Below are positions 1 through 64,000 of a stretch of DNA of 64,000 bases, in pieces. Numbering within the stretch: position 1 is the stretch's first letter; every line of letters starts with the position of its first letter. Origin of the DNA: Parapedobacter defluvii (GTDB taxonomy: Bacteria > Bacteroidota > Bacteroidia > Sphingobacteriales > Sphingobacteriaceae). Both the position numbers and the translations under genes were made by a program. The stretch spans positions 1 to 64,000 of the forward strand of contig NZ_BMIK01000009.1 in the NCBI RefSeq assembly GCF_014642075.1, given 5' to 3'. Below the pieces are notes generated by a model, which was given only the letters and a program-made list of their open reading frames with translations, ran no database searches and was not told the DNA's origin.

Positions 1-123
1 CTCTTTCATTTCAATAATATTTTGGGCGTAAAACTACAGACAGTCAATCAATCTGGAAATATGTGGTTGGTCGGGCGGATACGTTGCTGGTGGAGGAGAT
101 TAAACAGGGTAATGATCGGGTGG

Positions 124-206
124 TGGTTTGCAACCAGTGCTCCACGTCTGGATCTCCGTCGCTTCGCTAGGATCTCCTAGGCCGTGTCTGCACTGGTTGC
201 AAACCA
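124..206. repeat. Perfect 17-bp inverted repeat with 49-nt spacer
   Basis: The arm TGGTTTGCAACCAGTGC (124-140) is repeated as its exact reverse complement at 190-206. The spacer contains small palindromic pieces around AGGATCTCCTAGG. Nothing in the first 560 bases resembles an intact gene. This could be a hairpin-forming remnant of a small mobile element or an RNA stem; no transposase is next to it. Confidence 0.75.
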
Positions 207-248
207 GTAGGGGTAGGGGTTGGGGGGTGGATCTGGAGCGTTAACTTC

Positions 249-488
249 TCCCTAAGCAGCTTAGCAAGTCCACAAGGAACCTAGTGGCGTGACCAAAGGG
301 AGCGTTACAGTTCCGTTGGGCACTTATTTTCTCCCTAAGCAGTTTAGCAAGTCCACAAGGAACCTAGTGGCGTGAGCGAAGCGAGCGTTACAGTTCCGGT
401 GGGCACTTATTTCTTCCCCTAAGCAGTTTAGCAAGTCCACAAGGAACCTAGTGGCGTGAGTGAAGCGAGCGTTACAGTTCCGGTGGGC
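249..488. repeat. Three tandem direct repeats of about 82-84 bp
   Basis: Units begin near 249, 331 and 415. Each carries CTAAGCAG, then TTAGCAAGTCCACAAGGAAC, then GAGCGTTACAGTTCC in the same order. Units 2 and 3 are closer to each other than to unit 1. The third unit is cut short and ends at about 488, about 75 bp upstream of the probable start of the first small gene (564). The spacing is too long and the copies too contiguous for a CRISPR array. Role unknown. Confidence 0.85.
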
Positions 489-563
489 TTGCTAACTGCG
501 ACCCCGTCCCAGTTGCGTTGCGTAACCAAAGCGCAACCAGAACGATCACCGAAAAACAAAGAA

Positions 564-788
564 ATGAAAGAAAACCAAGAAACAGTCGGCCTACCCGAAG
601 CGGGGAAACCGGCAATTTACGAACAAATCAAAGAAGGACTCGCGGTGGCGAGCCAACTAATCATTGCTTCACCGTTGAAGCTGCCGCCCAAACTTGTAGT
701 GGTAGCCAAATACCTCGCACTGGCGCTGGGTGTATTGGAAGCGGTGGAAGGCGCAGCCAAGGATAGGAGGGACGGCGATGAAGACTAA
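564..788 (+). CDS. Small hypothetical protein, first gene of a two-gene unit
   Basis: A 74-residue protein with an acidic and basic N-terminus, a hydrophobic middle (LIIASPLKLPPKLVVVAKYLALALGVLEAV) interrupted by prolines and lysines, and a charged C-terminus ending in DRRDGDED. I chose ATG 564 because an upstream GTG at 456 would put the start inside the third tandem repeat. The stop overlaps the ATG of the next small gene, so the two are probably translated together. I do not recognise the family. The tail-to-head coupling with a one-helix membrane protein recalls small phage or membrane-peptide pairs, but no function can be assigned. Confidence 0.45.
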   Translation: MKENQETVGLPEAGKPAIYEQIKEGLAVASQLIIASPLKLPPKLVVVAKYLALALGVLEAVEGAAKDRRDGDED

Positions 789-951
789 CCAGCAGCTTGG
801 TATCGGCACCACAGGTGGAACACTACTGAGTGTGATCGGCCAGTTGGGCGTGTATGATATGCTGCGCACGGCGTTGCTCGCCGCCATTGGTGCCGTGGTG
901 AGCTTTATAGTGACGTGGCTGCTGCAACGTCTATGGCGAAGACGCCAGTAG
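778..951 (+). CDS. Small single-helix membrane protein, hypothetical
   Basis: A 57-residue protein. ATG 778 is preceded by a strong ribosome site AGGAGG at 765-770, inside the previous gene, and overlaps that gene's stop. One hydrophobic segment (roughly residues 29-47, MLRTALLAAIGAVVSFIVTW) is followed by a basic tail LLQRLWRRRQ, as in cytoplasm-anchored peptides or small holin-like proteins. A clear terminator follows directly. The family is not recognised; the holin-like reading rests on shape only. Confidence 0.5.
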   Translation: MKTNQQLGIGTTGGTLLSVIGQLGVYDMLRTALLAAIGAVVSFIVTWLLQRLWRRRQ

Positions 952-968
952 CCGGTTGAAATTTCGTC

Positions 969-1016
969 AAGCCTGAAGAGACCGCCTACGGGTGGCATCT
1001 TCAGGCTTGGTGTTTT
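969..1016 (+). terminator. Rho-independent terminator after the small two-gene unit
   Basis: AAGCCTGAAGA (969-979) pairs with TCTTCAGGCTT (998-1008). An inner stem CCGCC/GGTGG extends it, and GGTGTTTTT follows. Confidence 0.85.
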
Positions 1017-1080
1017 TAATCGCGTTTCCCGCTGCGATACAGGTGTCTTATGGCTAACATGCTCACAGATTAACTATCGA

Positions 1081-1905
1081 TTATGTGAAAAAAATAAGGT
1101 CACCTTCCTCCAGGTCAATCCCATTAGCTTTGCCGAATTCCTGTCGATAGATAGCCCACAGCTATTCGAATACCTGGATGGTATCGATAAACTGGAACCA
1201 TTGCCCGATATTTTCTTTAATACGCTCGTAGATAAGCTTAAAACCTATTTTATATCCGGAGGCATGCCCGAGGCGGTAGCCACACTGGTAGCGACGGGAG
1301 ATGTACAGGCCACACAGCAGGTATTGCAGGATATATTGAATGCCTATGTGCTCGACTTTTCAAAACACGCAGACAATAAAGATATACCGAAAATCCAATA
1401 CATTTGGTCTTCGATCCCATCGCAGTTGGCCCGTGATAATAAAAAATTCCTGTATCAAACGGTACGTGAAGGAGCGAGGGCAAGGGACTATGAAGATGCG
1501 TTGCTTTGGCTTTCGCATGCCGGGCTGCTGCGTCGGCTCTCTTTGTTGGATCCCATTGCTGTAAAGGAGGGCAACCGTCTATTTACTGAATTCAAAGGGG
1601 CGCTGACCGAAAATTTTGTGTTGCAGCATCTGGTAGCTTGTTTTGAAGGCACACCTCGGTATTGGACGTCAGGGAATCAAGCTGAGGTCGATTTTCTGTT
1701 GCAGGTGAAAAATGACATCATTCCCATTGAAGTCAAGGCAGAAGAAAACGTAAGGGGCCGAAGTCTCACGATTTATAACCAGCACTATAACCCGCCCGTA
1801 CGACTTCGGTATTCCCTAAGGAACCTGAAAATGGACGATGGCATGTTGAACATTCCATTGTTCATGGTCGATTATACGGAGAAATTGCTCAACCTTCGGC
1901 GCTAA
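1081..1905 (+). pseudogene. DUF4143-type AAA ATPase, 5'-truncated
   Basis: The readable frame begins in or just before the motif VTFLQVNPISFAEFL and runs to the stop at 1905. It matches the C-terminal two thirds of the ATP-binding DUF4143 family: GGMPEAV, a central helical part, and the nuclease-like tail with EVDFLL and IEVKAEE. The N-terminal P-loop half (Walker A and B, about 150 residues) is absent; the terminator of the preceding unit ends only about 65 bases upstream. A shorter product starting at the TTG at 1201 (234 residues) is possible but would lack the ATPase core. A second, differently damaged member of the broader family lies at 2625-3325. Confidence 0.8.
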
Positions 1906-1920
1906 CCGCCTTTTTTGCAT

Positions 1921-2370
1921 TTATCGTTTCATCACCGCTACAGCCTGCATCCCCCTTTGGCTACGCATAGCGGTATACGAAACCCGATCGCCCGTATTCA
2001 GTTCCATATCAGGCTGAGCAAGGCTTTTGACGTGTACAAAAAGCCGCTCCTTTGTTTGTTCGTCAACGATAAAACCGTATCCTTTGGCCGGATCGAAATA
2101 GCTGATAACGCCGGTCGGCAATTCCTCGGAATCCGCCGGTGCGGCTTTCGGAATATCAATGACAATTTCTTCGGCTGCGATCGTGTACGATTTTTTGGGA
2201 TCGGGCGGTGTTTCCGAAAGGTTTCCGTTTTCATCAACATAAGCCATCATTTCGTCAAGGCTTTTCCCTTTGGTTACGGTGTTCCGCCGTTCGTCTCTCC
2301 GTAATTCTTTTTCTCTTCTTCTTTCGATTTTCTTTTTTCTTCGTTCTCTTTTACTAAATGTTTCTGCCAT
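1921..2370 (-). CDS. Cold-shock-domain protein with basic N-terminal extension
   Basis: A 149-residue protein. Residues 1-40 are extremely basic (KRERRKKKIERRREKELRR). Residues 85-149 form a cold-shock domain with RNP1-like KGYGFIV and RNP2-like RLFVHV, followed by LNTGDRVSYTAMRSQRGMQAVAV. Such proteins bind single-stranded RNA or DNA; the basic arm is common in Bacteroidota members. It is transcribed away from the DUF4143 remnant upstream and is probably monocistronic. Family assignment is firm; cellular role (RNA chaperone, stress-induced) is from family knowledge. Confidence 0.88.
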   Translation of the reverse strand: MAETFSKRERRKKKIERRREKELRRDERRNTVTKGKSLDEMMAYVDENGNLSETPPDPKKSYTIAAEEIVIDIPKAAPADSEELPTGVISYFDPAKGYGFIVDEQTKERLFVHVKSLAQPDMELNTGDRVSYTAMRSQRGMQAVAVMKR

Positions 2371-2624
2371 TAATTATTGATTTTTTGATAAATACTATAT
2401 TTTTCATGGATATCGGGCGCATTACCATACCCCAGTATGGGCCACGGGAACCGTGCCGCGACTTTGCCGCAGGCCATACCCGGATTTACAGAAAATTATT
2501 TTCAGAAAGCGCAGCTGAATCGCAACGCCAAAATGTTCTTATGAGCGTAGTTTGCCATGGAATTGAGCGAATATACAAAAAATAAATGACTTGCGGAGTT
2601 AGGTTGTTACGCTTATGCCCGGCC

Positions 2625-3325
2625 CTAATATAAAAAACCGAAAAGCCAAAGAGGGATTTTATTGCCAAACCCAGTTTCTAAATCATCGGCAGCTATAATA
2701 TAATCGCCCGTATCAGCTACCTGCTTCGCTGATTTGCCCTTTCCACCGATTTCTATCGTTACAGCTCCCACTTTGAAATCACCAGATTTTGGCGACCATA
2801 CATTGGCGCCACTATTTAACAGTTGGTTCAACAGAAACGTTTCACGGAGATTACCTCGGTCCGGATTAGGGTTCATAGCAAAGGCAAGGTGGGTATTCTC
2901 AAGATACAATTTCTCCGGTTTCTGCAAGCGCGACATGCCTTTGCCTTCGACCGTCAATATATTTAACAGCTTGGCATCCTTCAATTGATGGATATACTCG
3001 TAGATCCTATCGCGGACAATATCGAGTTTCGACGCCAACGCCGAGATGTTGGGTTTGAAAGGGTTGATACCAAGTGGTAGCCGTATCGAGCAGACTGTGG
3101 TTATAAAAATAGGTATGATCGGCAGTTACATATAGCGCTTTGCTGAACGAGTCACCTAAATCATATTTAAGGTGTTGCAGCATCAGGGTGGTTTTTCCAG
3201 CGCCACGGGGCCCCTTTTATACCAATCATCCGCAATTTCCAATTAATTTTACCGTGCAGGAAACGTCTGAATTCATTGCTTACCGAAGCCAAAAGGCCTT
3301 GTTGAAAGATAAATAGTGACTCCAT
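2625..3325 (-). pseudogene. AAA ATPase of the DUF4143 group, frameshifted and internally deleted
   Basis: Reading the minus strand from ATG 3325 gives MESLFIFQQGLLASVSNEF, then GIKG. An extra G in the GGGG run near 3206-3215 breaks the Walker A motif GPRGAGKTT, which continues intact in the next frame through LYVTADHTYFYNHSLLDTA. The middle of the protein, where Walker B would lie, is missing. The C-terminal part resumes in another frame at KPNISALASKLDIVRDRIYEYIHQL (about 3060) and ends with IPLWLFGFLY. So there is one frameshift plus an in-gene deletion, and it is clearly non-functional as an ATPase. Confidence 0.85.
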
Positions 3326-3463
3326 GCTGTTGTTTTGAAACTACAAAAATCTATCCTCGCCCGATAAGAGACGTCGCTATCGAAATACTCCGTTGTAGGT
3401 ATTTGTCTTTTCCGCCCCCGCAGTTTGTCCCCTTTTCCCAGCCACATTGCTGAATTGTCCCGG

Positions 3464-3471
3464 TATCTTTG
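3464..3471 (+). promoter_or_regulatory. Bacteroidota -7 promoter element TATCTTTG
   Basis: A perfect match to TAnnTTTG lies 27 bases before the ATG of the reductase gene, in the otherwise empty gap 3326-3498. Confidence 0.6.
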
Positions 3472-3498
3472 CGTAGACATTGATCAAAACAACACAGC

Positions 3499-4059
3499 AT
3501 GGGAAAACTAATTGCAGCAATCAATATGACGCTTGACGGGTTTTGCGACCACACGTACGGCATTGCAGACGATGAACTGCATGAGCATTACAGCGAACTG
3601 CTACGCAGTGCCGGTATCATTCTATACGGAAGGATAACCTACCAGCTGATGGAATACTGGCCACCGATCGTAAAAAATCCTACGGGCAACAAAGCAATGG
3701 ATGAATTTGCGGTGATTATGGACAACGTTCCTAAACTTGTTTTTTCCCGGACGCTGAAACGTGTGGATTGGGAAAGCGCACGGATCGCAACGCGCAGTTT
3801 CGAAGAAGAAGTTTCAGTACTCAGGCAACAATCGGAGAAAGACATTTTGATTGGCAGCCGGAGTTTGATCGTGGCCGCAACGGAACTTAAATTAGTCGAT
3901 CAATACCAACTCTGTGTCCATCCCGTTATCGCCGGGAAAGGGTTGCCGTTATTTGAAAACATCAACGATATGACCTTTCTGAAGCTCATAAAGACCGAAA
4001 CGTTCGGTTCGGGCGCCATCGTGCTTTACTACGAGCCAACAGTTGCGCCTCATCCCTAA
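3499..4059 (+). CDS. Dihydrofolate reductase family protein (RibD C-terminal domain)
   Basis: A 186-residue single-domain protein of the RibD_C/DHFR-like superfamily (YyaP/YwjB type). Visible signatures are the N-terminal strand KLIAAINMTLDGFCDH, LYGRITYQLMEYWP, the middle strand PKLVFSRTLKRVDWESARI, ILIGSRSLI, and the C-terminal strand VHPVIAGKGLPLFEN. These proteins are NAD(P)H-dependent reductases whose true substrates are mostly unknown; a role in folate or flavin synthesis is not implied. It is preceded by a good -7 element and followed, convergently, by the ATPase gene. Confidence 0.85.
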   Translation: MGKLIAAINMTLDGFCDHTYGIADDELHEHYSELLRSAGIILYGRITYQLMEYWPPIVKNPTGNKAMDEFAVIMDNVPKLVFSRTLKRVDWESARIATRSFEEEVSVLRQQSEKDILIGSRSLIVAATELKLVDQYQLCVHPVIAGKGLPLFENINDMTFLKLIKTETFGSGAIVLYYEPTVAPHP

Positions 4060-4070
4060 ACGATTACCTG

Positions 4071-6623
4071 TTATGCCCCTTTCTCGGAGCCGTCATGTGC
4101 CAGCCTGGCTTGTGCGGGCAACGTGTGTCTTTTCCTGCGGAACAATTTATAAAACTCAAACCACAACACCGAAACCGAGGCGATGACCAGGCAGATCCCC
4201 AGTTCGGTTACACGCAGCGGCGTTACGTCAAAAAATCGGGACAGCGGGGCTACGTAAAGAATGGCAAAGAGAATAACCAATACCAGCACCGTGATGCCGG
4301 TGAGCAAGCGGTTTCGGCTTCTTAAACGCTCAAAAACACTGTAGAAAAACGAGCGGTTGACAAAGCTCAGCAGGATATTCGCAAAGATCAGCGTGGTAAA
4401 CACCAGCGTTCTCGTTTTTGCTTCGTCCCCGCCGGTCTGTACGGCCAGCTGATAGGCAAACAGCACACCGGCGGTTATCACCAACCCCTGAACGATGCTG
4501 ATCGTCAGTTCGCGTCCGTTCAAAAACGTGTCGGTCATGATCCGCGGCGGCCGCTGCATGGCGTTGCGTTCCATGGGTTCATTCTCATAGACAATGGAAC
4601 AGGTTGGCCCCATCACCAGTTCCAGAAATATGACGTGGACCGGTGTAAAGATCTGCGGGAATACCCAGCCCAGAAACAGGGGCAGGGAAACCGTCAGGAT
4701 AATGGGGATGTGGATGGAAATGATGTATTGGACGGCTTTTTTGATGTTGGCATAAATCCGCCTTCCCGCTGCAATGCCGGTGATCAATTTACCTAAATCG
4801 TCATTGGTAATCACCAAAGCGGCGGCCGATTTGGCGATCTCCGTCCCTTTGTTGCCCATGGCCACCCCGATGTGGGCTGCTTTCAGCGCAGGGCCGTCGT
4901 TTACGCCATCGCCCAGCATCGCAACCACCTCGCCCCGTTTTTTCAGTGCGTTTACCACGGCCAGTTTGGCTTCGGGAAACATCCGGGTAAACAGCGTGGT
5001 ACGTGCCGATAGCTGCATCAGTTCTTCTTCAGTATGATTGATGATCTCGTCGCCGTTTACAGGCGGCGCATCGCTGACGATCCCTGCCTGGGAGGCGATG
5101 GCGTTCGTGGTATCCGCATTATCGCCCGTGATGACCTTAACGGCGATTCCGGCCTCGTAAATCCGTTGGAATACATCTTTGATGCCTTTCTTGGGCGGGT
5201 CGTAAAAGACCGTCAGCCCCAGGAATTCAAACGGGAAATCCTGCTGTTTTTCAGGGAAGTCGCCTCCTTCGAATTGGGATTTGGCCACGCCCAGTACGCG
5301 GTACCCTTGCTGTGCGAAGGCTTTGATCTGGTCCCTAACCCGCTCCTTTTCCTTGGCTGACAGCCGGGATACGCTGAGTAGGGCCTCGGGGGCACCTTTG
5401 GCCGCAACAATCCGGTCTTTGCGGGCGTTTTCGAATACGTGCGTCATCATCGGGGGCTTCCCTTCAAGGGGATATTCATGGAACATGCGGTAGTCACCCC
5501 GCAGGTCGTTCGGCTGCGTTTGCTCATAAACGCTGTGCAGCGTTTTTTCCATGGGGTCAAACGGGGCGGGTTCGCTGCTCCACATGGCATAGCTGATGAG
5601 AGTGGACAGCTCCGGGTCGTTGAATGCGTCATCGCCATAGCGCTTGTCGGTCCGGAAATCATATAGGGCGATCAGGTGCATCGAGTTTTCGGTAATGGTG
5701 CCTGTTTTGTCCGTGCAGATAACCGTGGTGCTGCCCAGTGTTTCCACAATGCTGCTTCGTTTGATGATAATGCCTTCCTGCATCAGTTTCCAGGCTCCCA
5801 GTGCCATGAACGTGGTGAATGCAACCGGGATTTCTTCGGGCAGCACCGACATGGCCAGCGTAAGCCCGTTGAGCAGGCTCGCAATGAAGTCGCCGGTCTG
5901 ATAATACCGGAAGATGCATACCATCAGGAAAATGACGATGCCGATGACGGCCATCGTTTTTACGAACCGGGCGATCTGAAGCTGCAGGGGAGAGGGTTCC
6001 GCTTTGATCGTCAATAACGATTCGCCGATCCGGCCGATCCGGGTTTCCTTCCCGATTTTCGTTACCTCGAAAACAGCCAGCCCCGACACGGTGAGCGTGC
6101 CGCTATATACCTGGTTGTCTTCCGCCTGGCTGTCTTTGAATACGGAAAAGCTCTCGCCGGTAAGCGAAGCTTCGTTGACGGAGAAATCATTGCTGTGTAC
6201 AATGCGCCCGTCGGCGTTGATGATTTTCCCTTCCTCGGTGATGCAAAGATCGCCCACGGCAATTTCGTGGGTGGGGATGTCAACGACCGTTGAATTCCGG
6301 ATCACGCGGCTCAGGGGCTCATTGAGTTTTTCCAGCGCTTCCAGTGCTTTTTTGCTGCGGTTATCCTGATAAAAGGAAATGGCAGATACGGCAACGATGG
6401 CGGCAAACATAAAGGCAGCTTCGCCGTAGTCGCCCACCGCTACGTAGATGAACGAGATGACGATCAGCAGGATGAGCATCGGTTCTTTCAGGATATCGAT
6501 GAGCAGCAACAGCCCGGAGCTTTTGGGCGCGGCATCCAATTGATTATAACCGTATTGCTTCCGGGAAGCGGCTACTTCGCTGTCGGTGAGGCCTTTCAGG
6601 TGGCCGGGGATGTGATAAGACAT
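4071..6623 (-). CDS. P-type cation-transporting ATPase (Ca2+-ATPase-like)
   Basis: An 850-residue full-length P-type ATPase: N-terminal cation-ATPase domain, actuator motif TGES (155-158), M4 ion-site motif PEEIP (262-266), phosphorylation motif DKTGT (Asp305), TGDN and GDGVNDGPALKAAHIGVAMG in the P domain, and a C-terminal set of membrane helices. The PEEIP motif and the C-terminal domain fit the PMCA/SERCA-like group, so Ca2+ (or Mn2+) export from the cytoplasm is the likely role; the ion is inferred. It is divergent from the sensor kinase gene, and an FNR-box-like palindrome (6687-6700) lies about 64 bases upstream of its start. A TACCTTTA element at 6653-6646 on the minus strand could be the -7 box. 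Confidence 0.92.
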   Translation of the reverse strand: MSYHIPGHLKGLTDSEVAASRKQYGYNQLDAAPKSSGLLLLIDILKEPMLILLIVISFIYVAVGDYGEAAFMFAAIVAVSAISFYQDNRSKKALEALEKLNEPLSRVIRNSTVVDIPTHEIAVGDLCITEEGKIINADGRIVHSNDFSVNEASLTGESFSVFKDSQAEDNQVYSGTLTVSGLAVFEVTKIGKETRIGRIGESLLTIKAEPSPLQLQIARFVKTMAVIGIVIFLMVCIFRYYQTGDFIASLLNGLTLAMSVLPEEIPVAFTTFMALGAWKLMQEGIIIKRSSIVETLGSTTVICTDKTGTITENSMHLIALYDFRTDKRYGDDAFNDPELSTLISYAMWSSEPAPFDPMEKTLHSVYEQTQPNDLRGDYRMFHEYPLEGKPPMMTHVFENARKDRIVAAKGAPEALLSVSRLSAKEKERVRDQIKAFAQQGYRVLGVAKSQFEGGDFPEKQQDFPFEFLGLTVFYDPPKKGIKDVFQRIYEAGIAVKVITGDNADTTNAIASQAGIVSDAPPVNGDEIINHTEEELMQLSARTTLFTRMFPEAKLAVVNALKKRGEVVAMLGDGVNDGPALKAAHIGVAMGNKGTEIAKSAAALVITNDDLGKLITGIAAGRRIYANIKKAVQYIISIHIPIILTVSLPLFLGWVFPQIFTPVHVIFLELVMGPTCSIVYENEPMERNAMQRPPRIMTDTFLNGRELTISIVQGLVITAGVLFAYQLAVQTGGDEAKTRTLVFTTLIFANILLSFVNRSFFYSVFERLRSRNRLLTGITVLVLVILFAILYVAPLSRFFDVTPLRVTELGICLVIASVSVLWFEFYKLFRRKRHTLPAQARLAHDGSEKGA

Positions 6624-6686
6624 ACTGCTGATTGTGATGACAGGTTAAAGGTACGGATTATTCCATCGGGTAGGGTGAAACCGATC

Positions 6687-6700
6687 GTGACAGAAATCAT
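6687..6700. promoter_or_regulatory. FNR-box-like palindrome, site 1
   Basis: GTGAC-AGAA-ATCAT, one of six similar sites in this island. It lies in the 320-bp divergent gap between the ATPase and the kinase. The rest of that gap is AT-rich with no gene visible. Confidence 0.6.
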
Positions 6701-6943
6701 TCAATTATCAGACATTGATCATTGTAACCTGCATTCCCTTAAACGAAATTTACGCAGCTGATTCGTGTAAATTCTCTTCACCAATAGGGGGGCGCGGTAA
6801 AACGAGACTATTTTGTTTTTGATTTATTTTTCAGAATTTTGTTATGAACTTTTTGATTGTAAGCGCATTATCCATAGGTAGCCCGTGTCTTGTAACCCAC
6901 CTGCCGGCTACCGAAGTTGGTGTTCGGACCTCACTCTTTGCGT

Positions 6944-8533
6944 ATGAAATTAAGGGTCGATTCGGATTTCCGCCTGTTTTTGATGGGGGTGTTGTTGATC
7001 ACTGCCGTGTCCCTGATTGTTATCTGGGCTCCCGGTAATGCAATGGCATGGTCGACCGCCTATATATTGTTCCTTTTATATTTCCTTTGGTTGGGCGTAC
7101 GTGGCAAATATTACAATGTATTGGCCGTTATTACGACGGCGAGCGTCGTATTGACGTATTTCCTGTCCATTGAACGGGACAATTGGGGTCTGGCCACCTT
7201 TTCGGGAAGCTTTATCGCAATATGTACGGTCTGGACGGTGGTTTACTTCATGTACCGTCAAAAACGGTACATCGCGGAAGAGCTGAAAGACAAGGCCCGG
7301 CTTGACGCAATGTTCGAAAACGCAACGGAAGGTATGTTAATGGTAAACCAAACCGGGGAAATTATCCTGTCCAACACCTATGCGGAGCAATTATTTGGCT
7401 ACAACCGGAATGAAATGATCGGCAGCAGCATAGAAAAGCTAATCCCCACACGTTTCGCCAGTCAGCACGCCGCACATCGGAATCGCTACCATGCCGCACC
7501 GCGCAACCGGCCGATGGGTGCGGGATTGGAGTTGTATGCGCTGCACAAAGACGGGCATGAATTTCCGGTCGAAATCAGTCTGGGTTATTTCGAGGCCGAC
7601 AGGAAGACGATCGTCATCGCTTTTGTAAACGATATTTCCGAACGCAAAAAGGCCGCCGAACAGATCCGCACGGAGCAGGAACGAACCAAGCGGCTGAACG
7701 AAGAACTGGAACTCCGGGTAACGGAGCGGACCAGGGATCTGGAAACCGCCCTGGAACGGCTGAAGACAACCAATGAAAGCCTGCGAACGATGGAAGTCAA
7801 CCTGCTGAAAGCACTGGACAAGGAACGGGAACTGGGCGAATTGAAATCGAGGTTTGTGACCATGGCATCCCATGAATTCAGGACACCCCTGAGTACCATC
7901 CTTTCCTCGCTTTTTCTGCTTGAAAATTACAATACCGATGAATACGAGCAGGAGAAGACAACCCATATCAGCCGGATCAAACGTGCGGTGAACAACATGA
8001 CCTCCATCCTGAATGATTTCCTATCGCTCAGCAAAATGGAAGAAGGAAAAGTGGAGATCACGTATATGGGTTTGAATATCCGGCACAGCATCCTGGAGAT
8101 CGTGGATGAAATGGATGCAGTGAAGAAGCGGGGCCAACTGATTCAGTACGTGCACGAAGGAGGAGTTGAAGAAATCCGCATGGATGAGCAGTTTCTTCGC
8201 AATATTCTACTCAACCTGGTGTCTAACGCGATTAAATTTTCGGGCGAGGACGGCCGGATCAATATTACTTCCTGCATTGCCGAAGGAAAGCTGACGCTCC
8301 GGGTGGCCGACAACGGAGTAGGTATACCCGAAGAAGAGCAAAAGCATTTGTTCAACCGGTTTTTCCGGGCCAAAAATGTACAGAATGTCAGTGGAACCGG
8401 ATTGGGGTTGCACATCGTGAAGCGTTATGTGGATATGATGGGCGGGACCATTACGCTGACCAGCAGCGGGCAGGGGGGAACCGTATTTACCGTGGAAATA
8501 CCCGTGGTGCCAGTGCATGCGGCGTCGGGATAG
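6944..8533 (+). CDS. Membrane-bound PAS sensor histidine kinase
   Basis: A 529-residue protein taken from ATG 6944 (an upstream GTG at 6917 would add nine polar residues before the first helix). Four membrane segments lie at about 10-27, 35-52, 58-75 and 84-104. They are followed by a PAS domain (about 115-235, ending DISERKKAAEQ), a coiled coil (235-300), the dimerisation/phosphoacceptor motif SHEFRTPL with His310, and the ATPase domain with N box LVSNAIKF, G1 ADNGVGIP, and G2 GTGLGLHIVKRYV. The next gene, 38 bases on, is a response regulator, so this is a classical two-component pair. The input signal is unknown; the membrane part resembles small four-helix sensors without a large periplasmic loop. 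Confidence 0.92.
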   Translation: MKLRVDSDFRLFLMGVLLITAVSLIVIWAPGNAMAWSTAYILFLLYFLWLGVRGKYYNVLAVITTASVVLTYFLSIERDNWGLATFSGSFIAICTVWTVVYFMYRQKRYIAEELKDKARLDAMFENATEGMLMVNQTGEIILSNTYAEQLFGYNRNEMIGSSIEKLIPTRFASQHAAHRNRYHAAPRNRPMGAGLELYALHKDGHEFPVEISLGYFEADRKTIVIAFVNDISERKKAAEQIRTEQERTKRLNEELELRVTERTRDLETALERLKTTNESLRTMEVNLLKALDKERELGELKSRFVTMASHEFRTPLSTILSSLFLLENYNTDEYEQEKTTHISRIKRAVNNMTSILNDFLSLSKMEEGKVEITYMGLNIRHSILEIVDEMDAVKKRGQLIQYVHEGGVEEIRMDEQFLRNILLNLVSNAIKFSGEDGRINITSCIAEGKLTLRVADNGVGIPEEEQKHLFNRFFRAKNVQNVSGTGLGLHIVKRYVDMMGGTITLTSSGQGGTVFTVEIPVVPVHAASG

Positions 8534-8571
8534 CGCATTGAAACACATTCTACTTACTAAATGCTATACGC

Positions 8572-9633
8572 ATGAAAACGACCATTTTAGTAATCGAAGA
8601 CAACGAAGAAATCTGCGAGAACATCGCCGGAATACTGAAGATCGGCGGATACGATGTGCTGACCGCATTCGACGGTAAATCGGGCGTGGAGAAAGCCCTG
8701 AAACACAAGCCGAACCTCGTGCTTTGCGACATCATGATGCCTGAACTGGACGGGTATGGCGTGCTACACGTACTGTCAAGGCATCCGGATACCGCCGATA
8801 TCCCGTTTATTTTTCTGACCGCCAAGGCAGAGAAATCAGACTTCCGGAAAGGCATGGGCTTGGGTGCCGATGATTACCTGGTAAAGCCTTTTGACGGGAT
8901 GGAGCTGTTGGACACCGTGGCGATACGCCTCAAAAAAAGCGAGCAGTTAAAAACCTCTTTCGGCACCCAGCTAGATGACATCGATGCTTTTTTGGAGAAT
9001 GCGGGCCGATTGCCGGATTTGCTGGGTATTTCTGCCGAGAGACCACGGAAATCATACAAGAAGCGCGACCATATCTTTATGGAAGGCCAATGGCCCAACG
9101 AACTTTATTACATCATCCGGGGCGAAGTAAAAACCAGCCGCATCAATCCGGATGGAAAGGAATTGGTTACGGGCATGTTCCGGGAAGGGCAATTCATCGG
9201 ATACGTACCCTTGCTCAAGGATACGCCTTATACCGATAGTGCCGTTGCCTTGCAGGATACGGAAGTGGGGGTTATTCCCAAACACGATTTCCAGACACTG
9301 ATCCATACGAACCGTGAGATTGCTTCGAGGTTCATCAAGATCTTATCCAACAACTTGTTTGAAAATGAAAAGCGATTGCTGGAACTGGCCTACCAGTCTG
9401 TGCGGCAGCGTGTCGCCTCGGCGTTGACCTATCTTTACAGGCAGCAGGGCATCGCCGATAAGGCAATGCCGCTACTAACGGTGTCACGTAAAGACATCGC
9501 TGCCATTGTGGGGACCGCGCTGGAGTCGCTCAACCGTACACTTGCCGATTTCCGTGACGAGCACCTCATCAGCCTGACCGACGGAGGGATCAAAATTTTG
9601 GAAATCGGAAAGCTGGAACGAATCAGCCGTTAG
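8572..9633 (+). CDS. Response regulator fused to a CRP/FNR-type transcription factor
   Basis: A 353-residue protein. The receiver domain (1-120) has Asp53 in LCDIMMPELDG and Lys in YLVKPFDG. A cyclic-nucleotide-binding-like domain (about 155-260: DHIFMEGQWPNELYYIIRGEVK, FREGQFIGYVPLL) and a Crp-type winged helix (about 280-340) with recognition helix ALESLNRTLADF follow. The Glu and Arg used by FNR and CRP to read the GA step of the half-site are kept. The effector domain shows none of the FNR [4Fe-4S] cysteines, so phosphorylation by the upstream kinase rather than oxygen itself is the probable trigger. It is the best candidate to bind the six RTGAY-N4-RTCAY palindromes in this island. Confidence 0.9.
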   Translation: MKTTILVIEDNEEICENIAGILKIGGYDVLTAFDGKSGVEKALKHKPNLVLCDIMMPELDGYGVLHVLSRHPDTADIPFIFLTAKAEKSDFRKGMGLGADDYLVKPFDGMELLDTVAIRLKKSEQLKTSFGTQLDDIDAFLENAGRLPDLLGISAERPRKSYKKRDHIFMEGQWPNELYYIIRGEVKTSRINPDGKELVTGMFREGQFIGYVPLLKDTPYTDSAVALQDTEVGVIPKHDFQTLIHTNREIASRFIKILSNNLFENEKRLLELAYQSVRQRVASALTYLYRQQGIADKAMPLLTVSRKDIAAIVGTALESLNRTLADFRDEHLISLTDGGIKILEIGKLERISR

Positions 9634-9673
9634 CCAAAACGGGATGGGTTCCGAATAAAAATCACGGACGGGT

Positions 9674-9687
9674 ATGATCGTTATCAT
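9674..9687. promoter_or_regulatory. FNR-box-like palindrome, site 2
   Basis: A perfect dyad, ATGAT-CGTT-ATCAT, about 70 bases before the BON-domain gene. A possible -7 element TAACTTTT lies at 9735-9742. Confidence 0.68.
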
Positions 9688-9756
9688 CGGACTTCAAATC
9701 GCCGGAAGCTTAATTTAGCCATTAAGTAATTCGTTAACTTTTAAATGTTAAATACA

Positions 9757-10413
9757 ATGAAAACCAACGAACAATTGCAACGCGACGTTATGGATGAACT
9801 GAAATGGGATCCAATGGTCGCAGCTTCGGAAATCGGCGTTTCCGCGAAGGACGGCGTAATCACACTGAGCGGATACGTGGACAGTTTTTCCAAGAAGTAT
9901 GCTGCAGAAAAAGCGGCGATGCGGGTAAATGGAGTGGTGGCGGTCGCGGAAGATATCCAGGTCCGATTCAGCAAAGCCGGCCGGCGTGACGATACGGCTA
10001 TCGCCGAAGCGATCCTGAACGCATTCAAGTGGAATACACTGGTGCCTGAATCAAAGTTGAAAGTGAAGGTGGAAGAGGGTTGGGTAACACTCGAAGGCGC
10101 CGTCGATTGGCAGTTCGAAAAGGATGCGGCATACAAAGCAGTGCGGGATATTGCCGGCGTACGGAGCATTACGAATGCCATTACCCTGAAACCTCGTTTG
10201 GAAAAGATTGATATCGAAAAAACAATCAGGCAGGCGCTTCACCGGAGGGCCACCGTCAATGCGGATAACATCAGGGTACGCACCGAAGGCGGCAAGGTAA
10301 TATTGAATGGAAAGGCCAATACATGGAATGAGCGGCGGGAGGTCGAAAAAGCCGTTTGGGCTTCTCCGGGTGTAACCGACGTGGAGGATAACATCGCCAT
10401 TACTGCGCTGTAA
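9757..10413 (+). CDS. Triple BON-domain protein (OsmY-like)
   Basis: A 218-residue protein built of three BON repeats (about 3-70, 80-147 and 150-217), each with the pattern V.V..G.V.L.G.V....E...A...A....GV..V.N.I (for example VEEGWVTLEGAVDWQFEKDAAYKAVRDIAGVRSITNAI). There is no signal peptide, so unlike OsmY it should be cytoplasmic. I start at ATG 9757; an in-frame ATG at 9745 is possible. BON domains are thought to bind phospholipid or membrane surfaces and are common in osmotic or anoxic stress genes. It is followed by a universal stress protein gene 66 bases on, probably in the same transcript. Confidence 0.88.
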   Translation: MKTNEQLQRDVMDELKWDPMVAASEIGVSAKDGVITLSGYVDSFSKKYAAEKAAMRVNGVVAVAEDIQVRFSKAGRRDDTAIAEAILNAFKWNTLVPESKLKVKVEEGWVTLEGAVDWQFEKDAAYKAVRDIAGVRSITNAITLKPRLEKIDIEKTIRQALHRRATVNADNIRVRTEGGKVILNGKANTWNERREVEKAVWASPGVTDVEDNIAITAL

Positions 10414-10479
10414 GTTAAATCAAGCAGTGTGTCAAAGAGCCGCATCGAGTTTAGCGGTGCGGCCCTAAAAAATAACGTT

Positions 10480-11322
10480 ATGAAACAGCTGTTATGTCCT
10501 TTTGATTTCTCGGCAGCGGCCGTAAATGCCGCAAAATATGCAGCGCATCTCGCGCAGGACCGCAATAGAGATTTGGTGCTGCTTTACGTAGAGCAGGTAT
10601 CCGCGTGGCATGGTGTAGTGCCCGAGGCACCGGGTGCGCTCCCCCTGGCCGACGACGGGGCGCGGGGCACGAAAGAACAGTTGCAATCCTATGCCGCTTC
10701 CTTAGAACACGAATTTAAGATCCGGTGTACGGCGGATCTGCGGACATACATAGCGACTGTTTCAGATGCGTTGGGAAAAGCAATTTCGCTTGGCGATTTT
10801 GAACTGATCGTGATGGGTACCGGCGGTGCAGACACGGAAATGGACCACCTTTTCGGAACAACCACCTATCAGGTAATCCGGGATGCCCGTAAACCGTTGC
10901 TGCTCGTTCCGGAAAATTGTCGGTTTGAAAAGCCTTCAAGAATTTTGTATGCTACAGACTACTGTCCGGATGACCTGAGCCATATCACCGGACTGTTGAC
11001 ACTGTTTGCACGGTACCGACCGGAATTGACGGTATTCCATGTCAGCAAAAAGCGGACAGCGGTCAGCGACGAAGTCTTCCGGTGCTTCCGCAACGTCCTT
11101 GAGGATGACTTGGGCCAGAAGCGGAACATCCGGTTTAAACGGGCGGTGGGCGACGATGTGCCGGGCATCCTGACCGATGTGATGCACGACTACGACCTGC
11201 TGGTATTGTTTACACGGCACCGTAACCTTGTGTCGAGCATATTTCAGCGCAGGACACTCCGTAAACTGAGCCTCTCTCCGGATTTTCCGATGTTGGTGTT
11301 CCCCTACCAAATGGACCGCTAA
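10480..11322 (+). CDS. Universal stress protein, tandem UspA domains
   Basis: A 280-residue protein with two Usp folds. The first (about 1-145) starts KQLLCPFDFSAAAVNAAKYAAHLA and keeps the ATP-binding loop MGTGGADTEMDHLFGTTTYQVI (G-x2-G-x9-G-T/S). The second (about 150-280) begins SRILYATDYCPDDLSHI and lacks that loop. The start at ATG 10480 is chosen because the Usp strand begins immediately; the region upstream is a leader. Role: cytoplasmic stress or energy-starvation survival factor. It lies in the same unit as the BON gene and convergent with the alcohol dehydrogenase gene. Confidence 0.9.
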   Translation: MKQLLCPFDFSAAAVNAAKYAAHLAQDRNRDLVLLYVEQVSAWHGVVPEAPGALPLADDGARGTKEQLQSYAASLEHEFKIRCTADLRTYIATVSDALGKAISLGDFELIVMGTGGADTEMDHLFGTTTYQVIRDARKPLLLVPENCRFEKPSRILYATDYCPDDLSHITGLLTLFARYRPELTVFHVSKKRTAVSDEVFRCFRNVLEDDLGQKRNIRFKRAVGDDVPGILTDVMHDYDLLVLFTRHRNLVSSIFQRRTLRKLSLSPDFPMLVFPYQMDR

Positions 11323-11341
11323 GCCATTGCTTCGTGGCTTG
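11320..11341. terminator. Weak hairpin between convergent genes
   Basis: AAGCCA/TGGCTT with an 8-nt loop lies just after the Usp stop. It is short and lacks a T-run, so it is only a possible terminator. Confidence 0.35.
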
Positions 11342-11346
11342 TACCA

Positions 11347-12378
11347 TCACTCCATCACCAACACACTGGCACCCCTTGTATTTTTCCATTTCAGGTTAAC
11401 CAGCGCCTGATTGGCCATTTCAAAGGGATAAAGCTGGATGTCGGGCCTGAGGGGAATGGCGGCTGCAAGTTTGAGAAACGCACTGACGTCCTCGCGGGTG
11501 ATATTGGCAACGCTTTTGATTTCTTTTTCCATCCATAGATGTTCGTGATAGCGCAGTTCAAGCAGTGCATGCTGGTCGGTCTGCTCTTTACGGATGGCAT
11601 TGATGACCAATCTTCCGCCGGGTTTAAGGTGGCGCAGGGCGCTCAGAACCGGTGTCCAAACGGGCGTGGTGTCGATGATGGCTTGGATGGGAAACGGAGG
11701 AGTGTCGGTGGTGTTTCCTGCCCAATGGGCACCCAGCGACCGGGCGAAGGCCTGCTCTTCGGAACTGCGGGCAAAGACCAGGATGCGTGACGATGGATAA
11801 AGATAGCTTGCCGTCTGGAGCACCAGGTGGCCGGATGCCCCGAAGCCGGTAAGCCCCAATATATCTCCGTCTCTGATGCCGGCAAGCTTCAATGCCCGGT
11901 ACCCGATGGCTCCGGCACACAAAAGCGGCGCGGCCTCAGCGTCCGAAAACACATCGGGAAGGGCATAGGCATATTTTTCATCGACCACCATGTATTCGGC
12001 ATAGCCTCCATTGGCATCCCGGCCGGTAGCCCTAAATTCCGGGCACAGGTTTTCCTGCGCCCGTTGGCAATATTCGCAGGTGCCGCACGCCGAATAAATC
12101 CAGGCTACGCCCACCCGATCCCCTACGGCGAAACGGCTGGCTTCGTACCCTCGTTGGTGGATATGCCCCACCACCTGGTGCCCGGGGATCACCGGATAAT
12201 AAAGCGGCACCGTCCGGCCCTCGATTTCATCCAGTTCGGTATGGCAGACCCCGCAACAGGATACCCGGATGAGGACATCGGTGGGGCCTGGTTCGGGTAG
12301 CGGCAGTTCGACCGCTTTCAGCGGACGGCTGTCCTTGCTAAGGTCAGATACACCGTGAAGTCTCCATGCTTTCATCAC
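11347..12378 (-). CDS. Zinc-dependent alcohol dehydrogenase (MDR superfamily)
   Basis: A 343-residue member of the medium-chain dehydrogenase family. The catalytic zinc ligands are visible in GVCHTELDEIEG and GHQVVGH, and the structural zinc cysteines in CGTCEYCQRAQENLC. The NAD(P) fold has GLTGFGASGHLVLQ, and the protein ends NTRGASVLVME. It resembles the AdhA-type zinc-binding alcohol dehydrogenases found in anaerobic-stress clusters; the substrate is probably a short-chain alcohol or aldehyde. The dodecin gene lies 13 bases upstream on the same strand, so the two are likely an operon driven by the promoter near 12600-12680. A second ATG three bases downstream is an equally good start. Confidence 0.92.
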   Translation of the reverse strand: MMKAWRLHGVSDLSKDSRPLKAVELPLPEPGPTDVLIRVSCCGVCHTELDEIEGRTVPLYYPVIPGHQVVGHIHQRGYEASRFAVGDRVGVAWIYSACGTCEYCQRAQENLCPEFRATGRDANGGYAEYMVVDEKYAYALPDVFSDAEAAPLLCAGAIGYRALKLAGIRDGDILGLTGFGASGHLVLQTASYLYPSSRILVFARSSEEQAFARSLGAHWAGNTTDTPPFPIQAIIDTTPVWTPVLSALRHLKPGGRLVINAIRKEQTDQHALLELRYHEHLWMEKEIKSVANITREDVSAFLKLAAAIPLRPDIQLYPFEMANQALVNLKWKNTRGASVLVME

Positions 12379-12391
12379 TACAGTTTATCGG

Positions 12392-12595
12392 CTACTGCCA
12401 CAGTTCAAAACTGATCTTGCAGGTAATGCGGTATTCGGTGATTTTTCCGTCTGCTACGGTGGCGCTCTGATCCACGATGTAGACGGAACGGACGTTTTCC
12501 AATGTTTTGCAGGCCTCGTTGATGGCTGCTTGGGCGGCATCTTCCCAACCGGTGGTCGAGTTGGCCAGTACTTCGATGACTTTTAAGACAGACAT
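12392..12595 (-). CDS. Dodecin family flavin-binding protein
   Basis: A 67-residue protein with the dodecin pattern: VLKVIEVLANSTTGWEDAAQAAINEACKTLENVRSVYIVDQSATV then ITEYRITCKISFEL. The Trp in TGWEDA is the flavin-stacking residue in characterised dodecins. Dodecins form dodecamers that store or buffer flavin in the cytoplasm. It is the first gene of a probable operon with the alcohol dehydrogenase. The palindrome at 12665-12678 lies 70 bases upstream. Confidence 0.9.
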   Translation of the reverse strand: MSVLKVIEVLANSTTGWEDAAQAAINEACKTLENVRSVYIVDQSATVADGKITEYRITCKISFELWQ

Positions 12596-12664
12596 AATGC
12601 ATGTATTTTTATATGTGAACCAATTGAATTACGTGCAAGTTATTGCCATTTGCGTGTTTTCGGG

Positions 12665-12678
12665 ATGACCGCTGTCAT
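12665..12678. promoter_or_regulatory. FNR-box-like palindrome, site 3
   Basis: A perfect dyad, ATGAC-CGCT-GTCAT, in the divergent gap between dodecin and a Usp gene. It probably serves the dodecin-dehydrogenase operon. Confidence 0.68.
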
Positions 12679-12754
12679 AGCCGGTTGGGAATTTTGTCAT
12701 ATCGGAGCAGGTCACCATCCCCGGCGAGACCATCGCTGTGCAAAGAGGTTATCA

Positions 12755-12768
12755 ATGATATCAATCAT
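12755..12768. promoter_or_regulatory. FNR-box-like palindrome, site 4
   Basis: A perfect dyad, ATGAT-ATCA-ATCAT, 89 bases upstream of the Usp ATG. A -7-like TACTTTCG lies at 12814-12821, which places the site near -62. Confidence 0.68.
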
Positions 12769-12856
12769 CGGAAGCCGGGGTAACCGTCATTCGCCGCTAC
12801 ACATCGGTCGGCTTACTTTCGAAGTGAAATAGTTCATCACATAAATCATTTAAAAA

Positions 12857-13693
12857 ATGAAAACGCTTCTGATACCCACAGACTTTTCACGGCATGCGTA
12901 CCAGGCATGCCTCTACGCCGCAGGAATGGCAGCCAGGCACGGCTGGAAACTGCACCTGCTGCACGTATATCAATCGTTTTATGCCGTATCGGCGTATCCC
13001 GGCGTTACCGGGGCCGCATGGGTTGAAATAAAGGATGCCACAGACCAGCAAATGGCGGAACTTATAGAGAAATTGAAAAAGCAATTTCCTGCCATTTCCA
13101 TATCCGGTGAAAACCGGGAAGGGACAATGGCGGATACGGTCGCTAATTTTGCGCGCGAAAAAAATGTAAATCTGATCGTGATGGGTACACAGGGTGCCAC
13201 GGGCCTGAAATACGCCGTGTTGGGCAGCAATACGTTTGCCGTCATCCTTAAATCACCGGTTCCGGTGGTGGCCATCCCGGCCAGGATATCCACATTCCGC
13301 ATGGATCGGGTAGGATTTGCGGTGAATTACCATGCCACTGAGGTTACAGCGCTGGAGGATTTTACGACATTGATGGATCGTCCGGTGGTCATTACCCTGT
13401 TTCACTTTTACGAAAAGGGAAAACAGGAAGAGACAAAAAAAATGCAGAAATGGGCAAAACGTTTCGAAAAGATCGCAACCGGTTCAGATGCGGAATTACA
13501 GTTCAAGCTGGCAATCTCCCGCAACCTCCCGGTGAGCATCAACCGCATGGTTGCCCGGGAGCAGTTGGATGCGTTGGTGATGACCCCGATGGACAAGCCG
13601 TTCTTCAGCCGTATGTTTTCGAAACAACTGATCAAGGTTATCGCCCACAAACCGACCGTGCCTGTGTTCTTCATGAAAACCGACGAGCGGTAG
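12857..13693 (+). CDS. Universal stress protein, tandem UspA domains
   Basis: A 278-residue protein with two Usp folds. The N-terminal one opens KTLLIPTDFSRHAYQACLYAAGMA and keeps the nucleotide loop MGTQGATGLKYAVLGSNTFAVI. The C-terminal one (from about 150) is degenerate but ends with the usual VIAHKPTVPVFFMKT strand. A likely cytoplasmic ATP-binding stress protein. It is monocistronic, with its own palindrome (12755-12768) and convergent to hsp20 across a strong hairpin. Confidence 0.9.
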   Translation: MKTLLIPTDFSRHAYQACLYAAGMAARHGWKLHLLHVYQSFYAVSAYPGVTGAAWVEIKDATDQQMAELIEKLKKQFPAISISGENREGTMADTVANFAREKNVNLIVMGTQGATGLKYAVLGSNTFAVILKSPVPVVAIPARISTFRMDRVGFAVNYHATEVTALEDFTTLMDRPVVITLFHFYEKGKQEETKKMQKWAKRFEKIATGSDAELQFKLAISRNLPVSINRMVAREQLDALVMTPMDKPFFSRMFSKQLIKVIAHKPTVPVFFMKTDER

Positions 13694-13699
13694 GGATAA

Positions 13700-13727
13700 G
13701 TTGGTGCAGGACCCATCCTGCACCAAC
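13700..13727. terminator. Bidirectional terminator between Usp and hsp20
   Basis: A 12-bp perfect stem, GTTGGTGCAGGA/TCCTGCACCAAC, with a 4-nt loop lies between two convergent genes. Confidence 0.75.
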
Positions 13728-13738
13728 GGTTGGCTATC

Positions 13739-14200
13739 TTAGGAAACCGGTATGGCACGCGCCGGTTGCTCAGGGGTTTCCTCGGTCTTCGGAATCGTGA
13801 TTTTAAGGATGCCATCGGTATAGGAAGCGCTGATATCGGATTCTTTCACCGAATCGGGCAGCGTAAACGAACGGCTGAAGGAATTGAAAGAATACTCCTT
13901 GCGGGAGTAGCCGTTTTTCTTTTCTTCTTTCTCTTCCTGTTTCTCGCTGCTGATGGTCAGGGTATGGTTTTCTACCTCCAATTTGAAATCGTCGCGCTTC
14001 AATCCGGGCGCGGCCAACTCAAGGAGGTAAGCCTGGGGCGTTTCGGAGATGTTTGCCGAAGGTACGCTCAACCCAAGGCGCCTGCTGAACAAACCTAAAT
14101 CTGAATCGAAGAAATCGCGATCCCAAAAGGAACTGATTGGACTCAGCCAGTCTGACATCACCGACGGGAGACTGGTCTTTTTTCTGACTGTAGTACTCAT
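13739..14200 (-). CDS. Small heat-shock protein Hsp20
   Basis: A 153-residue alpha-crystallin-type chaperone. The N-terminal arm (1-45) is rich in Phe and Trp (SDWLSPISSFWDRDFF). The crystallin domain runs from about 48 to 145, with ELAAPGLKRDDFKLEVENHTLTI, the lysine/glutamate-rich loop, the conserved FSRSFTLPDSV and the terminal A.Y.DGILKITIPK. A C-terminal ARAIPVS holds the I-x-V/I-type anchoring motif. ATG 14200 is chosen over a start at 14260, which would add 20 residues unlike the family. It prevents protein aggregation in the cytoplasm. Divergent from the BON operon, sharing the site at 14247-14260. Confidence 0.93.
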   Translation of the reverse strand: MSTTVRKKTSLPSVMSDWLSPISSFWDRDFFDSDLGLFSRRLGLSVPSANISETPQAYLLELAAPGLKRDDFKLEVENHTLTISSEKQEEKEEKKNGYSRKEYSFNSFSRSFTLPDSVKESDISASYTDGILKITIPKTEETPEQPARAIPVS

Positions 14201-14246
14201 AACTTGTATTTTTTGGCTAAGGTACCCGAAACGGTAACGCCCCTGA

Positions 14247-14260
14247 ATGACAAAAATCAC
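14247..14260. promoter_or_regulatory. FNR-box-like palindrome, site 5 (imperfect)
   Basis: ATGAC-AAAA-ATCAC sits between divergent hsp20 and the BON operon. A -7-like CATATTTG at 14305-14312 for the BON operon would put the site near -63. Confidence 0.5.
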
Positions 14261-14340
14261 CGATGCTGCAGAGATTGATCATGCGGAAAGCCGGATTGCC
14301 GTGCCATATTTGAACAACAGAAATGTTAATTTTTTCAGTC

Positions 14341-14811
14341 ATGGAAACAGACACAACCATCCGGAAAACGCTGTTGGGCCTGATAAAGGCCAACGAGATA
14401 CTGAAGACCAAAGACATTGCGGTTGATGTAAATCAGGGCGTGGTCACGCTGAAGGGGTGCGTGCGGAATATGCGGGAGAAAAGAGAGGCCGAGCGGCTTG
14501 CGAAATATCTCCGGGAAGTGAGGGCTGTAGCGTTAGACCTACAGGTGGAATGTAAGGAGGCCGACGATGATACGCGCATCGCGGCTGAAATTGCGGAGGC
14601 ATTTGTGTGGGACCCACGACTGGCCGGAGAACGAATCAGCGTAGCGGTGGATAACGGCTGGGTGACATTGGATGGAGAAGTGGACGACTATTGCGGAAAA
14701 GTTGCCGCTTTCAATGCGGTCAATGACATCGAGCAGGTCAAAGGGATATCAAACCGGATTACCGTTAGGGTGCAAACAAAATATCAAAGACCACTACACG
14801 TAACAACATGA
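14341..14811 (+). CDS. Double BON-domain protein
   Basis: A 156-residue protein with two BON repeats (about 5-72 and 78-147): VNQGVVTLKGCVRNMREKREAERLAKYL and VDNGWVTLDGEVDDYCGKVAAFNAVNDIEQVKGISNRITV. There is no signal peptide. ATG 14341 is preferred to an upstream ATG at 14323. It is the first gene of a six-gene run (14341-18502) in which the next gene overlaps by 4 bases. Function is known only in general terms: lipid-binding stress proteins. Confidence 0.86.
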   Translation: METDTTIRKTLLGLIKANEILKTKDIAVDVNQGVVTLKGCVRNMREKREAERLAKYLREVRAVALDLQVECKEADDDTRIAAEIAEAFVWDPRLAGERISVAVDNGWVTLDGEVDDYCGKVAAFNAVNDIEQVKGISNRITVRVQTKYQRPLHVTT

Positions 14812-15278
14812 CAACTATACAGAAACAGATGCAACTGCCATCAAAAGAACAACTGTTGCGCGCCTGCATTGCAAAGCAGCGGGCGCTTATTGCAGATTTC
14901 AACCGAGGAATTAGGGAGCTTGATGGGGGCGGATCAACGGAATATGGTGCCGACCAACCGGGACTTGTCGAGGAAGTGGCCCTGCGGCATCGGCAGCTGA
15001 CAGACCAGCTGTTGTTTGCCCGCGAAGAGCTGAAGGTCCTGGAAGGAATGCACCTTTGGCTGGAAGAGCGCTATGACGAGGTGCAGTTGGGGAGCGTGGT
15101 GGCAACTGACAAGGGACTGTTTTACATTTCCGTCAGTATCGAGCGGTTTGAGGTGGATGGGACGCCTTTCATTGGCATTTCCCCCCAAAGCCCGCTGTAT
15201 AGGGCAATGGCCGGAAAAAAGAAAGGGGATTCATTTGCATTTGGCACAGAGGTGTATCAGATTCTGGAGATATGCTAA
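14808..15278 (+). CDS. GreA/GreB C-terminal-domain protein
   Basis: A 156-residue protein. The N-terminal part (about 15-95) is helical and likely coiled coil. The C-terminal part (about 100-156) matches the GreA/GreB FKBP-like domain, with IGISPQSPLYRAMAGKKKGDSFAFGTEVYQILEI. Gre factors and their paralogues bind the secondary channel of RNA polymerase. The usual acidic tip of GreA is not obvious here, so it may inhibit or tune polymerase rather than rescue it (inference). It overlaps the BON stop by 4 bases. Confidence 0.75.
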   Translation: MTTIQKQMQLPSKEQLLRACIAKQRALIADFNRGIRELDGGGSTEYGADQPGLVEEVALRHRQLTDQLLFAREELKVLEGMHLWLEERYDEVQLGSVVATDKGLFYISVSIERFEVDGTPFIGISPQSPLYRAMAGKKKGDSFAFGTEVYQILEIC

Positions 15279-15316
15279 ACGGGGAAATGCACGGGTAATA
15301 AATTGTATAAAAAGCC

Positions 15317-16357
15317 ATGGTCACGGTAAAAAGGGAAGGAGTGCTGCTCGAAAAGACCGTTTTGGGGTTTGAAAGCGCTGCGGTGTTCAACCCGGCAGTT
15401 TACCAGGACGGCGATGAGGTACATCTGTTTTACCGGGCGGTACGCAGGGGGAATTTTTCCACCATCGGCTATTGCCGTTTGCAGGGGGCATTACAGGTTG
15501 TGGAGCGTAGCAAAGTACCGCTGATCATTCCGCAGTATCCTTACGAACGCCAGGGAGTGGAAGACCCCCGTATTGTCAAAGTAGACAATAGCTATTACCT
15601 TTCATACACGGCTTACGACGGCATTACCGCGTTGGGTGCTTTGGCGGTTTCGGAAGACCTCCGGCACTTTGATAAAAAAGGAGTGATTGTACCCGAAGTA
15701 AACTTCAGGCGGTTTTCCGAATTGGTGCAAAGCGGTATGCGGTTGAATGAAAAGTATTTCAGGGAGCATCGCGAATACGCAGCCCATGGCTTATTGACGG
15801 CAGGGTTAAATTTATGGGATAAAAATGTTATTTTTTTTCCGGCCCGGATTGACGGAAACCTCGTATTTCTCCACCGGATCCGTCCGGGGATACAAATCGT
15901 CTCCGCCAGGAATATCCCTGACGAGCTGACAACCGATTTTTGGGAACGGTACCTGCTTAACTTTTCAGACCACATTGTCATGGAGCCTAAATATCCCCAT
16001 GAATCCAGCTACATCGGCGCCGGATGCCCGCCGTTATTGACGGATGAGGGCTGGTTGCTGATTTACCACGGTGTATACGATGGCCCCGAAGGGTATGTTT
16101 ACCATGCGTGCGCCGCCTTACTTGACAGGGACAATCCAAGCCGGGAAATTGCCCGCCTTCCCCGGCCGCTTTTGTCTCCCGAGGAAGACTGGGAAAAGCG
16201 GGGATATGTAAACAATGTTGTATTTCCTACAGGTACAGCCATATTCGGAGACCGGCTCTACATTTATTACGGTGCCGCAGACAGTCGGATAGCGGTGGCC
16301 TCGGTAAACCTGAAGGACCTGCTACAGGAATTGTCAGCGTCCAAATCGTTTTATTAA
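15317..16357 (+). CDS. GH130 family glycosidase / mannoside phosphorylase-like protein
   Basis: A 346-residue five-bladed beta-propeller protein of family GH130. Signatures are FNPAVYQDGDEVHLFYRAV, the hallmark GVEDPRIVKVDNSYYLSYTAYDG with the catalytic Asp, MEPKYPHESSYIGAGCPPL, GWLLIYHGV, and YINNV-like GYVNNVVFPTG. Known members phosphorolyse or hydrolyse beta-mannosides. There is no signal peptide, so it acts in the cytoplasm. Together with the next-door GT4 glycosyltransferase it probably makes or recycles an intracellular mannose-containing glycan during stress; this is inferred from context. Confidence 0.88.
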   Translation: MVTVKREGVLLEKTVLGFESAAVFNPAVYQDGDEVHLFYRAVRRGNFSTIGYCRLQGALQVVERSKVPLIIPQYPYERQGVEDPRIVKVDNSYYLSYTAYDGITALGALAVSEDLRHFDKKGVIVPEVNFRRFSELVQSGMRLNEKYFREHREYAAHGLLTAGLNLWDKNVIFFPARIDGNLVFLHRIRPGIQIVSARNIPDELTTDFWERYLLNFSDHIVMEPKYPHESSYIGAGCPPLLTDEGWLLIYHGVYDGPEGYVYHACAALLDRDNPSREIARLPRPLLSPEEDWEKRGYVNNVVFPTGTAIFGDRLYIYYGAADSRIAVASVNLKDLLQELSASKSFY

Positions 16358-16367
16358 TTTACTTATT

Positions 16368-17627
16368 ATGCCCGGTATTATGTCCAGCAAAATTGCATTT
16401 ATAACGTCCTATCCACCCCGTGAATGTGGAATAGCCACCTATAGCCATGATTTGATCGAAGCGCTGCGCACCTGTGCACAGGTGCCGTTCGACTCGCTTG
16501 TTTGCGCGTTAGAACCCCAGGGTAGGCGGTATTTTTACGATACGGAGGTCAAGTATACACTTTGTGCCGATTCACTTGAAGATTACCCGGATATGGCCAT
16601 GGAGATCAATGGAAACCGCGACATACGAGGCGTATTCATCCAGCATGAATTTGGCCTTTTCGGTGGCGAATATGGAGACCACCTGCTGTTATTGCTTTAC
16701 CACCTCAGTAAACCCGTGATCATTACCTTCCACACCGTACTGCCCGCTCCCGGTTACCCGCTTCTGAAAACGGTTCGTGCAATCAGTGAAGCCGTTGATA
16801 AAATCATCGTCATGACCAAGCATGCGGCCGATCTTTTGGTCGCTGACTATCAAATTCGGCCTGAAAAGATTGCCGTTATCCCGCATGGTATTCACAAAGT
16901 TCCAAAGGAGATGGACAAACAGCGGTTGCGGAGGCGGTACGGATTACCTGTGAGCGGCCGGATACTGGCAACATTTGGGCTTCTGAGCCGGGGCAAGAGT
17001 ATTGAAACGGCACTGCAGGCGCTGCCATCGGTAATCGACCGGTTTCCCGACACGCTGTACCTGGTCATCGGCGAAACGCATCCCGAAATTGTGAAACGTG
17101 AAGGCGAGGCTTACCGAAACCTGCTGAACTACCTGGTCAGTGAGCTCGGTCTTGACGGCCATGTCCGCTTTATAGACCGGTACCTGCCAACCCGTGAATT
17201 ACTTGAATACCTCGCCTTATCCGATATGTATCTGTTTACTTCCAAAGACCCGAACCAGGCGGTTAGCGGCACATTTGCCTATGCGCTCAGTTGCGGGTGT
17301 CCGGTGGTATCCACACCCATCCCGCATGCAAGGGAAGTGCTGACGGAAGATTTGGGCATCCTGGTAGGATTTGAGCAGCCCGGGCAATTTGCAGCAGCAA
17401 TCACCGAGCTGCTTGCGGCGCCTCAACGACTTCAGCAAATGCGTAGCAGGGCGTTGCAGGTCATGGCGTCATCCACGTGGGCTGAGGTAGCGAAAGCGCA
17501 CTACCGGATATTCTGTGAGTTGAATATGCTTCCGGCGGCAGAGGCAGTAACCGCAGTTCCTTCGGCACGTGAGAAATCCAGATCCCGCGAAACTACCAGA
17601 CAATCCCGGATTGGGGCAGCACTATGA
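16368..17627 (+). CDS. GT4-type glycosyltransferase (GT-B fold)
   Basis: A 419-residue protein. The N-terminal Rossmann domain starts SKIAFITSYPPRECGIATYSHDLIEAL, and HEFGLFGGEYGDHLLLLLYHL follows. The linker has VIPHGIHKVP, and the C-terminal domain has LATFGLLSRGKSIETALQAL and YLFTSKDPNQAVSGTFAYALSCGCPVVSTPIPHAREVL. The usual E-x7-E pair of GT4 enzymes is replaced around PNQAVSGTFAYA, so this belongs to a divergent branch. An in-frame ATG at 16380 (MSSKIAF) may be the true start. It follows the GH130 gene by 10 bases and overlaps the Usp gene by 4. Confidence 0.85.
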   Translation: MPGIMSSKIAFITSYPPRECGIATYSHDLIEALRTCAQVPFDSLVCALEPQGRRYFYDTEVKYTLCADSLEDYPDMAMEINGNRDIRGVFIQHEFGLFGGEYGDHLLLLLYHLSKPVIITFHTVLPAPGYPLLKTVRAISEAVDKIIVMTKHAADLLVADYQIRPEKIAVIPHGIHKVPKEMDKQRLRRRYGLPVSGRILATFGLLSRGKSIETALQALPSVIDRFPDTLYLVIGETHPEIVKREGEAYRNLLNYLVSELGLDGHVRFIDRYLPTRELLEYLALSDMYLFTSKDPNQAVSGTFAYALSCGCPVVSTPIPHAREVLTEDLGILVGFEQPGQFAAAITELLAAPQRLQQMRSRALQVMASSTWAEVAKAHYRIFCELNMLPAAEAVTAVPSAREKSRSRETTRQSRIGAAL

Positions 17628-18502
17628 AAACGATTTTGATGCTTACAGATTTCTCTCCACAGGCAGCGGCGGCCGCAAATTACGCGTTCAGGCTGGCAAC
17701 GCGGATCCATGCCAATGTTATGCTGTACCACGCGTTTACGATGCCCGATCCTTCGGACAAGTCATTCAAATCGTGGTCGGTGGAAGATTATTTTTTACGG
17801 AAGGAGAGTCTTGCTACCACGTTATCGGCATGGGCGGAGCGCCTAGTCAATTCTGCCCATCCATCTTCCGGAGATTTCACGCCAACTATCTCGTGTGCGA
17901 GTGAACTGGGCGAGTTAACCGATGCTGTACAAAGCCACATTTTTGCCAACCACGATGTTGTGTTGGCTGTGGTGGGGATACATGGACGGCACCGGGCAAC
18001 CCGTTTACTTTTCGAGAACAACGTGAATCGCATGCTCTCAATGGGGATGTGCCCGGTATTGGTGGTTCCCGAGGGCGCTGCATACGAGGATCCGTCTTAT
18101 GTATGTTTCGCAACGGACTTCAGCCGGTCGCACATGCGTGCGCTTCACTCATTGAGCAGCCTGTGCACCCATTTCGGCTCGGAAATTTCATTGGTATGGG
18201 TATCCAATAAGGTGAAGAAACCCGGAGACGTTCCCGATGCAGTTCGAGACTTCCTTACTGAAGTGTCAACAGCGGTTGGGTATCCGAAACTGTACTACCG
18301 GCCCGTCCGGAATCGGTTTGTGGTTAATGGACTGTACCGGTCAAGCCTGCACGGGCCCTGCGATCTGTTTGTCCTTGTGCACCGGGTGCGGAGCCGATGG
18401 TACAGGATAACTAAGGGAAGTACCACCCGGCAACTGATTCATCGGGTGGAGATGCCGCTGTTAGTTTTTCCCGAGGCGATGGCTTCCTATCCCGTATTTT
18501 GA
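17624..18502 (+). CDS. Universal stress protein, tandem Usp domains, degenerate nucleotide loop
   Basis: A 292-residue protein with two Usp folds: KTILMLTDFSPQAAAAANYAFRLA at the N-terminus and PSYVCFATDFSRSHMRALHSLSSL at about residue 163. The first loop reads VVGIHGRHRATRLLFENNVNRML, so the last glycine of the ATP-binding pattern is lost, and nucleotide binding is doubtful. It is the last gene of the operon starting at 14341 and overlaps the glycosyltransferase by 4 bases. Third Usp gene of the island. Confidence 0.86.
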   Translation: MKTILMLTDFSPQAAAAANYAFRLATRIHANVMLYHAFTMPDPSDKSFKSWSVEDYFLRKESLATTLSAWAERLVNSAHPSSGDFTPTISCASELGELTDAVQSHIFANHDVVLAVVGIHGRHRATRLLFENNVNRMLSMGMCPVLVVPEGAAYEDPSYVCFATDFSRSHMRALHSLSSLCTHFGSEISLVWVSNKVKKPGDVPDAVRDFLTEVSTAVGYPKLYYRPVRNRFVVNGLYRSSLHGPCDLFVLVHRVRSRWYRITKGSTTRQLIHRVEMPLLVFPEAMASYPVF

Positions 18503-18535
18503 CCTTGCCACGCCGATGTGCCCCTCGGTTGATGA

Positions 18536-18549
18536 TTGACTAATGTCAT
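18536..18549. promoter_or_regulatory. FNR-box-like palindrome, site 6
   Basis: TTGAC-TAAT-GTCAT lies 90 bases before the SDR gene. TACTTTTA at 18594-18601 resembles the -7 element, putting the site near -62 to -64. Confidence 0.6.
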
Positions 18550-18638
18550 CCTTCGACGTGACCAACGTTACCGCTATTTACGAAAGGGGTTCCTACTTTT
18601 AAAGCTATTAGGAAACAGGTTATTTTAATTCAAAAGTT

Positions 18639-19400
18639 ATGGCAAAGTTAGCAAACAAGGTCGCCATTATCACCGGAGGTTCCGGTGCGATAGGCTCTAC
18701 TACAGCAAAATTATTTTTGGAAGAAGGTGCAAAGGTGGTTCTCGTTGACATCAACGAGGAAGCGCTTGAAAAAGTTGCTTCTGAATTGGATAGTCCGGAT
18801 GTCAGCTATGTGGCGGCGGATGTTTCCAAGTCTAGTGATGTCCAGAAGTACGTCCAACATGCGGTAAGCAAGTTCGGAAAGGTTGACGTGTTCTTCAACA
18901 ATGCAGGAATCGAAGGCGTTGTAAAGCCCATCACCGAATATCCGGAAGATGCATTCGACAAATTGATCGGTGTGAATGTGAAAGGCGTCTGGTTGGGTAT
19001 TAAATATGTTTTACCCGAAATGAACGATGGCGGAAGTATTATCAATACGTCGTCCGTGGCCGGTCTGATGGGATTCGGATCGATGAGTGCCTATGTGACC
19101 AGCAAGCACGCGGTGATTGGTATTACGCGTACCATCGCACTGGAGGCGGCCCCGCGTGGTATCCGTGTCAATTCCATCCACCCAGCCCCGGTAGATAATC
19201 GCATGATGCGCTCCCTGGAAGAAGGTTTCGCGCCCGGTGAAGCAGCATCTGTCAAAAAAGGTTTCGAGGCCACCATTCCATTAGCTAGATACGCAACCAA
19301 TGACGATATCGCCAGAGGCGTGCTGTTTTTAGCTTCCGATGACAGCAAGTTCATCACCGGGATGAAACTGGTTGTGGATGGTGGGATGGCCATGGAATAG
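18639..19400 (+). CDS. Short-chain dehydrogenase/reductase (SDR)
   Basis: A 253-residue classical SDR: cofactor motif GGSGAIGS (about residues 14-20), an acidic residue after strand 2 (LVDINEEAL, suggesting NAD preference), NNAGIEG, catalytic Ser in INTSSVAG and the YVTSK Tyr-Lys pair, then DGGMAME at the end. The substrate is unknown; it resembles 3-oxoacyl-ACP or glucose-1-dehydrogenase-type members. It has its own promoter region with the sixth palindrome and is the last chromosomal gene before the tRNA and integrated element. Confidence 0.9.
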   Translation: MAKLANKVAIITGGSGAIGSTTAKLFLEEGAKVVLVDINEEALEKVASELDSPDVSYVAADVSKSSDVQKYVQHAVSKFGKVDVFFNNAGIEGVVKPITEYPEDAFDKLIGVNVKGVWLGIKYVLPEMNDGGSIINTSSVAGLMGFGSMSAYVTSKHAVIGITRTIALEAAPRGIRVNSIHPAPVDNRMMRSLEEGFAPGEAASVKKGFEATIPLARYATNDDIARGVLFLASDDSKFITGMKLVVDGGMAME

Positions 19401-19404
19401 CGAT

Positions 19405-21087
19405 TTAACCACCGCTTATAGTTGAGGTCGGAATGAAAAAATCTAAGTTTTCGCTTTTTTCAAACAGAAATGATATTTTTGCACCCACATTACCGGCCTC
19501 ATCGGGGTGTAGCGCAGCCCGGTAGCGCGCTTCGTTCGGGACGAAGAGGCCGTGGGTTCGAATCCCGCCACCCCGACCTGATGGGAAACCATCTAAAAAA
19601 TCAGAGGGCTGCTCCAAAAAGAGCAGCTCTTTTTCTTTGAGTATCTGTAGGTTATGTTCAAGCATAGGGTTAATCCACGGTGTTCTAAACACACCTTCGC
19701 TGAACGTGAGACCGTGTTTGAACACATCCCTCATAATCGAATGCTGGTCTGTGACAGGTACTTGCTCAAAAATGGTAGCCAGATTGACCAAATAGGGGAG
19801 CCGCAGTAGCTGTTGGTTGTATTCATCCTCGGAACCCTGCTCAAGATAGGCAATCTCTTCTTTCAGCCGTGCGCTTTCCATCTTGAATTTCCTGAAATAC
19901 TTTTTATAAGTAGATGCTTCAAGCTCCTCGTTTATCATACGTTCTTCCAGTCGGTCTATTTGTTTTTCGACGGCAGCCAACTGCCCGGCTTTGATAGCCA
20001 CCTGCTTTTTCATCAGGTCGAGGTCTTTACGCATCTTTTCTTCAACATCGGCAATGATGAAGTCAAGGTCTTCCTGCGCAAAGTCCAAATGCTTGACCAG
20101 TGCCTCATACTTGTCATGCAGCACCTTGCCTGAAATGTTGACATTGCTATGCCTAATGCAACGGTAGTACAAATAACGCTTTCTGCGTCCCTTGCTCCAT
20201 CCTGCCGTCATATTGCCCCCACAGCAGGGGCTTTTCAGCAATCCACGCAACGGAAATTCCTCTTTGGGCTGCGGTTGCTCGGCCCGTTTGTTGGCTTGGA
20301 GCATTTCCTGTACCAGCCAATATTGCGCTTCCGGAATAATCGGTTCATGGAGGCCGCTTACATGCCTTTCAGGGAGTTTCTCATTACCCGGCACCTTAAT
20401 CAGTCCGGCATAGACGCAATTGCCCAATATCCTTGCGATGCTGTCATTTCCGGTCAATGTAAGCCCCAGCTTTCTAACCTCTTTGTATATTTCATAATGT
20501 GGGATACCAGCCAGATAATCGCGGAAGATTTTCTGAACAATAAAGGATCTGTTTTCATCAATGACCAAAATACCCTTACCACTTGCATCACGGGCATTGA
20601 TATACCCAAAAGGTGCTACGCTAACATGCCTGCCCGATTCCTGCGCCTGCCGGATCCCCATCTGCGCCCGTTTGCGTATCGTGAAAAGCTCGTGATTGGC
20701 CATTAGGTATTTAAAAGCCCTTTGGATGAAGACGGCAGGGTCGGAGGGGTCAATGTCCAGCGGCTCGTTGGTGGCCAGTACGGTAAGCCCGAATTTCCGT
20801 TCCAATTGCTCAATTTTGAGCAAAGCCTCAGCCAGGTTCCTGCTAAAGCGGTCGTGGTCGAGCACTACCAAATATTTCACTTCCCGTTTATTTTGACGGA
20901 TGAATTTTTCCAATGCCATGTAATCCGGGCGGTCAAATGTGTAGCTACTTTCCCCGTCATCGACAAACACGGAGACAAGTTCCACCTTGTTCCGTTTACA
21001 ATATTCCCGGATGCTGCTTTGTTGGTAATCCAACGAGTAATTCGACTGGTCTCTCTTACTTATCCTGACGTAACCGATTGCTTTCAT
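19405..21087 (-). CDS. Large serine recombinase / integrase of the element
   Basis: A 560-codon frame. Resolvase domain (about 1-150): [18 protein letters not shown] with the catalytic Ser, and [16 protein letters not shown]. Recombinase domain (about 160-270). Zinc ribbon with SPCCGGNM and YYRCIRH, and a long coiled coil (about 335-420). Residues 504-528 are the antisense translation of the tRNA-Pro gene ([20 protein letters not shown]) and 529-560 come from chromosomal flank. So the native C-terminus is set by the integration junction and the true protein in the excised circle will differ. It catalyses insertion and excision of the element at this tRNA. Confidence 0.9.
19474..19481 (+). promoter_or_regulatory. 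tRNA-Pro promoter, -7 element TATTTTTG
   Basis: An exact TAnnTTTG match 22 bases before the tRNA 5' end. Confidence 0.65.
19503..19576 (+). tRNA. tRNA-Pro (anticodon CGG)
   Basis: A 74-nt cloverleaf: acceptor CGGGGTG/CACCCCG, D stem GCGC/GCGC with the CCGGTA loop, anticodon stem CTTCG/CGAAG with loop TTCGGGA (anticodon CGG), T arm GTGGG-TTCGAAT-CCCGC, discriminator A. CCA is not encoded (ACCT follows). The 3' half is the integration site of the element that follows. Confidence 0.95.
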
Positions 21088-21208
21088 TTACTTCCCTTAT
21101 GATGATTTTTGCGACGATTTCAGCTATTAAGTTACGTAATTTTTTCCTGTTTTCATCAACTTTTTTTTCACTATTTTCCGGGGTTTGTGGGAGTTTTTCA
21201 GCAGTCAT
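21056..21208 (-). CDS. Small charged protein upstream of the recombinase
   Basis: A 50-residue protein from ATG 21208, preceded by AAGGAG at a good distance. It is highly charged and helical ([39 protein letters not shown]). It overlaps the recombinase start by about 32 bases, so the two are likely translationally coupled. It could be a small excision or control factor; there is no family recognition. Confidence 0.5.
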   Translation of the reverse strand: MTAEKLPQTPENSEKKVDENRKKLRNLIAEIVAKIIIREVNESNRLRQDK

Positions 21209-21338
21209 TTTGGTCTCCTTTTTTGAAAAAGGAGCTAATATGATGATGCTAAAAATCAATGTTTGACAATCCTTATGGGGAGGCCGTGCAAATTGGTATG
21301 GAAATTATATTTCAACGGGTTTTTGCCAAAAAACTGAT

Positions 21339-24300
21339 TTAATTATCAATCATTTCCTTCTTGACATTTATTGCGACAGGGCCTTTGTAGTTAAAGGCTA
21401 AATTAAAACTAATCCTATCTCCGTTCTTTAAATCATCCCAAAATTCCTCATAATCGGATTCGTATCTATAGAAGTAAATCTGATCTGCCGTTGCGTCACG
21501 GGTGACAAATCCAAAATTATATTCGATTCGATTGATTGAGCCTTTATATTTAACAAGTTCTCCATTATTACGAACTTTAGCTCGCGGTTTGCTTTTCAAT
21601 TTCGGCTCAATACTAATTTTATTTAAACTTTTAAAAATTGTATTTGATTCTGATATTTCGTTCAATAAATATAGAGTTCTTGCGAACCAAAATTGCGCTT
21701 GGTACCTGTTATCTCCTTTAGTAAAGGAACGGTTTAGATAGTGCTTGATATTAACAAGTTTGTCTCCATCGGTTCGTATCAGATTCAATGCGTATTGAAA
21801 ATTAATATCCTTATCCCCGGGAATTAGTTTTAAGGTATCTTCCATTATTGATTTCGCCTTCGGGAAATCCTTATTTGAATTATAAAGCATCACTAATCGT
21901 AAGCATAAAAACGGACTTCTCTTATTTAACTCGTAGGCTTTTTCCAATAATCGTATAGCTTCAGGTTTGTTGTTTAATATTTTATTAAATTGAGATTCTG
22001 CTTCAAGTATAAATTCCTGCTGCGGAAAGGTTTGCTTAGAAAACGAAAGCACTTTTTCAGTGTCTTTAATGAGACGTTCAAATGAAGGCGAATCACCGTC
22101 TTCAATAAGCATTTTAAGCTTGAAAAGATGAATTTTTAGCAGAGTATGATAAGGGTGTGGCCTATCTTTAGATTTTGCAACTAGTTTTTTTGAAACGACT
22201 TCTGCTTCGTTCAAATATTTATTGATTTCAACTTTATATGTCGATTTTTCTGCTCTTGTTAATGCCATTTCGGCGAATGAATGCTGAATTACACTGTCAT
22301 TTGGAGCCAATTTTAGTGCCTCGGTTAACAATTCGGAGGCTTTATTAAAATTTCCTCCTGGCGCGTTCATTTCAAATATTGCTTCTTGTTGTAATAACTT
22401 TGCATCAAGAGGATTCGTTTCCTTAGCAACCTTATACAAGGTTCTAACCATCTCAGGATCTTTAAAGTTTTCCATCAAATTCTTAGCTTTCATAATAGAG
22501 AGGAAAGCAATACGGTCGTTCTCAAAATCAACATCAAGGCAGGATAATATTCTTATATACTCGTCATATCTGTGTTGTGGCTCCGATAATACTACTTCGT
22601 AAATTATTTCAGCAATTTGTTTATGTCGAGTTAAGTAGATGTAATCATTAATACGATAGTCCCACCTATCAAAAACGATAAATTCTAGTGGTTTAAACAA
22701 ATTTTGTTTAAAGTATGAGAAAGGAATTGAGTGAACTCTTGAAATCAGACCTGCACGAGCCTCTGTACCCAAACGATGTAGGATGCTTACTGTCAAATAC
22801 AAAGAACGGGCGACCGGATTGGATATTGAATTGTATTCATCTTGAACTATTTCCGAAAATGGTTTACCCATAGTACTTTCATATAGCGCTACTAAAAGTT
22901 CCCTGCCAGCTTTATACGAAAGTGCTTCTATTCTTTCCTCTGTTGATTTGTCTTTTAAATATCCTAGTGAGTCGTATTTTTCAAGTTTGACTAATAGATT
23001 ATTAATTTCATTATCGGTTAGGTACCTTAGTTCATATTCGTTATCTGAATACTTTTTTAATTCATCGCAGTCCGCGTTCCAGACGTTAACTCTTTCGGCC
23101 CCGATTAAAGTTATTGGCAATTTATCTTTTTTTGCAAGCTCGATAAAATCAATTATATGATCCTGATTGTCATAGATATTGTCAATAAAGATGTAAATTC
23201 TGTCCTTTAAATAATTACATAATTCACTGATTGGTAAAATATCAATTATACTATTGGCATTGTAAAACAAACATATTCTATCAAATAAAACTGAGGCCTC
23301 CCATGCTACTCTTTTCAATAGTACCGATTTACCCGATCCTGCATACCCCTTTATTAAAAAAAACTCAAAGCGGTTCTCTCTTATATTGTCATCGTTAAGA
23401 AAAATTTCAGACAGTACAATGTCTGTTAATCCCCTTCTGACATCTAGGTTTTTTAGAATAGGATCCCAGTTCTCAAAATATCCCTTATAAAATTCTTTAG
23501 GATCGGTGTTAACCTCACTCAGAGATTTGTGAACGTATTGAAAATCATAATTTAAAGAATTTAACAACGTTTCTGACGGCTTCAGTTCATTAGTTGATAT
23601 TATAGCTTTTTCAAAAATTTTATGAACCATGAATTCATCACCTCTTATTAGTGCTAACTTTCTCTTTTCTTCACCTATTTCCACCTTTAATTTATCCATG
23701 AAATCGCTAAAAGTCATTTTAATCGCGGTAATCTTTTTATTTTCCCATAATCTAGCTTCTTGATCTTTAATGTTTGGTCCTACCATATAAGACCTGACCC
23801 TAGAATCTTTTAGTTCGTCCAATAACAACAATATCTTTCTAATATCAGGATCTGCAAAACTAAATCCAACAAACAAAAAAGCATATTCGTATGCAAGTGA
23901 TTCTATTCGAGAATACAGCCTATCCCGGTTTTTCTTGTGATTTATATATTGGTCTGCGGTCAATATTAAAGGGGCGTTTAGGTCGTTAATATCAGTTATG
24001 CAGCCATGAATCTTATAAAACGGTAAATCCTTTGGTGATTTCACTTTATCTCTGACCCGCTCTCCATTTTTAACAAATTTAGCCAAGCTTTGTACTGGAT
24101 CAACTTGAGAATATGCTTTTTCAATGATTAAATCATAGTTTGTTGTTATTATCGATTTCCAAACAAATCTCGGAATCTCCAAATGATGATCATTTGGAGA
24201 AAATGGCTCAAATAATTCATATATATAGCTCTGAACGGAGAATAGATCATATTCAGATATTGCCAGTTCAGACACATATTGTAATGACTGATCAGAAAAC

Positions 24301-24461
24301 TCATCAGTCAAAAATTTGTCAGAAATAAGTTGCGCAAGTTGGTATCCATTTGGAGGATTAATGCCTTTAGGGTGTTTGGCTCCGTATGAAGCCCCCGCTC
24401 CTAAAAACAATACTACGTTCCCATCTTTAATTTGATCTATAAGTGGCTTTGGTATCTCCAT
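21339..24461 (-). CDS. SIR2-STAND-TPR protein with C-terminal cold-shock-like domain (Avs5-like defence)
   Basis: A 1040-residue protein. The SIR2 NADase-type domain (about 1-260) shows VVLFLGAGAS (17-25), TTNYD (106-110), the active-site-type KIHG (His152) and FVGFSFADPD. The P-loop domain has GYAGSGKS (372-379) and Walker B RIYIFIDNIYD. Helical TPR-like repeats (about 640-950) follow. The last about 65 residues fit a cold-shock fold: GSINRIEYNFGFVTRD, QIYFYR, LKNGDRISF and KGPVAINV. SIR2-STAND proteins of the AVAST group sense phage proteins and deplete NAD+; that role is inferred. AT-rich, unlike the neighbouring mob genes, and alone in its transcript. The start is immediately at the SIR2 fold. 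Confidence 0.85.
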   Translation of the reverse strand: MEIPKPLIDQIKDGNVVLFLGAGASYGAKHPKGINPPNGYQLAQLISDKFLTDEFSDQSLQYVSELAISEYDLFSVQSYIYELFEPFSPNDHHLEIPRFVWKSIITTNYDLIIEKAYSQVDPVQSLAKFVKNGERVRDKVKSPKDLPFYKIHGCITDINDLNAPLILTADQYINHKKNRDRLYSRIESLAYEYAFLFVGFSFADPDIRKILLLLDELKDSRVRSYMVGPNIKDQEARLWENKKITAIKMTFSDFMDKLKVEIGEEKRKLALIRGDEFMVHKIFEKAIISTNELKPSETLLNSLNYDFQYVHKSLSEVNTDPKEFYKGYFENWDPILKNLDVRRGLTDIVLSEIFLNDDNIRENRFEFFLIKGYAGSGKSVLLKRVAWEASVLFDRICLFYNANSIIDILPISELCNYLKDRIYIFIDNIYDNQDHIIDFIELAKKDKLPITLIGAERVNVWNADCDELKKYSDNEYELRYLTDNEINNLLVKLEKYDSLGYLKDKSTEERIEALSYKAGRELLVALYESTMGKPFSEIVQDEYNSISNPVARSLYLTVSILHRLGTEARAGLISRVHSIPFSYFKQNLFKPLEFIVFDRWDYRINDYIYLTRHKQIAEIIYEVVLSEPQHRYDEYIRILSCLDVDFENDRIAFLSIMKAKNLMENFKDPEMVRTLYKVAKETNPLDAKLLQQEAIFEMNAPGGNFNKASELLTEALKLAPNDSVIQHSFAEMALTRAEKSTYKVEINKYLNEAEVVSKKLVAKSKDRPHPYHTLLKIHLFKLKMLIEDGDSPSFERLIKDTEKVLSFSKQTFPQQEFILEAESQFNKILNNKPEAIRLLEKAYELNKRSPFLCLRLVMLYNSNKDFPKAKSIMEDTLKLIPGDKDINFQYALNLIRTDGDKLVNIKHYLNRSFTKGDNRYQAQFWFARTLYLLNEISESNTIFKSLNKISIEPKLKSKPRAKVRNNGELVKYKGSINRIEYNFGFVTRDATADQIYFYRYESDYEEFWDDLKNGDRISFNLAFNYKGPVAINVKKEMIDN

Positions 24462-24601
24462 TTTATAAGTTATAAGCTAAAGCTATGTTATCAGCAAGTG
24501 TGTATACAAAAATCTATTTAATTCTACCCCCTCCCCAAGCGGATTGTCAAACAACCCCAATCCATCTCCCCAACTTTGGCTATAAATATACGAGAATAGC
24601 C

Positions 24602-24778
24602 ATGAACAGCAAAGCACCCAAAAGAAACAAGGGCAACCGCCATCCGGCTTGCAGCTTCGCCCCGAAATTCCGGCGTGCCAAAGGGCCGCACCGGCAGCGC
24701 ATCCGGCAACTCCTGCGGGCATCCATCCCACTAAGTGAGGTACAGAAGTATGATGAAGAAATGGGCGAAACAGGATAA
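24602..24778 (+). CDS. Possible small basic protein upstream of mob genes
   Basis: A 58-residue frame from ATG 24602, rich in Lys and Arg in its first half (KAPKRNKGNRH, KFRRAKGPHRQRIRQLL) and ending SEVQKYDEEMGETG. No family is recognised and the ribosome site is weak. It lies in the 508-bp gap between the defence gene and the mob operon. Overlapping frames on the other strand look like shadows. Confidence 0.25.
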   Translation: MNSKAPKRNKGNRHPACSFAPKFRRAKGPHRQRIRQLLRASIPLSEVQKYDEEMGETG

Positions 24779-24850
24779 GATCCGAACGCCACAACAAAAG
24801 ACATAACACAAAACACCGTTCCGGCAACCGCCTTCCGGTAGCAGCTTTGC

Positions 24851-24943
24851 GTACACCCGTGTGTACGGCAAGATGTATTTTCGTATACGAAAATGCCTTG
24901 CCGCCCCGTGGGCGGGTGACTTCGCTGCGGAACTTGCGAAGTC
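24851..24943. other. Candidate oriT: four successive hairpins before mobA
   Basis: GTACAC/GTGTAC (24851-24866); CGGCAAG/CTTGCCG enclosing the perfect palindrome ATTTTCGTA-TACGAAAAT (24866-24903); CCGCCC/GGGCGG (24901-24915); GACTTCGC/GCGAAGTC (24918-24943). The cluster ends 26 bases before the mobilisation operon, the usual place of an origin of transfer. No nick site is proven. Confidence 0.6.
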
Positions 24944-24969
24944 GGTGACCGACGGAAAAGAGATACCCA

Positions 24970-25377
24970 ATGGCAAGGAAAAAGCTCACCAATCCCGATG
25001 ACCTGCTCAACAGGCCGCTCGTGATCCGGGTCAACGAAGCCACCTACGCACGGCTTGAAAACATCCGGAAGGAAAGCGACTGCCACTGCATCGGCGAAGT
25101 GGCCCGGCGCATCCTATCCCGGCAGCGCATCAACCTGTTCCACCACGACGTATCCCTCGACCGCCCGATGGAGGAACTCACCCGCATCCGCAGGGAACTC
25201 AAAGCCATCGGCATCAACATCAACCAGCAGACCCACCGCTTCCACATCAGCGACAGCGAATCAGAACGGGCATTCTACGTCAACCGCACAGCCATACTTT
25301 ATAAGGATGTGGGCGACAAGGTGGAACGACTGTTAGTTATGGTATCACAGCTTGCCGAGAAATGGTTACGAAAATAA
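24970..25377 (+). CDS. mobA: Relaxosome accessory protein, MobA/MobC-like
   Basis: A 135-residue basic protein with an N-terminal ribbon-helix-helix-like segment (PLVIRVNEATYARLENIRKESDCHCIGEVARRILS, about 16-50) and a C-terminal helical part with LTRIRRELKAIGININQQTHRF, typical of accessory proteins that help the relaxase bind oriT. It overlaps the relaxase gene by 16 bases. The symbol follows Bacteroides element usage. Confidence 0.8.
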   Translation: MARKKLTNPDDLLNRPLVIRVNEATYARLENIRKESDCHCIGEVARRILSRQRINLFHHDVSLDRPMEELTRIRRELKAIGININQQTHRFHISDSESERAFYVNRTAILYKDVGDKVERLLVMVSQLAEKWLRK

Positions 25378-26696
25378 TCAGCGGCAAGAGCATCCGCGGC
25401 CTGCTCAACTACAACGAGCACAAGGTCACCGAGGGGGATGCCGAACTCATCATGGCCAGCCTGTTCGGCACCGAACTGGACAAACTCAGTTTCAACGCCA
25501 AACTGGAACGTTTCGAGAACCTCACCAAGCTCAGTCCGCAGGTCAGGACAAACGCCCTGCATATCATGCTCAACTTCGACACGAGCGAGAAACTCGACCA
25601 TACCACCCTACAAAAAATAGCGGACACCTATATGGGCAAAATCGGCCTCGGTGACCAGCCCTACCTGGTCTACCTGCACAAGGACGTATCCCACCAGCAC
25701 CTGCACATCGTCACCACCACCATCCAGCCGGACGGCAAGCCCATCAACATCCACAATATCGGCAAGGCGCTATCCGAACCCGCCCGCAAGGAAATCGAAC
25801 GGAAGTTCAGGCTCGTACCTGCCGAAAGCAAGCAACGGGAACGGGTGGATGCCATCAAGGCCATCGACCCCGAAAAGGCGCAATACGGCAGGACCCCCAC
25901 AAAACGCGCCATCAGCAACGTGGTCAGTGCCGTGGTACGCAGCTACAAATTCACCAGCCTTGCCGAACTGAATGCCGTGCTCAGCCAATACAACGTAGTG
26001 GCCGACCGGGGCAAGGAGGACACCGATATGTACAAGCACCGTGGGTTGGTCTACTCCATCATCGACGCGGAGGGCAACCGCATCGGCATCCCGTTCAAGG
26101 CCAGTGTGCTGCCCTATAAACCCACGCTGGACCACCTCGAAAAGAAATTCGAGCGCAACGCCGAAAAACGGAATCTCCACAAAGACGACTTCAAGCAGCG
26201 CATCGACAAGGTGATGGACGGCTACACCCAATTCACCAAAGCCACCTTCATCTCCGAATTGGCCAAGCAGGGCATCCATGCCGTATTCCGGCAGAATGAG
26301 CAAGGCCGGATCTACGGCATCACCTACGTGGACAATAGTCACAAGACGGTATTCAACGGCAGCGACCTCGGCAAAGTGTACACCGCAAAGGCCATCACCG
26401 AAAAATTGGCCCATGCGGATATGGCCGTTACCACCAAGCAAGGACAACAGCGGGGCAAGGAAACGGACAGCAAAAAACAAGGGCAACGCCAACAGCAAAA
26501 GACTTACCTGCGTCCGGCAGTCACGCCGACCAACTACCTGCAAACGGTATTAGCCAAACACCAGCCCCCGAAGCAGAAAGTGGATGATGGCAAAGGTCTG
26601 CTCGACATAGCCCTTGCCAAGACCGCACCCGATTACGCCCCGGCCATCCCGAAACGAAAGAAGAAACGACGCAAAGGCTTCCGCTTTTCAGGATAG
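25362..26696 (+). CDS. mobB: Relaxase / mobilisation nuclease MobB
   Basis: A 444-residue relaxase (PF03432-type). The N-terminal nuclease core holds KIISGKSIRGLLNYNE (3-18), HIMLNFDTSEKL, and the metal-binding histidine motif HKDVSHQHLHIVTTTI (about 105-120). The C-terminal half is basic and helical. It nicks oriT and pilots the single strand in conjugation. GTG or ATG choices near 25362 fit; I use ATG 25362 within the mobA end. Operon with mobA and the coupling protein. Confidence 0.9.
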   Translation: MVTKIISGKSIRGLLNYNEHKVTEGDAELIMASLFGTELDKLSFNAKLERFENLTKLSPQVRTNALHIMLNFDTSEKLDHTTLQKIADTYMGKIGLGDQPYLVYLHKDVSHQHLHIVTTTIQPDGKPINIHNIGKALSEPARKEIERKFRLVPAESKQRERVDAIKAIDPEKAQYGRTPTKRAISNVVSAVVRSYKFTSLAELNAVLSQYNVVADRGKEDTDMYKHRGLVYSIIDAEGNRIGIPFKASVLPYKPTLDHLEKKFERNAEKRNLHKDDFKQRIDKVMDGYTQFTKATFISELAKQGIHAVFRQNEQGRIYGITYVDNSHKTVFNGSDLGKVYTAKAITEKLAHADMAVTTKQGQQRGKETDSKKQGQRQQQKTYLRPAVTPTNYLQTVLAKHQPPKQKVDDGKGLLDIALAKTAPDYAPAIPKRKKKRRKGFRFSG

Positions 26697-26723
26697 CGAT
26701 AATGCTGAATCTCAATACTCATG

Positions 26724-26741
26724 TCTCACATCTCATATCTA
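26724..26741 (+). repeat. Shared 18-nt leader motif, copy 1
   Basis: TCTCACATCTCATATCTA just upstream of the coupling-protein ATG; an identical copy lies before traF at 58612-58629. Confidence 0.8.
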
Positions 26742-26748
26742 CAATAAA

Positions 26749-28794
26749 ATGAACACCGGAGAAGACATCCAATCCCTACGTAAGATAGCCGACCTCAGCA
26801 GGCTGATTAGTCTCTCCATACTGGGTATCCATATTTACCTCACCTGCTACCTCGCTTTCAGGGGTTGGGGTTGGACAGCCGAAATTACAGATAGTCTCAT
26901 GGCCAATCTGGTCACTACCGGCTTATTTGACGGTACGACCAAGCCCAAGTTAGCCGCACTGGTTTTCCTTGCCATTTCGCTCATGGGTGTCAAGGGCCGC
27001 AAGGACGAGAAAATCGGCTGGCGCGGCATCGCCACCTATATCACCAGTGGCGTGTCACTCTATTTCGCCAGTGCCCTCGTGCTTTACCTGCCCGCTTCGC
27101 CAAGTGCCCTTGCCGCCGGATACATCGGCCTCACGGGAACGGGCTATTTGCTCATGCTCATTGGCGGCACCCACCTGTCACGCCTCATCAAATTCAGCCT
27201 GCAAAACGACATCTTCAATGCGGATAACGAAACATTCCCGCAGGAGGAACGCTTACTCGAAAATGAGTATTCCGTCAACCTGCCTGCGAAGTACAGGCTG
27301 AAAGACCGGATACGGGAAAGCTGGATTAATTTCATCAACCCGTTCCGTGGCCTACTGGTCATCGGCACGCCCGGTGCCGGAAAGTCCTATTTCGTCATCC
27401 GGCACATCATCGACCAGCACATCCGCAAGGGGTTCGCCTTGTTCGTCTATGACTTCAAGTATGACGACCTCACCAGGATTGCCTACAACAAACTGCTCCG
27501 GTACCGCAGGAATTACCCCGTACCCCCGAAATTCTACGTCATCAACTTCGACGACCTCAGCCGTACACACCGTTGCAACCCCCTCGATCCCCATAGTATG
27601 GATGACATCACCGATGCCACCGAAGCGTCACGGACAATCATGCTGGGCCTCAACCGCGAATGGATAAAGAAACAGGGCGACTTCTTCGTGGAATCGCCCA
27701 TCAACTTCCTCACCGCCATCATTTGGTATCTGCGGCGGTACGGGGACGGCATCTATTGCACATTGCCCCATGTCATCGAACTCATGCAGGCCGACTACGA
27801 CCCACTCTTTGCCATCCTTAGCCAGCAGGACGAGATCAAGACACTCATCAATCCGTTCATCTCCGCATTCCAGAACAACGCCAAGGAGCAACTGGAGGGG
27901 CAGATAGCCAGCGCCAAAATCGGGTTGGCACGGCTGTCATCCCCCCAACTCTATTACGTGCTGTCCGGCAACGACTTCACACTGGACGTGAACAATCCTG
28001 ACCATCCTAAGATTGTCTGCCTCGGCAACAACCCGCAGAAGTTGCAGATATATGGGGCCGTGCTCTCCTTATATATATCACGTATGATCAAATTGGTCAA
28101 CCGCAAGGGGCAACAGAAAAGCAGCCTCGTGTTCGACGAGTTCCCCACCATCTATTTCAACAACATCGACAGCCTCATCGCCACGGCCCGCTCCAACAAG
28201 GTGGCTACCACCATCGCCGTGCAGGATTTCAGCCAACTAAAAAAAGATTACGGTGCCGAGCAGGCCGACGTGATTACGGGCATCGTGGGCAACATCATCA
28301 GTGGGCAGGTCACGGGCGATACGGCGAAGACGCTTTCGGAAACGTTCGGCAAGATCATGCAGGACAGGACGAGCACCACGCTCACCAGTTCCGACACCAC
28401 CTTCACCAAGTCCACGCAACTGGATTACGCCATCCCCGCATCCAAGATTGCCACACTTTCTTCCGGCACGTTCGTGGGCATGGTGGCCGACAACCCCGAG
28501 GAAAAAATTGCACTCAAGGTATTCCACAGCGAAGTACAGAACGACCATGCTGCCATCGCCTGTGAGGAAGCTGCCTACCAACCTATCCCCAGGATCGCTA
28601 CCGTCACCGCCGAGGACATCCGTGAGAATTACTTGAAAATCAAACGCGAAGTTAGGGAATTGATGATGGAGGAGTTAGAACGGATAGAAATGGAATGGCC
28701 AGAAAAACCAAAACAACACGAGGCCGGAAATGCTAACGAATTGACGGAGCCCCCCGCGGGTGATCCGTCCGAAGGAAAGTCTATATCCATGTGA
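26749..28794 (+). CDS. Type IV coupling protein (TraG/VirD4 family, MobC of Bacteroides elements)
   Basis: A 681-residue ATPase from ATG 26749 (earlier in-frame starts lie inside the relaxase gene). The N-terminus has several membrane helices (about 20-140), then the motor domain with Walker A GTPGAGKSYFVIRH, FVYDFKYDDLTRI, Walker B-type LVFDEFPTIYF and TTIAVQDFSQLKKDYG. It links the relaxase-DNA complex to the mating channel. It follows the relaxase by 52 bases; the gap contains the leader motif. Confidence 0.9.
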   Translation: MNTGEDIQSLRKIADLSRLISLSILGIHIYLTCYLAFRGWGWTAEITDSLMANLVTTGLFDGTTKPKLAALVFLAISLMGVKGRKDEKIGWRGIATYITSGVSLYFASALVLYLPASPSALAAGYIGLTGTGYLLMLIGGTHLSRLIKFSLQNDIFNADNETFPQEERLLENEYSVNLPAKYRLKDRIRESWINFINPFRGLLVIGTPGAGKSYFVIRHIIDQHIRKGFALFVYDFKYDDLTRIAYNKLLRYRRNYPVPPKFYVINFDDLSRTHRCNPLDPHSMDDITDATEASRTIMLGLNREWIKKQGDFFVESPINFLTAIIWYLRRYGDGIYCTLPHVIELMQADYDPLFAILSQQDEIKTLINPFISAFQNNAKEQLEGQIASAKIGLARLSSPQLYYVLSGNDFTLDVNNPDHPKIVCLGNNPQKLQIYGAVLSLYISRMIKLVNRKGQQKSSLVFDEFPTIYFNNIDSLIATARSNKVATTIAVQDFSQLKKDYGAEQADVITGIVGNIISGQVTGDTAKTLSETFGKIMQDRTSTTLTSSDTTFTKSTQLDYAIPASKIATLSSGTFVGMVADNPEEKIALKVFHSEVQNDHAAIACEEAAYQPIPRIATVTAEDIRENYLKIKREVRELMMEELERIEMEWPEKPKQHEAGNANELTEPPAGDPSEGKSISM

Positions 28795-28863
28795 ATTTAC
28801 TGATAGTGAGGGGGTACAAAGTCTCGTCAAGCTAAGGGTAACAAAATATAGGGTTTTATGTGT

Positions 28864-31800
28864 CTAAATGTCCTCCAAAATTTGTTCGGCCTTACTTTTG
28901 AAACGGTAATCCATTAAGATCTTATCAAACATTTTTAAAAGCTTGGCTCGGTACTTTTTGCTTTTTTTGTCTTCATCATCTAACGCATTGTAAGCGCCGA
29001 CTACAAATTTTGTGGCGTCGTCCTCCGATCTCAGCAAATAGTCATCTTCCTCCTCTTGACTGCTCTTAGTGATTGCCAAATCGAACAAATCTACGCAACT
29101 AAACGGGGCTTCCTTAGTCTTTTCTGTGAGATACTGTACGAAATATGAAGAAATTTTGAAACTCTTCGACGAGATGTATTTTTCGAGGAAGGATTTAATG
29201 TCCAAAATTTTTATTTCGTCCATGTGCAAAAATTCCAACCTAAAACGTCTCTGAAGACTCTTATTTGACTCGCTTAGGAGAAAGGTTAGTAGTTCGAAAA
29301 CTTTGGTCTTAGAATTTTCATCAAAGTAAAAACCTTCAAATGCTACATGTACTGACCAATCATGGCTTTTTTCATTGGATTGCAGCAATTCAAAGAAGGT
29401 TTCTTTTGCCCCATTTTGTTCTTTCAGCCAGGAAAAGAATAATATGGAAACCAGCCATCGCATATCGTCATCGCCTAATTTATCAAATGATGCTACTAAC
29501 TTTCTTAATGTCGGAATCAGGCGTACAAAGTCATGATTGACAAGATATTGCAGTGACCATAATGACGCTGCCAGAACATCGACATCTTGTTCGTTTTCCA
29601 GAATCCCTACGAAAAGATCGTATGCCCTTTCGGGATTTAAATGCATTAAAAAGGCATATTTAGATAAAACAATTGCCCTAACATAATTTTCTGAACTATT
29701 CAGTGCTTTTGCCAATGTAGAAAATACCGTATCTTCATGCTCGTTGCTATCAATGAACAACAAGGAGTAGGCCGCGGAACCCGCGATACTATTCAGTCCC
29801 CACGTTACTAATCCATTAATCGTTGTCTTTTTTTCCTTTACTTCTTCTAAAACAATTTTTGATTGTCTGTCGTCCTTGAATTCCGTTTGTTGAACAAGAA
29901 AATTGATAATGTCACTGTCGTAGACTTTGCTTTCTATCAAGTGTCTGGCAATCAAACCGCAAAGCGACATGTTAGCTTTTGATAGAACCAATCCATCTGT
30001 TAGTAGCCTTTTCAGGTATTTCAAAACAATCGCCGTATCTGCTTTTCCCTCGCCCAAGCCCCAAACCCCATGTACTTTATAATCTTGATGTACACGTTCA
30101 TCAAGCATGATCGTGTCTATTAAACCGATTTTATTATCAGGATTGTTTTTGACCGCTTCATGGAATGCGCGTGCATTTTCATCTAGGCCTCCTTTTAGGA
30201 AGTGTGTTTCCCGACGGTTATTATCATACTTCAGAAATGACTTGATCCATTGTTCGTCACTCAGATATTGATATTTGTCTCGCTGGATAGGCGTACCCAC
30301 AATACCTGCGATACCACCATTGCTTGGTCTGGCATCTTTGGTCTTTTTATACTTTCGTTCCAGTTCCTGGAACGTTCTCTTCAGTTGTAAGTCCTCTTCA
30401 ATATACCTATTCGGCAATCGAAGGAGCATAAAATACTTCGTCAAGCCCCAACGTAGATGATAGAGTGGTTTGTCTCTTAGTTTATTCTGAGGGTATACGA
30501 ACAATTCATCTTTGATTTTTAGGCGATTAATGATCCCAATGGACTTGTTTTTATCCGTTTCACTAAAATAGCAAAAGCCTTTTTCGAAAAGCTCCCGGAA
30601 CTCAAAATTAAGCCTGCCATGACTCTTTAACAACGAGTTATTTTCAAGGTGTCGAAGTAGAAAGTGTATCTCATTCGGGTAGAGGGCTTCGTTTGTTTTC
30701 AATGCAAAAACCAATAAGCGGAGTCTACTCTCAGATTTTGTGGTGTTGTAACGATGCCAAAAATCGGCAAACACCTCACGGTGTTGTCCTGCAACTTTCC
30801 TTAAACAAACAGCTAATAACTTGTATAAAAACTCGTTCCCCTTTAAATGGTCCTCGTCACCCAAGTAGATATTGGCGTATTGAAACTCACCATCGATTCC
30901 CGCTTTCCTGTATCTTTTATCGTTGATTTTTTTCTCGACGATTTCTAACAAAATTGGGAATAAGAGCTCTGGGATTTTTTTCGCAATAATTTTCAGTAGC
31001 TTTTCCTCTTGATAGTCCCGATTTTTTGACTTGATAAAATATGTGTCGGACAGCAAATCATCCTCAATTTTTGAAAGCGCGTATTTTGGGTCGAAGTTTG
31101 CGATGGTCTCCAGCACATGGTGATATCCGTAAGCGTCGGTTTCCTTAAAATCCGTACATCTTTCAAATAACCTGTATGCATTGCTGTTATTCCAGTTTTT
31201 GAGCGAAAACAAGCACCATCTTACGAAACCTTCATCCTGAACGCCGGATAGAAATCCGAGAACCTTGTCTGGTGTTTCGACAAGCTGACTTTTGACAAAG
31301 ACGGAACAAGTGTGCCTACGGTAATTCTCAACATCGACACTACTTCGGTTTCTGACGAGAAAGGACAATAAGGAGATTTTCGGTTTGGGCTTGGGCGTGA
31401 CAGTACTTGGCGGCGTCCTTAGCGAATCCAATAGTCCATTAGTTAATGCCGCATCAAACCACCGCGTGCTTAAAGCATGTTCATAGAAAACTATCTGCCA
31501 ATGAATGGACCGCTTTAGCTGCTCCACCAAGAATTTTATTTCTTCTTCACTGGGATCGTCTATTGAGGCCAAAAAAGAAATGAGAAGGTGCTTTATGTGG
31601 TAAAGGATACTGGTCTCCTCAAGTAGCTTATGTACTTCTTCAAGAAATTGTTTCGGTTTGTAATCTCGAAGGTAATTCAAAATCATTTTTAGAGCAGGGC
31701 GTATTAACAACGATTGGCGATGGCTTTTTATATACCATTTTATGCTCTTTCCTTCTTCAACAAATTTCTTTGCAAAGACAAAATCAAAAAATGTTTGGTG

Positions 31801-33516
31801 GAAAAATTGAATATACTTCCCTTTCCTAGTCAATAGGTTATGGCTGGTCAGGTAGCTTATTTCGTTGCTGAAATCTTCGTAGTTGGAATCGTACACTGAA
31901 TTGATCTGCTGATTGGCAGCCATGTCGGTAGCGATTCCGTACAGTAGCCTCTTTATCCTGGCATTTTCAACTTTACCGGCAACATAATTATCCGTATGCA
32001 CGATTTTTTGATCCCAAAGTACCTGATATAAATCTTGTACGGTTGTAATACCTTGAAAGTTTGGTTGTTGCTTTGCAATGATCGAAAATATATTAAGATA
32101 TACGGGAGTCCTTAACAACCTTAGCAGTTTACTGGATATCTGCTTTCTACTTATATTAATTTTGTTTAGCTGCTGTACTACGGTTTCTTCCGGTAATTCT
32201 TGAACTCGGACCGATTTTACATTTCGATATGCCCGTAGCGTCTGGTCGTAATTCAAATCAAAAGTCCTCACCGACACAATAATTCGGACACCGTGAACAT
32301 AGGTATACTTATCGATAAGTTTTTTGTAGGTATCGAGGTATTCCCTCCGGGATGATACAGATTGCGACAACGCATCAATTTGGTCAATGAGGACAACTAG
32401 ATTTTTGTAATGTATTTTACATTGATCGATGAATTCAAAAACGGGGATTGATAGATTAACCTTTTCCTGAAGTTCTTTGAGGGTACCTGCATAATTTAAA
32501 TCCGCTTTTACACCAAGTACAGGGATACCATCATCGGTAAGTTTATCATAAAGGTCTTTTAAGATTACCGTCTTGCCCGTACCAGCATTTGCAGCCAACA
32601 GGCAAATGTTTTCCGGACGGCCCTTGCTGTCTGTTGTCAAATCGCCGGTGACCCATTTATAGAGTTCATCCACTTCTTTTCTCGGTATATGAGATTCCGG
32701 AAAGCCCTCGAATTCGTTCTTTTGAAATTTCAAATCATTGGAAGCGTTTTGCAATTGCTGATCCAGCTCAATCACGGATAATTGGTTAATCCACAGTCTG
32801 TCGATCTTTTCCTCTATCCTCAATATTCCTTCATTATTGACGATGTTCTTTACTGCAAAAAACAATGGGATTAGATGCGCCGCTTTCGGCTCTGCTAACA
32901 TTGCATCCAAATCTTGGGGTAAAATTCTTTTTATCTTTATTTTACCTAAAATATCCAACGCTTCATTTTTCAAATTTCCATCCGAAGACAGGTGTTTCAA
33001 GGTAGATTGCTTCAAACTTTTCGTTATCCATCGGTCAAGCATCGATTCCTTTCTAATAAGATGATTAAAGCCATCAATAAATTCATTGCATTTATTGTCA
33101 AAACCTTTGGAAACACAAACGAAATAAGTAAAGTCCTCTTTGTCAAATATCAATGATGGATTTGCCAATGCGTATAGTACGAATCGAGTAATCTCCTCTC
33201 CAAGAAGATTTTTGCTGAGATTATTCTGATACTGTTTACATTGGATCAAACCATAAGGGTTGCCCTTGACATATAGCACACAGTCCCTTCCGCTTTCTCT
33301 GACACCCGTCATCAATACTATATCATCAAACACATTGAATTCCCTGTGCTCGATTTTGATTTTATACAAGCTGTACACCAATTCCTCAAATCTTCTGGAA
33401 TCGGAGATTTGGTTGTAAGGAAAAGGTTCGTTTTCAAAAGCGCGTGGCCTGTCTTTACCCTCTTTTACCTTGAGTTTTTCGAATGTCAAATCTTCCATCG
33501 TAAAACGAATATCCAA
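28864..33516 (-). CDS. STAND ATPase with N-terminal Mrr-like nuclease domain (Avs-type defence candidate)
   Basis: A 1550-residue protein. The N-terminal restriction-endonuclease-like domain has RRFEELVYSLY (Glu44/45), GRDCVLYVKG (Asp78) and LIQCKQY (Gln92-x-Lys94), a PD-(D/E)xK/Mrr pattern. The STAND P-loop domain has ANAGTGKT (Walker A, 309-316), LVVLIDQIDAL (373-383) and RIIVSVRTFDLN. The remaining about 1000 residues are helical repeats suited to target sensing. AVAST proteins of this plan recognise phage components and then cleave DNA; function here is inferred. AT-rich, convergent with the coupling-protein gene. Confidence 0.84.
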   Translation of the reverse strand: MDIRFTMEDLTFEKLKVKEGKDRPRAFENEPFPYNQISDSRRFEELVYSLYKIKIEHREFNVFDDIVLMTGVRESGRDCVLYVKGNPYGLIQCKQYQNNLSKNLLGEEITRFVLYALANPSLIFDKEDFTYFVCVSKGFDNKCNEFIDGFNHLIRKESMLDRWITKSLKQSTLKHLSSDGNLKNEALDILGKIKIKRILPQDLDAMLAEPKAAHLIPLFFAVKNIVNNEGILRIEEKIDRLWINQLSVIELDQQLQNASNDLKFQKNEFEGFPESHIPRKEVDELYKWVTGDLTTDSKGRPENICLLAANAGTGKTVILKDLYDKLTDDGIPVLGVKADLNYAGTLKELQEKVNLSIPVFEFIDQCKIHYKNLVVLIDQIDALSQSVSSRREYLDTYKKLIDKYTYVHGVRIIVSVRTFDLNYDQTLRAYRNVKSVRVQELPEETVVQQLNKINISRKQISSKLLRLLRTPVYLNIFSIIAKQQPNFQGITTVQDLYQVLWDQKIVHTDNYVAGKVENARIKRLLYGIATDMAANQQINSVYDSNYEDFSNEISYLTSHNLLTRKGKYIQFFHQTFFDFVFAKKFVEEGKSIKWYIKSHRQSLLIRPALKMILNYLRDYKPKQFLEEVHKLLEETSILYHIKHLLISFLASIDDPSEEEIKFLVEQLKRSIHWQIVFYEHALSTRWFDAALTNGLLDSLRTPPSTVTPKPKPKISLLSFLVRNRSSVDVENYRRHTCSVFVKSQLVETPDKVLGFLSGVQDEGFVRWCLFSLKNWNNSNAYRLFERCTDFKETDAYGYHHVLETIANFDPKYALSKIEDDLLSDTYFIKSKNRDYQEEKLLKIIAKKIPELLFPILLEIVEKKINDKRYRKAGIDGEFQYANIYLGDEDHLKGNEFLYKLLAVCLRKVAGQHREVFADFWHRYNTTKSESRLRLLVFALKTNEALYPNEIHFLLRHLENNSLLKSHGRLNFEFRELFEKGFCYFSETDKNKSIGIINRLKIKDELFVYPQNKLRDKPLYHLRWGLTKYFMLLRLPNRYIEEDLQLKRTFQELERKYKKTKDARPSNGGIAGIVGTPIQRDKYQYLSDEQWIKSFLKYDNNRRETHFLKGGLDENARAFHEAVKNNPDNKIGLIDTIMLDERVHQDYKVHGVWGLGEGKADTAIVLKYLKRLLTDGLVLSKANMSLCGLIARHLIESKVYDSDIINFLVQQTEFKDDRQSKIVLEEVKEKKTTINGLVTWGLNSIAGSAAYSLLFIDSNEHEDTVFSTLAKALNSSENYVRAIVLSKYAFLMHLNPERAYDLFVGILENEQDVDVLAASLWSLQYLVNHDFVRLIPTLRKLVASFDKLGDDDMRWLVSILFFSWLKEQNGAKETFFELLQSNEKSHDWSVHVAFEGFYFDENSKTKVFELLTFLLSESNKSLQRRFRLEFLHMDEIKILDIKSFLEKYISSKSFKISSYFVQYLTEKTKEAPFSCVDLFDLAITKSSQEEEDDYLLRSEDDATKFVVGAYNALDDEDKKSKKYRAKLLKMFDKILMDYRFKSKAEQILEDI

Positions 33517-33789
33517 AATTTTAATAGTGCGTCGTAGCAGTTCTTATCAACAGATGTAGAATTATTCACCTTTTGTCAAACTCCAAGATGTAAGTTTTAA
33601 AGTCTAAGGTGCGTTTTCAAAGTTTGGAAAGCTGCAACCGGTCTTACATAATCAGCTTGTAGTCATTCGATACCAGTAAGGCTTTGGTCCGGATTTGATA
33701 GGTCAACTTGACGCCCAAAAATAGGAAAGCGCCGACGACCATACCGGCCCGACGCTTTCCATGTGACAATGCGTTGCGAGGTGTCCGGC
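33517..33789. other. 273-bp intergenic region
   Basis: I see no gene, repeat or RNA here. It presumably contains the promoter of the Mrr-STAND gene at its left end. Confidence 0.5.
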
Positions 33790-34086
33790 CTACGCCACTT
33801 CCAATTCCCTGCGGGCGTTGGCGAGGTCATAATCCGTTTGCAGACCAATCCAGTATTCGGCACTGATGCCCAATTCCCTTTCCAGCTTCACGGCAGTGGT
33901 TGCGGTAATATTCCGCTTGCCGCTGAACAACTCACTTAAATGGCCGGGCAAAATATTCAATGCCTTCGCCAATTCTGATTTCTTTAATTTCCTTGCTTCG
34001 ACCTCATCCAATAAGGCCTCGCCGGGATGGAGAACGAAATCAGTGATCAATTCTTCTCCGTTTTTTGATAATACTTGGTTTACCAC
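33790..34086 (-). CDS. higA: HigA-type antitoxin, XRE/HTH regulator
   Basis: A 98-residue protein starting at GTG 34086 with an AGGAG site eight bases upstream. The HTH is LKKSELAKALNILPGHLSELFSGKRNITATTAVKLERELG, followed by SAEYWIGLQTDYDLANARRELE, a hallmark of the HigA/VapI group. It neutralises the RelE-like partner encoded just upstream and represses the pair. A longer frame reaching 34347 exists but would lie inside the toxin gene. Confidence 0.88.
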   Translation of the reverse strand: MVNQVLSKNGEELITDFVLHPGEALLDEVEARKLKKSELAKALNILPGHLSELFSGKRNITATTAVKLERELGISAEYWIGLQTDYDLANARRELEVA

Positions 34087-34156
34087 GATATACGTCTCCT
34101 GTAATATTTGGTAAAGCTCCTTTTTTAGAAATTTTAAAAGTTTAAAAATTTTAACG

Positions 34157-34471
34157 TCAGGAATAATGGTTGCTGAGATCTTCCACGAAGATAATCTCAA
34201 CACGCTCCCTGCCACCTTCCGTTTCCAGCCGGAACACGATGCGATAGGCATCGTTGACCCGCACGGAGTACTTTCCTTGTAGATTACCTGATAACTTTTC
34301 GAAATGAAGCGATTTGTTGGCCCGCAAATCGTTGCTGTTTTTCGCATTCTTCATTTGCAAAACACGTTTCTTGAAACCCCTGATGATTTCTTGGCCGAAT
34401 CGCGGTTTTCCTTTCACGGCTTTGCCAACATAGAGGTCACTCAGGTAATCATCTTCGATGATGACGACCAT
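34157..34471 (-). CDS. higB: HigB/RelE-type toxin
   Basis: A 104-residue protein of the RelE/HigB fold: GFKKRVLQMKNAKNSNDL, LHFEKLSGNLQGKYSVRVNDAYRIVFRLE and VEIIFVEDLSNHY. Such toxins cleave mRNA at the ribosome. The toxin-first order is typical of HigBA. It stabilises the element as an addiction or abortive module (inferred). Confidence 0.88.
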   Translation of the reverse strand: MVVIIEDDYLSDLYVGKAVKGKPRFGQEIIRGFKKRVLQMKNAKNSNDLRANKSLHFEKLSGNLQGKYSVRVNDAYRIVFRLETEGGRERVEIIFVEDLSNHYS

Positions 34472-34509
34472 TTTCTACATAGTATTTTTTTATGTTAAAG
34501 AACTAATAA

Positions 34510-34554
34510 TTACCAAAAATAGGTAAAATATTTTTAATTACCAAATTTTGGTAA
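34510..34554. promoter_or_regulatory. Double TTACC/GGTAA operator upstream of higBA
   Basis: TTACC-N7-GGTAA (34510-34526) and the perfect palindrome TTACCAAATTTTGGTAA (34538-34554) lie 39-83 bases before the toxin start. Spacing of 28 bases, near three helix turns, suggests cooperative HigA binding. The rest of the 34472-34750 gap holds no gene. Confidence 0.65.
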
Positions 34555-34750
34555 AAAAGTGTCTTGCTGGGGTTAAAATCAGTTTCAGCAGAGGTAACCA
34601 TTTCCTTGCTTATACCTGCGGAATTAAAACCCTCGTGTATGTAATTGAGCCAATCTCGGTCCGAACGTCAGGAAGCCGCCTAATAGCCCATCCCAACCAT
34701 CCATCATGCCTAAGACAACATTACTTTTATGCAGTGATATCATAAAAGTA

Positions 34751-34758
34751 TAAATTTG
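34751..34758 (+). promoter_or_regulatory. -7 element TAAATTTG
   Basis: A perfect consensus match 34 bases before ATG 34792. It argues against a TTG start at 34756. Confidence 0.6.
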
Positions 34759-34791
34759 AGAAATCATATTACGCTTAGTAAATTTAGTGCC

Positions 34792-35898
34792 ATGTTACTT
34801 ATACAAAAGGGACAACCAACCAAACTGCCGGAAGAATACCATTCTGTTAATAATATATGTGCCTATATATACGACCATCTTACGCTGATAGTAGCGAATC
34901 CAGACTATTATCCCTATTTACGTCTATCCTCCTTTCATTTTCCTGACGAAAACGGCGGACTAGATTTGCCACTTGAAAACGAACATATTTTAGACTGGTT
35001 AGCCAAAAATGAAAAGAAAAAAGAATTACAGCATTTTCTTATTAAACACATTTCGCTTAGCGTTTTAACTGATTTGGTGAATTTTATTCACGAATCACTT
35101 CTTGCTGCACAAAAAGGTAAAATAACCGTAGCGTATTCTTTACTACGGAAGCCGTTTACAGACGAATTGTTTCTTCTTGAACAGCTTCTCGCCGAGCCCG
35201 AATCATTTGTCGAATCCTTTTTTTATAACGGCGACCCAAAATCTTATGATCCTTCCAAAAGGAATACATCGGAATACAAGAGAAAAATCATCGCTGAATG
35301 CGTAAGGAAGTGTCCAAATTTTGGAATGTCATCCAGCTTGATATATGACTTTAGATATGAGAAATCCTGTGAATATGGCATTAATGGCATTTCAAATAAG
35401 GCATTACACATCGTTACCACAGACCAGCACTATAAAACCCAAAATCAGAATTTTAATTTTATATTTTCCACTGCTGACGACTATAAAAGATATTTTAAAC
35501 ATTACTACTTCATTGTCCCAATCCTGCTTATATATACAGCTAACGTCGTCGACGAAGTCATTTCTCAATTTTTGCCCGACGAAATCAATGATAAGGGCAA
35601 AATAATTAGGGGAATGCAGAGAATAGTTGCATATGAAAGTTTACGAGAAACCGGCGGAGGAATGTTCGCTTGGTTATCTAAGCAACTTACATTTGAATGT
35701 GATACTTGTAAAGTGGAAAGAGAACTAACCGTAGACCCGGAAAAATTTTTAGAATCGGGAGCTTTTTGCTGTCCCCAATGTGGCGCTCAGGCAATTTTCT
35801 CTGACGAAGAAATAGAGATTTTTAAGTTATTTCTTGACAACCTTAGAAATATCGACATGGATAATAGTAATCAGCAAGTAAAGGATCAGGCGACATAA
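34792..35898 (+). CDS. Unknown protein with C-terminal zinc ribbon
   Basis: A 368-residue protein, AT-rich, between a toxin-antitoxin pair and an acetyltransferase. No signal peptide. The N-terminal 300 residues are mostly helical and not recognised. Near the C-terminus FECDTCKVERELTV and CCPQCGAQAIF form a CxxC-CxxC zinc ribbon, then an acidic tail. The start is ATG 34792, set by the -7 box just upstream. The location among defence-type cargo makes an anti-phage or regulatory role conceivable but unproven. Confidence 0.6.
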   Translation: MLLIQKGQPTKLPEEYHSVNNICAYIYDHLTLIVANPDYYPYLRLSSFHFPDENGGLDLPLENEHILDWLAKNEKKKELQHFLIKHISLSVLTDLVNFIHESLLAAQKGKITVAYSLLRKPFTDELFLLEQLLAEPESFVESFFYNGDPKSYDPSKRNTSEYKRKIIAECVRKCPNFGMSSSLIYDFRYEKSCEYGINGISNKALHIVTTDQHYKTQNQNFNFIFSTADDYKRYFKHYYFIVPILLIYTANVVDEVISQFLPDEINDKGKIIRGMQRIVAYESLRETGGGMFAWLSKQLTFECDTCKVERELTVDPEKFLESGAFCCPQCGAQAIFSDEEIEIFKLFLDNLRNIDMDNSNQQVKDQAT

Positions 35899-35961
35899 AT
35901 CAGAAATTCTTTTATTGTAGAACCTTACTTCCGCATCATTACCCGTTTGCAATTGTTCCAA

Positions 35962-36492
35962 TCATACTGACTCAAACTCCGCTGGATAAACGACCATCCC
36001 GGAGACGTTCCTCAGCCCATCCGCAATCAATTCAATAGCCATGAAGGCATCGGAGGGCACCTCAAAAGGAGCTTTGATGTTCCATTTTTCCGCCGGTTCA
36101 AATCCGAATTTCGGATAGTACTGTTCATGGCCTACCACAATGACCGATTGGAAGCCCAGGCCGCTTGCCACCGCCAAGCCTTTGCGGACAAGCTGGCTGC
36201 CAATCCCTTGCTTTTGGTGTTCAGGCCTCACGGCCATTGGCGCTAGTGCCAGGCTACCATGCAGATTTCCATTGCTACCCCTGATAGTGATTTTCGTAAA
36301 CAGGATATGCCCGACCACGATGGCCCCTATGACCGCCACGATGGAAAGCTCCGGCACGAATGCCGTTTCGTTCGCTCGTAACGCATCGACCAGCCTTGCC
36401 TCATTATCTTGGCCGAATGCCAGGCGGTTCACGTCGAATACCGCCGCAAAGTCGGCTGCTGTTTCCTGTCTTATGCTAATTGCCGCTGCCAT
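35962..36492 (-). CDS. GNAT family N-acetyltransferase (YhbS-like)
   Basis: A 176-residue GNAT protein: AISIRQETAADFAAVFDVNRLAFG, SLALAPMAVRPEHQKQGIGSQLVRKGLAVA (acetyl-CoA loop Q-x-x-G-I-G), and VIVVGHEQYYPKFGFEPA as in YhbS proteins. It transfers acetyl groups to an unknown amine. Single gene, opposite in direction to the sigma factor gene that follows. Confidence 0.88.
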   Translation of the reverse strand: MAAAISIRQETAADFAAVFDVNRLAFGQDNEARLVDALRANETAFVPELSIVAVIGAIVVGHILFTKITIRGSNGNLHGSLALAPMAVRPEHQKQGIGSQLVRKGLAVASGLGFQSVIVVGHEQYYPKFGFEPAEKWNIKAPFEVPSDAFMAIELIADGLRNVSGMVVYPAEFESV

Positions 36493-36696
36493 CCGTTCGC
36501 TATTCCGTTATGCTACACCAAAGGCTTTTGGCAGGCCATCTGTCCGATAATCGCCAACAGCATCAGAAAAACCTGCTTTTTCATCCATCAGGTGGTAAAA
36601 CGTTTTAAAGGTAGGAATTATCAATTAAAACCCACGCAGGTAAAATAACCACTACCTTTTTATGAACACGAAGTAACATCCATGTTAAATTTTCCC

Positions 36697-36704
36697 TAAA
36701 TTTG
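36697..36704 (+). promoter_or_regulatory. -7 element TAAATTTG for the sigma factor gene
   Basis: An exact TAnnTTTG match 20 bases before ATG 36724, in the 231-bp gap after the acetyltransferase gene. Confidence 0.6.
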
Positions 36705-36723
36705 TTTCACATATGCAGGACGA

Positions 36724-37272
36724 ATGGCAGCATACGGCAAATACACGGATACGGAACTTTTCCTCCTTGTAAAAGAGGGAAATGAGCCGGCCTTTGCTGA
36801 AATCTACCGCCGCTATTGGCCGACTTTACTACGGCACGCACAGCGAATGCTGAATGATGAGGAAGAATGCCGGGACGTATTACAGGATGTGTTTGTCAAA
36901 TTGCTCAACCAAGCCCCCGACCTCGAACTAAAAGTGTCCCTTTCGGCGTACCTGCATACCCTTGTACGACACCGTGTGCTCGACGTGCTTGACCGGAATA
37001 AGGTCAGGTTAAAATACCTGAATCAACTCGACAACGAAGAAGATAATGCTACGGCGATGACCGATGACGGTTTGCTGGAAAGGGAAGTGCTGCGTTTGGT
37101 CGGCGAAGAACTGGATGACATGCCAGTCCGTATGCGGGAGGTGTTCGAGTTGAGCCGGACGGAACAGCTATCGCACCGGGAGATCTCCGAAAAGCTGGAC
37201 ATATCCACCTCTACCGTCAAGTTCCATATCAACCACGCACTTACCCGTCTCCGGGCCCGCCTGGGCCTGTAA
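36724..37272 (+). CDS. ECF RNA polymerase sigma factor (FecI-like)
   Basis: A 182-residue sigma factor. Region 2 is at about 15-85 (FAEIYRRYWPTLLRHAQRMLNDEEECRDVLQDVFVKL), region 4 at about 120-175 (MPVRMREVFELSRTEQLSHREISEKLDISTSTVKFHINHALTRLRARL). It pairs with the FecR gene downstream and should activate the SusC/SusD genes when a ligand is sensed at the outer membrane. Confidence 0.92.
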   Translation: MAAYGKYTDTELFLLVKEGNEPAFAEIYRRYWPTLLRHAQRMLNDEEECRDVLQDVFVKLLNQAPDLELKVSLSAYLHTLVRHRVLDVLDRNKVRLKYLNQLDNEEDNATAMTDDGLLEREVLRLVGEELDDMPVRMREVFELSRTEQLSHREISEKLDISTSTVKFHINHALTRLRARLGL

Positions 37273-37425
37273 GCAGTACCTATCCAACCACCAATCAATT
37301 TTTCATTAAAAATTATTAATCTGGTTTTCAGTTGGTTGAAAAAAATACTGAAAATAACCTGCTTTCCCGACCTGTACCAACCGCCTACCATCCCGTCTTA
37401 TAGGGGAAAGCAGTTATAAAGCGAG

Positions 37426-38544
37426 ATGGACCAGCACGAGTTAGAAGCATTGATAAAACGTTACAAGAAGGGGGAATGTACACCCGAAGAAGCGGCGCGG
37501 CTAAAGGCGTGGTACAATCGCGCCCTGGAACGGCAGCAGGGCCCGCGACCGGCGTGGGATTACGATGCACTCCGGAAAGACGTTTTTGCGGAAATCATGC
37601 GGAACAGGCAATCACAGGGAAAAGTCAGGCGACTATCCCGCACCCCTATCCGCATCACTGCCGCAGCAGCGGTCATCATCGCATTATCGGTTGGCTTCTA
37701 TTTCTTCGGCATCGACCGCCAGACAGCGGATATTGCCCCCGGCGGCAACAGGGCTACGCTCACGCTTGCAGACGGGCACACCATTGAGTTGAGTGAAGAA
37801 AAAACGGGCATTGTGATCGGTGATTTACTCACCTACGATGACGGCACGGCACTGGATGAAGCCGATGCGGGACAACGCACGTCTAACGTCTCGAACCTCC
37901 TGACCATATCGACGCCAAAAGGCGGGCAATACCAGATTACCCTGCCCGATGGCACCAAAGTATGGCTCAATGCCGCTTCATCATTACGTTACCCCATAGC
38001 ATTTACCGGAAACGAACGCAACGTGGAATTGACCGGTGAAGGTTACTTCGAGGTAGCGCACAACAAAGCTGCTCCGTTCCGGGTACATACCGAAGGACAG
38101 GACGTGGAAGTCTTGGGTACCCATTTCAATATCAATAGCTATGCGGATGAACCTGCCGTAAGAACCACATTATTGGAAGGCTCGGTCCGCGTACATCCCG
38201 CTCCCGATTATCCGGCGGCCAAGCCCGCGTTGCTCCTGCCTGGGCAGCAGAGTGTATTGTCCACAGCAGGCCTTCAGTTGCAGGAGGTGGATACAGACGA
38301 GGCCATCGATTGGAAAAACGGCGAGTTTGTATGCCACAACGAGCCGTTGGAGAGCATCATGCGCAAGCTGGCCCGTTGGTACAACGTGGATGTGGAATAC
38401 CGTGATACAATATCCGGTTCGGAGCTATTTAGTGGCACCATTTCCCGGTACGACGACGTATCGACCATGCTGCGTATGCTGGAACAGGCCGGGGACATCC
38501 GATTTGAAATCAGGGACCGAACGATTCTGGTATATAATAAGTAA
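37426..38544 (+). CDS. FecR-like anti-sigma factor
   Basis: A 372-residue inner-membrane protein. The N-terminal cytoplasmic part (1-75) binds sigma. One membrane helix lies at about 77-98 (ITAAAAVIIALSVGFYFFGI). The periplasmic FecR domain (about 160-260) has LLTISTPKGGQYQITLPDGTKVWLNAASSLRYP, FTGNERNVELTGEGYFEV and FNINSYADE. The C-terminal DUF4974 repeat ends FEIRDRTILVYNK. It transmits the signal from the SusC STN domain to the sigma factor. Confidence 0.92.
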   Translation: MDQHELEALIKRYKKGECTPEEAARLKAWYNRALERQQGPRPAWDYDALRKDVFAEIMRNRQSQGKVRRLSRTPIRITAAAAVIIALSVGFYFFGIDRQTADIAPGGNRATLTLADGHTIELSEEKTGIVIGDLLTYDDGTALDEADAGQRTSNVSNLLTISTPKGGQYQITLPDGTKVWLNAASSLRYPIAFTGNERNVELTGEGYFEVAHNKAAPFRVHTEGQDVEVLGTHFNINSYADEPAVRTTLLEGSVRVHPAPDYPAAKPALLLPGQQSVLSTAGLQLQEVDTDEAIDWKNGEFVCHNEPLESIMRKLARWYNVDVEYRDTISGSELFSGTISRYDDVSTMLRMLEQAGDIRFEIRDRTILVYNK

Positions 38545-38615
38545 CAAAACGGATTCATCAATAACAAAGGAGGACACGGCCAGCACATACACACCCCACC
38601 CCCACCCGTAAAAAA

Positions 38616-38662
38616 GCCGGGAGTGTTGACAGCACTTCCGGCGGGTTCCTGCCAGGCAGGAA
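38616..38662 (+). promoter_or_regulatory. Two hairpins in the susC leader
   Basis: GCCGGGAGTG/CACTTCCGGC (38616-38642) and TTCCTGCC-A-GGCAGGAA (38646-38662) lie 55-100 bases before the susC ATG. They could be an attenuator or an mRNA-stability element after fecR. Confidence 0.45.
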
Positions 38663-38717
38663 TGTTCGGGACAAAAAATTGTTGCGTACAATAGTTTTTA
38701 TCTAACCAAACATTCAA

Positions 38718-41700
38718 ATGTATATAAATTTTACTGAAAATGTATTATACAGGCGCTTGCGCTGTATAAAAAGATTACTGCCGGGTTGGGGTTCCGCAGG
38801 ATTGGACATAAGCCCGTCGATTTTACGAAAGGTGCTTATGCAGATAAATATAACATCGGTTATTTTGTTGATGGCCATCCTTCAGGTGGGTGCCACCAGT
38901 TTGGCCCAGCCTTACATTACGTACAATAAAAAGGATGCCACCCTTGCGCAGGTTTTCAAGGAGATCAAGCGGCAGACGGATTTCACTGTATTCTATTCGG
39001 CCAAAAAGCTCAATGACGACCGGAAAATCGATGCCCAATTCAATCAAACAGATTTAAAAGAAGTTCTTAACAAATGTCTAGAAGGACAGCCGCTCACCTT
39101 TACGATTGACGAGAAGACCATTATCATCAAAGAGCGGGAGAAACCCATCCCGCAGCGCATCAAGGAGTTTTTTACGGACGAAGAGGCTAGCGTGAAGCCT
39201 CAGCAACAGATCACCGGTAGCGTCACCGATAGCTTGGGTACGCCGTTGGAAGGCGCCAGCATCGTGGTGTTGACCGCCGACGGCAAACGCACGACGGTCC
39301 AAACCACCACCGATCGCAACGGCATGTTTCGGTTAAAAAACGTCCCGGATGGCGGGCAGGTTCAGGTATCATTTATCGGATATGCCGCTGCAACAGTGGT
39401 AGTGCAAGCAAACATGGGCACCATCCAGCTCAAAAAGTCCGAAAGCCCATTGGACGAAGTACAAATAATTGCATATGGTACGACAAGTCGAAGGTTAAAT
39501 ACTGGAAATGTCACTTCGGTTCGCGCCTCGGAAATTGAAAAGCAGCCGATCAATAATCCGATTTTAGCACTACAGGGACGGGTACCGGGTATAACAATAG
39601 CTCAGCAAACTGGTTTCGCCGGCAGTGGCATCAAGGTGAGGATACAGGGGCAGAATAGCCTTGCAAAAGGAAGTGAACCGCTGTATGTAATTGATGGGGT
39701 CCCGTTTGGATCGCAAATGCTTCCATCAGTAAGTAGCATACAAGGCACTGCAGGGGGGCAATCGGTAAGTCCGGGTTATGGGGTTGCAGGAAATCCCTTG
39801 AATTTTATAAATCCGAATGATATTGAGAGTATCGATGTCCTTAAAGACGCGGATGCAACTGCGATTTATGGTTCGCGTGCCGCCAACGGTGCTATCCTGA
39901 TTACGACAAAAAAGGGCGGTTCAGGCGAAACCAAAGTGGACTTCAACCTTCAAAGTGGGTGGGGTACAGTTGCGCGTAAAATCGACCTACTGGATACCCG
40001 ACAATACCTGGATATGCGATACGAGGCCTTCGAAAATGATGGCATCGATTGGCGCGATCCTGCGTTTGTGGCTAATGACTTGAAGGTTTGGGATACGACC
40101 CGCTATACGGACTGGCAAAAAGAGCTCATCGGGCAAACTGCTAATTATACGAATATAAGCGCTTTGATATCAGGAGGTACTGGAAACGTTCAATACTTGG
40201 TTGGTAGTACATACCATAGGGAAACAACGGTATTTCCGGACGATTTTTCCGATCAAAAGGCCTCCGTGCATTTTAATATCAATACCGCTTCTACTAACCA
40301 ACGGTTTAAGATGCAATTTTCGGGAAACTACATGCTGGACGACAATCGGCTGCCGAACGAGGACATCACCAGCCACGCACTTTATCTCCCACCGGTAGCG
40401 CCTCCGCTTTATACGGATGATGGCGAACTCAATTGGGAGCCGAATGCTGCTGGTTCGTCAACATGGGAGAACCCTGTGTCTTATCTATACCGTAGATTCA
40501 ATAACAAAACGACTAATTTAATAGGCAATACGGTATTGAGCTATGAGATAATACCTGGATTAAATATAAAAAGCAGTTTGGGTTATACGAATCTTCATTC
40601 AGATCAAATTCGTCTTTCCCCGTTGACCGCTCTTCGCCCTGAAGATCGCCCCAATGGCGGCAGAAACGCGGGTTATGGGAACAGCAATATCCGGTCTTGG
40701 ATTGCCGAGCCCCAAATAACATATAAGAGAACTGTTTGGAAAGGAAGGCTGGATGTATTGATTGGCTCGACCTTTCAACAGCAGAACAGTACTGGTCAGC
40801 ATTTGTCTGGTTGGTACTATAATTCTGACGACGCTATGCTAGCCATCAGAAATGCAGGTTCGGTTTTTTCTGGGCCTTCTTTCGCATTATTGTACAGGTA
40901 CAATGCGCTCTTTAGTCGGGTTAACTATAATATTGCTGATAAATACATTGTCAATATTACGGCGCGTCGGGATGGCAGTAGTCGATTCGGCGGAGCCAAT
41001 CAGCTTCAGAATTTCGGCGCAATTGGCGCTGCGTGGATATTTTCTGAAGAACCAATTATTGACGAGAACCTGCCAATTGTAAGTTTCGGTAAATTGAGGG
41101 GGAGTTACGGAATAACGGGTAATGACCAAATCGGCGACTATGAGTTTTTTAATTTATATACATCCGTGTTTGCACCGGTGCCTTATCAGGGGGTATCAAG
41201 TTTAGCGACAACCGGTCTACCGAATCCGCACCTGCAATGGGAACAAACAAGAAAAATGCAGTTAGGAATCGATCTCGGCTTGTTTGAAGATCAACTTCTG
41301 TTGAATGCAACCTACTATGATAACCGATCGTCCAACCAATTGATATCTTATCGGCTACCTATCATAACAGGCTTTTCTAATATTGCTCAGAACTTTCCGG
41401 CAACAATCCAAAATTACGGATGGGAACTATCGTTGCAATCAACAAACATCGATTCCAGAAAGTTTAAATGGACAAGTAACATCAATATAACCGTTGCCAG
41501 AAATAAACTATTAAGATTTCCGAACATTGAAAATTCTTCATATGCAGGTTGGTTGGAGATCGGACAACCGACAACAATTAATAGAGCATTCCATTTTATG
41601 GGGGTGAACCCAGAAACGGGAGTTTATCAATTTGCGAGTAGCGATGGGCAGCCGACGTCGACACCAAGCGACCCATCGGATAAAACGGTATTATTTGACA

Positions 41701-42179
41701 CGTCACCAACTCTGTATGGAGGACTCCAGAATTCTATCGGCTATGCGGGATTCGACCTCGATTTTTTGTTTCAATTCGTAAAACAAAAAGGCCGTAATTT
41801 CAGAATGGGTTACGGTTTGCCGGGAATTAATAGGAACCAACCCGTAGAAGTTTTGGGTCGCTGGCAGAGGCCGGGTGATAATGCAACCTATCAGCGGTTT
41901 AATTCAAACTACAGTATAGGCGATCAGTATCGGCTTGGAGAAGCTTCAGATATCAGCTATTCGGACGCCTCCTACATACGGCTGAAGAACGTCTCATTAT
42001 CCTGGAGTTTGCCTGAAAAATGGCGGGTAAGCGATTTCGTACGAAATACGAAACTATATGCACAAGGGCAGAATTTACTAACATTCACAAATTTCGTTGG
42101 TGGTGACCCAGAATACCCGGGTTCGTTAGGATTGCCTCCCCTTCGTATATTCACTGTTGGTGTCAAGGCGACGCTTTAA
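38718..42179 (+). CDS. SusC/RagA family TonB-dependent receptor with STN domain
   Basis: A 1153-residue outer-membrane transporter. The long N-terminal leader (1-65) ends in ATSLAQ. The STN/secretin-like domain (about 68-135) starts ITYNKKDATLAQVFKEIKRQTDF, meaning it can signal to the FecR protein upstream. Then come a carboxypeptidase-regulatory-like domain (about 165-235), the plug with LDEVQIIAYGTTSRRLNTGNVTSV and PLYVIDGVPFG, and the beta barrel ending ...LRIFTVGVKATL. Start 38718 fits the family, whose leaders begin MY. It imports a glycan or other large ligand together with SusD; the substrate is unknown. Confidence 0.95.
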   Translation: MYINFTENVLYRRLRCIKRLLPGWGSAGLDISPSILRKVLMQINITSVILLMAILQVGATSLAQPYITYNKKDATLAQVFKEIKRQTDFTVFYSAKKLNDDRKIDAQFNQTDLKEVLNKCLEGQPLTFTIDEKTIIIKEREKPIPQRIKEFFTDEEASVKPQQQITGSVTDSLGTPLEGASIVVLTADGKRTTVQTTTDRNGMFRLKNVPDGGQVQVSFIGYAAATVVVQANMGTIQLKKSESPLDEVQIIAYGTTSRRLNTGNVTSVRASEIEKQPINNPILALQGRVPGITIAQQTGFAGSGIKVRIQGQNSLAKGSEPLYVIDGVPFGSQMLPSVSSIQGTAGGQSVSPGYGVAGNPLNFINPNDIESIDVLKDADATAIYGSRAANGAILITTKKGGSGETKVDFNLQSGWGTVARKIDLLDTRQYLDMRYEAFENDGIDWRDPAFVANDLKVWDTTRYTDWQKELIGQTANYTNISALISGGTGNVQYLVGSTYHRETTVFPDDFSDQKASVHFNINTASTNQRFKMQFSGNYMLDDNRLPNEDITSHALYLPPVAPPLYTDDGELNWEPNAAGSSTWENPVSYLYRRFNNKTTNLIGNTVLSYEIIPGLNIKSSLGYTNLHSDQIRLSPLTALRPEDRPNGGRNAGYGNSNIRSWIAEPQITYKRTVWKGRLDVLIGSTFQQQNSTGQHLSGWYYNSDDAMLAIRNAGSVFSGPSFALLYRYNALFSRVNYNIADKYIVNITARRDGSSRFGGANQLQNFGAIGAAWIFSEEPIIDENLPIVSFGKLRGSYGITGNDQIGDYEFFNLYTSVFAPVPYQGVSSLATTGLPNPHLQWEQTRKMQLGIDLGLFEDQLLLNATYYDNRSSNQLISYRLPIITGFSNIAQNFPATIQNYGWELSLQSTNIDSRKFKWTSNINITVARNKLLRFPNIENSSYAGWLEIGQPTTINRAFHFMGVNPETGVYQFASSDGQPTSTPSDPSDKTVLFDTSPTLYGGLQNSIGYAGFDLDFLFQFVKQKGRNFRMGYGLPGINRNQPVEVLGRWQRPGDNATYQRFNSNYSIGDQYRLGEASDISYSDASYIRLKNVSLSWSLPEKWRVSDFVRNTKLYAQGQNLLTFTNFVGGDPEYPGSLGLPPLRIFTVGVKATL

Positions 42180-42210
42180 TCATAGTTGAAATAGTTAAAA
42201 GAATATTAGC

Positions 42211-43650
42211 ATGCGATCGAGATATATTTTAAAGTCAGTTGGTTACATATTGATTGTGCTATCATGTTTGCTTTCCTTATCGTGCTCGAAATGGATTGCC
42301 GTTGACCCTCCGTATACAAGCGTTAATCAAGATAATGTGTTCGATGACGACATTACCGCTGCGGCCGTCTTAACGGGCATCTATACCAATATGTGTTCGG
42401 GGCCTATGGATGCCGCCCGGTTTGTTTCACTGTCCTTACTAGGAGGGCTATCGGCTGATGAACTTACCCTTCATAGCGCCGATGCAAACCCCAGCTATGT
42501 CCAGTACTATCAAAATTCGCTATCCGCCAGTACACTGACGCAGGGTTTCGACTATTGGTCATGGCTTTATCCAATCATCTTTAAAGCGAATGCGGCCATA
42601 GATGGATTAGAGAAGTCAACCAAGTTGACCCCGATAGTTAAGCAACGTCTGCTTGGCGAGGCCAAGTTCATTAGGGCGTTCTGTTATTTTTATTTGGTGA
42701 ATTTCTACGGCGATACACCATTGGTGCTGGGTGTTGACTGGAAAGATAATGCGGCCGCGACGCGGATGGATGGCTCGGTTGTCTACCAGCAAATTATTAG
42801 CGACTTAAAGGACGCACAGCGGGATCTTTCCGAAAATTATTTGGATGCAAACGTGAGTGCTACGACCAGTGAGCGAGTCCGGCCAAACAAATGGGCAGCA
42901 ACGGCCATGCTCGCACGGGTATACCTGTACACCGGAGATTATGCTGGAGCCGAAATAGAAGCAACCGCAGTGATCCAGCAATCGGATCTTTATGGCCTGA
43001 GTTCGCTTAATGATGTTTTTTTGAAAAATAGTCGCGAGGCGATTTGGCAACTGCAGCCTATCTTGAGCGGGGCGAATACCCCCGAAGGCATTTTGTTTAT
43101 CATTCCGGAAACAGGGCCAAATGAAAACAGCTGGCCTGTTTATTTAAGTGAAGATTTACTCGGTAGCTTTGAAGAAGAGGATCAACGTAAATCAGAGTGG
43201 GTAGGTAATGTTGACGTGAATGGAATAACGTTCTACTATCCATACAAATACAAAGTAAGCGTCTTTAATCAGCCGATAACGGAGTATTCCATGGTTCTCC
43301 GGCTCGCGGAACAATACCTGATCCGGGCAGAGGCATTAGCACAGCAGGATAAGTTAGTGGAGGCTGCGAGCGATTTGGTTGCGGTTCGGGGCCGGGCGGG
43401 CCTTGGGGATGTAGAAGCCACAACAAAATCGGAACTATTAGACGCAATCCTTCACGAGCGCCGGATAGAATTCTTTACCGAATCAGGGCACCGGTGGCTG
43501 GATCTTAAACGTACAGGTAGCGTTAACGAAGTCATGGCGGAAGTGACTCCTCGAAAGGGTGGTACTTGGGATGCAAATTGGCAATGGTATCCAATCCTGC
43601 AAGTCGAACTTGAAAAGGCGCCGCAACTTATCCAGAACAGTGGTTATTAA
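42211..43650 (+). CDS. SusD/RagB family outer-membrane lipoprotein
   Basis: A 479-residue lipoprotein with a signal peptide and lipobox LSLSC (about 22-26). SusD fold: PPYTSVNQDNVFDD, then LGEAKFIRAFCYFYLVNFYGDTPLV, AARVYLYTGDYAGAEIEA-like TPR region, and the C-terminal LRLAEQYLIRAEALAQ and ERRIEFFTESGHRWLDLKRTG. It caps SusC on the cell surface and captures ligand. Followed by a terminator. Confidence 0.95.
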   Translation: MRSRYILKSVGYILIVLSCLLSLSCSKWIAVDPPYTSVNQDNVFDDDITAAAVLTGIYTNMCSGPMDAARFVSLSLLGGLSADELTLHSADANPSYVQYYQNSLSASTLTQGFDYWSWLYPIIFKANAAIDGLEKSTKLTPIVKQRLLGEAKFIRAFCYFYLVNFYGDTPLVLGVDWKDNAAATRMDGSVVYQQIISDLKDAQRDLSENYLDANVSATTSERVRPNKWAATAMLARVYLYTGDYAGAEIEATAVIQQSDLYGLSSLNDVFLKNSREAIWQLQPILSGANTPEGILFIIPETGPNENSWPVYLSEDLLGSFEEEDQRKSEWVGNVDVNGITFYYPYKYKVSVFNQPITEYSMVLRLAEQYLIRAEALAQQDKLVEAASDLVAVRGRAGLGDVEATTKSELLDAILHERRIEFFTESGHRWLDLKRTGSVNEVMAEVTPRKGGTWDANWQWYPILQVELEKAPQLIQNSGY

Positions 43651-43669
43651 GTGATTTCCAGTGAATCCA

Positions 43670-43705
43670 CCCTTAAGGAAAGTCCATTTGGGCTTTCTTT
43701 AAGGG
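43670..43705 (+). terminator. Terminator after susD
   Basis: CCCTTAAGGAAAGTCC pairs with GGGCTTTCTTTAAGGG around a 4-5 nt loop. The stem is very stable; T-rich sequence lies within the right arm. Confidence 0.7.
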
Positions 43706-43792
43706 CCCACTATGGATGAATTTCTACGGTGAATAAGATTAATTCATTCAATTAGATACAACGAAAGTGATAAGATACTAAGCAAATAAGAA

Positions 43793-44728
43793 ATGGCAAC
43801 ACATCAAATCGTAGAAATCAAAAATCTTTCGCATCGTTACGCAACCGCGTGGGCGATACGAGACATCAATTTCGAAATAAACAAAAAGGGCATCTACGGC
43901 CTTTTGGGATCTAATGGGGCAGGAAAGTCGACCACGATGAATATTCTCTGTGGAGTACTAAATCAGACGGAAGGCAGCGTCTACATCAATGGGATAAATA
44001 CAAATGAAAGCCCCATTGACGCGAAGCGGCAAATCGGATTTCTTCCCCAGGTTGCTCCACTATACCTCGATTTGACGACGTATGAATACCTCTTGTACTG
44101 CGCGCGGCTGAGGGATATTAAGGAAGCTGCGATACCGCCATCACTGGAAGAAGTGATGGAAAAATGCGGCATCGTACACGTTAGGAATCGTCTGCTGAAG
44201 AATCTTTCTGGGGGATACAGGCAACGGGTCGGTATTGCGCAGGCAATCGTACATAAGCCAAAAGTGGTGATTCTCGACGAGCCCACAAATGGCCTGGATC
44301 CCGTCCAGATTGTGGAAGTCCGTAACCTGATCAAGGAAATTGCGCAGGATCGAACCGTGATCCTGTCGTCCCATATCCTGAGCGAAATTCAGGTATTGTG
44401 CGAAGATATCATCATGATCGAACAGGGAAGGCTGGTGTTTTCCGATAGTATGGAGGCATTTAACAACTACATCGCACCCCAGAGCCTGCTAGTTGAATTT
44501 GAAAATGCACCAGACTTGGAAAGTGTCGCGGCAATTAAAGGCATCAATCGGGTTGAACAACTGGGGATTAAATCCTATCGGGTGTTTTTCGACGGTGATA
44601 AAAGTGTCTGTGAAGGGATAGTCAAGGAAAGCGTAGGGAAGGGATGGCGGCTGACCGAATTGACCGTTGAAAAGAATTCGGTTGATGAGATATTCAGGCA
44701 ATTAACTAAAAACACCGCAAATAATTAG
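43793..44728 (+). CDS. ABC transporter ATPase, GldA-like
   Basis: A 311-residue ATPase. Walker A GSNGAGKST (about 39-47), Q loop LPQVAPL, signature LSGGYRQRVGIAQAIVHKP, Walker B VVILDEPTNGLDP, and switch SSHILSE. The C-terminal extension (about 225-311) is typical of GldA or drug-export ATPases. The permease/GldG gene starts 2 bases after its stop. It probably energises export or assembly of a surface component linked to the SusCD genes. Confidence 0.92.
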   Translation: MATHQIVEIKNLSHRYATAWAIRDINFEINKKGIYGLLGSNGAGKSTTMNILCGVLNQTEGSVYINGINTNESPIDAKRQIGFLPQVAPLYLDLTTYEYLLYCARLRDIKEAAIPPSLEEVMEKCGIVHVRNRLLKNLSGGYRQRVGIAQAIVHKPKVVILDEPTNGLDPVQIVEVRNLIKEIAQDRTVILSSHILSEIQVLCEDIIMIEQGRLVFSDSMEAFNNYIAPQSLLVEFENAPDLESVAAIKGINRVEQLGIKSYRVFFDGDKSVCEGIVKESVGKGWRLTELTVEKNSVDEIFRQLTKNTANN

Positions 44729-44730
44729 TA

Positions 44731-47064
44731 ATGAAAAAAATATTTCACATCGCTAGAAACGAACTGCACACGTTATTTTATTCTCCCATAGCGTGGATAC
44801 TAATGATTCTTTTTGTGGTCTTGACCAGCGCAGACTACATCGGTGTTACTGATTTTTACTTGATGGGATTTGAAAAGGGTGGATTGTACTTGAGAGCCAT
44901 GAAGGACTTGACGACTCAATTGACAGCAAATCCACCCGGTGGATATCTGTTTAAGGTAATCAAGAATTTGTACATATTCTTCCCGTTGATTACGATGGGT
45001 TTGATTAGTCGGGAAACGAGCAGCGGTACAATCAAACTCCTCTACTCTTCACCCATTCGGGTCAGGGAGATCGTCTTGGGCAAATATGTAGCCGTACTCT
45101 GTTTTACATTTTGCTTGTTGGCGTTGGTTGTCTTTACTTATGTGGGGGTAGCAATCAGCCTGGAGAATCCCGATTATGGGCAGATGCTCGCTTCGCTACT
45201 GGGTCTTTTCCTTGTGTTGGCTACATATGCTGCAATTGGATTGTTTATATCGGCTTTGACTTCCTACCAGATTGTCGCGGCGATTATTACCTTGGGCCTA
45301 TTTGCGCTATTCTCAAATGTAGGGGACCTTTGGCAAGAGATAGAAGCTGCCCGTAACATAACCTATTACCTAAACATCGGTGAGAAGTCATTCAATTTTA
45401 TTCGCGGTCTGATGAACCTCAGGGATTTATTTTACTTCATCATTCTGATAGCGACTTTTTTGTGTTTTACGACGATTCGCATCAAAGCGGCAACAGAATC
45501 CGTTTCCGTGGGTAAGAAGACGATGCGCTACCTACTTGTAGTCACTATCGCTTTCGTTGTTGGTTACATTACGAGCAGGCCCCAATTAAATGTATATGTG
45601 GATGCCACTCGCGATCAGATTTACACCATTACGCCGCCAACCCAAAGCATGTTGGCTAAATTGAGTGATGGCGAGTTGGAAATCATCGGTTTTTCGAACT
45701 TGTTTCAAATGAGTCGATGGCGCTTCCTTTCAAGTCAGCAAAACAGCATTGTCAGTAATGTGTGGGAACCCTACATCCGGTTCAAACCTGATATAAAGGT
45801 GAAGTTTCAGTCATATTATGACCTTGATACGAACTCATATCATTATAAGCTAAATCCAGACAAAACCATCGATGAAATCGCAGAGAAAGAGGCGAAGACA
45901 TTTAGAACGGATATAGAGCACTATTTAACGCCGGATCAGGTCAATCAACTTGTTGATGTTAAAGAGGAAGAATTCAGGAGTTTCTTCTTGCTAAAATATA
46001 AAGATAAAACGACCATCGTTAGGACATTCGATGATCAGGAATTTTGGCCATCTGAAAACGAGATTGCGGCAGCAATCAATCAGTTAATCGATACCGCACC
46101 AAAGGTAGTCTTTTTATCTGATGAGATTGAACGCAGTCCCTTCTTAAAGCGGACAAGGGATTATTCAACGCTAACAAGCAGTCGGGGCTTTAGGTACTCC
46201 TTGATTAATCAAGGTTACGATTTTGACACGCTATCATTGAAGCAACGGGATATCCCCGATGGAATAGCGGCATTGGCGATTGCGGATCCCCGCACACCGA
46301 TTTCGGCAAGTAATCTGGAAAAAATCAGCAAGTACATAGACCAGGGCGGTAATCTCTTTATAGCCAGCGAACCGGATAGGAAAGAAGTGACGAAACCGCT
46401 ATTCGATAAGCTGGGGCTTTCCTTGCGGGATGGGCTATTGATCCAGCCTAACGATTATTTCTCGAGTCACTGTGCATTTGCAGTCCTCACAGATACAGCC
46501 AAAGATCTATCCCCACAATTTGCACAATTCATAACAGATGAAACTAAATACCGAGGGGATTCCGTATTCCGGGTAGCGATGGAGGGGGCAAGCGCCATTG
46601 AATATCAAGAAAAAGACGGCTTTCAGGTAGAACCGTTACTTTATACCGATTCAACACTAAGCTGGAATCGATTGGCGCCAATTAGCGAAGATTCGTTACA
46701 GCTTGAGGTGGAAAGGTTGCCCAGTGACGAACGTGGCAGCTTCGTCACGGCATTGGGCATGAAACGGGTGGTCAATGGCAAAGAGCAACGGATTGTCGTA
46801 ACAAGTGATGCCGATTTCCTCACACGCACGCAGTCTGCCGGGACAGGTTATCCGTATCGGTATAATTTTGAATTCGGCTTTTGGAGTTTCAGCCGCTTCT
46901 CGTACGGAGCGTTTCCCGCCAATACGCTTAGACCGCAAACCGATGATAAATTCCGTGTTACGGTAAATAGCATTCCAAAACAAAAGGTGATTTATTATTG
47001 GATTATTCCTGCATTGATCGCATTGATTGCGTCCATCATCCTGATCCGCCGCAAACGTAAATAA
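44731..47064 (+). CDS. Fused GldF-GldG-like ABC permease and periplasmic protein
   Basis: A 777-residue protein. The N-terminal ABC-2-type permease part (1-250) has about six membrane helices (IAWILMILFVVLTS, VLCFTFCLLALVVFTYVGV, LFLVLATYAAIGLFISAL and others). A membrane helix at about 268-285 (RYLLVVTIAFVVGYIT) leads into a large GldG-like extracytoplasmic domain with GNLFIASEPD at about 545, and a C-terminal anchor VIYYWIIPALIALIASIILIRRKRK. Usually GldF and GldG are separate; here they form one frame. Partner of the GldA-like ATPase. Confidence 0.88.
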   Translation: MKKIFHIARNELHTLFYSPIAWILMILFVVLTSADYIGVTDFYLMGFEKGGLYLRAMKDLTTQLTANPPGGYLFKVIKNLYIFFPLITMGLISRETSSGTIKLLYSSPIRVREIVLGKYVAVLCFTFCLLALVVFTYVGVAISLENPDYGQMLASLLGLFLVLATYAAIGLFISALTSYQIVAAIITLGLFALFSNVGDLWQEIEAARNITYYLNIGEKSFNFIRGLMNLRDLFYFIILIATFLCFTTIRIKAATESVSVGKKTMRYLLVVTIAFVVGYITSRPQLNVYVDATRDQIYTITPPTQSMLAKLSDGELEIIGFSNLFQMSRWRFLSSQQNSIVSNVWEPYIRFKPDIKVKFQSYYDLDTNSYHYKLNPDKTIDEIAEKEAKTFRTDIEHYLTPDQVNQLVDVKEEEFRSFFLLKYKDKTTIVRTFDDQEFWPSENEIAAAINQLIDTAPKVVFLSDEIERSPFLKRTRDYSTLTSSRGFRYSLINQGYDFDTLSLKQRDIPDGIAALAIADPRTPISASNLEKISKYIDQGGNLFIASEPDRKEVTKPLFDKLGLSLRDGLLIQPNDYFSSHCAFAVLTDTAKDLSPQFAQFITDETKYRGDSVFRVAMEGASAIEYQEKDGFQVEPLLYTDSTLSWNRLAPISEDSLQLEVERLPSDERGSFVTALGMKRVVNGKEQRIVVTSDADFLTRTQSAGTGYPYRYNFEFGFWSFSRFSYGAFPANTLRPQTDDKFRVTVNSIPKQKVIYYWIIPALIALIASIILIRRKRK

Positions 47065-47071
47065 TCGAAAA

Positions 47072-48445
47072 GTGAAGTATTTAACAATAGACGAACAGAC
47101 GATAAGTGATCTGGGCATATTCAGTGCAGCCGGAAAACCCTCCATCTTCGATTTGTACAATAAAACGTGTACGCAAGGAGGGGCGGTGAGATTGGAAGCC
47201 CTTTTCCGCCGCCCGTTGGCAGACGAGAAATCAATCAACGCAAGGGTGGGACTTTACAAGTATTTCAGCATGCAGGAATTCCAATTCCCCGTCGATTCGA
47301 CCACAATTGGCACGATAGCCTATTACCTGGAAAATGATGACGTAAGAACCCAATTACAGGTCGGGGGTCAGTCGTTGAGCCAGCGACTCAAAGATATGGT
47401 AGCCACCGATGCTGACCAAATGTTCGTGCACGACGGGGTGCAGGCTGTGCTGCGCTTGTTTTACAGGCTGGATATGTTCCTCCAGCAGCAGGAAACACGG
47501 GTGGCCGGTACCGCTTTTGAGCCCGATTATACCAAGCTGAGGGAATTGGTTAACGCACAAGAGTTCGGAGAGGTACGGCTACATGGAAGCGCTAAATTTG
47601 AGGTAAAGCTGAACGTGATGGAACTTGCCGAACTGGATAAACGGGTGCGCTTTGATCACCGCGAAAGCATGCTGGAGTTATTGGAACTGCTGTATGACCT
47701 GGATGTGTGTATTGCCATCGGGCAGCTGGCGCGTAGCCGAAATTATAATTTTGCCAAGGCCATGCCACGGGAAAGTGATGGTCTCCATTACGAAGAGGTA
47801 TTCCACCCGCATGTGGAAGGCGCCATAGCGAACGATCTCGATCTAGACAGGGAATATAATGTGCTATTTCTCACCGGTGCCAATATGGCGGGTAAGTCGA
47901 CGCTGATGAAAAGCATCGGAGTGGCACTTTACCTTGCGCATATCGGATTTCCCGTAGCGGCTAAAAATTTAACGTTTGCGGTACGGGATGGGATTTATAC
48001 CAGCATCAACCTGGCCGACAACCTCAGTATGGGTGCCAGCCATTACTACGCGGAAGTGCTGCGGGTTAAAAAAGTAGCAGTGGCCTTAAGTGAGGGGCAG
48101 CGGCTTTTTGTCATTTTCGATGAACTGTTCCGGGGCACCAACGTAAAGGATGCCTATGACGCCACCATCGCGCTGACCACAGCCTTCGCTGCCAAACACG
48201 GCAGCCACTTTGTAATCTCCACGCACATCATGGAAGCGGGCGAAGCCTTACAGCAGGAAGCTTTGCCGATAAGGTATCAATACCTGCCCACCGAGATGGA
48301 TGGCAATACGCCGGTGTATACCCGACTATTGAAGGAAGGAATCACGGCGGACCGACAGGGAATGGTCATTATCCAGAATGAGGGCATCCTGGAAATGCTG
48401 GACGAAGGATTGAAAAAAATGGAGGGCGTGCAATGGCATTCATAA
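47072..48445 (+). CDS. MutS-like ATPase, first of a tandem pair
   Basis: A 457-residue protein starting at GTG 47072. The N-terminal 230 residues are helical lever and core, with no mismatch-recognition domain. The C-terminal ATPase has LFLTGANMAGKSTLMKSIGVALYLAHIGFPV (Walker A), VIFDELFRGTNVKDAYDAT (Walker B) and VISTHIMEAGEAL. Such short MutS homologues are not mismatch repair enzymes; role unknown. It follows the Gld fusion by 7 bases and overlaps the second paralogue by 13. Confidence 0.88.
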   Translation: MKYLTIDEQTISDLGIFSAAGKPSIFDLYNKTCTQGGAVRLEALFRRPLADEKSINARVGLYKYFSMQEFQFPVDSTTIGTIAYYLENDDVRTQLQVGGQSLSQRLKDMVATDADQMFVHDGVQAVLRLFYRLDMFLQQQETRVAGTAFEPDYTKLRELVNAQEFGEVRLHGSAKFEVKLNVMELAELDKRVRFDHRESMLELLELLYDLDVCIAIGQLARSRNYNFAKAMPRESDGLHYEEVFHPHVEGAIANDLDLDREYNVLFLTGANMAGKSTLMKSIGVALYLAHIGFPVAAKNLTFAVRDGIYTSINLADNLSMGASHYYAEVLRVKKVAVALSEGQRLFVIFDELFRGTNVKDAYDATIALTTAFAAKHGSHFVISTHIMEAGEALQQEALPIRYQYLPTEMDGNTPVYTRLLKEGITADRQGMVIIQNEGILEMLDEGLKKMEGVQWHS

Positions 48446-49779
48446 CGGATAAACAGACATTGGCCGACCTGAACCTGATGGGGAAATACAAGATTGGCTC
48501 CATGTTCAACCTGTTCAACCGGGTAAAGACACGGGGCGGCGAATTGCTGCTGGAGGAGATGTTCCGGGCACCTTTGGTCGACGCTATGGCGATAAACCAA
48601 CGCTCGGCCCGTATCGAATACCTGGGCAGACTGGGGGTGAAGCTGGAAATCAACGGCGAGCTCACCGAGATGGCTTCGGAATACCTGACCCAGCCACGGC
48701 CGGCCAACCCGTTGAGTAGCCTATTCAACTGCTACAAAGAAAAGACACAGGAGGTACTCTACCGCTCGCAAAAATATGCCATCCAGCAGCGACATATCTT
48801 CGCGGTACAGGAAGTGTTGTTAGCGGCCAGTAACCTGCTCGGCCAACTGGAAAAGCAAGGTCAAGGCGAGCACCCCTGCAAGGCGATTCAGGATCGGGTC
48901 TCGGCGATTATTAATGCACCGGGCTTGAAACAGCTTAAGCCGAAGTACCCCTATACCGTGCAGCAGATGGCCCAATGCCAATTCCTGATGCTGAACAGGT
49001 ACCGGCGGGAACTGGAGGAACTGCTGCGGCTGCTTTATGAGCTGGATGTCTATCTTTCCGTCGGACAGGTGGCGGTAGACAAAGGCCTGGTTTATGCACA
49101 AGCAGTGGATGTAGGCTCTGGCCAAACCAACGATTGGATTGAGGTGGTGAACTTAAAGCACCCCGCATTGGCGGATGCGGTGGGCAATACCATTACACTC
49201 AGCAGGCAGGAAAACGTCGTTTTCCTTACCGGTGCGAACATGGCGGGGAAATCCACGTGGATGAAAACGCTGGGTATTTCATTTTACCTGGCCCATATGG
49301 GCTTTCCGGTGGCCGCCGAGCGGATGCGTTTCGCGGTAATGGAAGGTCTCTTTACATCCATCAATGTGCCGGACGATATCAGTCAGGGCTGGAGCCATTT
49401 CTATGCGGAAGTGATGCGGGTGAAGTTGGTGGCGAAAGAAGTGAGCAGCGGAAAGCGGCTGTTCGTCCTGTTCGATGAGCTATTCAAGGGAACCAATGTG
49501 AAGGACGCCTACGACGCGACATTAGCGGTTACCCAGAAATTGGCAAAATACCATACCTGTGCCTTTGTCATCTCCACGCACATCATCGAGGTAGGCGATG
49601 CATTGCACGGTACGGCGAACATCCAATTCCGATACATGCCCACGGTGATGGAAGGGGCAGTACCTCGTTATACGTACCGGATGGCATCCGGCATCACAAC
49701 GGACCGACAGGGAATGATCATCATCGAAAACGAAGGGATACTGGAAATGCTTGGCCGACCGGTATCCGACCACAGCTAG
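48433..49779 (+). CDS. MutS-like ATPase, second of a tandem pair
   Basis: A 448-residue paralogue of the preceding protein with the same plan: a helical N-terminus (GKYKIGSMFNLFNRVKTRGGELLLEEMFRAPL), then VVFLTGANMAGKSTWMKTLGISFYLAHMGFPVAAERM, FVLFDELFKGTNVKDAYDATLAV and VISTHIIEVGDAL. The pair likely forms a heterodimer, as MutS homologues act as dimers. Same operon, so it is presumably made with the Gld-like transporter. Confidence 0.88.
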   Translation: MAFITDKQTLADLNLMGKYKIGSMFNLFNRVKTRGGELLLEEMFRAPLVDAMAINQRSARIEYLGRLGVKLEINGELTEMASEYLTQPRPANPLSSLFNCYKEKTQEVLYRSQKYAIQQRHIFAVQEVLLAASNLLGQLEKQGQGEHPCKAIQDRVSAIINAPGLKQLKPKYPYTVQQMAQCQFLMLNRYRRELEELLRLLYELDVYLSVGQVAVDKGLVYAQAVDVGSGQTNDWIEVVNLKHPALADAVGNTITLSRQENVVFLTGANMAGKSTWMKTLGISFYLAHMGFPVAAERMRFAVMEGLFTSINVPDDISQGWSHFYAEVMRVKLVAKEVSSGKRLFVLFDELFKGTNVKDAYDATLAVTQKLAKYHTCAFVISTHIIEVGDALHGTANIQFRYMPTVMEGAVPRYTYRMASGITTDRQGMIIIENEGILEMLGRPVSDHS

Positions 49780-49810
49780 ACAATAAATAGATTAATCAGA
49801 CAAACGACAG

Positions 49811-52153
49811 ATGTACAGGCATAATAAAATAACGCAACAGTTGCTGATAGCCACAGCTGTATTCATCTCTTCAATGAACGATACAGCGGCACAAGAGAAA
49901 AATACAGTCCAATCCGCTCCGATCCAAACAAGGTGGGCTAGGGAAATAGCGCCCGATAACGCGCTTCCCGAATATCCCCGTCCGCAACTGATGCGTAATA
50001 ACTGGACGAATCTGAACGGGTTATGGGAATACGCCGTTACCGATAGCATAACCAATTCACCTACGTATGAAGGACAGATTTTGGTGCCGTATCCACTGGA
50101 GTCCGTACTATCGGGCGTAAAGCGTACGCTGCTACCCGAGCAGCGGCTCTGGTACCGGCGGTCGTTCGACCGCCCGGCGCTTTCAAAAGGTGAGCGTCTG
50201 TTGTTGCACTTCGGCGCGGTGGATTACCAATGCTGGGTGTATGTGAACGGTAAAGAGGTAGGTACCCACGAAGGCGGCTACATGGCGTTCAGTTTCGATA
50301 TCACCGATTTCGTGAGAAGCGGGGCGAATGAACTCGTCGTCAAAGTCTACGATCCGAGTGACGCGGGGATTGGTCCGAGGGGTAAACAAGTGCTCAACCC
50401 CCAGAATATTTATTATACGCCTTCATCGGGTATCTGGCAGACGGTGTGGCTGGAAACGGTGCCGAAGGATTACATTACAAGGTTGAAGATAACGCCCAAT
50501 GTGGATAACGGAGCCGTCCGCGTCGTAGTGGAATCGGCAACAGACAAGCCGGTCACGGTGACCGCGGCGGGCCGGACGGTAAAAGGCCATGCCAATACGG
50601 AGATTAGTTTGCCGATAAGCGATGTGCGGTTGTGGTCACCCGCCGATCCCTACCTCTACGACTTGGAAGTAACCTTGGGAGCGGATAAAGTAAAAAGCTA
50701 CTTCGGTATGCGAAAAGTTTCGGTAGAGAGGGGCGCCGACGGTCACGACCGCATTTTCCTGAATGGCGAGCCATATTTCAACCTGGGCACGCTCGACCAG
50801 GGTTTCTGGCCGGACGGATTGTACACGGCTCCGACAGACGAGGCATTGGCGTTTGACATCAAAGCCATCAAAGCGATGGGCTTCAACACCATCCGCAAGC
50901 ACATCAAGGTCGAGCCGGCACGGTGGTACTATCATGCCGACAGATTGGGTATATTGGTGTGGCAGGATTTCGTGCAGCCAAATCCCAACCTGCCGGAAGG
51001 GGCGAAGGAAATCTTCGAAAAGCAGGGCGCGGAAATGATGGCGCAATTACATAACCACCCGAGCATCACCACGTGGGTGCTGTTCAACGAGAAGTGGGGG
51101 CAGTATGATCAAGAACTGTTGACGCAATGGGTAAAAGACACCGATCCGTCAAGGCTGGTCAACGGCCACAGCGGGGAGTACCTCTACGTCAATGAAAAGC
51201 TCCGCTCACCGTCCCCCGATGCCTATGTGAATTCGGACATAACCGATGTGCACAGCTACCCCGATCCGATGAACAGCCTCCAAATGGATGGCAAGGCGCG
51301 GGTACTGGGCGAATTCGGCGGCATCGGCGTATTCATCCCCGGCCACCAGTGGAACACCGGCAGCGCCTGGGGCTATATCAACGAAAAGCCCGCGGCGCTG
51401 AAGGCGAAGTACAGCATCATGAACAAGCACCTCCAATTACTGCAAAAGGAGGGCTTGTCGGCATCAATCTACACCCAGCCCTTCGATGTGGAGGGCGAAC
51501 AGAACGGATTGATGACGTACGACCGGGAAGTGATCAAAATCCCGTTCGCGGAGTTACGGGAAATCCATCGGCCACTGAGTCCGGATAGGAGTACAATCCC
51601 GGAAGTGACGGCCATCGATGCCGACCTGACCGATCCGGCGGTGACCTATGAGCAGGCACTACAGGAATACATCGACGGTCGGGAAACCGATTTGAAAAGG
51701 TTAGCCATGCTGGCCGCGCAGACCGGCGACGCGGCCGGTAAGAACCGGTTCAATAGCCTGTACATCCTGTCGCTTTCGGCACCCTATAGCGAAGCGGATT
51801 TGGCCTTCATTGAGGGCAGTACGACGAAAGTAACGGATGCGGGTTTTCCCATACTCGTGGTGCAATCCGAGGGTAACCGTCCGCTGCATATCAAATTGAT
51901 GAACATCATCTTCACCGATGTCATCCAGCCGTACGTCCCGACACCCGATACGAAGCCCAATTGGGAAGAAATCCGGGAAAAGGTAAAAAGCTACGGCGCA
52001 CCCGGCGAAGAAATGTATTTACGGGCCAAGACCATCCATACGCTCAACCAGCAGGATTGGGATGCATTCCGGCCCGTGGCAAAGGAATACCTGGAGAAAT
52101 ACGGCGAATTCATCAAACCGGAAGAAAAGCAGCTGTTTGAAGAGAAGCTATGA
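49811..52153 (+). CDS. GH2 family glycoside hydrolase (beta-galactosidase/mannosidase-like)
   Basis: A 780-residue secreted enzyme with a signal peptide (QQLLIATAVFISSMNDTAAQ). The N-terminal jelly roll is at about 60-200 (LNGLWEYAV, WYRRSFDRP, HFGAVDYQCWVYVNGKEVGTHEGGY). An Ig-like domain precedes a TIM barrel with the acid/base in LFNEKWGQ and the nucleophile in VLGEFGGIG. A C-terminal helical extension of about 150 residues follows. It is likely periplasmic or surface-exposed and acts on glycans handled by the SusCD pair. Sugar specificity is unknown. Confidence 0.87.
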   Translation: MYRHNKITQQLLIATAVFISSMNDTAAQEKNTVQSAPIQTRWAREIAPDNALPEYPRPQLMRNNWTNLNGLWEYAVTDSITNSPTYEGQILVPYPLESVLSGVKRTLLPEQRLWYRRSFDRPALSKGERLLLHFGAVDYQCWVYVNGKEVGTHEGGYMAFSFDITDFVRSGANELVVKVYDPSDAGIGPRGKQVLNPQNIYYTPSSGIWQTVWLETVPKDYITRLKITPNVDNGAVRVVVESATDKPVTVTAAGRTVKGHANTEISLPISDVRLWSPADPYLYDLEVTLGADKVKSYFGMRKVSVERGADGHDRIFLNGEPYFNLGTLDQGFWPDGLYTAPTDEALAFDIKAIKAMGFNTIRKHIKVEPARWYYHADRLGILVWQDFVQPNPNLPEGAKEIFEKQGAEMMAQLHNHPSITTWVLFNEKWGQYDQELLTQWVKDTDPSRLVNGHSGEYLYVNEKLRSPSPDAYVNSDITDVHSYPDPMNSLQMDGKARVLGEFGGIGVFIPGHQWNTGSAWGYINEKPAALKAKYSIMNKHLQLLQKEGLSASIYTQPFDVEGEQNGLMTYDREVIKIPFAELREIHRPLSPDRSTIPEVTAIDADLTDPAVTYEQALQEYIDGRETDLKRLAMLAAQTGDAAGKNRFNSLYILSLSAPYSEADLAFIEGSTTKVTDAGFPILVVQSEGNRPLHIKLMNIIFTDVIQPYVPTPDTKPNWEEIREKVKSYGAPGEEMYLRAKTIHTLNQQDWDAFRPVAKEYLEKYGEFIKPEEKQLFEEKL

Positions 52154-52494
52154 AAAGTATGATCGTCTTATCGGTTTTTGTGATGCTGGTACTTACTAGC
52201 TGCTCGACGACGCACTCGCGTGGGCTATCCAGTAAAGAAGAAATGAATGCAATCCAACCCGAAGTCTGGGAAATAGAGTTGATGGCAGTATCAGGCCAAA
52301 GTTTTACGCCGTTTTGGATGACGGACAAGATGGGGCTAATCCCGCTTGGATTGGATGTTAACTCTTGGAATGCCGATAAAGCAATTTTGAGGCTCCAGTG
52401 TCCTAAGGATTCCTCCACGGCAGTGTATCGATTTTGCGAGACGTTACGTGAAAACGGTCAGTTCCACGTGATGCGGTTGTCCCGGTTGGAATAA
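52150..52494 (+). CDS. Small lipoprotein
   Basis: A 114-residue protein with a signal peptide MKSMIVLSVFVMLVLTSC, lipobox LTSC at about 15-18. The mature part shows no recognised family. It overlaps the GH2 stop by 4 bases, so it is co-translated and probably accompanies the hydrolase. Confidence 0.7.
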   Translation: MKSMIVLSVFVMLVLTSCSTTHSRGLSSKEEMNAIQPEVWEIELMAVSGQSFTPFWMTDKMGLIPLGLDVNSWNADKAILRLQCPKDSSTAVYRFCETLRENGQFHVMRLSRLE

Positions 52495-52512
52495 AGAGTC
52501 ATGTGTTTGCAA

Positions 52513-52557
52513 AAAGCGTTCCTTGCTCCGCGACCGTGGAGCGAGGGCGCTTTGTTA
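52513..52557 (+). terminator. Terminator closing the glycan cargo operon
   Basis: AAAGCG with TTGCTCC pairs to GGAGCGA with CGCTTT, loop of 8 nt, followed by TTTGTTAAAA. Confidence 0.75.
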
Positions 52558-52681
52558 AAAAACATGCAGTAAACCAGAAAACAAACTTTTTCCAAAAAAA
52601 TGCCCCTTAATTCCCCACCCGGGGCAAATTCCGTATCGATATTGGTGCCATAGTTTTAACCAATCAAAGTAGGGAGGGCCT

Positions 52682-53941
52682 ATGACAACAATTGATTTCG
52701 AGAAAGCGAGCTTCAAGGACTTCGAGGACATTCCGGGCATCGACCCGTACGGACGGGCGGCGCTTTGGACGGCTTATGTGGACAGCCGCAAACAAGTCGG
52801 TGAATGGAACTACCGCCAGCGGAACCTTTCCGGTTGCGGGCCGGAGATGGAACTGGAATTAACGGGCATCGCCCACAAACGCTTCGTCAGCCTGGTATCC
52901 AACGACTACCTTGGCTTCACGCAACACCCACGGGTAAAAGCCATGGCCGCAGAAGCCATTGAACAGTATGGGACAGGTGCGGGCGCAAGTCCGGCCATCG
53001 GCGGGCATTACGATTTCCACCAATGGCTGGAGGAGAAAATCGCAGCGTTCTTCGGACGGGACAGCGCCATTGTCTACTCCACCGGATACACGGCCAACAG
53101 CGCATCGCTGCAATGCCTGCTGCGGAGGGACGATCTGGCCATACTGGACATGGCCGTGCACGCCAGCGTATACGAGGGCTGCCTGATGACCAACGTGAAG
53201 ACATTTCCCCACAACAACATGGACGCATTGGAACGGGTACTGAAATTATCGAACGACCGCTACCGGACACGGATGGTCATCATCGACGGGGTGTACTCGC
53301 AGGACGGCGACCTTGCCCCGCTGGACAGCATATTGGAACTGTGCAGGCATTACGGGGCCTACCTGATGGTGGACGACGCGCACGGCACGGGGGTAATCGG
53401 CGACACGGGACGCGGAGTGATGGAACTGCATGGCCTGTTGCGGGAGGTGGACATCGTCACGGGAACGTTCAGCAAGACATTCGCCCATGTTGGCGGCTAC
53501 GTGGTGGCCAGCCGCGAACTGGTGGACTACCTGAAATTCCAGGCACGCCAGCACATCTTTTCGGCAACGCTATCCCCGGCGGCGGCCTGTATCGGCACGG
53601 CCATCGATCTGGTAGACGACGAGCCGGGATGGATGGCCAAGCTGTGGGATAACATCCGCCATCTGAAAGGGGGATTGCAGGGGATGGGGTTGGAAACGGG
53701 CGATACGCAATCGGCCATCATCCCCGTGAAAATCGGCGACATCAAATTGAACGCGCAGATCTGTGGGCTGCTGCTGGAAGCGGGTGTGTACGCCAACCAG
53801 ATAAACTATCCGGCAGTGGCACGCAAGGACGCACGGGTACGGATGAGTGTGATGGCCACGCACACCGAGGAACAATTGGACAGAGTACTGAATGCGTGGG
53901 AATGGGTCATCCGCAAAACAGGAATAGGAAAAAGGAAATGA
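52682..53941 (+). CDS. Alpha-oxoamine synthase (8-amino-7-oxononanoate synthase / serine palmitoyltransferase / CqsA-like)
   Basis: A 419-residue PLP enzyme of the alpha-oxoamine synthase family: VSLVSNDYLGFTQHPRV, GTGAGASPAIGGHYDFHQWLEEKIAAFFGRDSAIVYSTGYTANSA, MVDDAHGTGVIG with the cofactor Asp, and the PLP lysine in TGTFSKTFAHVGGYVV. Members condense an acyl-CoA with an amino acid: biotin synthesis, sphingolipids or the CAI-1 signals. Which one cannot be told here. It stands alone, without other biotin genes, and ends 7 bases before a transcriptional regulator at the head of the transfer genes. A GGGAGG ribosome site precedes it. Confidence 0.88.
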   Translation: MTTIDFEKASFKDFEDIPGIDPYGRAALWTAYVDSRKQVGEWNYRQRNLSGCGPEMELELTGIAHKRFVSLVSNDYLGFTQHPRVKAMAAEAIEQYGTGAGASPAIGGHYDFHQWLEEKIAAFFGRDSAIVYSTGYTANSASLQCLLRRDDLAILDMAVHASVYEGCLMTNVKTFPHNNMDALERVLKLSNDRYRTRMVIIDGVYSQDGDLAPLDSILELCRHYGAYLMVDDAHGTGVIGDTGRGVMELHGLLREVDIVTGTFSKTFAHVGGYVVASRELVDYLKFQARQHIFSATLSPAAACIGTAIDLVDDEPGWMAKLWDNIRHLKGGLQGMGLETGDTQSAIIPVKIGDIKLNAQICGLLLEAGVYANQINYPAVARKDARVRMSVMATHTEEQLDRVLNAWEWVIRKTGIGKRK

Positions 53942-53948
53942 GCACACA

Positions 53949-55685
53949 ATGATGGCCACGCCCCGGAAGAAATACAAGGTCAGGGACAGGGAAGCCACCA
54001 TGCGGGCCCTGAAAGAGGCCGTGGGTGAAATCCTGCGGGAAACGGGCTTCCACGACCTGCGTACCACCACCATCGCCCGCCGTGTGGGGAGGGACAAGAA
54101 CATGATCCGCTACCACTTCGGCGGCCTCGGCCAGCTGCTTGCGGAGTACGTCCGCGACAGGGACTACTGGCCGCCGTTCTTCGAACGGTTCAGGCCGACG
54201 GAACCCCTGTCCGCGACGGAGATGGAGGCCGTATTCACTGAGCTGATGCAGGAGAACTTCCAGCATTTCCTTGACGACAGGGAAATGCAGCGGGTCATCC
54301 TTTGGCAGGCATCGGAATACCATCCGGTGATGCGGTCGGCATCCGCAAAGAGGGAGGCCGAAGGGATGCAGCTCATCCGGCTGGCAGACCGATGGTTCTC
54401 GGGGACGGATGTCCACTTCGGGGCGGTACTGGCCGTCGTACTCGGCGGCACCTACTTCCCCGTATTGCAATCCAGCGCGAACAACGGCCCTGTATGCGGC
54501 CTGGACCTCAACGCATCCCGGAATAGGGACATCCTCCGGCGCACCATCGGGCAGATCATCCATTGGGCATGGCGGGCAGCGGCCGAAAGCAAGAAAGGAA
54601 TCGAAATGAAAGAACTGAATTATGAGTACGAACTGCTGGATAACCTGGCCGCCACGCCGAGGAAAGCCGACGGGCAGGGCGGCCCGGACCCCCTGATATC
54701 GACGGAGGCAAAGCGGCTGGAAGCGCTACTGCTCGCCGAACTGCTCCGGCTGGATAACGAGACGCAGATCAGGCTGTTCCTCAAGGCGCACCTCAACAGG
54801 CTGGTCGGGCTTTGCAACAGCCTCTATGACCCCCAATCCCCGTACAATCCCGATGCGGAAGTTTTAGTGGGCATCATGGATGCCCTGCGCAGGGCCGTAT
54901 CGGACATGCTGCCGGAAGAGATTGTGTTGCCCGAAATCTTCCGTGATACCATGGGGGTACGGTTGCGGGCACGGTGGGAAGCCGTGAAGCGTTCCCTCAC
55001 GGATATGGCCATCGACACGGCGTTGCTCAACATCATGGACGTGCCGCTCGAACGGTTCGGGGACAAGACGAAAGCCGCGACATGGATGGCGTTCCAATAC
55101 CTGCGGAAATACACGGAAGGGCTGGAAGGATTGGTCGCCGAGGGCGTGCTCGATAAATGGTTGGTATGCATCAGGCTCATCGCACTGGGGTTCAACCACG
55201 CCCGTTTTGCGGCCTACCTTGCACATGCCATCCGTTTCAAGGCCAACGGGATGGACGGTCCCGCCCGCGCGGATTACCTGAAAGGGATACGCCAACACGT
55301 ATTGCAGACGCATCGCCTCACGATGCTCCGCTTCGACAGGGATATGCCGCCGATGTCGGAGGAACTCATCCGGTGGCTGGACGCGGAAATCGGCGGCAAC
55401 GGTGGGATAGCACGGCAACGGCACAACGTGATGAAACTCAACACGACGTTCAAGGCCACCCAACTGGCCCTGTGGCAGAAACTGCTGTATGACCATGGCA
55501 TGTACGACGAGGCCAACCTCGACCTGTTCGCGGAGAAGACAGCCCATGCATTTGCCACAAGGGGGCAGGAGTCGTTGTCCCCCGCCAGCATCAAATCGAA
55601 ATTCTACACAAAGGAGCCGTCCGCTATCCGTGCCATCGGGAAACTCCTCGACGACCTGCGGAAGGATATCGACGACTTCGGGTAA
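53949..55685 (+). CDS. TetR-family regulator fused to an unknown helical domain
   Basis: A 578-residue single frame. Residues 1-60 are a TetR HTH (RALKEAVGEILRETGFHDLRTTTIARRVGRDKNMIRYHFGGLGQLLAEYV), and a TetR-like ligand domain runs to about 215. From ATG 54606 (codon 220, MKELNYEYELLDNL, with AAGGA just before it) an unrelated about 358-residue helical domain follows, ending SIKSKFYTKEPSAIRAIGKLLDDLRKDIDDFG, the type found in Bacteroidota element proteins. An internal start could yield the second domain alone. Likely regulates transfer; not proven. Confidence 0.75.
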   Translation: MMATPRKKYKVRDREATMRALKEAVGEILRETGFHDLRTTTIARRVGRDKNMIRYHFGGLGQLLAEYVRDRDYWPPFFERFRPTEPLSATEMEAVFTELMQENFQHFLDDREMQRVILWQASEYHPVMRSASAKREAEGMQLIRLADRWFSGTDVHFGAVLAVVLGGTYFPVLQSSANNGPVCGLDLNASRNRDILRRTIGQIIHWAWRAAAESKKGIEMKELNYEYELLDNLAATPRKADGQGGPDPLISTEAKRLEALLLAELLRLDNETQIRLFLKAHLNRLVGLCNSLYDPQSPYNPDAEVLVGIMDALRRAVSDMLPEEIVLPEIFRDTMGVRLRARWEAVKRSLTDMAIDTALLNIMDVPLERFGDKTKAATWMAFQYLRKYTEGLEGLVAEGVLDKWLVCIRLIALGFNHARFAAYLAHAIRFKANGMDGPARADYLKGIRQHVLQTHRLTMLRFDRDMPPMSEELIRWLDAEIGGNGGIARQRHNVMKLNTTFKATQLALWQKLLYDHGMYDEANLDLFAEKTAHAFATRGQESLSPASIKSKFYTKEPSAIRAIGKLLDDLRKDIDDFG

Positions 55686-55707
55686 AGGATTTATTTCGTG
55701 TGTTTGC

Positions 55708-55740
55708 GGGCCGGTGGGGATTTCTCCATCGGCCCTTTTC
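55708..55740 (+). terminator. Terminator after the TetR fusion gene
   Basis: GGGCCGGTGG/CCATCGGCCC with an 8-nt loop and a following T-run, between convergent genes. Confidence 0.8.
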
Positions 55741-55743
55741 CGT

Positions 55744-56013
55744 TCAGGGGTCGATGAGTTTTCCCATCCCGTTGACTTCCATGAAATCGACGTATTCATA
55801 GAGCAGTTCCCGCGTGAATCCCGGCAGGGCCAACAGATCCCTGCTACGGCGACTGGCAAGGTCGCCGAGTGTCACGAATCCGAGGATTTCCATCGTGACG
55901 GTAAATTCACGACTCATGCCAAGGGTATCGATGGGTTGGCGGAGGATTGCCGGGGTATTGAACGGATGCATCGCCTGAAGTTTGTCACCGCTGTCCCGGC
56001 ACGGTGGGTACAT
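55744..56013 (-). CDS. RNA polymerase alpha C-terminal-domain-like protein
   Basis: About 89 residues from ATG 56013; a GTG at 56034 would give 96. Residues about 30-85 match the helix-hairpin-helix RpoA CTD: LRQPIDTLGMSREFTVTMEILGFVTLGDLASRRSRDLLALPGFTRELLYEYVDFMEVNG. The alpha CTD contacts UP elements and activators, so a stand-alone copy could bind DNA or an activator at the element's promoters. Divergent from the rteC-tra operon. Confidence 0.7.
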   Translation of the reverse strand: MYPPCRDSGDKLQAMHPFNTPAILRQPIDTLGMSREFTVTMEILGFVTLGDLASRRSRDLLALPGFTRELLYEYVDFMEVNGMGKLIDP

Positions 56014-56019
56014 CAACGA

Positions 56020-56149
56020 TATAGCGTGGGACACAAACTTACCTGCCCCTGAGGTCCCGCGAAGAACCCGAACACAAGATAAGCTGCGCCCACGCTATAA
56101 CGCGGGCGACCAGCCTATTTTTCCTTGTGTTCATTCAAAACTTCGCGGG
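56020..56149. repeat. Interleaved inverted repeats in the rteC upstream region
   Basis: Arms: A TATAGCGTGGG (56020-56030) with A' CCCACGCTATA (56089-56099); B CCCGCGAAG (56056-56064) with B' CTTCGCGGG (56141-56149); C GAACACAAG (56070-56078) with C' CTTGTGTTC (56124-56132). The order is A-B-C-A'-C'-B', so stems B/B' and C/C' nest while A/A' crosses them. Confidence 0.8.
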
Positions 56150-56256
56150 TTTCAGTGACAAGTCAAATAGCTGCCGCTATGCAATATTTTTACATCACAA
56201 AGATAAGCAAAATCCCGCTGTATTCCATGATTTCCGTATTTCCCATCCCGGGGTAT

Positions 56257-56269
56257 ATGTACGGTACAT
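56257..56269. promoter_or_regulatory. Palindrome ATGTAC-G-GTACAT upstream of rteC
   Basis: A perfect 6-bp dyad 76-88 bases before the rteC start, a possible operator for a regulator of the transfer genes. The remainder of the 310-bp gap has no gene. Confidence 0.5.
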
Positions 56270-56344
56270 CTACTTGACGCGTATCCCCGCGACCCTTTCC
56301 TTTGGCGGTTTTCCGTGGCATGTAAACCAAATAAAGGAGGTCAA

Positions 56345-57223
56345 ATGGATAATGTAATCTATGGGAATCCCGGCCGGGAACTGGCCGAAAGGCTGGAATC
56401 GGCCCTGGACGGGGTGAGCGATACACTCGAACGGCTCAGGCTCGCCCTGCGCACCATTCGCAGGGCGAAAACGGAACTCAGGGAAAAAGTGGAGAAACGC
56501 CCGCCCGCCACCGCAGACGAAGAGATATACCTGTACAAAACGGTGTGGCCTTCCGTGCTAAGCTGGCACGTCCAGCACATGGAATGGTATGCGATGGAAG
56601 CCAACCAGCCCATCGGCGACCGTAACAGACTGAAAGATTACTGGAAGAGGGAGCTTGTATTCACCGCCCGTTTCATGGCCATGCAGCCATTCCATTACCA
56701 ATACTACAAACTGGGCGCGACTGAACTCGACCACCTCTACTTCATCCCCAACGCGGAGATACCCGACATCCTCATACCGGAAGTGCCGGACGTGGACGGG
56801 CGCACCGGGACCAAGATGGGCTATCTGTTTGCCAAATTCATGGCCTACGAACGGTTGCACACCCATATACTGGAATCGATGCATGGCCATGAAACGGGCG
56901 ACGTCTTTCCGCGCATGACGCGCAAGGGCAGGGAAATGAAATGGACGGGCGATACCTGCAACCTGATAGAAATAGCCTATGGCATCTACGAGACCAAACA
57001 GATCAACGAGGGCGGTGCGGACATCGGCGACATCATCGGATGGCTGGAAGAGAGTTTCGGGGTGAGCCTGCACCGCTACTACCGGAGGTTCAGCGAGATC
57101 AAGCAGCGCAAGACGGTGAGCAAGACCCGCTTCCTCGACGAGATGCGCGAGGCCGTCCACCGGAGGATAGACGACGGGAACGCATACAAGCCCCTCACGA
57201 AATCCCCGCGTACCATGCCGTAA
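56345..57223 (+). CDS. rteC: RteC family regulator of element excision/transfer
   Basis: A 292-residue protein from ATG 56345, with an unusually strong AAAGGAGG site just upstream. It matches RteC: KDYWKRELVFTARFMAMQPFHYQYYKLGATELDHLYF, LEWTG-like MKWTGDTCNLIEIAYGIYETKQINEGGADIGDIIGWLEESFGVSLHRYYRRFSEIKQRK, and TRFLDEMREAVHRRIDD. In CTnDOT, RteC activates excision genes by binding an inverted repeat. Heads the transfer gene run. Confidence 0.9.
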   Translation: MDNVIYGNPGRELAERLESALDGVSDTLERLRLALRTIRRAKTELREKVEKRPPATADEEIYLYKTVWPSVLSWHVQHMEWYAMEANQPIGDRNRLKDYWKRELVFTARFMAMQPFHYQYYKLGATELDHLYFIPNAEIPDILIPEVPDVDGRTGTKMGYLFAKFMAYERLHTHILESMHGHETGDVFPRMTRKGREMKWTGDTCNLIEIAYGIYETKQINEGGADIGDIIGWLEESFGVSLHRYYRRFSEIKQRKTVSKTRFLDEMREAVHRRIDDGNAYKPLTKSPRTMP

Positions 57224-57309
57224 GGGCCGCTTTTCAGGAAAATCGTTCCGGCTCCCCATGCGGATTGTCAACGATTTTTTTGCCCCCTGCCCACCTTTGC
57301 TTCCGTAAT

Positions 57310-57333
57310 CCCCGGCACAATGGGGTGCCGGGG
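57310..57333 (+). promoter_or_regulatory. Strong hairpin in the rteC-tra gap
   Basis: CCCCGGCAC/GTGCCGGGG with a 6-nt loop, 16 bases before the next ATG. No T-run follows, so it is probably an attenuator or processing site rather than a plain terminator. Confidence 0.5.
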
Positions 57334-57349
57334 CCAAAAGCAGAAAGAT

Positions 57350-57859
57350 ATGTTACAGCAATTCACCTGGCAACAGTTCCTTACGACAGCGGCCATCCTC
57401 TCCGCCGCATGGTACGCGGCGGTCCTGTTCCTGTATTTCCGCACGGAAATACAAGGGCTGCTTTCGGGCAGCCGACCACAGCGGCCGGATACGGAACCAT
57501 CCCCACCGGTAACGGACGATGGAGACGACAGCCCGATGGGCAGGCCAGCGGAACCGGAAGGCGTGGAAAGCGTCGGCCCGGACGAACTTTCATTCGCCCC
57601 CGCACGGGAGCCGGACGGGGCGGCGAGGACACGGCGGCTGGGCGTGGTGTCCGACGTGATGCACGAACTGAAGAACATGGTGATGCTGCTCCGGCAGGAG
57701 AACGGCACAAAAGAGGAGTTCCATGCATTGTTCGGCCACATCAAGCAGACATACCCCACCATCCGGGAAAGCGGCCAACTGGCCGCACTCACCAGCTACC
57801 TCGAAGACTACCTGCCGTTTGCACTCACCGAAGAAGAAAAGGGGAAACTATGGGATTAA
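57350..57859 (+). CDS. Conjugal transfer region membrane protein, hypothetical
   Basis: A 169-residue protein from ATG 57350. One membrane helix (about 9-29, FLTTAAILSAAWYAAVLFLYF), then a proline/acid-rich linker (about 45-95) and a C-terminal helical domain (VSDVMHELKNMVMLLRQ...YLEDYLPFALTEEEKGKLWD). It overlaps the TraE gene by 10 bases. Its position fits the small TraC/D-type genes of Bacteroides elements, but I cannot name it. Confidence 0.65.
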   Translation: MLQQFTWQQFLTTAAILSAAWYAAVLFLYFRTEIQGLLSGSRPQRPDTEPSPPVTDDGDDSPMGRPAEPEGVESVGPDELSFAPAREPDGAARTRRLGVVSDVMHELKNMVMLLRQENGTKEEFHALFGHIKQTYPTIRESGQLAALTSYLEDYLPFALTEEEKGKLWD

Positions 57860-58245
57860 AGGACAATCGCGGCAACGCACGGAAAAGAACGGAAATGAAA
57901 CCATCACCATCACGGTTTACGGAACGCACCATGTTCCTGAAGAAATTATCAGCCATCGCACTGCTCACCGCCATCCACATCGCCACGGCCATCGCGCAGG
58001 ACTCCGGTGACGGTGAAGCGGGAATCCGCGAGGCCACCGACAAGGTAAGGGGTTACTTCGACACGGGCACCGACCTGATGTACGCAATCGGTGCGGTGGT
58101 CGGCCTCGTGGGGGCGGTCAAGGTCTTCAACAAGTGGAACGCGGGCGAGCCGGATACGGGCAAGGTCGCCGCCGCATGGTTCGGCTCCTGCATCTTCCTC
58201 GTGGTGGTGGCCACCGTGCTCAAATCGTTCTTCGGTATTTCATAG
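57850..58245 (+). CDS. traE: TraE (DUF4134), VirB2-like pilin
   Basis: A 131-residue frame from ATG 57850, overlapping the previous gene; ATG 57897 would give the more usual length of about 115. A signal sequence (FLKKLSAIALLTAIHIATAIAQ) is followed by GIREATDKVRGYFDTGTDLMYAIGAVVGLVGAVKVFNKWNAG and AAAWFGSCIFLVVVATVLKSFFGI, the DUF4134 hallmark with two membrane helices. It is the probable pilin-like subunit of the mating channel. Confidence 0.9.
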   Translation: MGLKDNRGNARKRTEMKPSPSRFTERTMFLKKLSAIALLTAIHIATAIAQDSGDGEAGIREATDKVRGYFDTGTDLMYAIGAVVGLVGAVKVFNKWNAGEPDTGKVAAAWFGSCIFLVVVATVLKSFFGIS

Positions 58246-58249
58246 GACA

Positions 58250-58597
58250 ATGGAAAGGCAGCTACCCATATACGAAATTGACGGCACGCCATTCCATGTG
58301 GACATGGAGCACGGCGAGTTCCGTGAAGTGCTCAACCCCGGCAACCGCATCCCGTTCGACGAGATGCTGTTCAAGGGCAACCACTACGAGTTGGTCTACG
58401 ACCGCGAAACGAAGAACGCCTACCAGGGCGCCCTCGACGATGCCGTCGGCATGGAATCCGTCACTGTGGTCAAAATCCCGCACCCCTACAAGCTCGACCC
58501 GGACATCCGGGCAAGGGTGCTGGAGCGGATAGGCAGCGGACTCAAACAGCACACGCAGCCCGACGGAACCACGGCAAACAAACGGATAAGCAGGTAA
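58250..58597 (+). CDS. Small conserved-looking transfer region protein, hypothetical
   Basis: A 115-residue soluble protein from ATG 58250 (LPIYEIDGTPFHVDMEHGEFREVLNPGNRIPFDEML...). No membrane segment or recognised domain. It sits between traE and traF, 4 bases after traE, hence in the transfer operon. Confidence 0.65.
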   Translation: MERQLPIYEIDGTPFHVDMEHGEFREVLNPGNRIPFDEMLFKGNHYELVYDRETKNAYQGALDDAVGMESVTVVKIPHPYKLDPDIRARVLERIGSGLKQHTQPDGTTANKRISR

Positions 58598-58611
58598 CAG
58601 GAAGTCTCATA

Positions 58612-58629
58612 TCTCACATCTCATATCTA
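58612..58629 (+). repeat. Shared 18-nt leader motif, copy 2
   Basis: TCTCACATCTCATATCTA ten bases before the traF ATG, identical to 26724-26741. Confidence 0.8.
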
Positions 58630-58638
58630 AAAAAGAAA

Positions 58639-58968
58639 ATGGCAACGGTCTACAACATCAATAAAGGCATCAACAAACCCATCGAGTTCCGTGGGCTAAA
58701 AGGGCAATACATCGGCTACCTGGCCGGGGGGCTGGTCGGCCTACTGCTGCTCTTCGCGGGGCTGTATCTCATCGGCACCAGCCTGTACGTCTGCCTACCC
58801 GTGGTCGGCACCCTCGGCACGGCGCTGTTCATCGGGGTCACCAGCCTCAGCCACCGCTTCGGCCAGCACGGGCTGATGAAGTATTTCGCCCGGCAGGGTA
58901 TGCCACGCTATCTCCGGTTCAGGTCAAGGCGGGTGTTCACCACCCTCAAACACAAACGCAATGGTTGA
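58639..58968 (+). CDS. traF: TraF (DUF4133), VirB3-like inner membrane protein
   Basis: A 109-residue protein with two membrane helices (about 27-47 and 52-70; YIGYLAGGLVGLLLLFAGLYL and LPVVGTLGTALFIGV) and a basic C-terminus. The N-terminal YNINKGINKPIEFRGLKGQYI is characteristic of DUF4133. It overlaps traG by 8 bases. Confidence 0.9.
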   Translation: MATVYNINKGINKPIEFRGLKGQYIGYLAGGLVGLLLLFAGLYLIGTSLYVCLPVVGTLGTALFIGVTSLSHRFGQHGLMKYFARQGMPRYLRFRSRRVFTTLKHKRNG

Positions 58969-61426
58969 CATCGAAAAAATATTCCCCGTTTACAGGGTCG
59001 AAAATGCGGCCATGCTATCCGTGCAGGGCGACATCACCGTGGGCTACGAAGCCACGCTGCCGGAAATCTTCACCCTCGGCCAGCGGGATTACGAAGCCTA
59101 CCACCAGGCACTCGTCAAGGCCATCCGGGTATTGCCCCCGCACAGCATTTTCCACAAGCAGGACTGGTTCGCCGAAACGGGTCATAAAGCCGACTTTGAT
59201 AAAGCGGGCGATGCCTTCCTGTCAAGGGCCAGCGAACGCTTCTTCAACGAACGGCCCTACCTCGACCACCGATGCTACGTCTTCCTGACCAGGAAACCGG
59301 ACGACCGCAAGGTGTCCACCTCGGCCACGTCGAACATCCTGCGCAAGTCCATCGTGCCGGAGCAAGGCGTGAGGGAGAAACTGTTCAATGACTTTTTGGA
59401 CAGCGCCGGGCAACTGGAACGCATCCTCAAAGACAGCGGCTTCGTGACGCTCAGGCGGCTGGACAACGATGCGCTTGCGGGCACGGCCAACCATCCGGGC
59501 ATCATTGAGCGGTATTGCTTCCTGCTCGATGACGGGCAGCATTCCATGATCCGGGACATCCACCTGAAGGACGGCCTGCGCATCGGCGACCGCCATTGCC
59601 AGCTTTTCACGCTTTCCGATGCGGAGGACGTTCCCGCCCTGTGCGGCCCACGCATCAACTACGACAGGTATTCGACCGACCGCACCAAGTTTTCCGTGGG
59701 GTTCGCATCCCCGTTAGGTCAGCTATTGGACTGCAACCACATATTCAACCAGTACATCTTCATCGAAGACGCAAGGAAAACCCTGAAAAAGATGGAAGCC
59801 AAGCGCCTGCGCCTGCAATCGCTTTCGGCCTATTCGCGGGAGAACGCCATCGCACGGGATGCCACCAACGATTTCCTGAACGAAGCCATCTCCGAACAGC
59901 GGATGCCCGTCAGGGCGCACTTCAACGTGCTGGCATGGACGGACGACCCCGCCCAAAGGAACGAGGTGAAGAATAGGGTATCGTCCGCGATGGCGCAGCT
60001 CGATGCGGTGGCCAAGCAGGAGACGGACGGCTCACCGCAGGTCTGGTTCGCGGGGATACCCGGCAACGAGGCCGATTTCCCGATGAACGACACCTTCGAT
60101 ACGTTCCTCGAACAGGCCACCTGTTTCCTCAACCTCGAAACGGGCTACCGTTCGTCCCTGTCCCCGTTCGGTATCCGGCTGGGCGACCGCCTGAACGGGC
60201 GGCCCATGCACGTGGACATCTCCGACGAGCCGATAAAGATGGGCTTGACCACCAACCGCAACAAGTTCATTTTGGGGCCAAGTGGCAGTGGCAAGTCATT
60301 CTTCACCAACCACATGGTCAGGTCTTATTACGAGCAGGGTGCCCACGTGGTCTTGCTCGACGTGGGCCACAGCTACAGGGGGCTCTGCGACCTCGTGGAC
60401 GGCTACTACTTCACCTATTCGGAGGCAAATCCCATAAAGTTCAACCCGTTCTACCTTACCGATGGCGACGTGCTGGACACGGAAAAGAAAGAGAGCATCA
60501 AGACTTTATTGCTCGCCCTCTGGAAAAAGGAGGACGAACGCTTCACCCGTTCGGAGTACGTGGCCCTGTCCAATGCGCTCACGGGGTACTATGCGTACCT
60601 CGAAGCGAACAGGGATATTTTCCCCTGCTTCAACACCTTCTACGACTACCTGATGGAAGTCTATTTAAAGGTGCTGGAGGACGGCAAGGTCAAGGAAAAG
60701 GACTTCGACGTTTCCAATTTCCTCTACGTGCTCAATCCCTACTACAAGGGCGGCGAGTTCGACTACCTGTTGAATGCCACCGAGAACCTCGACCTGCTGC
60801 ACCAGCGCTTCATCGTGTTCGAGTTGGACGCGATCAAGGACCACCCCATCCTGTTCCCCGCCGTGACGCTCATCATCATGGACGTGTTCATCTCCAAGAT
60901 GCGCAAGCTCAAGGGCATCCGCAAGGCCATCCTGATCGAGGAGTGCTGGAAAGCAATTGCGAAAGAGGGCATGGCCGAGTACATCAAGTACCTGTTCAAA
61001 ACCGTGAGAAAATTCTACGGGGAGGCGATTGTCGTGACCCAAGAGGTCGAGGACATCATCTCGTCCCCAGTGGTCAAACAGGCCATCATCAACAACAGCG
61101 ACTGCAAGATACTGCTCGACCAATCCAAGTACCAGAACAAGTTCGACGACATCCAGCAACTGATGGGCCTCACCGACAAAGAAAAGGCGCAGATCCTGTC
61201 CATGAACCGGGCCAACGACCCCAAGCGGAAGTACAAAGAGGTCTTCATCTCACTGGGCGGGCAACTCTCGAAAGTCTACCGCACGGAAGTGAGCCTGGAG
61301 GAATACCTGTGCTATTCCACCGAGGAAAGCGAAAAGGTGAAGGTGCAGGAATATGCCGCCAAATACGGCAGCATCCGGAAGGGAATAATGGCGTTGGCCA
61401 ATGACCTGCGAAACAATAACCATTAA
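58961..61426 (+). CDS. traG: TraG, VirB4-family conjugation ATPase
   Basis: An 821-residue ATPase. The N-terminal part (1-400) starts VDIEKIFPVYRVENAAMLSVQGDITVGYEATLPEIF. The motor domain has Walker A LGPSGSGKSFFTNHMVRSYYEQG (about 440), Walker B-type AILIEECWKAIA and the VTQEVEDIISSPVVKQAIINNSDCKILL segment. It powers assembly and substrate passage of the type IV system. It is separate from the VirD4-like coupling protein at 26749. Confidence 0.93.
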   Translation: MVDIEKIFPVYRVENAAMLSVQGDITVGYEATLPEIFTLGQRDYEAYHQALVKAIRVLPPHSIFHKQDWFAETGHKADFDKAGDAFLSRASERFFNERPYLDHRCYVFLTRKPDDRKVSTSATSNILRKSIVPEQGVREKLFNDFLDSAGQLERILKDSGFVTLRRLDNDALAGTANHPGIIERYCFLLDDGQHSMIRDIHLKDGLRIGDRHCQLFTLSDAEDVPALCGPRINYDRYSTDRTKFSVGFASPLGQLLDCNHIFNQYIFIEDARKTLKKMEAKRLRLQSLSAYSRENAIARDATNDFLNEAISEQRMPVRAHFNVLAWTDDPAQRNEVKNRVSSAMAQLDAVAKQETDGSPQVWFAGIPGNEADFPMNDTFDTFLEQATCFLNLETGYRSSLSPFGIRLGDRLNGRPMHVDISDEPIKMGLTTNRNKFILGPSGSGKSFFTNHMVRSYYEQGAHVVLLDVGHSYRGLCDLVDGYYFTYSEANPIKFNPFYLTDGDVLDTEKKESIKTLLLALWKKEDERFTRSEYVALSNALTGYYAYLEANRDIFPCFNTFYDYLMEVYLKVLEDGKVKEKDFDVSNFLYVLNPYYKGGEFDYLLNATENLDLLHQRFIVFELDAIKDHPILFPAVTLIIMDVFISKMRKLKGIRKAILIEECWKAIAKEGMAEYIKYLFKTVRKFYGEAIVVTQEVEDIISSPVVKQAIINNSDCKILLDQSKYQNKFDDIQQLMGLTDKEKAQILSMNRANDPKRKYKEVFISLGGQLSKVYRTEVSLEEYLCYSTEESEKVKVQEYAAKYGSIRKGIMALANDLRNNNH

Positions 61427-61437
61427 ATGATACAGCA

Positions 61438-61830
61438 ATGAGAACACAACTTTTAATCATCGCATTGGGCGTCACGGTAATGGGCTGCGGCCCCACCGGA
61501 AAGGACACCCCATCGTCCATCACGGGCACCTACGTGAACCATGCGGAGGGGGAATACAGCATTTCGGACGACACGCTGGAAGTCTCCCCCGACGGCACAC
61601 GGGAGCATACCTACCGGATACTTCGCCGCTCCACGTTCCGGCGCATCGCAGAGGACGGAACGCATGGCGATCCGGTACACCAGCGCGAGGAGTGGACGGC
61701 GGTGCTCAATCCGGAGACCGGGGCGCTGCGCGAGACCCGCAAGCGCCGGAACATCACCGTCCAGCCGGAATCCGGCACGCTCACGGTGGAAAAACGGGAA
61801 TACAGGAAAATAACGACGGACCAACCATGA
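61438..61830 (+). CDS. Transfer region lipoprotein
   Basis: A 130-residue protein with signal peptide and lipobox VMGC at about 13-16, then a beta-rich mature part (GTYVNHAEGEYSISDDTLEV). Function unknown; outer-membrane lipoproteins in this position may act in channel assembly or entry exclusion. Follows traG by 11 bases. Confidence 0.75.
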   Translation: MRTQLLIIALGVTVMGCGPTGKDTPSSITGTYVNHAEGEYSISDDTLEVSPDGTREHTYRILRRSTFRRIAEDGTHGDPVHQREEWTAVLNPETGALRETRKRRNITVQPESGTLTVEKREYRKITTDQP

Positions 61831-62534
61831 TAAAAAGGATAATGAGAACGCTCAAGACATACATGCTCATCCTACCCATCAGTGCAGTGACACTGTTCGT
61901 GTCATTGCCACGCGGGGCCACGGCGCAACTGGCCATCGCCGAGGTCATCAAGGCGGGCATCAAGAAAGTGATCAAGGCCATCGACCTCAAGATGCAGCGC
62001 TTGCAGAACCAGACCATCTGGTTGCAAAACGCACAGAAGACATTGGAAAACCAGTTGTCCAAGCTGAAGCTGAACGAAATCGCCGACTGGACGGAAAAGC
62101 AACGCAACCTGTATGGGGAGTACTACGAGGAACTCTGGAAAGTGAAAGCGGCCATCAGCTACTACAAGCGCATCAAGGACCTGACCGAACGGCAGGTGGC
62201 CATCGTGGACGAATACAAGTGGGCGTGGAAGCTGTTCCAGAAGGACAAACATTTTACCCCCGATGAATTGCTCCACATGGGGCAGGTCTACACAGGCATA
62301 CTGGAGGCCAGCGTGAAGAACCTCGACCAGGTACTCTTGGTGGTCAACAGTTTCAAGACGCAGATGTCCGATGCCGCACGGCTCGAAATCATCACAGAGG
62401 CCAGCAGGAAAATGGAAGAGAATTACACCCACCTGCGGCAGTTCAACCGCCAGAACAGCCTACTCAGCATCCAGCGAGCCAAATCCGTGGACGAGGTGGC
62501 AACATTGAAGGAAATCTATGGAATCGATGAATAA
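61827..62534 (+). CDS. traI: TraI-like periplasmic conjugation protein
   Basis: A 235-residue protein with a signal peptide (PISAVTLFVSLPRGATAQ) and a long helical body: IAEVIKAGIKKVIKAIDLKMQRLQNQTIWLQNAQKTLEN, KLKLNEIADWTEKQRNLYGEYYEELWKVKAAISYYKRI, ending with RQFNRQNSLLSIQRAKSVDEVATLKEIYG. This matches the TraI proteins of Bacteroidota elements. It overlaps the lipoprotein by 4 bases and the next gene by 17. Confidence 0.82.
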   Translation: MIKRIMRTLKTYMLILPISAVTLFVSLPRGATAQLAIAEVIKAGIKKVIKAIDLKMQRLQNQTIWLQNAQKTLENQLSKLKLNEIADWTEKQRNLYGEYYEELWKVKAAISYYKRIKDLTERQVAIVDEYKWAWKLFQKDKHFTPDELLHMGQVYTGILEASVKNLDQVLLVVNSFKTQMSDAARLEIITEASRKMEENYTHLRQFNRQNSLLSIQRAKSVDEVATLKEIYGIDE

Positions 62535-63210
62535 GAAAATGGATAAAGGATTGTTGGACAAAGGGACAAGGATTGCCAAAGGCAAGGGACTATACCTGTC
62601 CTTATTCCTTGTTCTTTCCATCCTTGCTCTAACAACCAGCCACGCACAGACCTTTTCGGAGTGGTTCCGGCAGAAGAAGACACAGAAACAGTACCTCGCC
62701 GAGCAGATCATCGCACTTCAACTATACGGCGGCTACCTGAAAAAGGGCTATGACATCGCTTCGTCCGGCCTTGGCCTGATACGTGGCTTCAGGGATGGGG
62801 AATTTGGGCTGCATACCGCATTCTTCGCATCGCTATCGGCCGTCAGCCCGGCCATCCGCGACGATGTGAAAGTGGCCGAGACCATCGCCCTGCAAATCGC
62901 CATCATCACGGCATTCGGCGGCATGAATAGTGGCAACCACGCGGAATACGTCCGGAGCGTGAAAGACAAAGTGCTGGAAGATTGCGGCAAAGACCTCAGC
63001 GAGTTGGTGGACATCGTGCTGTCCGGCAAGGTGGAAATGGATGACGAGGAGCGCATCCGGCGGCTGGAAAAGGTACACGCCTCCATGCGTGACAAGGCCG
63101 CGTTCACGCAGCATTTCACGGGTGACGTGCGGCTCCTGGCCCTCATGCAGAAACGAGAAACAGAACAGATCGAAGACCTCAAAAATTGGTTCAGCCATGA
63201 AAATGATTAA
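62518..63210 (+). CDS. TraI-neighbour secreted helical protein (TerB-like in some annotations)
   Basis: A 230-residue protein with a signal peptide (LYLSLFLVLSILALTTSHAQ). Mature part is helical, with FRDGEFGLHTAFFASLSAVSPAIRDDVKVAETIALQIAII and a C-terminal RDKAAFTQHFTGDVRLLALMQKRETEQIEDLKNWF. ATG 62518 lies inside the previous gene; ATG 62527 is an alternative. Paralogue of the next gene. Confidence 0.75.
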   Translation: MESMNKKMDKGLLDKGTRIAKGKGLYLSLFLVLSILALTTSHAQTFSEWFRQKKTQKQYLAEQIIALQLYGGYLKKGYDIASSGLGLIRGFRDGEFGLHTAFFASLSAVSPAIRDDVKVAETIALQIAIITAFGGMNSGNHAEYVRSVKDKVLEDCGKDLSELVDIVLSGKVEMDDEERIRRLEKVHASMRDKAAFTQHFTGDVRLLALMQKRETEQIEDLKNWFSHEND

Positions 63211-63844
63211 AAGGATTGTCGCCATACCATCTTTATTCCTTGTTCTTTCCATCCTTGCTCCGGCCAAAGGCCATGCGCAGACGGACGAAGTGGTGCAGTT
63301 GCTCCTGAACGTCGAAAAACTCAGCCAGCTAAAGGGTATCCTTTCGGACATGAAGCGGGGCTACCAGATCATCAGCGGCGGCTACAACGCCATCAGGAAC
63401 ATTTCGCAGGGCAATTTCAGGCTGCACGAGGTATTCCTCGACGGGCTGATGCTGGTCAACCCTGAAATCAGGAAATACCACCGCGTGGCCGACATCATCC
63501 GCTACCAGAAGGACATCGTGACCGAGTACAGGGCGGCATTCGACCGCTTCCGGGCATCGGGCAATTTCACCGAGGATGAAATCGGGTACCTAAGCCGGGT
63601 GTACAGGCAGCTTTTCGACCAGAGCGTGGACAACCTCGACGAACTGCTGATGGTCATCACGTCATCCCAACTGCGGATGGGCGATGACGAGCGGCTGCGG
63701 GCCATCGACCGGATATGCGACGACGTGCAGGACAAGCTGCAATTCCTGCGGCACTTCAACCGCGAGGGCAGCCTGCTCAACCTCTGGCGCGAAAGGGAAA
63801 AAAGGGAAACACAGACACTGCAAGAAATCCATGGAACCAATTAA
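63197..63844 (+). CDS. Second TraI-neighbour secreted helical protein
   Basis: A 215-residue protein with a signal peptide (PSLFLVLSILAPAKGHAQ) that shares a 27-nt DNA identity with the preceding gene's signal region (62602-62628 and 63233-63259). The mature part resembles the previous protein: ISQGNFRLHEVFLDGLMLVNPEIRKYHRVADIIRYQKDIVTEY. Overlaps both neighbours by 14 bases. Role: likely periplasmic part of the transfer machine. Confidence 0.75.
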   Translation: MKMIKRIVAIPSLFLVLSILAPAKGHAQTDEVVQLLLNVEKLSQLKGILSDMKRGYQIISGGYNAIRNISQGNFRLHEVFLDGLMLVNPEIRKYHRVADIIRYQKDIVTEYRAAFDRFRASGNFTEDEIGYLSRVYRQLFDQSVDNLDELLMVITSSQLRMGDDERLRAIDRICDDVQDKLQFLRHFNREGSLLNLWREREKRETQTLQEIHGTN

Positions 63845-64000
63845 GCACAACAGCCCCGCCCGCCCCTGCCTGCGGGCCGTCCGTACCCCTGCGCCCCTGT
63901 TTTCCGTCCGTGCCGCCGCCCCGTCCTGCGCCCTTGCCGTGCTGGCCGTGTTGGCCCTTGCCCCCGTCCCTGCCTGCGCCCAAGGGTTGGCGGGCGAAAT
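63831..64000 (+). CDS. N-terminal part of TraJ-like protein (partial)
   Basis: The frame starts at ATG 63831 within the previous gene and runs off the window. The visible 56 residues form a long basic, proline-rich leader and signal sequence with many alanines (PSCALAVLAVLALAPVPACAQGLAGE). Its position and the AQGLAGE end of the leader fit TraJ, the polytopic channel protein, but only the leader is seen. Confidence 0.6.
   Translation, partial: MEPIKHNSPARPCLRAVRTPAPLFSVRAAAPSCALAVLAVLALAPVPACAQGLAGE

What the first reader, a model, noticed from the sequence alone, without database searches (positions are those of the whole stretch)
21339..24461. SIR2-STAND-TPR protein ending in a cold-shock fold
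The C-terminal 65 residues keep RNP1-like NFGFV, RNP2-like IYFYR and KGPVAINV. A nucleic-acid-binding cold-shock domain attached to an NAD-depleting STAND sensor is an unusual design and suggests recognition of RNA or single-stranded DNA, in contrast to the protein sensing of known Avs proteins.
Basis: partly seen in the sequence, partly recalled or inferred. Interest (0 to 1): 0.72.

Follow-up and report, generated by a model that had tools for sequence, protein, structure and literature searches.

The report
NAD-cutting immune receptor with cold-shock tail
A mobile element in this bacterium carries what looks like a one-protein immune receptor, built like the bacterial defence protein Avs5 and the human antiviral protein SAMD9, and it does end in a cold-shock-type fold that may help it sense RNA or single-stranded DNA, although that sensing has not been shown.

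Summary
By single sequence the CSD is weak (Pfam 22.8 bits, cut-off 27), but a 29-row family profile matches solved CSDs down to E 2.5e-11, and the tail modelled alone is a five-strand barrel (pLDDT 89.4) whose first 23 Foldseek matches are CSDs. Two divergent clades (22 and 11 proteins aligned) both keep it. Five full-length members lie in viral contigs, and one in E. coli sits between psu and int of a P4-like satellite, a known anti-phage hotspot. SIR2 catalytic residues are invariant (33/33).

The design has a precedent. The nearest solved structures are EfAvs5 (matches residues 1-847) and human SAMD9 (matches from first to last domain). A SIR2-STAND-TPR-OB order with a cold-shock-like OB fold was described for the SAMD9 family in 2017. 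Nucleic-acid sensing is plausible (three RNP-type aromatic sites kept in 30-31 of 33) but unproven: two other aromatic sites are lost, and the TPRs could sense a protein. Verdict: new variant of a known kind, a bacterial SAMD9/Avs5-type receptor.

The parts
21339..24461 (-). SIR2-nSTAND5-TPR-CSD protein, 1040 aa (P0001)
23676..24461 (-). SIR2 NADase-type domain, residues 1-262; G21xG23, TTNYD 106-110 with N108, H152-G153
   Evidence: Pfam SIR2_2 E 2.3e-24; N108 and H152 33 of 33; VIA Z 24.4 to ThsA
22542..23501 (-). nSTAND5 NTPase with following helical region, residues 321-640; Walker A GYAGSGKS 372-379, Walker B D427
   Evidence: Pfam nSTAND_NTPase5 E 1.3e-23; VIA Z 17.9 to CED-4 over 311-665
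21591..22541 (-). TPR helical array, residues 641-957, inferred sensor
   Evidence: Pfam TPR_2, TPR_14, TPR_19; helices 647-957 in the model
21354..21554 (-). C-terminal cold-shock domain, residues 970-1036; RNP1-like NFGFV 982-986, RNP2-like IYFYR 995-999, KGPVAINV 1026-1033
19405..21087 (-). large serine recombinase of the carrier element (context)
   Evidence: Pfam Resolvase 1.4e-22, Recombinase 3e-8; best NCBIfam CcrB 88.6 bits, far under its cut-off 900
25362..26696 (+). MobA/VirD2-type relaxase of the carrier element (context)
   Evidence: Pfam Relaxase 9.8e-26
26614..28794 (+). T4SS coupling-type protein with YWFCY domain (context)
   Evidence: Pfam YWFCY 7.6e-53, T4SS-DNA_transf 2.3e-20

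Best explanation
A single-gene, mobile-element-borne antiviral STAND receptor of the Avs5/SAMD9 type. In the resting cell it is held closed. A phage-derived trigger engages the C-terminal TPR-CSD module, the nSTAND5 NTPase exchanges nucleotide and oligomerises, and the clustered SIR2 domains hydrolyse NAD+, stopping the infected cell. The CSD is most likely a working part of the sensor module that contacts RNA or single-stranded DNA, either phage nucleic acid itself or a nucleoprotein read jointly with the TPRs. Shown here: domain order, fold of each part as predicted, invariant SIR2 catalytic residues, canonical P-loop in the window protein and its clade, conservation of the CSD across two deep clades, and carriage of members in P4-like and other mobile elements. 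Inferred: anti-phage function, NAD+ hydrolysis, oligomerisation, and nucleic-acid contact by the CSD.
For: Domains: SIR2_2, nSTAND5 and TPR_19 match 33 of 33 aligned members at E<=0.1. Catalytic N108 and H152 33 of 33; Walker B D427 33 of 33; Walker A K378 22 of 22 in clade A. Structure: Foldseek rank 1 EfAvs5 (E 1.8e-25), ranks 2-6 human SAMD9 (best 2.3e-20), then AVAST5 filament and DSR2; SIR2 domain VIA Z about 20-24 to ThsA, KomC and DSR2. CSD; the clade A tail model finds 10 of 11 clade B tails over the inclusion threshold, the clade B model 20 of 22 clade A tails (E-values for those small sets), hhalign 97.8%. RNP-type sites aromatic (F, Y, W or H) in 31 (983), 30 (985) and 30 (996) of 33. 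Context: E. coli WP_097725118.1 lies between psu and integrase of a P4-like satellite, the hotspot tested in PMC9122126 (passages); neighbours scanned in the viral contigs include Psu-type proteins (L131, L130), integrases (L131-L133), DNA primases (L130, L133) and a portal protein (L134). Base composition 33.7% G+C against 50.8% and 52.1% for the two outer stretches of the window. In clade A, TPR and CSD are the least conserved of the four domains (mean pairwise identity 0.317 and 0.295 against 0.406 SIR2 and 0.413 STAND), as a sensor would be.
Against: No functional data on any member. The W8-type site is aromatic in 3 of 33 and the F30-type site in 2 of 33, so the full Csp binding platform is not kept; CSD net charge runs from -4 to +5 in clade A (-1 in P0001) and 0 to +6 in clade B, which decides nothing. 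The best sequence matches are Unr/CSDE1 CSDs, a protein in which, as I recall, some CSDs do not bind RNA. In clade B the TPR part is as conserved as SIR2 (0.464 against 0.462), which does not fit a fast-changing TPR sensor. The tail model finds no CSD in the 22 related SIR2-nSTAND5 proteins of group C (660-877 aa), so such receptors exist without it. Model pTM is 0.56 and rmsd over the SAMD9 match is 31.6 A; VIA gives only first and last aligned residues and covers 1-803 broadly, so OB-to-OB pairing with SAMD9 was not shown residue by residue.
Confidence: 0.55

Rival explanations
1. Protein-sensing Avs5-like receptor: the TPRs bind a phage protein, and the CSD is a structural cap, a protein-protein surface or a clasp that keeps the receptor closed, with no nucleic-acid role.
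For: Avs5 senses the phage protein JADA and its C-terminal repeats are reported as essential (PMC12931631, passages). W8- and F30-type sites lost. A family-specific aromatic at 1023 (33 of 33) sits where the six other CSDs of the genome have a non-aromatic residue.
Against: Three RNP-type aromatic sites stay aromatic in 30-31 of 33 although CSD identity between clades averages only 0.20.
Confidence: 0.3
2. The CSD anchors the receptor to host RNA, ribosomes or nucleoid and senses collapse of host transcription or translation (a guard), not phage nucleic acid.
For: Csp-type domains bind host RNA broadly (recalled). SAMD9, of the same order, acts on tRNA through a separate N-terminal domain (PMC13245274, passages).
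Against: No direct evidence; nothing seen in the loci points to a host partner.
Confidence: 0.1
3. The CSD is the toxic output domain, like the CSD protein that NCBIfam names the effector of retron Se72.
For: NCBIfam retron_eff_Se72 is the best CSD-type NCBIfam match (25 bits, E 1.4e-5).
Against: Far under that model's cut-off of 82; the protein has its own SIR2 domain with invariant catalytic residues.
Confidence: 0.03

Closest known systems
SAMD9 family (human SAMD9/SAMD9L and bacterial relatives; Mekhedov et al. 2017, PMC5445408)
   Same: Order SIR2-like, STAND P-loop, TPR, C-terminal OB fold most like cold-shock domains; SAMD9 chain 390-1588 aligns to model 1-1035 (first and last aligned residues).
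   Different: No AlbA_2/tRNase or SAM domain before the SIR2 domain; P0001 has a canonical Walker A lysine and intact SIR2 catalytic residues, whereas SAMD9 is reported with glycine for that lysine; no SAMD9 chain listed in the PDB sequence searches.
Avs5 / AVAST type 5 (EfAvs5 9jap, AVAST5 filament 9nc9; PMC12931631)
   Same: SIR2 effector, STAND NTPase, C-terminal helical repeats; best fold match.
   Different: EfAvs5 match ends at model residue 847; PaAvs5 is reported as nSTAND3, P0001 matches nSTAND5; 'OB-fold' does not occur in the main text of that paper.
ThsA, DSR2, KomC SIR2 NADases
   Same: SIR2 domain fold and catalytic residues (VIA Z about 20-24).
   Different: Different sensing modules.
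Cold-shock proteins, Y-box and Unr/CSDE1 CSDs
   Same: Five-strand OB fold, RNP1/RNP2-type aromatics.
   Different: W8- and F30-type aromatics lost; fused to a STAND receptor.
CoCoNuT systems (PMC11090510, passages)
   Same: CSD-like OB folds fused to P-loop NTPases in defence, read there as a sign of RNA targeting.
   Different: McrB-type GTPases and nucleases, not SIR2-STAND.

Membership tests
SAMD9 family | SIR2-like, then STAND P-loop NTPase, then TPR | tested here: met
SAMD9 family | C-terminal OB fold most similar to cold-shock domains | tested here: met
SAMD9 family | Walker A lysine replaced by glycine (GGT/S) | tested here: not met
   P0001 has GSGKS; clade A K in 22 of 22; clade B lacks K in 11 of 11 but has T, V, I or M, not G
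SAMD9 family | AlbA_2 domain before SIR2 (lost in some members per the paper) | tested here: not met
   SIR2 fold starts at residue 1 and the open frame is 1045 aa, so there is no room for another N-terminal domain
SAMD9 family | significant sequence similarity to SAMD9 | tested here: inconclusive
   PDB sequence searches with A3, A6 and A5 list no SAMD9 chain (best 60 of 197 shown; 23 of 23; best 60 of 64)
Avs5 (AVAST type 5) | SIR2 effector plus STAND NTPase plus C-terminal repeats | tested here: met
Avs5 (AVAST type 5) | nSTAND3 (PF20720) NTPase as reported for PaAvs5 | tested here: inconclusive
   P0001 matches nSTAND5, no nSTAND3 at E<=1; 13 of 33 relatives match nSTAND3 at E<=0.1
Avs5 (AVAST type 5) | match to an Avs5 model of PADLOC | tested here: inconclusive
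   no family of that name among the matches of P0001 at E<=0.1 or of nine relatives at E<=0.001; that the library holds such a model was not checked
Avs5 (AVAST type 5) | activation by a phage protein, NAD+ hydrolysis | not testable with these tools
   needs experiment
Cold-shock domain (PF00313) | five-strand OB fold of CSD type | tested here: met
Cold-shock domain (PF00313) | curated score cut-off 27 bits | tested here: inconclusive
   22.8 bits in the whole-protein scan, 28 in the six-frame search
Cold-shock domain (PF00313) | full aromatic nucleic-acid platform (W8, F15, F17, F27, H29, F30 of CspB; numbering recalled) | tested here: not met
   F15, F17 and F27 sites kept, H29 site Y in P0001; W8 and F30 sites are R in P0001 and non-aromatic in 30 and 31 of 33
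Retron Se72 effector (NF038236) | score over 82 bits | tested here: not met
   25 bits

The most novel reading that the evidence does not exclude
A nucleic-acid-sensing bacterial STAND NADase: the TPR-CSD tail reads phage RNA or ssDNA and fires the SIR2 domain. The family would be a living bacterial form of the SAMD9 core with both enzymes intact, clade B (P-loop lysine lost) standing between it and SAMD9, and it would give human SAMD9's OB domain a testable sensor role.
Probability: 0.3. Interest if true: 0.85.

Novelty: new variant of a known kind. Interest (0 to 1): 0.58.

Why it matters
What bacterial STAND receptors with extra non-repeat modules sense is open, and the OB domain of human SAMD9, an antiviral and disease gene, has a predicted RNA-binding role but no assigned function in the passages read here. 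A compact one-gene bacterial protein with the same order, intact catalytic sites and a member on an E. coli P4-like satellite makes both questions testable in a laboratory E. coli strain. It also offers bacterial relatives in which the P-loop lysine is present (clade A) or lost (clade B), a loss reported as odd in SAMD9.

Tried and rejected
Rejected: chance or artefact for the CSD. Rejected: the CSD as a recent one-off fusion (both clades keep it). Rejected: the CSD as the toxic effector (third rival).

Led nowhere or against: tblastn of P0001 in the phage collection gave no match; the Klebsiella homologue gave no megablast match among 5,426 E. coli genomes; the single-protein viral-contig scan found none, the alignment scan 69 loci, of which 5 are full-length. 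SAMD9 is not listed in PDB sequence searches, nor among the 50 rows of the VIA list for the isolated tail (limited to Foldseek's candidates, so no evidence of absence). A search of 296 Bacteroidota genomes with the tail profile gave hits in 220; apart from this family (G000, G138) the listed rows lie in frames of at most 359 aa, mostly small Csp-like proteins (list truncated), so no other large receptor with this tail was seen there. Of ten neighbour genes scanned, chosen from L130-L134 and L059, the one beside L059 matched a ribonucleotide reductase family, not defence; neighbours of the other genome contigs members were not annotated. Only a quick tree was finished: clades A and B each come out as one group (SH-aLRT 99 and 100), the deep order and CSD gain or loss are unresolved. 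No second copy of the tRNA-Pro end was found in the window (longest exact repeat 14 bp).

Literature: searches listed no paper on a bacterial SIR2-STAND-TPR-CSD defence protein beyond PMC5445408 and the remark in PMC9122126 that hotspot STAND proteins can carry SIR2; I saw listings, which were capped (for example 10 of 55, 15 of 24, 12 of 595, 8 of 160), and most subscription papers are not held. One search for 9JAP found none; the papers behind 9jap, 9nc9 and 9zjr were not read.

Rows left out of alignment A3 (33 rows): L050, L073, L074 (run off their contig) and L014-L016 (partial fetches); L077 (753 aa); duplicates of aligned proteins (L001, L046, L047, L051, L058, L063); near-relatives of aligned rows (L011/L061, L133); disrupted L013, L049/L055, L065; more distant L004, L135 and group C; and the plasmid records that were not fetched (6 of 59 fetched).
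Full report
What is there. The ORF at window 21339-24461 (minus) encodes 1040 aa. Pfam places SIR2_2 at 103-247, nSTAND_NTPase5 at 323-468, TPR motifs at 703-722 and 834-891, and a cold-shock domain at 978-1035. The own genome (66 contigs, 5.8 Mb) holds one copy. Its G+C is 33.7% against 50.8% (1-19400) and 52.1% (36500-64000) for the outer stretches of the window, as expected of foreign cargo. It lies between a large serine recombinase (19405-21087) and relaxase and coupling-protein genes on the other strand, which I read as a mobilisable element; its ends were not found.

The tail is a cold-shock domain. By single sequence the signal is modest (22.8 bits, cut-off 27; 28 bits in the six-frame search). 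A profile of 29 family tails meets solved CSDs at E down to 2.5e-11, and 48 of the 51 PDB sequences with E<=0.1 are cold-shock, Unr/CSDE1 or Y-box proteins; the other three are a 'nucleic acid binding protein', a ribosome hibernation factor and a CSD-bearing Cmr6. AlphaFold2 on the tail alone gives five strands with pLDDT 89.4 and pTM 0.78; Foldseek ranks 1-23 are CSDs; VIA gives Z 10.4 to Unr and YBX1 CSDs at 1.9 A over 70-72 residues. The full-length model (pLDDT 86.4, pTM 0.56) has five strands at 971-979, 983-988, 994-998, 1016-1024 and 1027-1035.

It belongs to a family. Full-length relatives occur in Bacteroidota (3 of 395 sampled genomes, the own one included), on plasmids (59 records matched, 14 over at least 80% of the query), in genome contigs (81 relatives found, 80 kept, many matching only the SIR2 part) and in viral contigs (69 loci, 5 full-length). 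Thirty-three were aligned: clade A, 22 proteins (P0001 and 21 that are 30-67% identical to it), and clade B, 11 proteins (20-23%) from Nitrospirota, Planctomycetota, Chloroflexota, Bacillota, Actinomycetota and others. SIR2_2, nSTAND5 and TPR_19 match 33 of 33; Pfam CSD matches 14 of 33 at E<=0.1. The clade B tails are homologous to the clade A tails: hhalign 97.8%, E 1.2e-12; the clade A model finds 10 of 11 clade B tails over the inclusion threshold, the clade B model 20 of 22 clade A tails. The 22 related SIR2-nSTAND5 proteins of group C (660-877 aa) give no match to the tail model at E<=1; Pfam was run on 6 of them and found SIR2_2 and nSTAND5 without CSD. One distant viral-contig protein, L135, has a weak match to the tail model (E 0.0015).

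Catalysis. N108 and H152 of the SIR2 site, G21 and G23, and Walker B D427 are invariant in 33 of 33. Walker A lysine is present in 22 of 22 clade A proteins and absent in 11 of 11 clade B proteins, where T, V, I or M replaces it.

Does the CSD look able to bind nucleic acid? Aligned with the six other CSDs of the same genome, the sites of CspB F15, F17 and F27 (numbering recalled) are F983, F985 and Y996; they are F, Y, W or H in 31, 30 and 30 of 33 (27, 30 and 29 if histidine is not counted). The H29-type site is aromatic in 14, the F30-type site in 2 and the W8-type site in 3 of 33. Residue 1023 is F or Y in 33 of 33, where the six other CSDs have a non-aromatic residue. So a reduced aromatic platform is kept and the classical one is not. 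Charge does not decide. This is compatible with nucleic-acid binding and does not prove it.

What it works like. Foldseek ranks EfAvs5 (9jap) first at E 1.8e-25, human SAMD9 second to sixth, then the AVAST5 filament and DSR2. VIA aligns EfAvs5 over model 1-847 (Z 22.2, 761 residues) and SAMD9 over 1-1035 against chain 390-1588 (Z 16.6, 818 residues); rmsd is 23-32 A, so the domain order agrees and the relative placement does not, and only first and last aligned residues are given. PaAvs5 hydrolyses NAD+ after sensing the phage protein JADA, and its repeats are reported as essential (PMC12931631, passages). That paper notes likeness of PaAvs5 to SAMD9 over query residues 3-818. The present family carries the order to the end of SAMD9, tail included.

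Surroundings elsewhere. In E. coli N18-04097 a copy 98.5% identical in DNA to L131 is the only annotated gene between psu and the integrase of a P4-like satellite; it is in 1 of 5,426 E. coli genomes at that similarity. Of ten neighbour genes scanned, L131 has Psu and an integrase, L132 an integrase, L133 an integrase and a DNA primase, L130 a Psu-like protein and a DNA primase, L134 a portal protein and an origin-nicking replication family; calling these P4- or P2-type is my reading. The tenth, beside L059, matched a ribonucleotide reductase family. The psu-int site is a tested hotspot of anti-phage systems, and the authors mention STAND proteins there with SIR2 in place of TIR (PMC9122126, passages). 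On the Vibrio, Psychrobacter and Acinetobacter plasmids the gene lies near integrases or recombinases and VapBC/Abi, restriction/Fic or zeta/PIN genes; on the Klebsiella plasmid near a recombinase and insertion sequences.

Mechanism and confidence. A one-gene STAND receptor that depletes NAD+ is well supported by anatomy and context, though no member was tested. That the CSD takes part in sensing through nucleic acid is my best reading at about even odds; a protein-sensing receptor with a structural CSD is the main rival. In clade A the TPR and CSD parts are the least conserved of the four domains, as expected of the sensing half; in clade B only the CSD is, while the TPR part is as conserved as the SIR2 domain.

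Novelty. The domain order was described for SAMD9 and some bacteria in 2017, with an RNA-binding prediction. What is added here is a widespread bacterial family with an intact NADase site and, in clade A, an intact P-loop, carried among others by satellites and plasmids, that links Avs5 to the SAMD9 order, and a clade in which the P-loop lysine is lost as in SAMD9 though to other residues.

Noticed in passing
window 28864-33516 (-): A second large candidate defence protein (1550 aa) in the same region: LmuA-like N-terminus (PADLOC E 1.8e-6), PDC-M54A match (2.7e-14), weak nSTAND5 match (26.5 bits, under cut-off), weak HEAT match near the C-terminus; 38.9% G+C.
   Followed up: partly
window 19503-19578 (+): A tRNA-Pro gene lies inside the 3' end of the recombinase ORF (19405-21087, -), suggesting that the element inserted at this tRNA; no second copy of the tRNA end found in the window.
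   Followed up: partly
clade B proteins (L066-L072, L075, L076, L078, L079): Walker A lysine missing in 11 of 11 with the rest of the P-loop region kept, reminiscent of the degenerate P-loop reported for SAMD9.
   Followed up: partly
clade B tails (L067, L068, L069, L072, L079): C-P-G-S-K replaces the VFVHxS stretch of Csps in 5 of 11 clade B tails, with variants in the others; meaning unknown.
   Followed up: no
L013, L049/L055, L065: Copies interrupted by a stop or frame change (Klebsiella plasmid, Mucilaginibacter, Halomonas); intact relatives exist.
   Followed up: no
L010:7980-11114 (+): An intact homologue on a conjugative Klebsiella plasmid on which qnrS1 and a LAP beta-lactamase are predicted nearby.
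   Followed up: no
L017: A protein with an nSTAND5 match over the cut-off whose N-terminus looks, by eye only, like an Mrr-type nuclease instead of SIR2, suggesting effector swapping.
   Followed up: no
L135:5998-9318 (+): A very divergent viral-contig SIR2-nSTAND5-TPR protein (1106 aa) with a possible CSD-like tail (E 0.0015).
   Followed up: no
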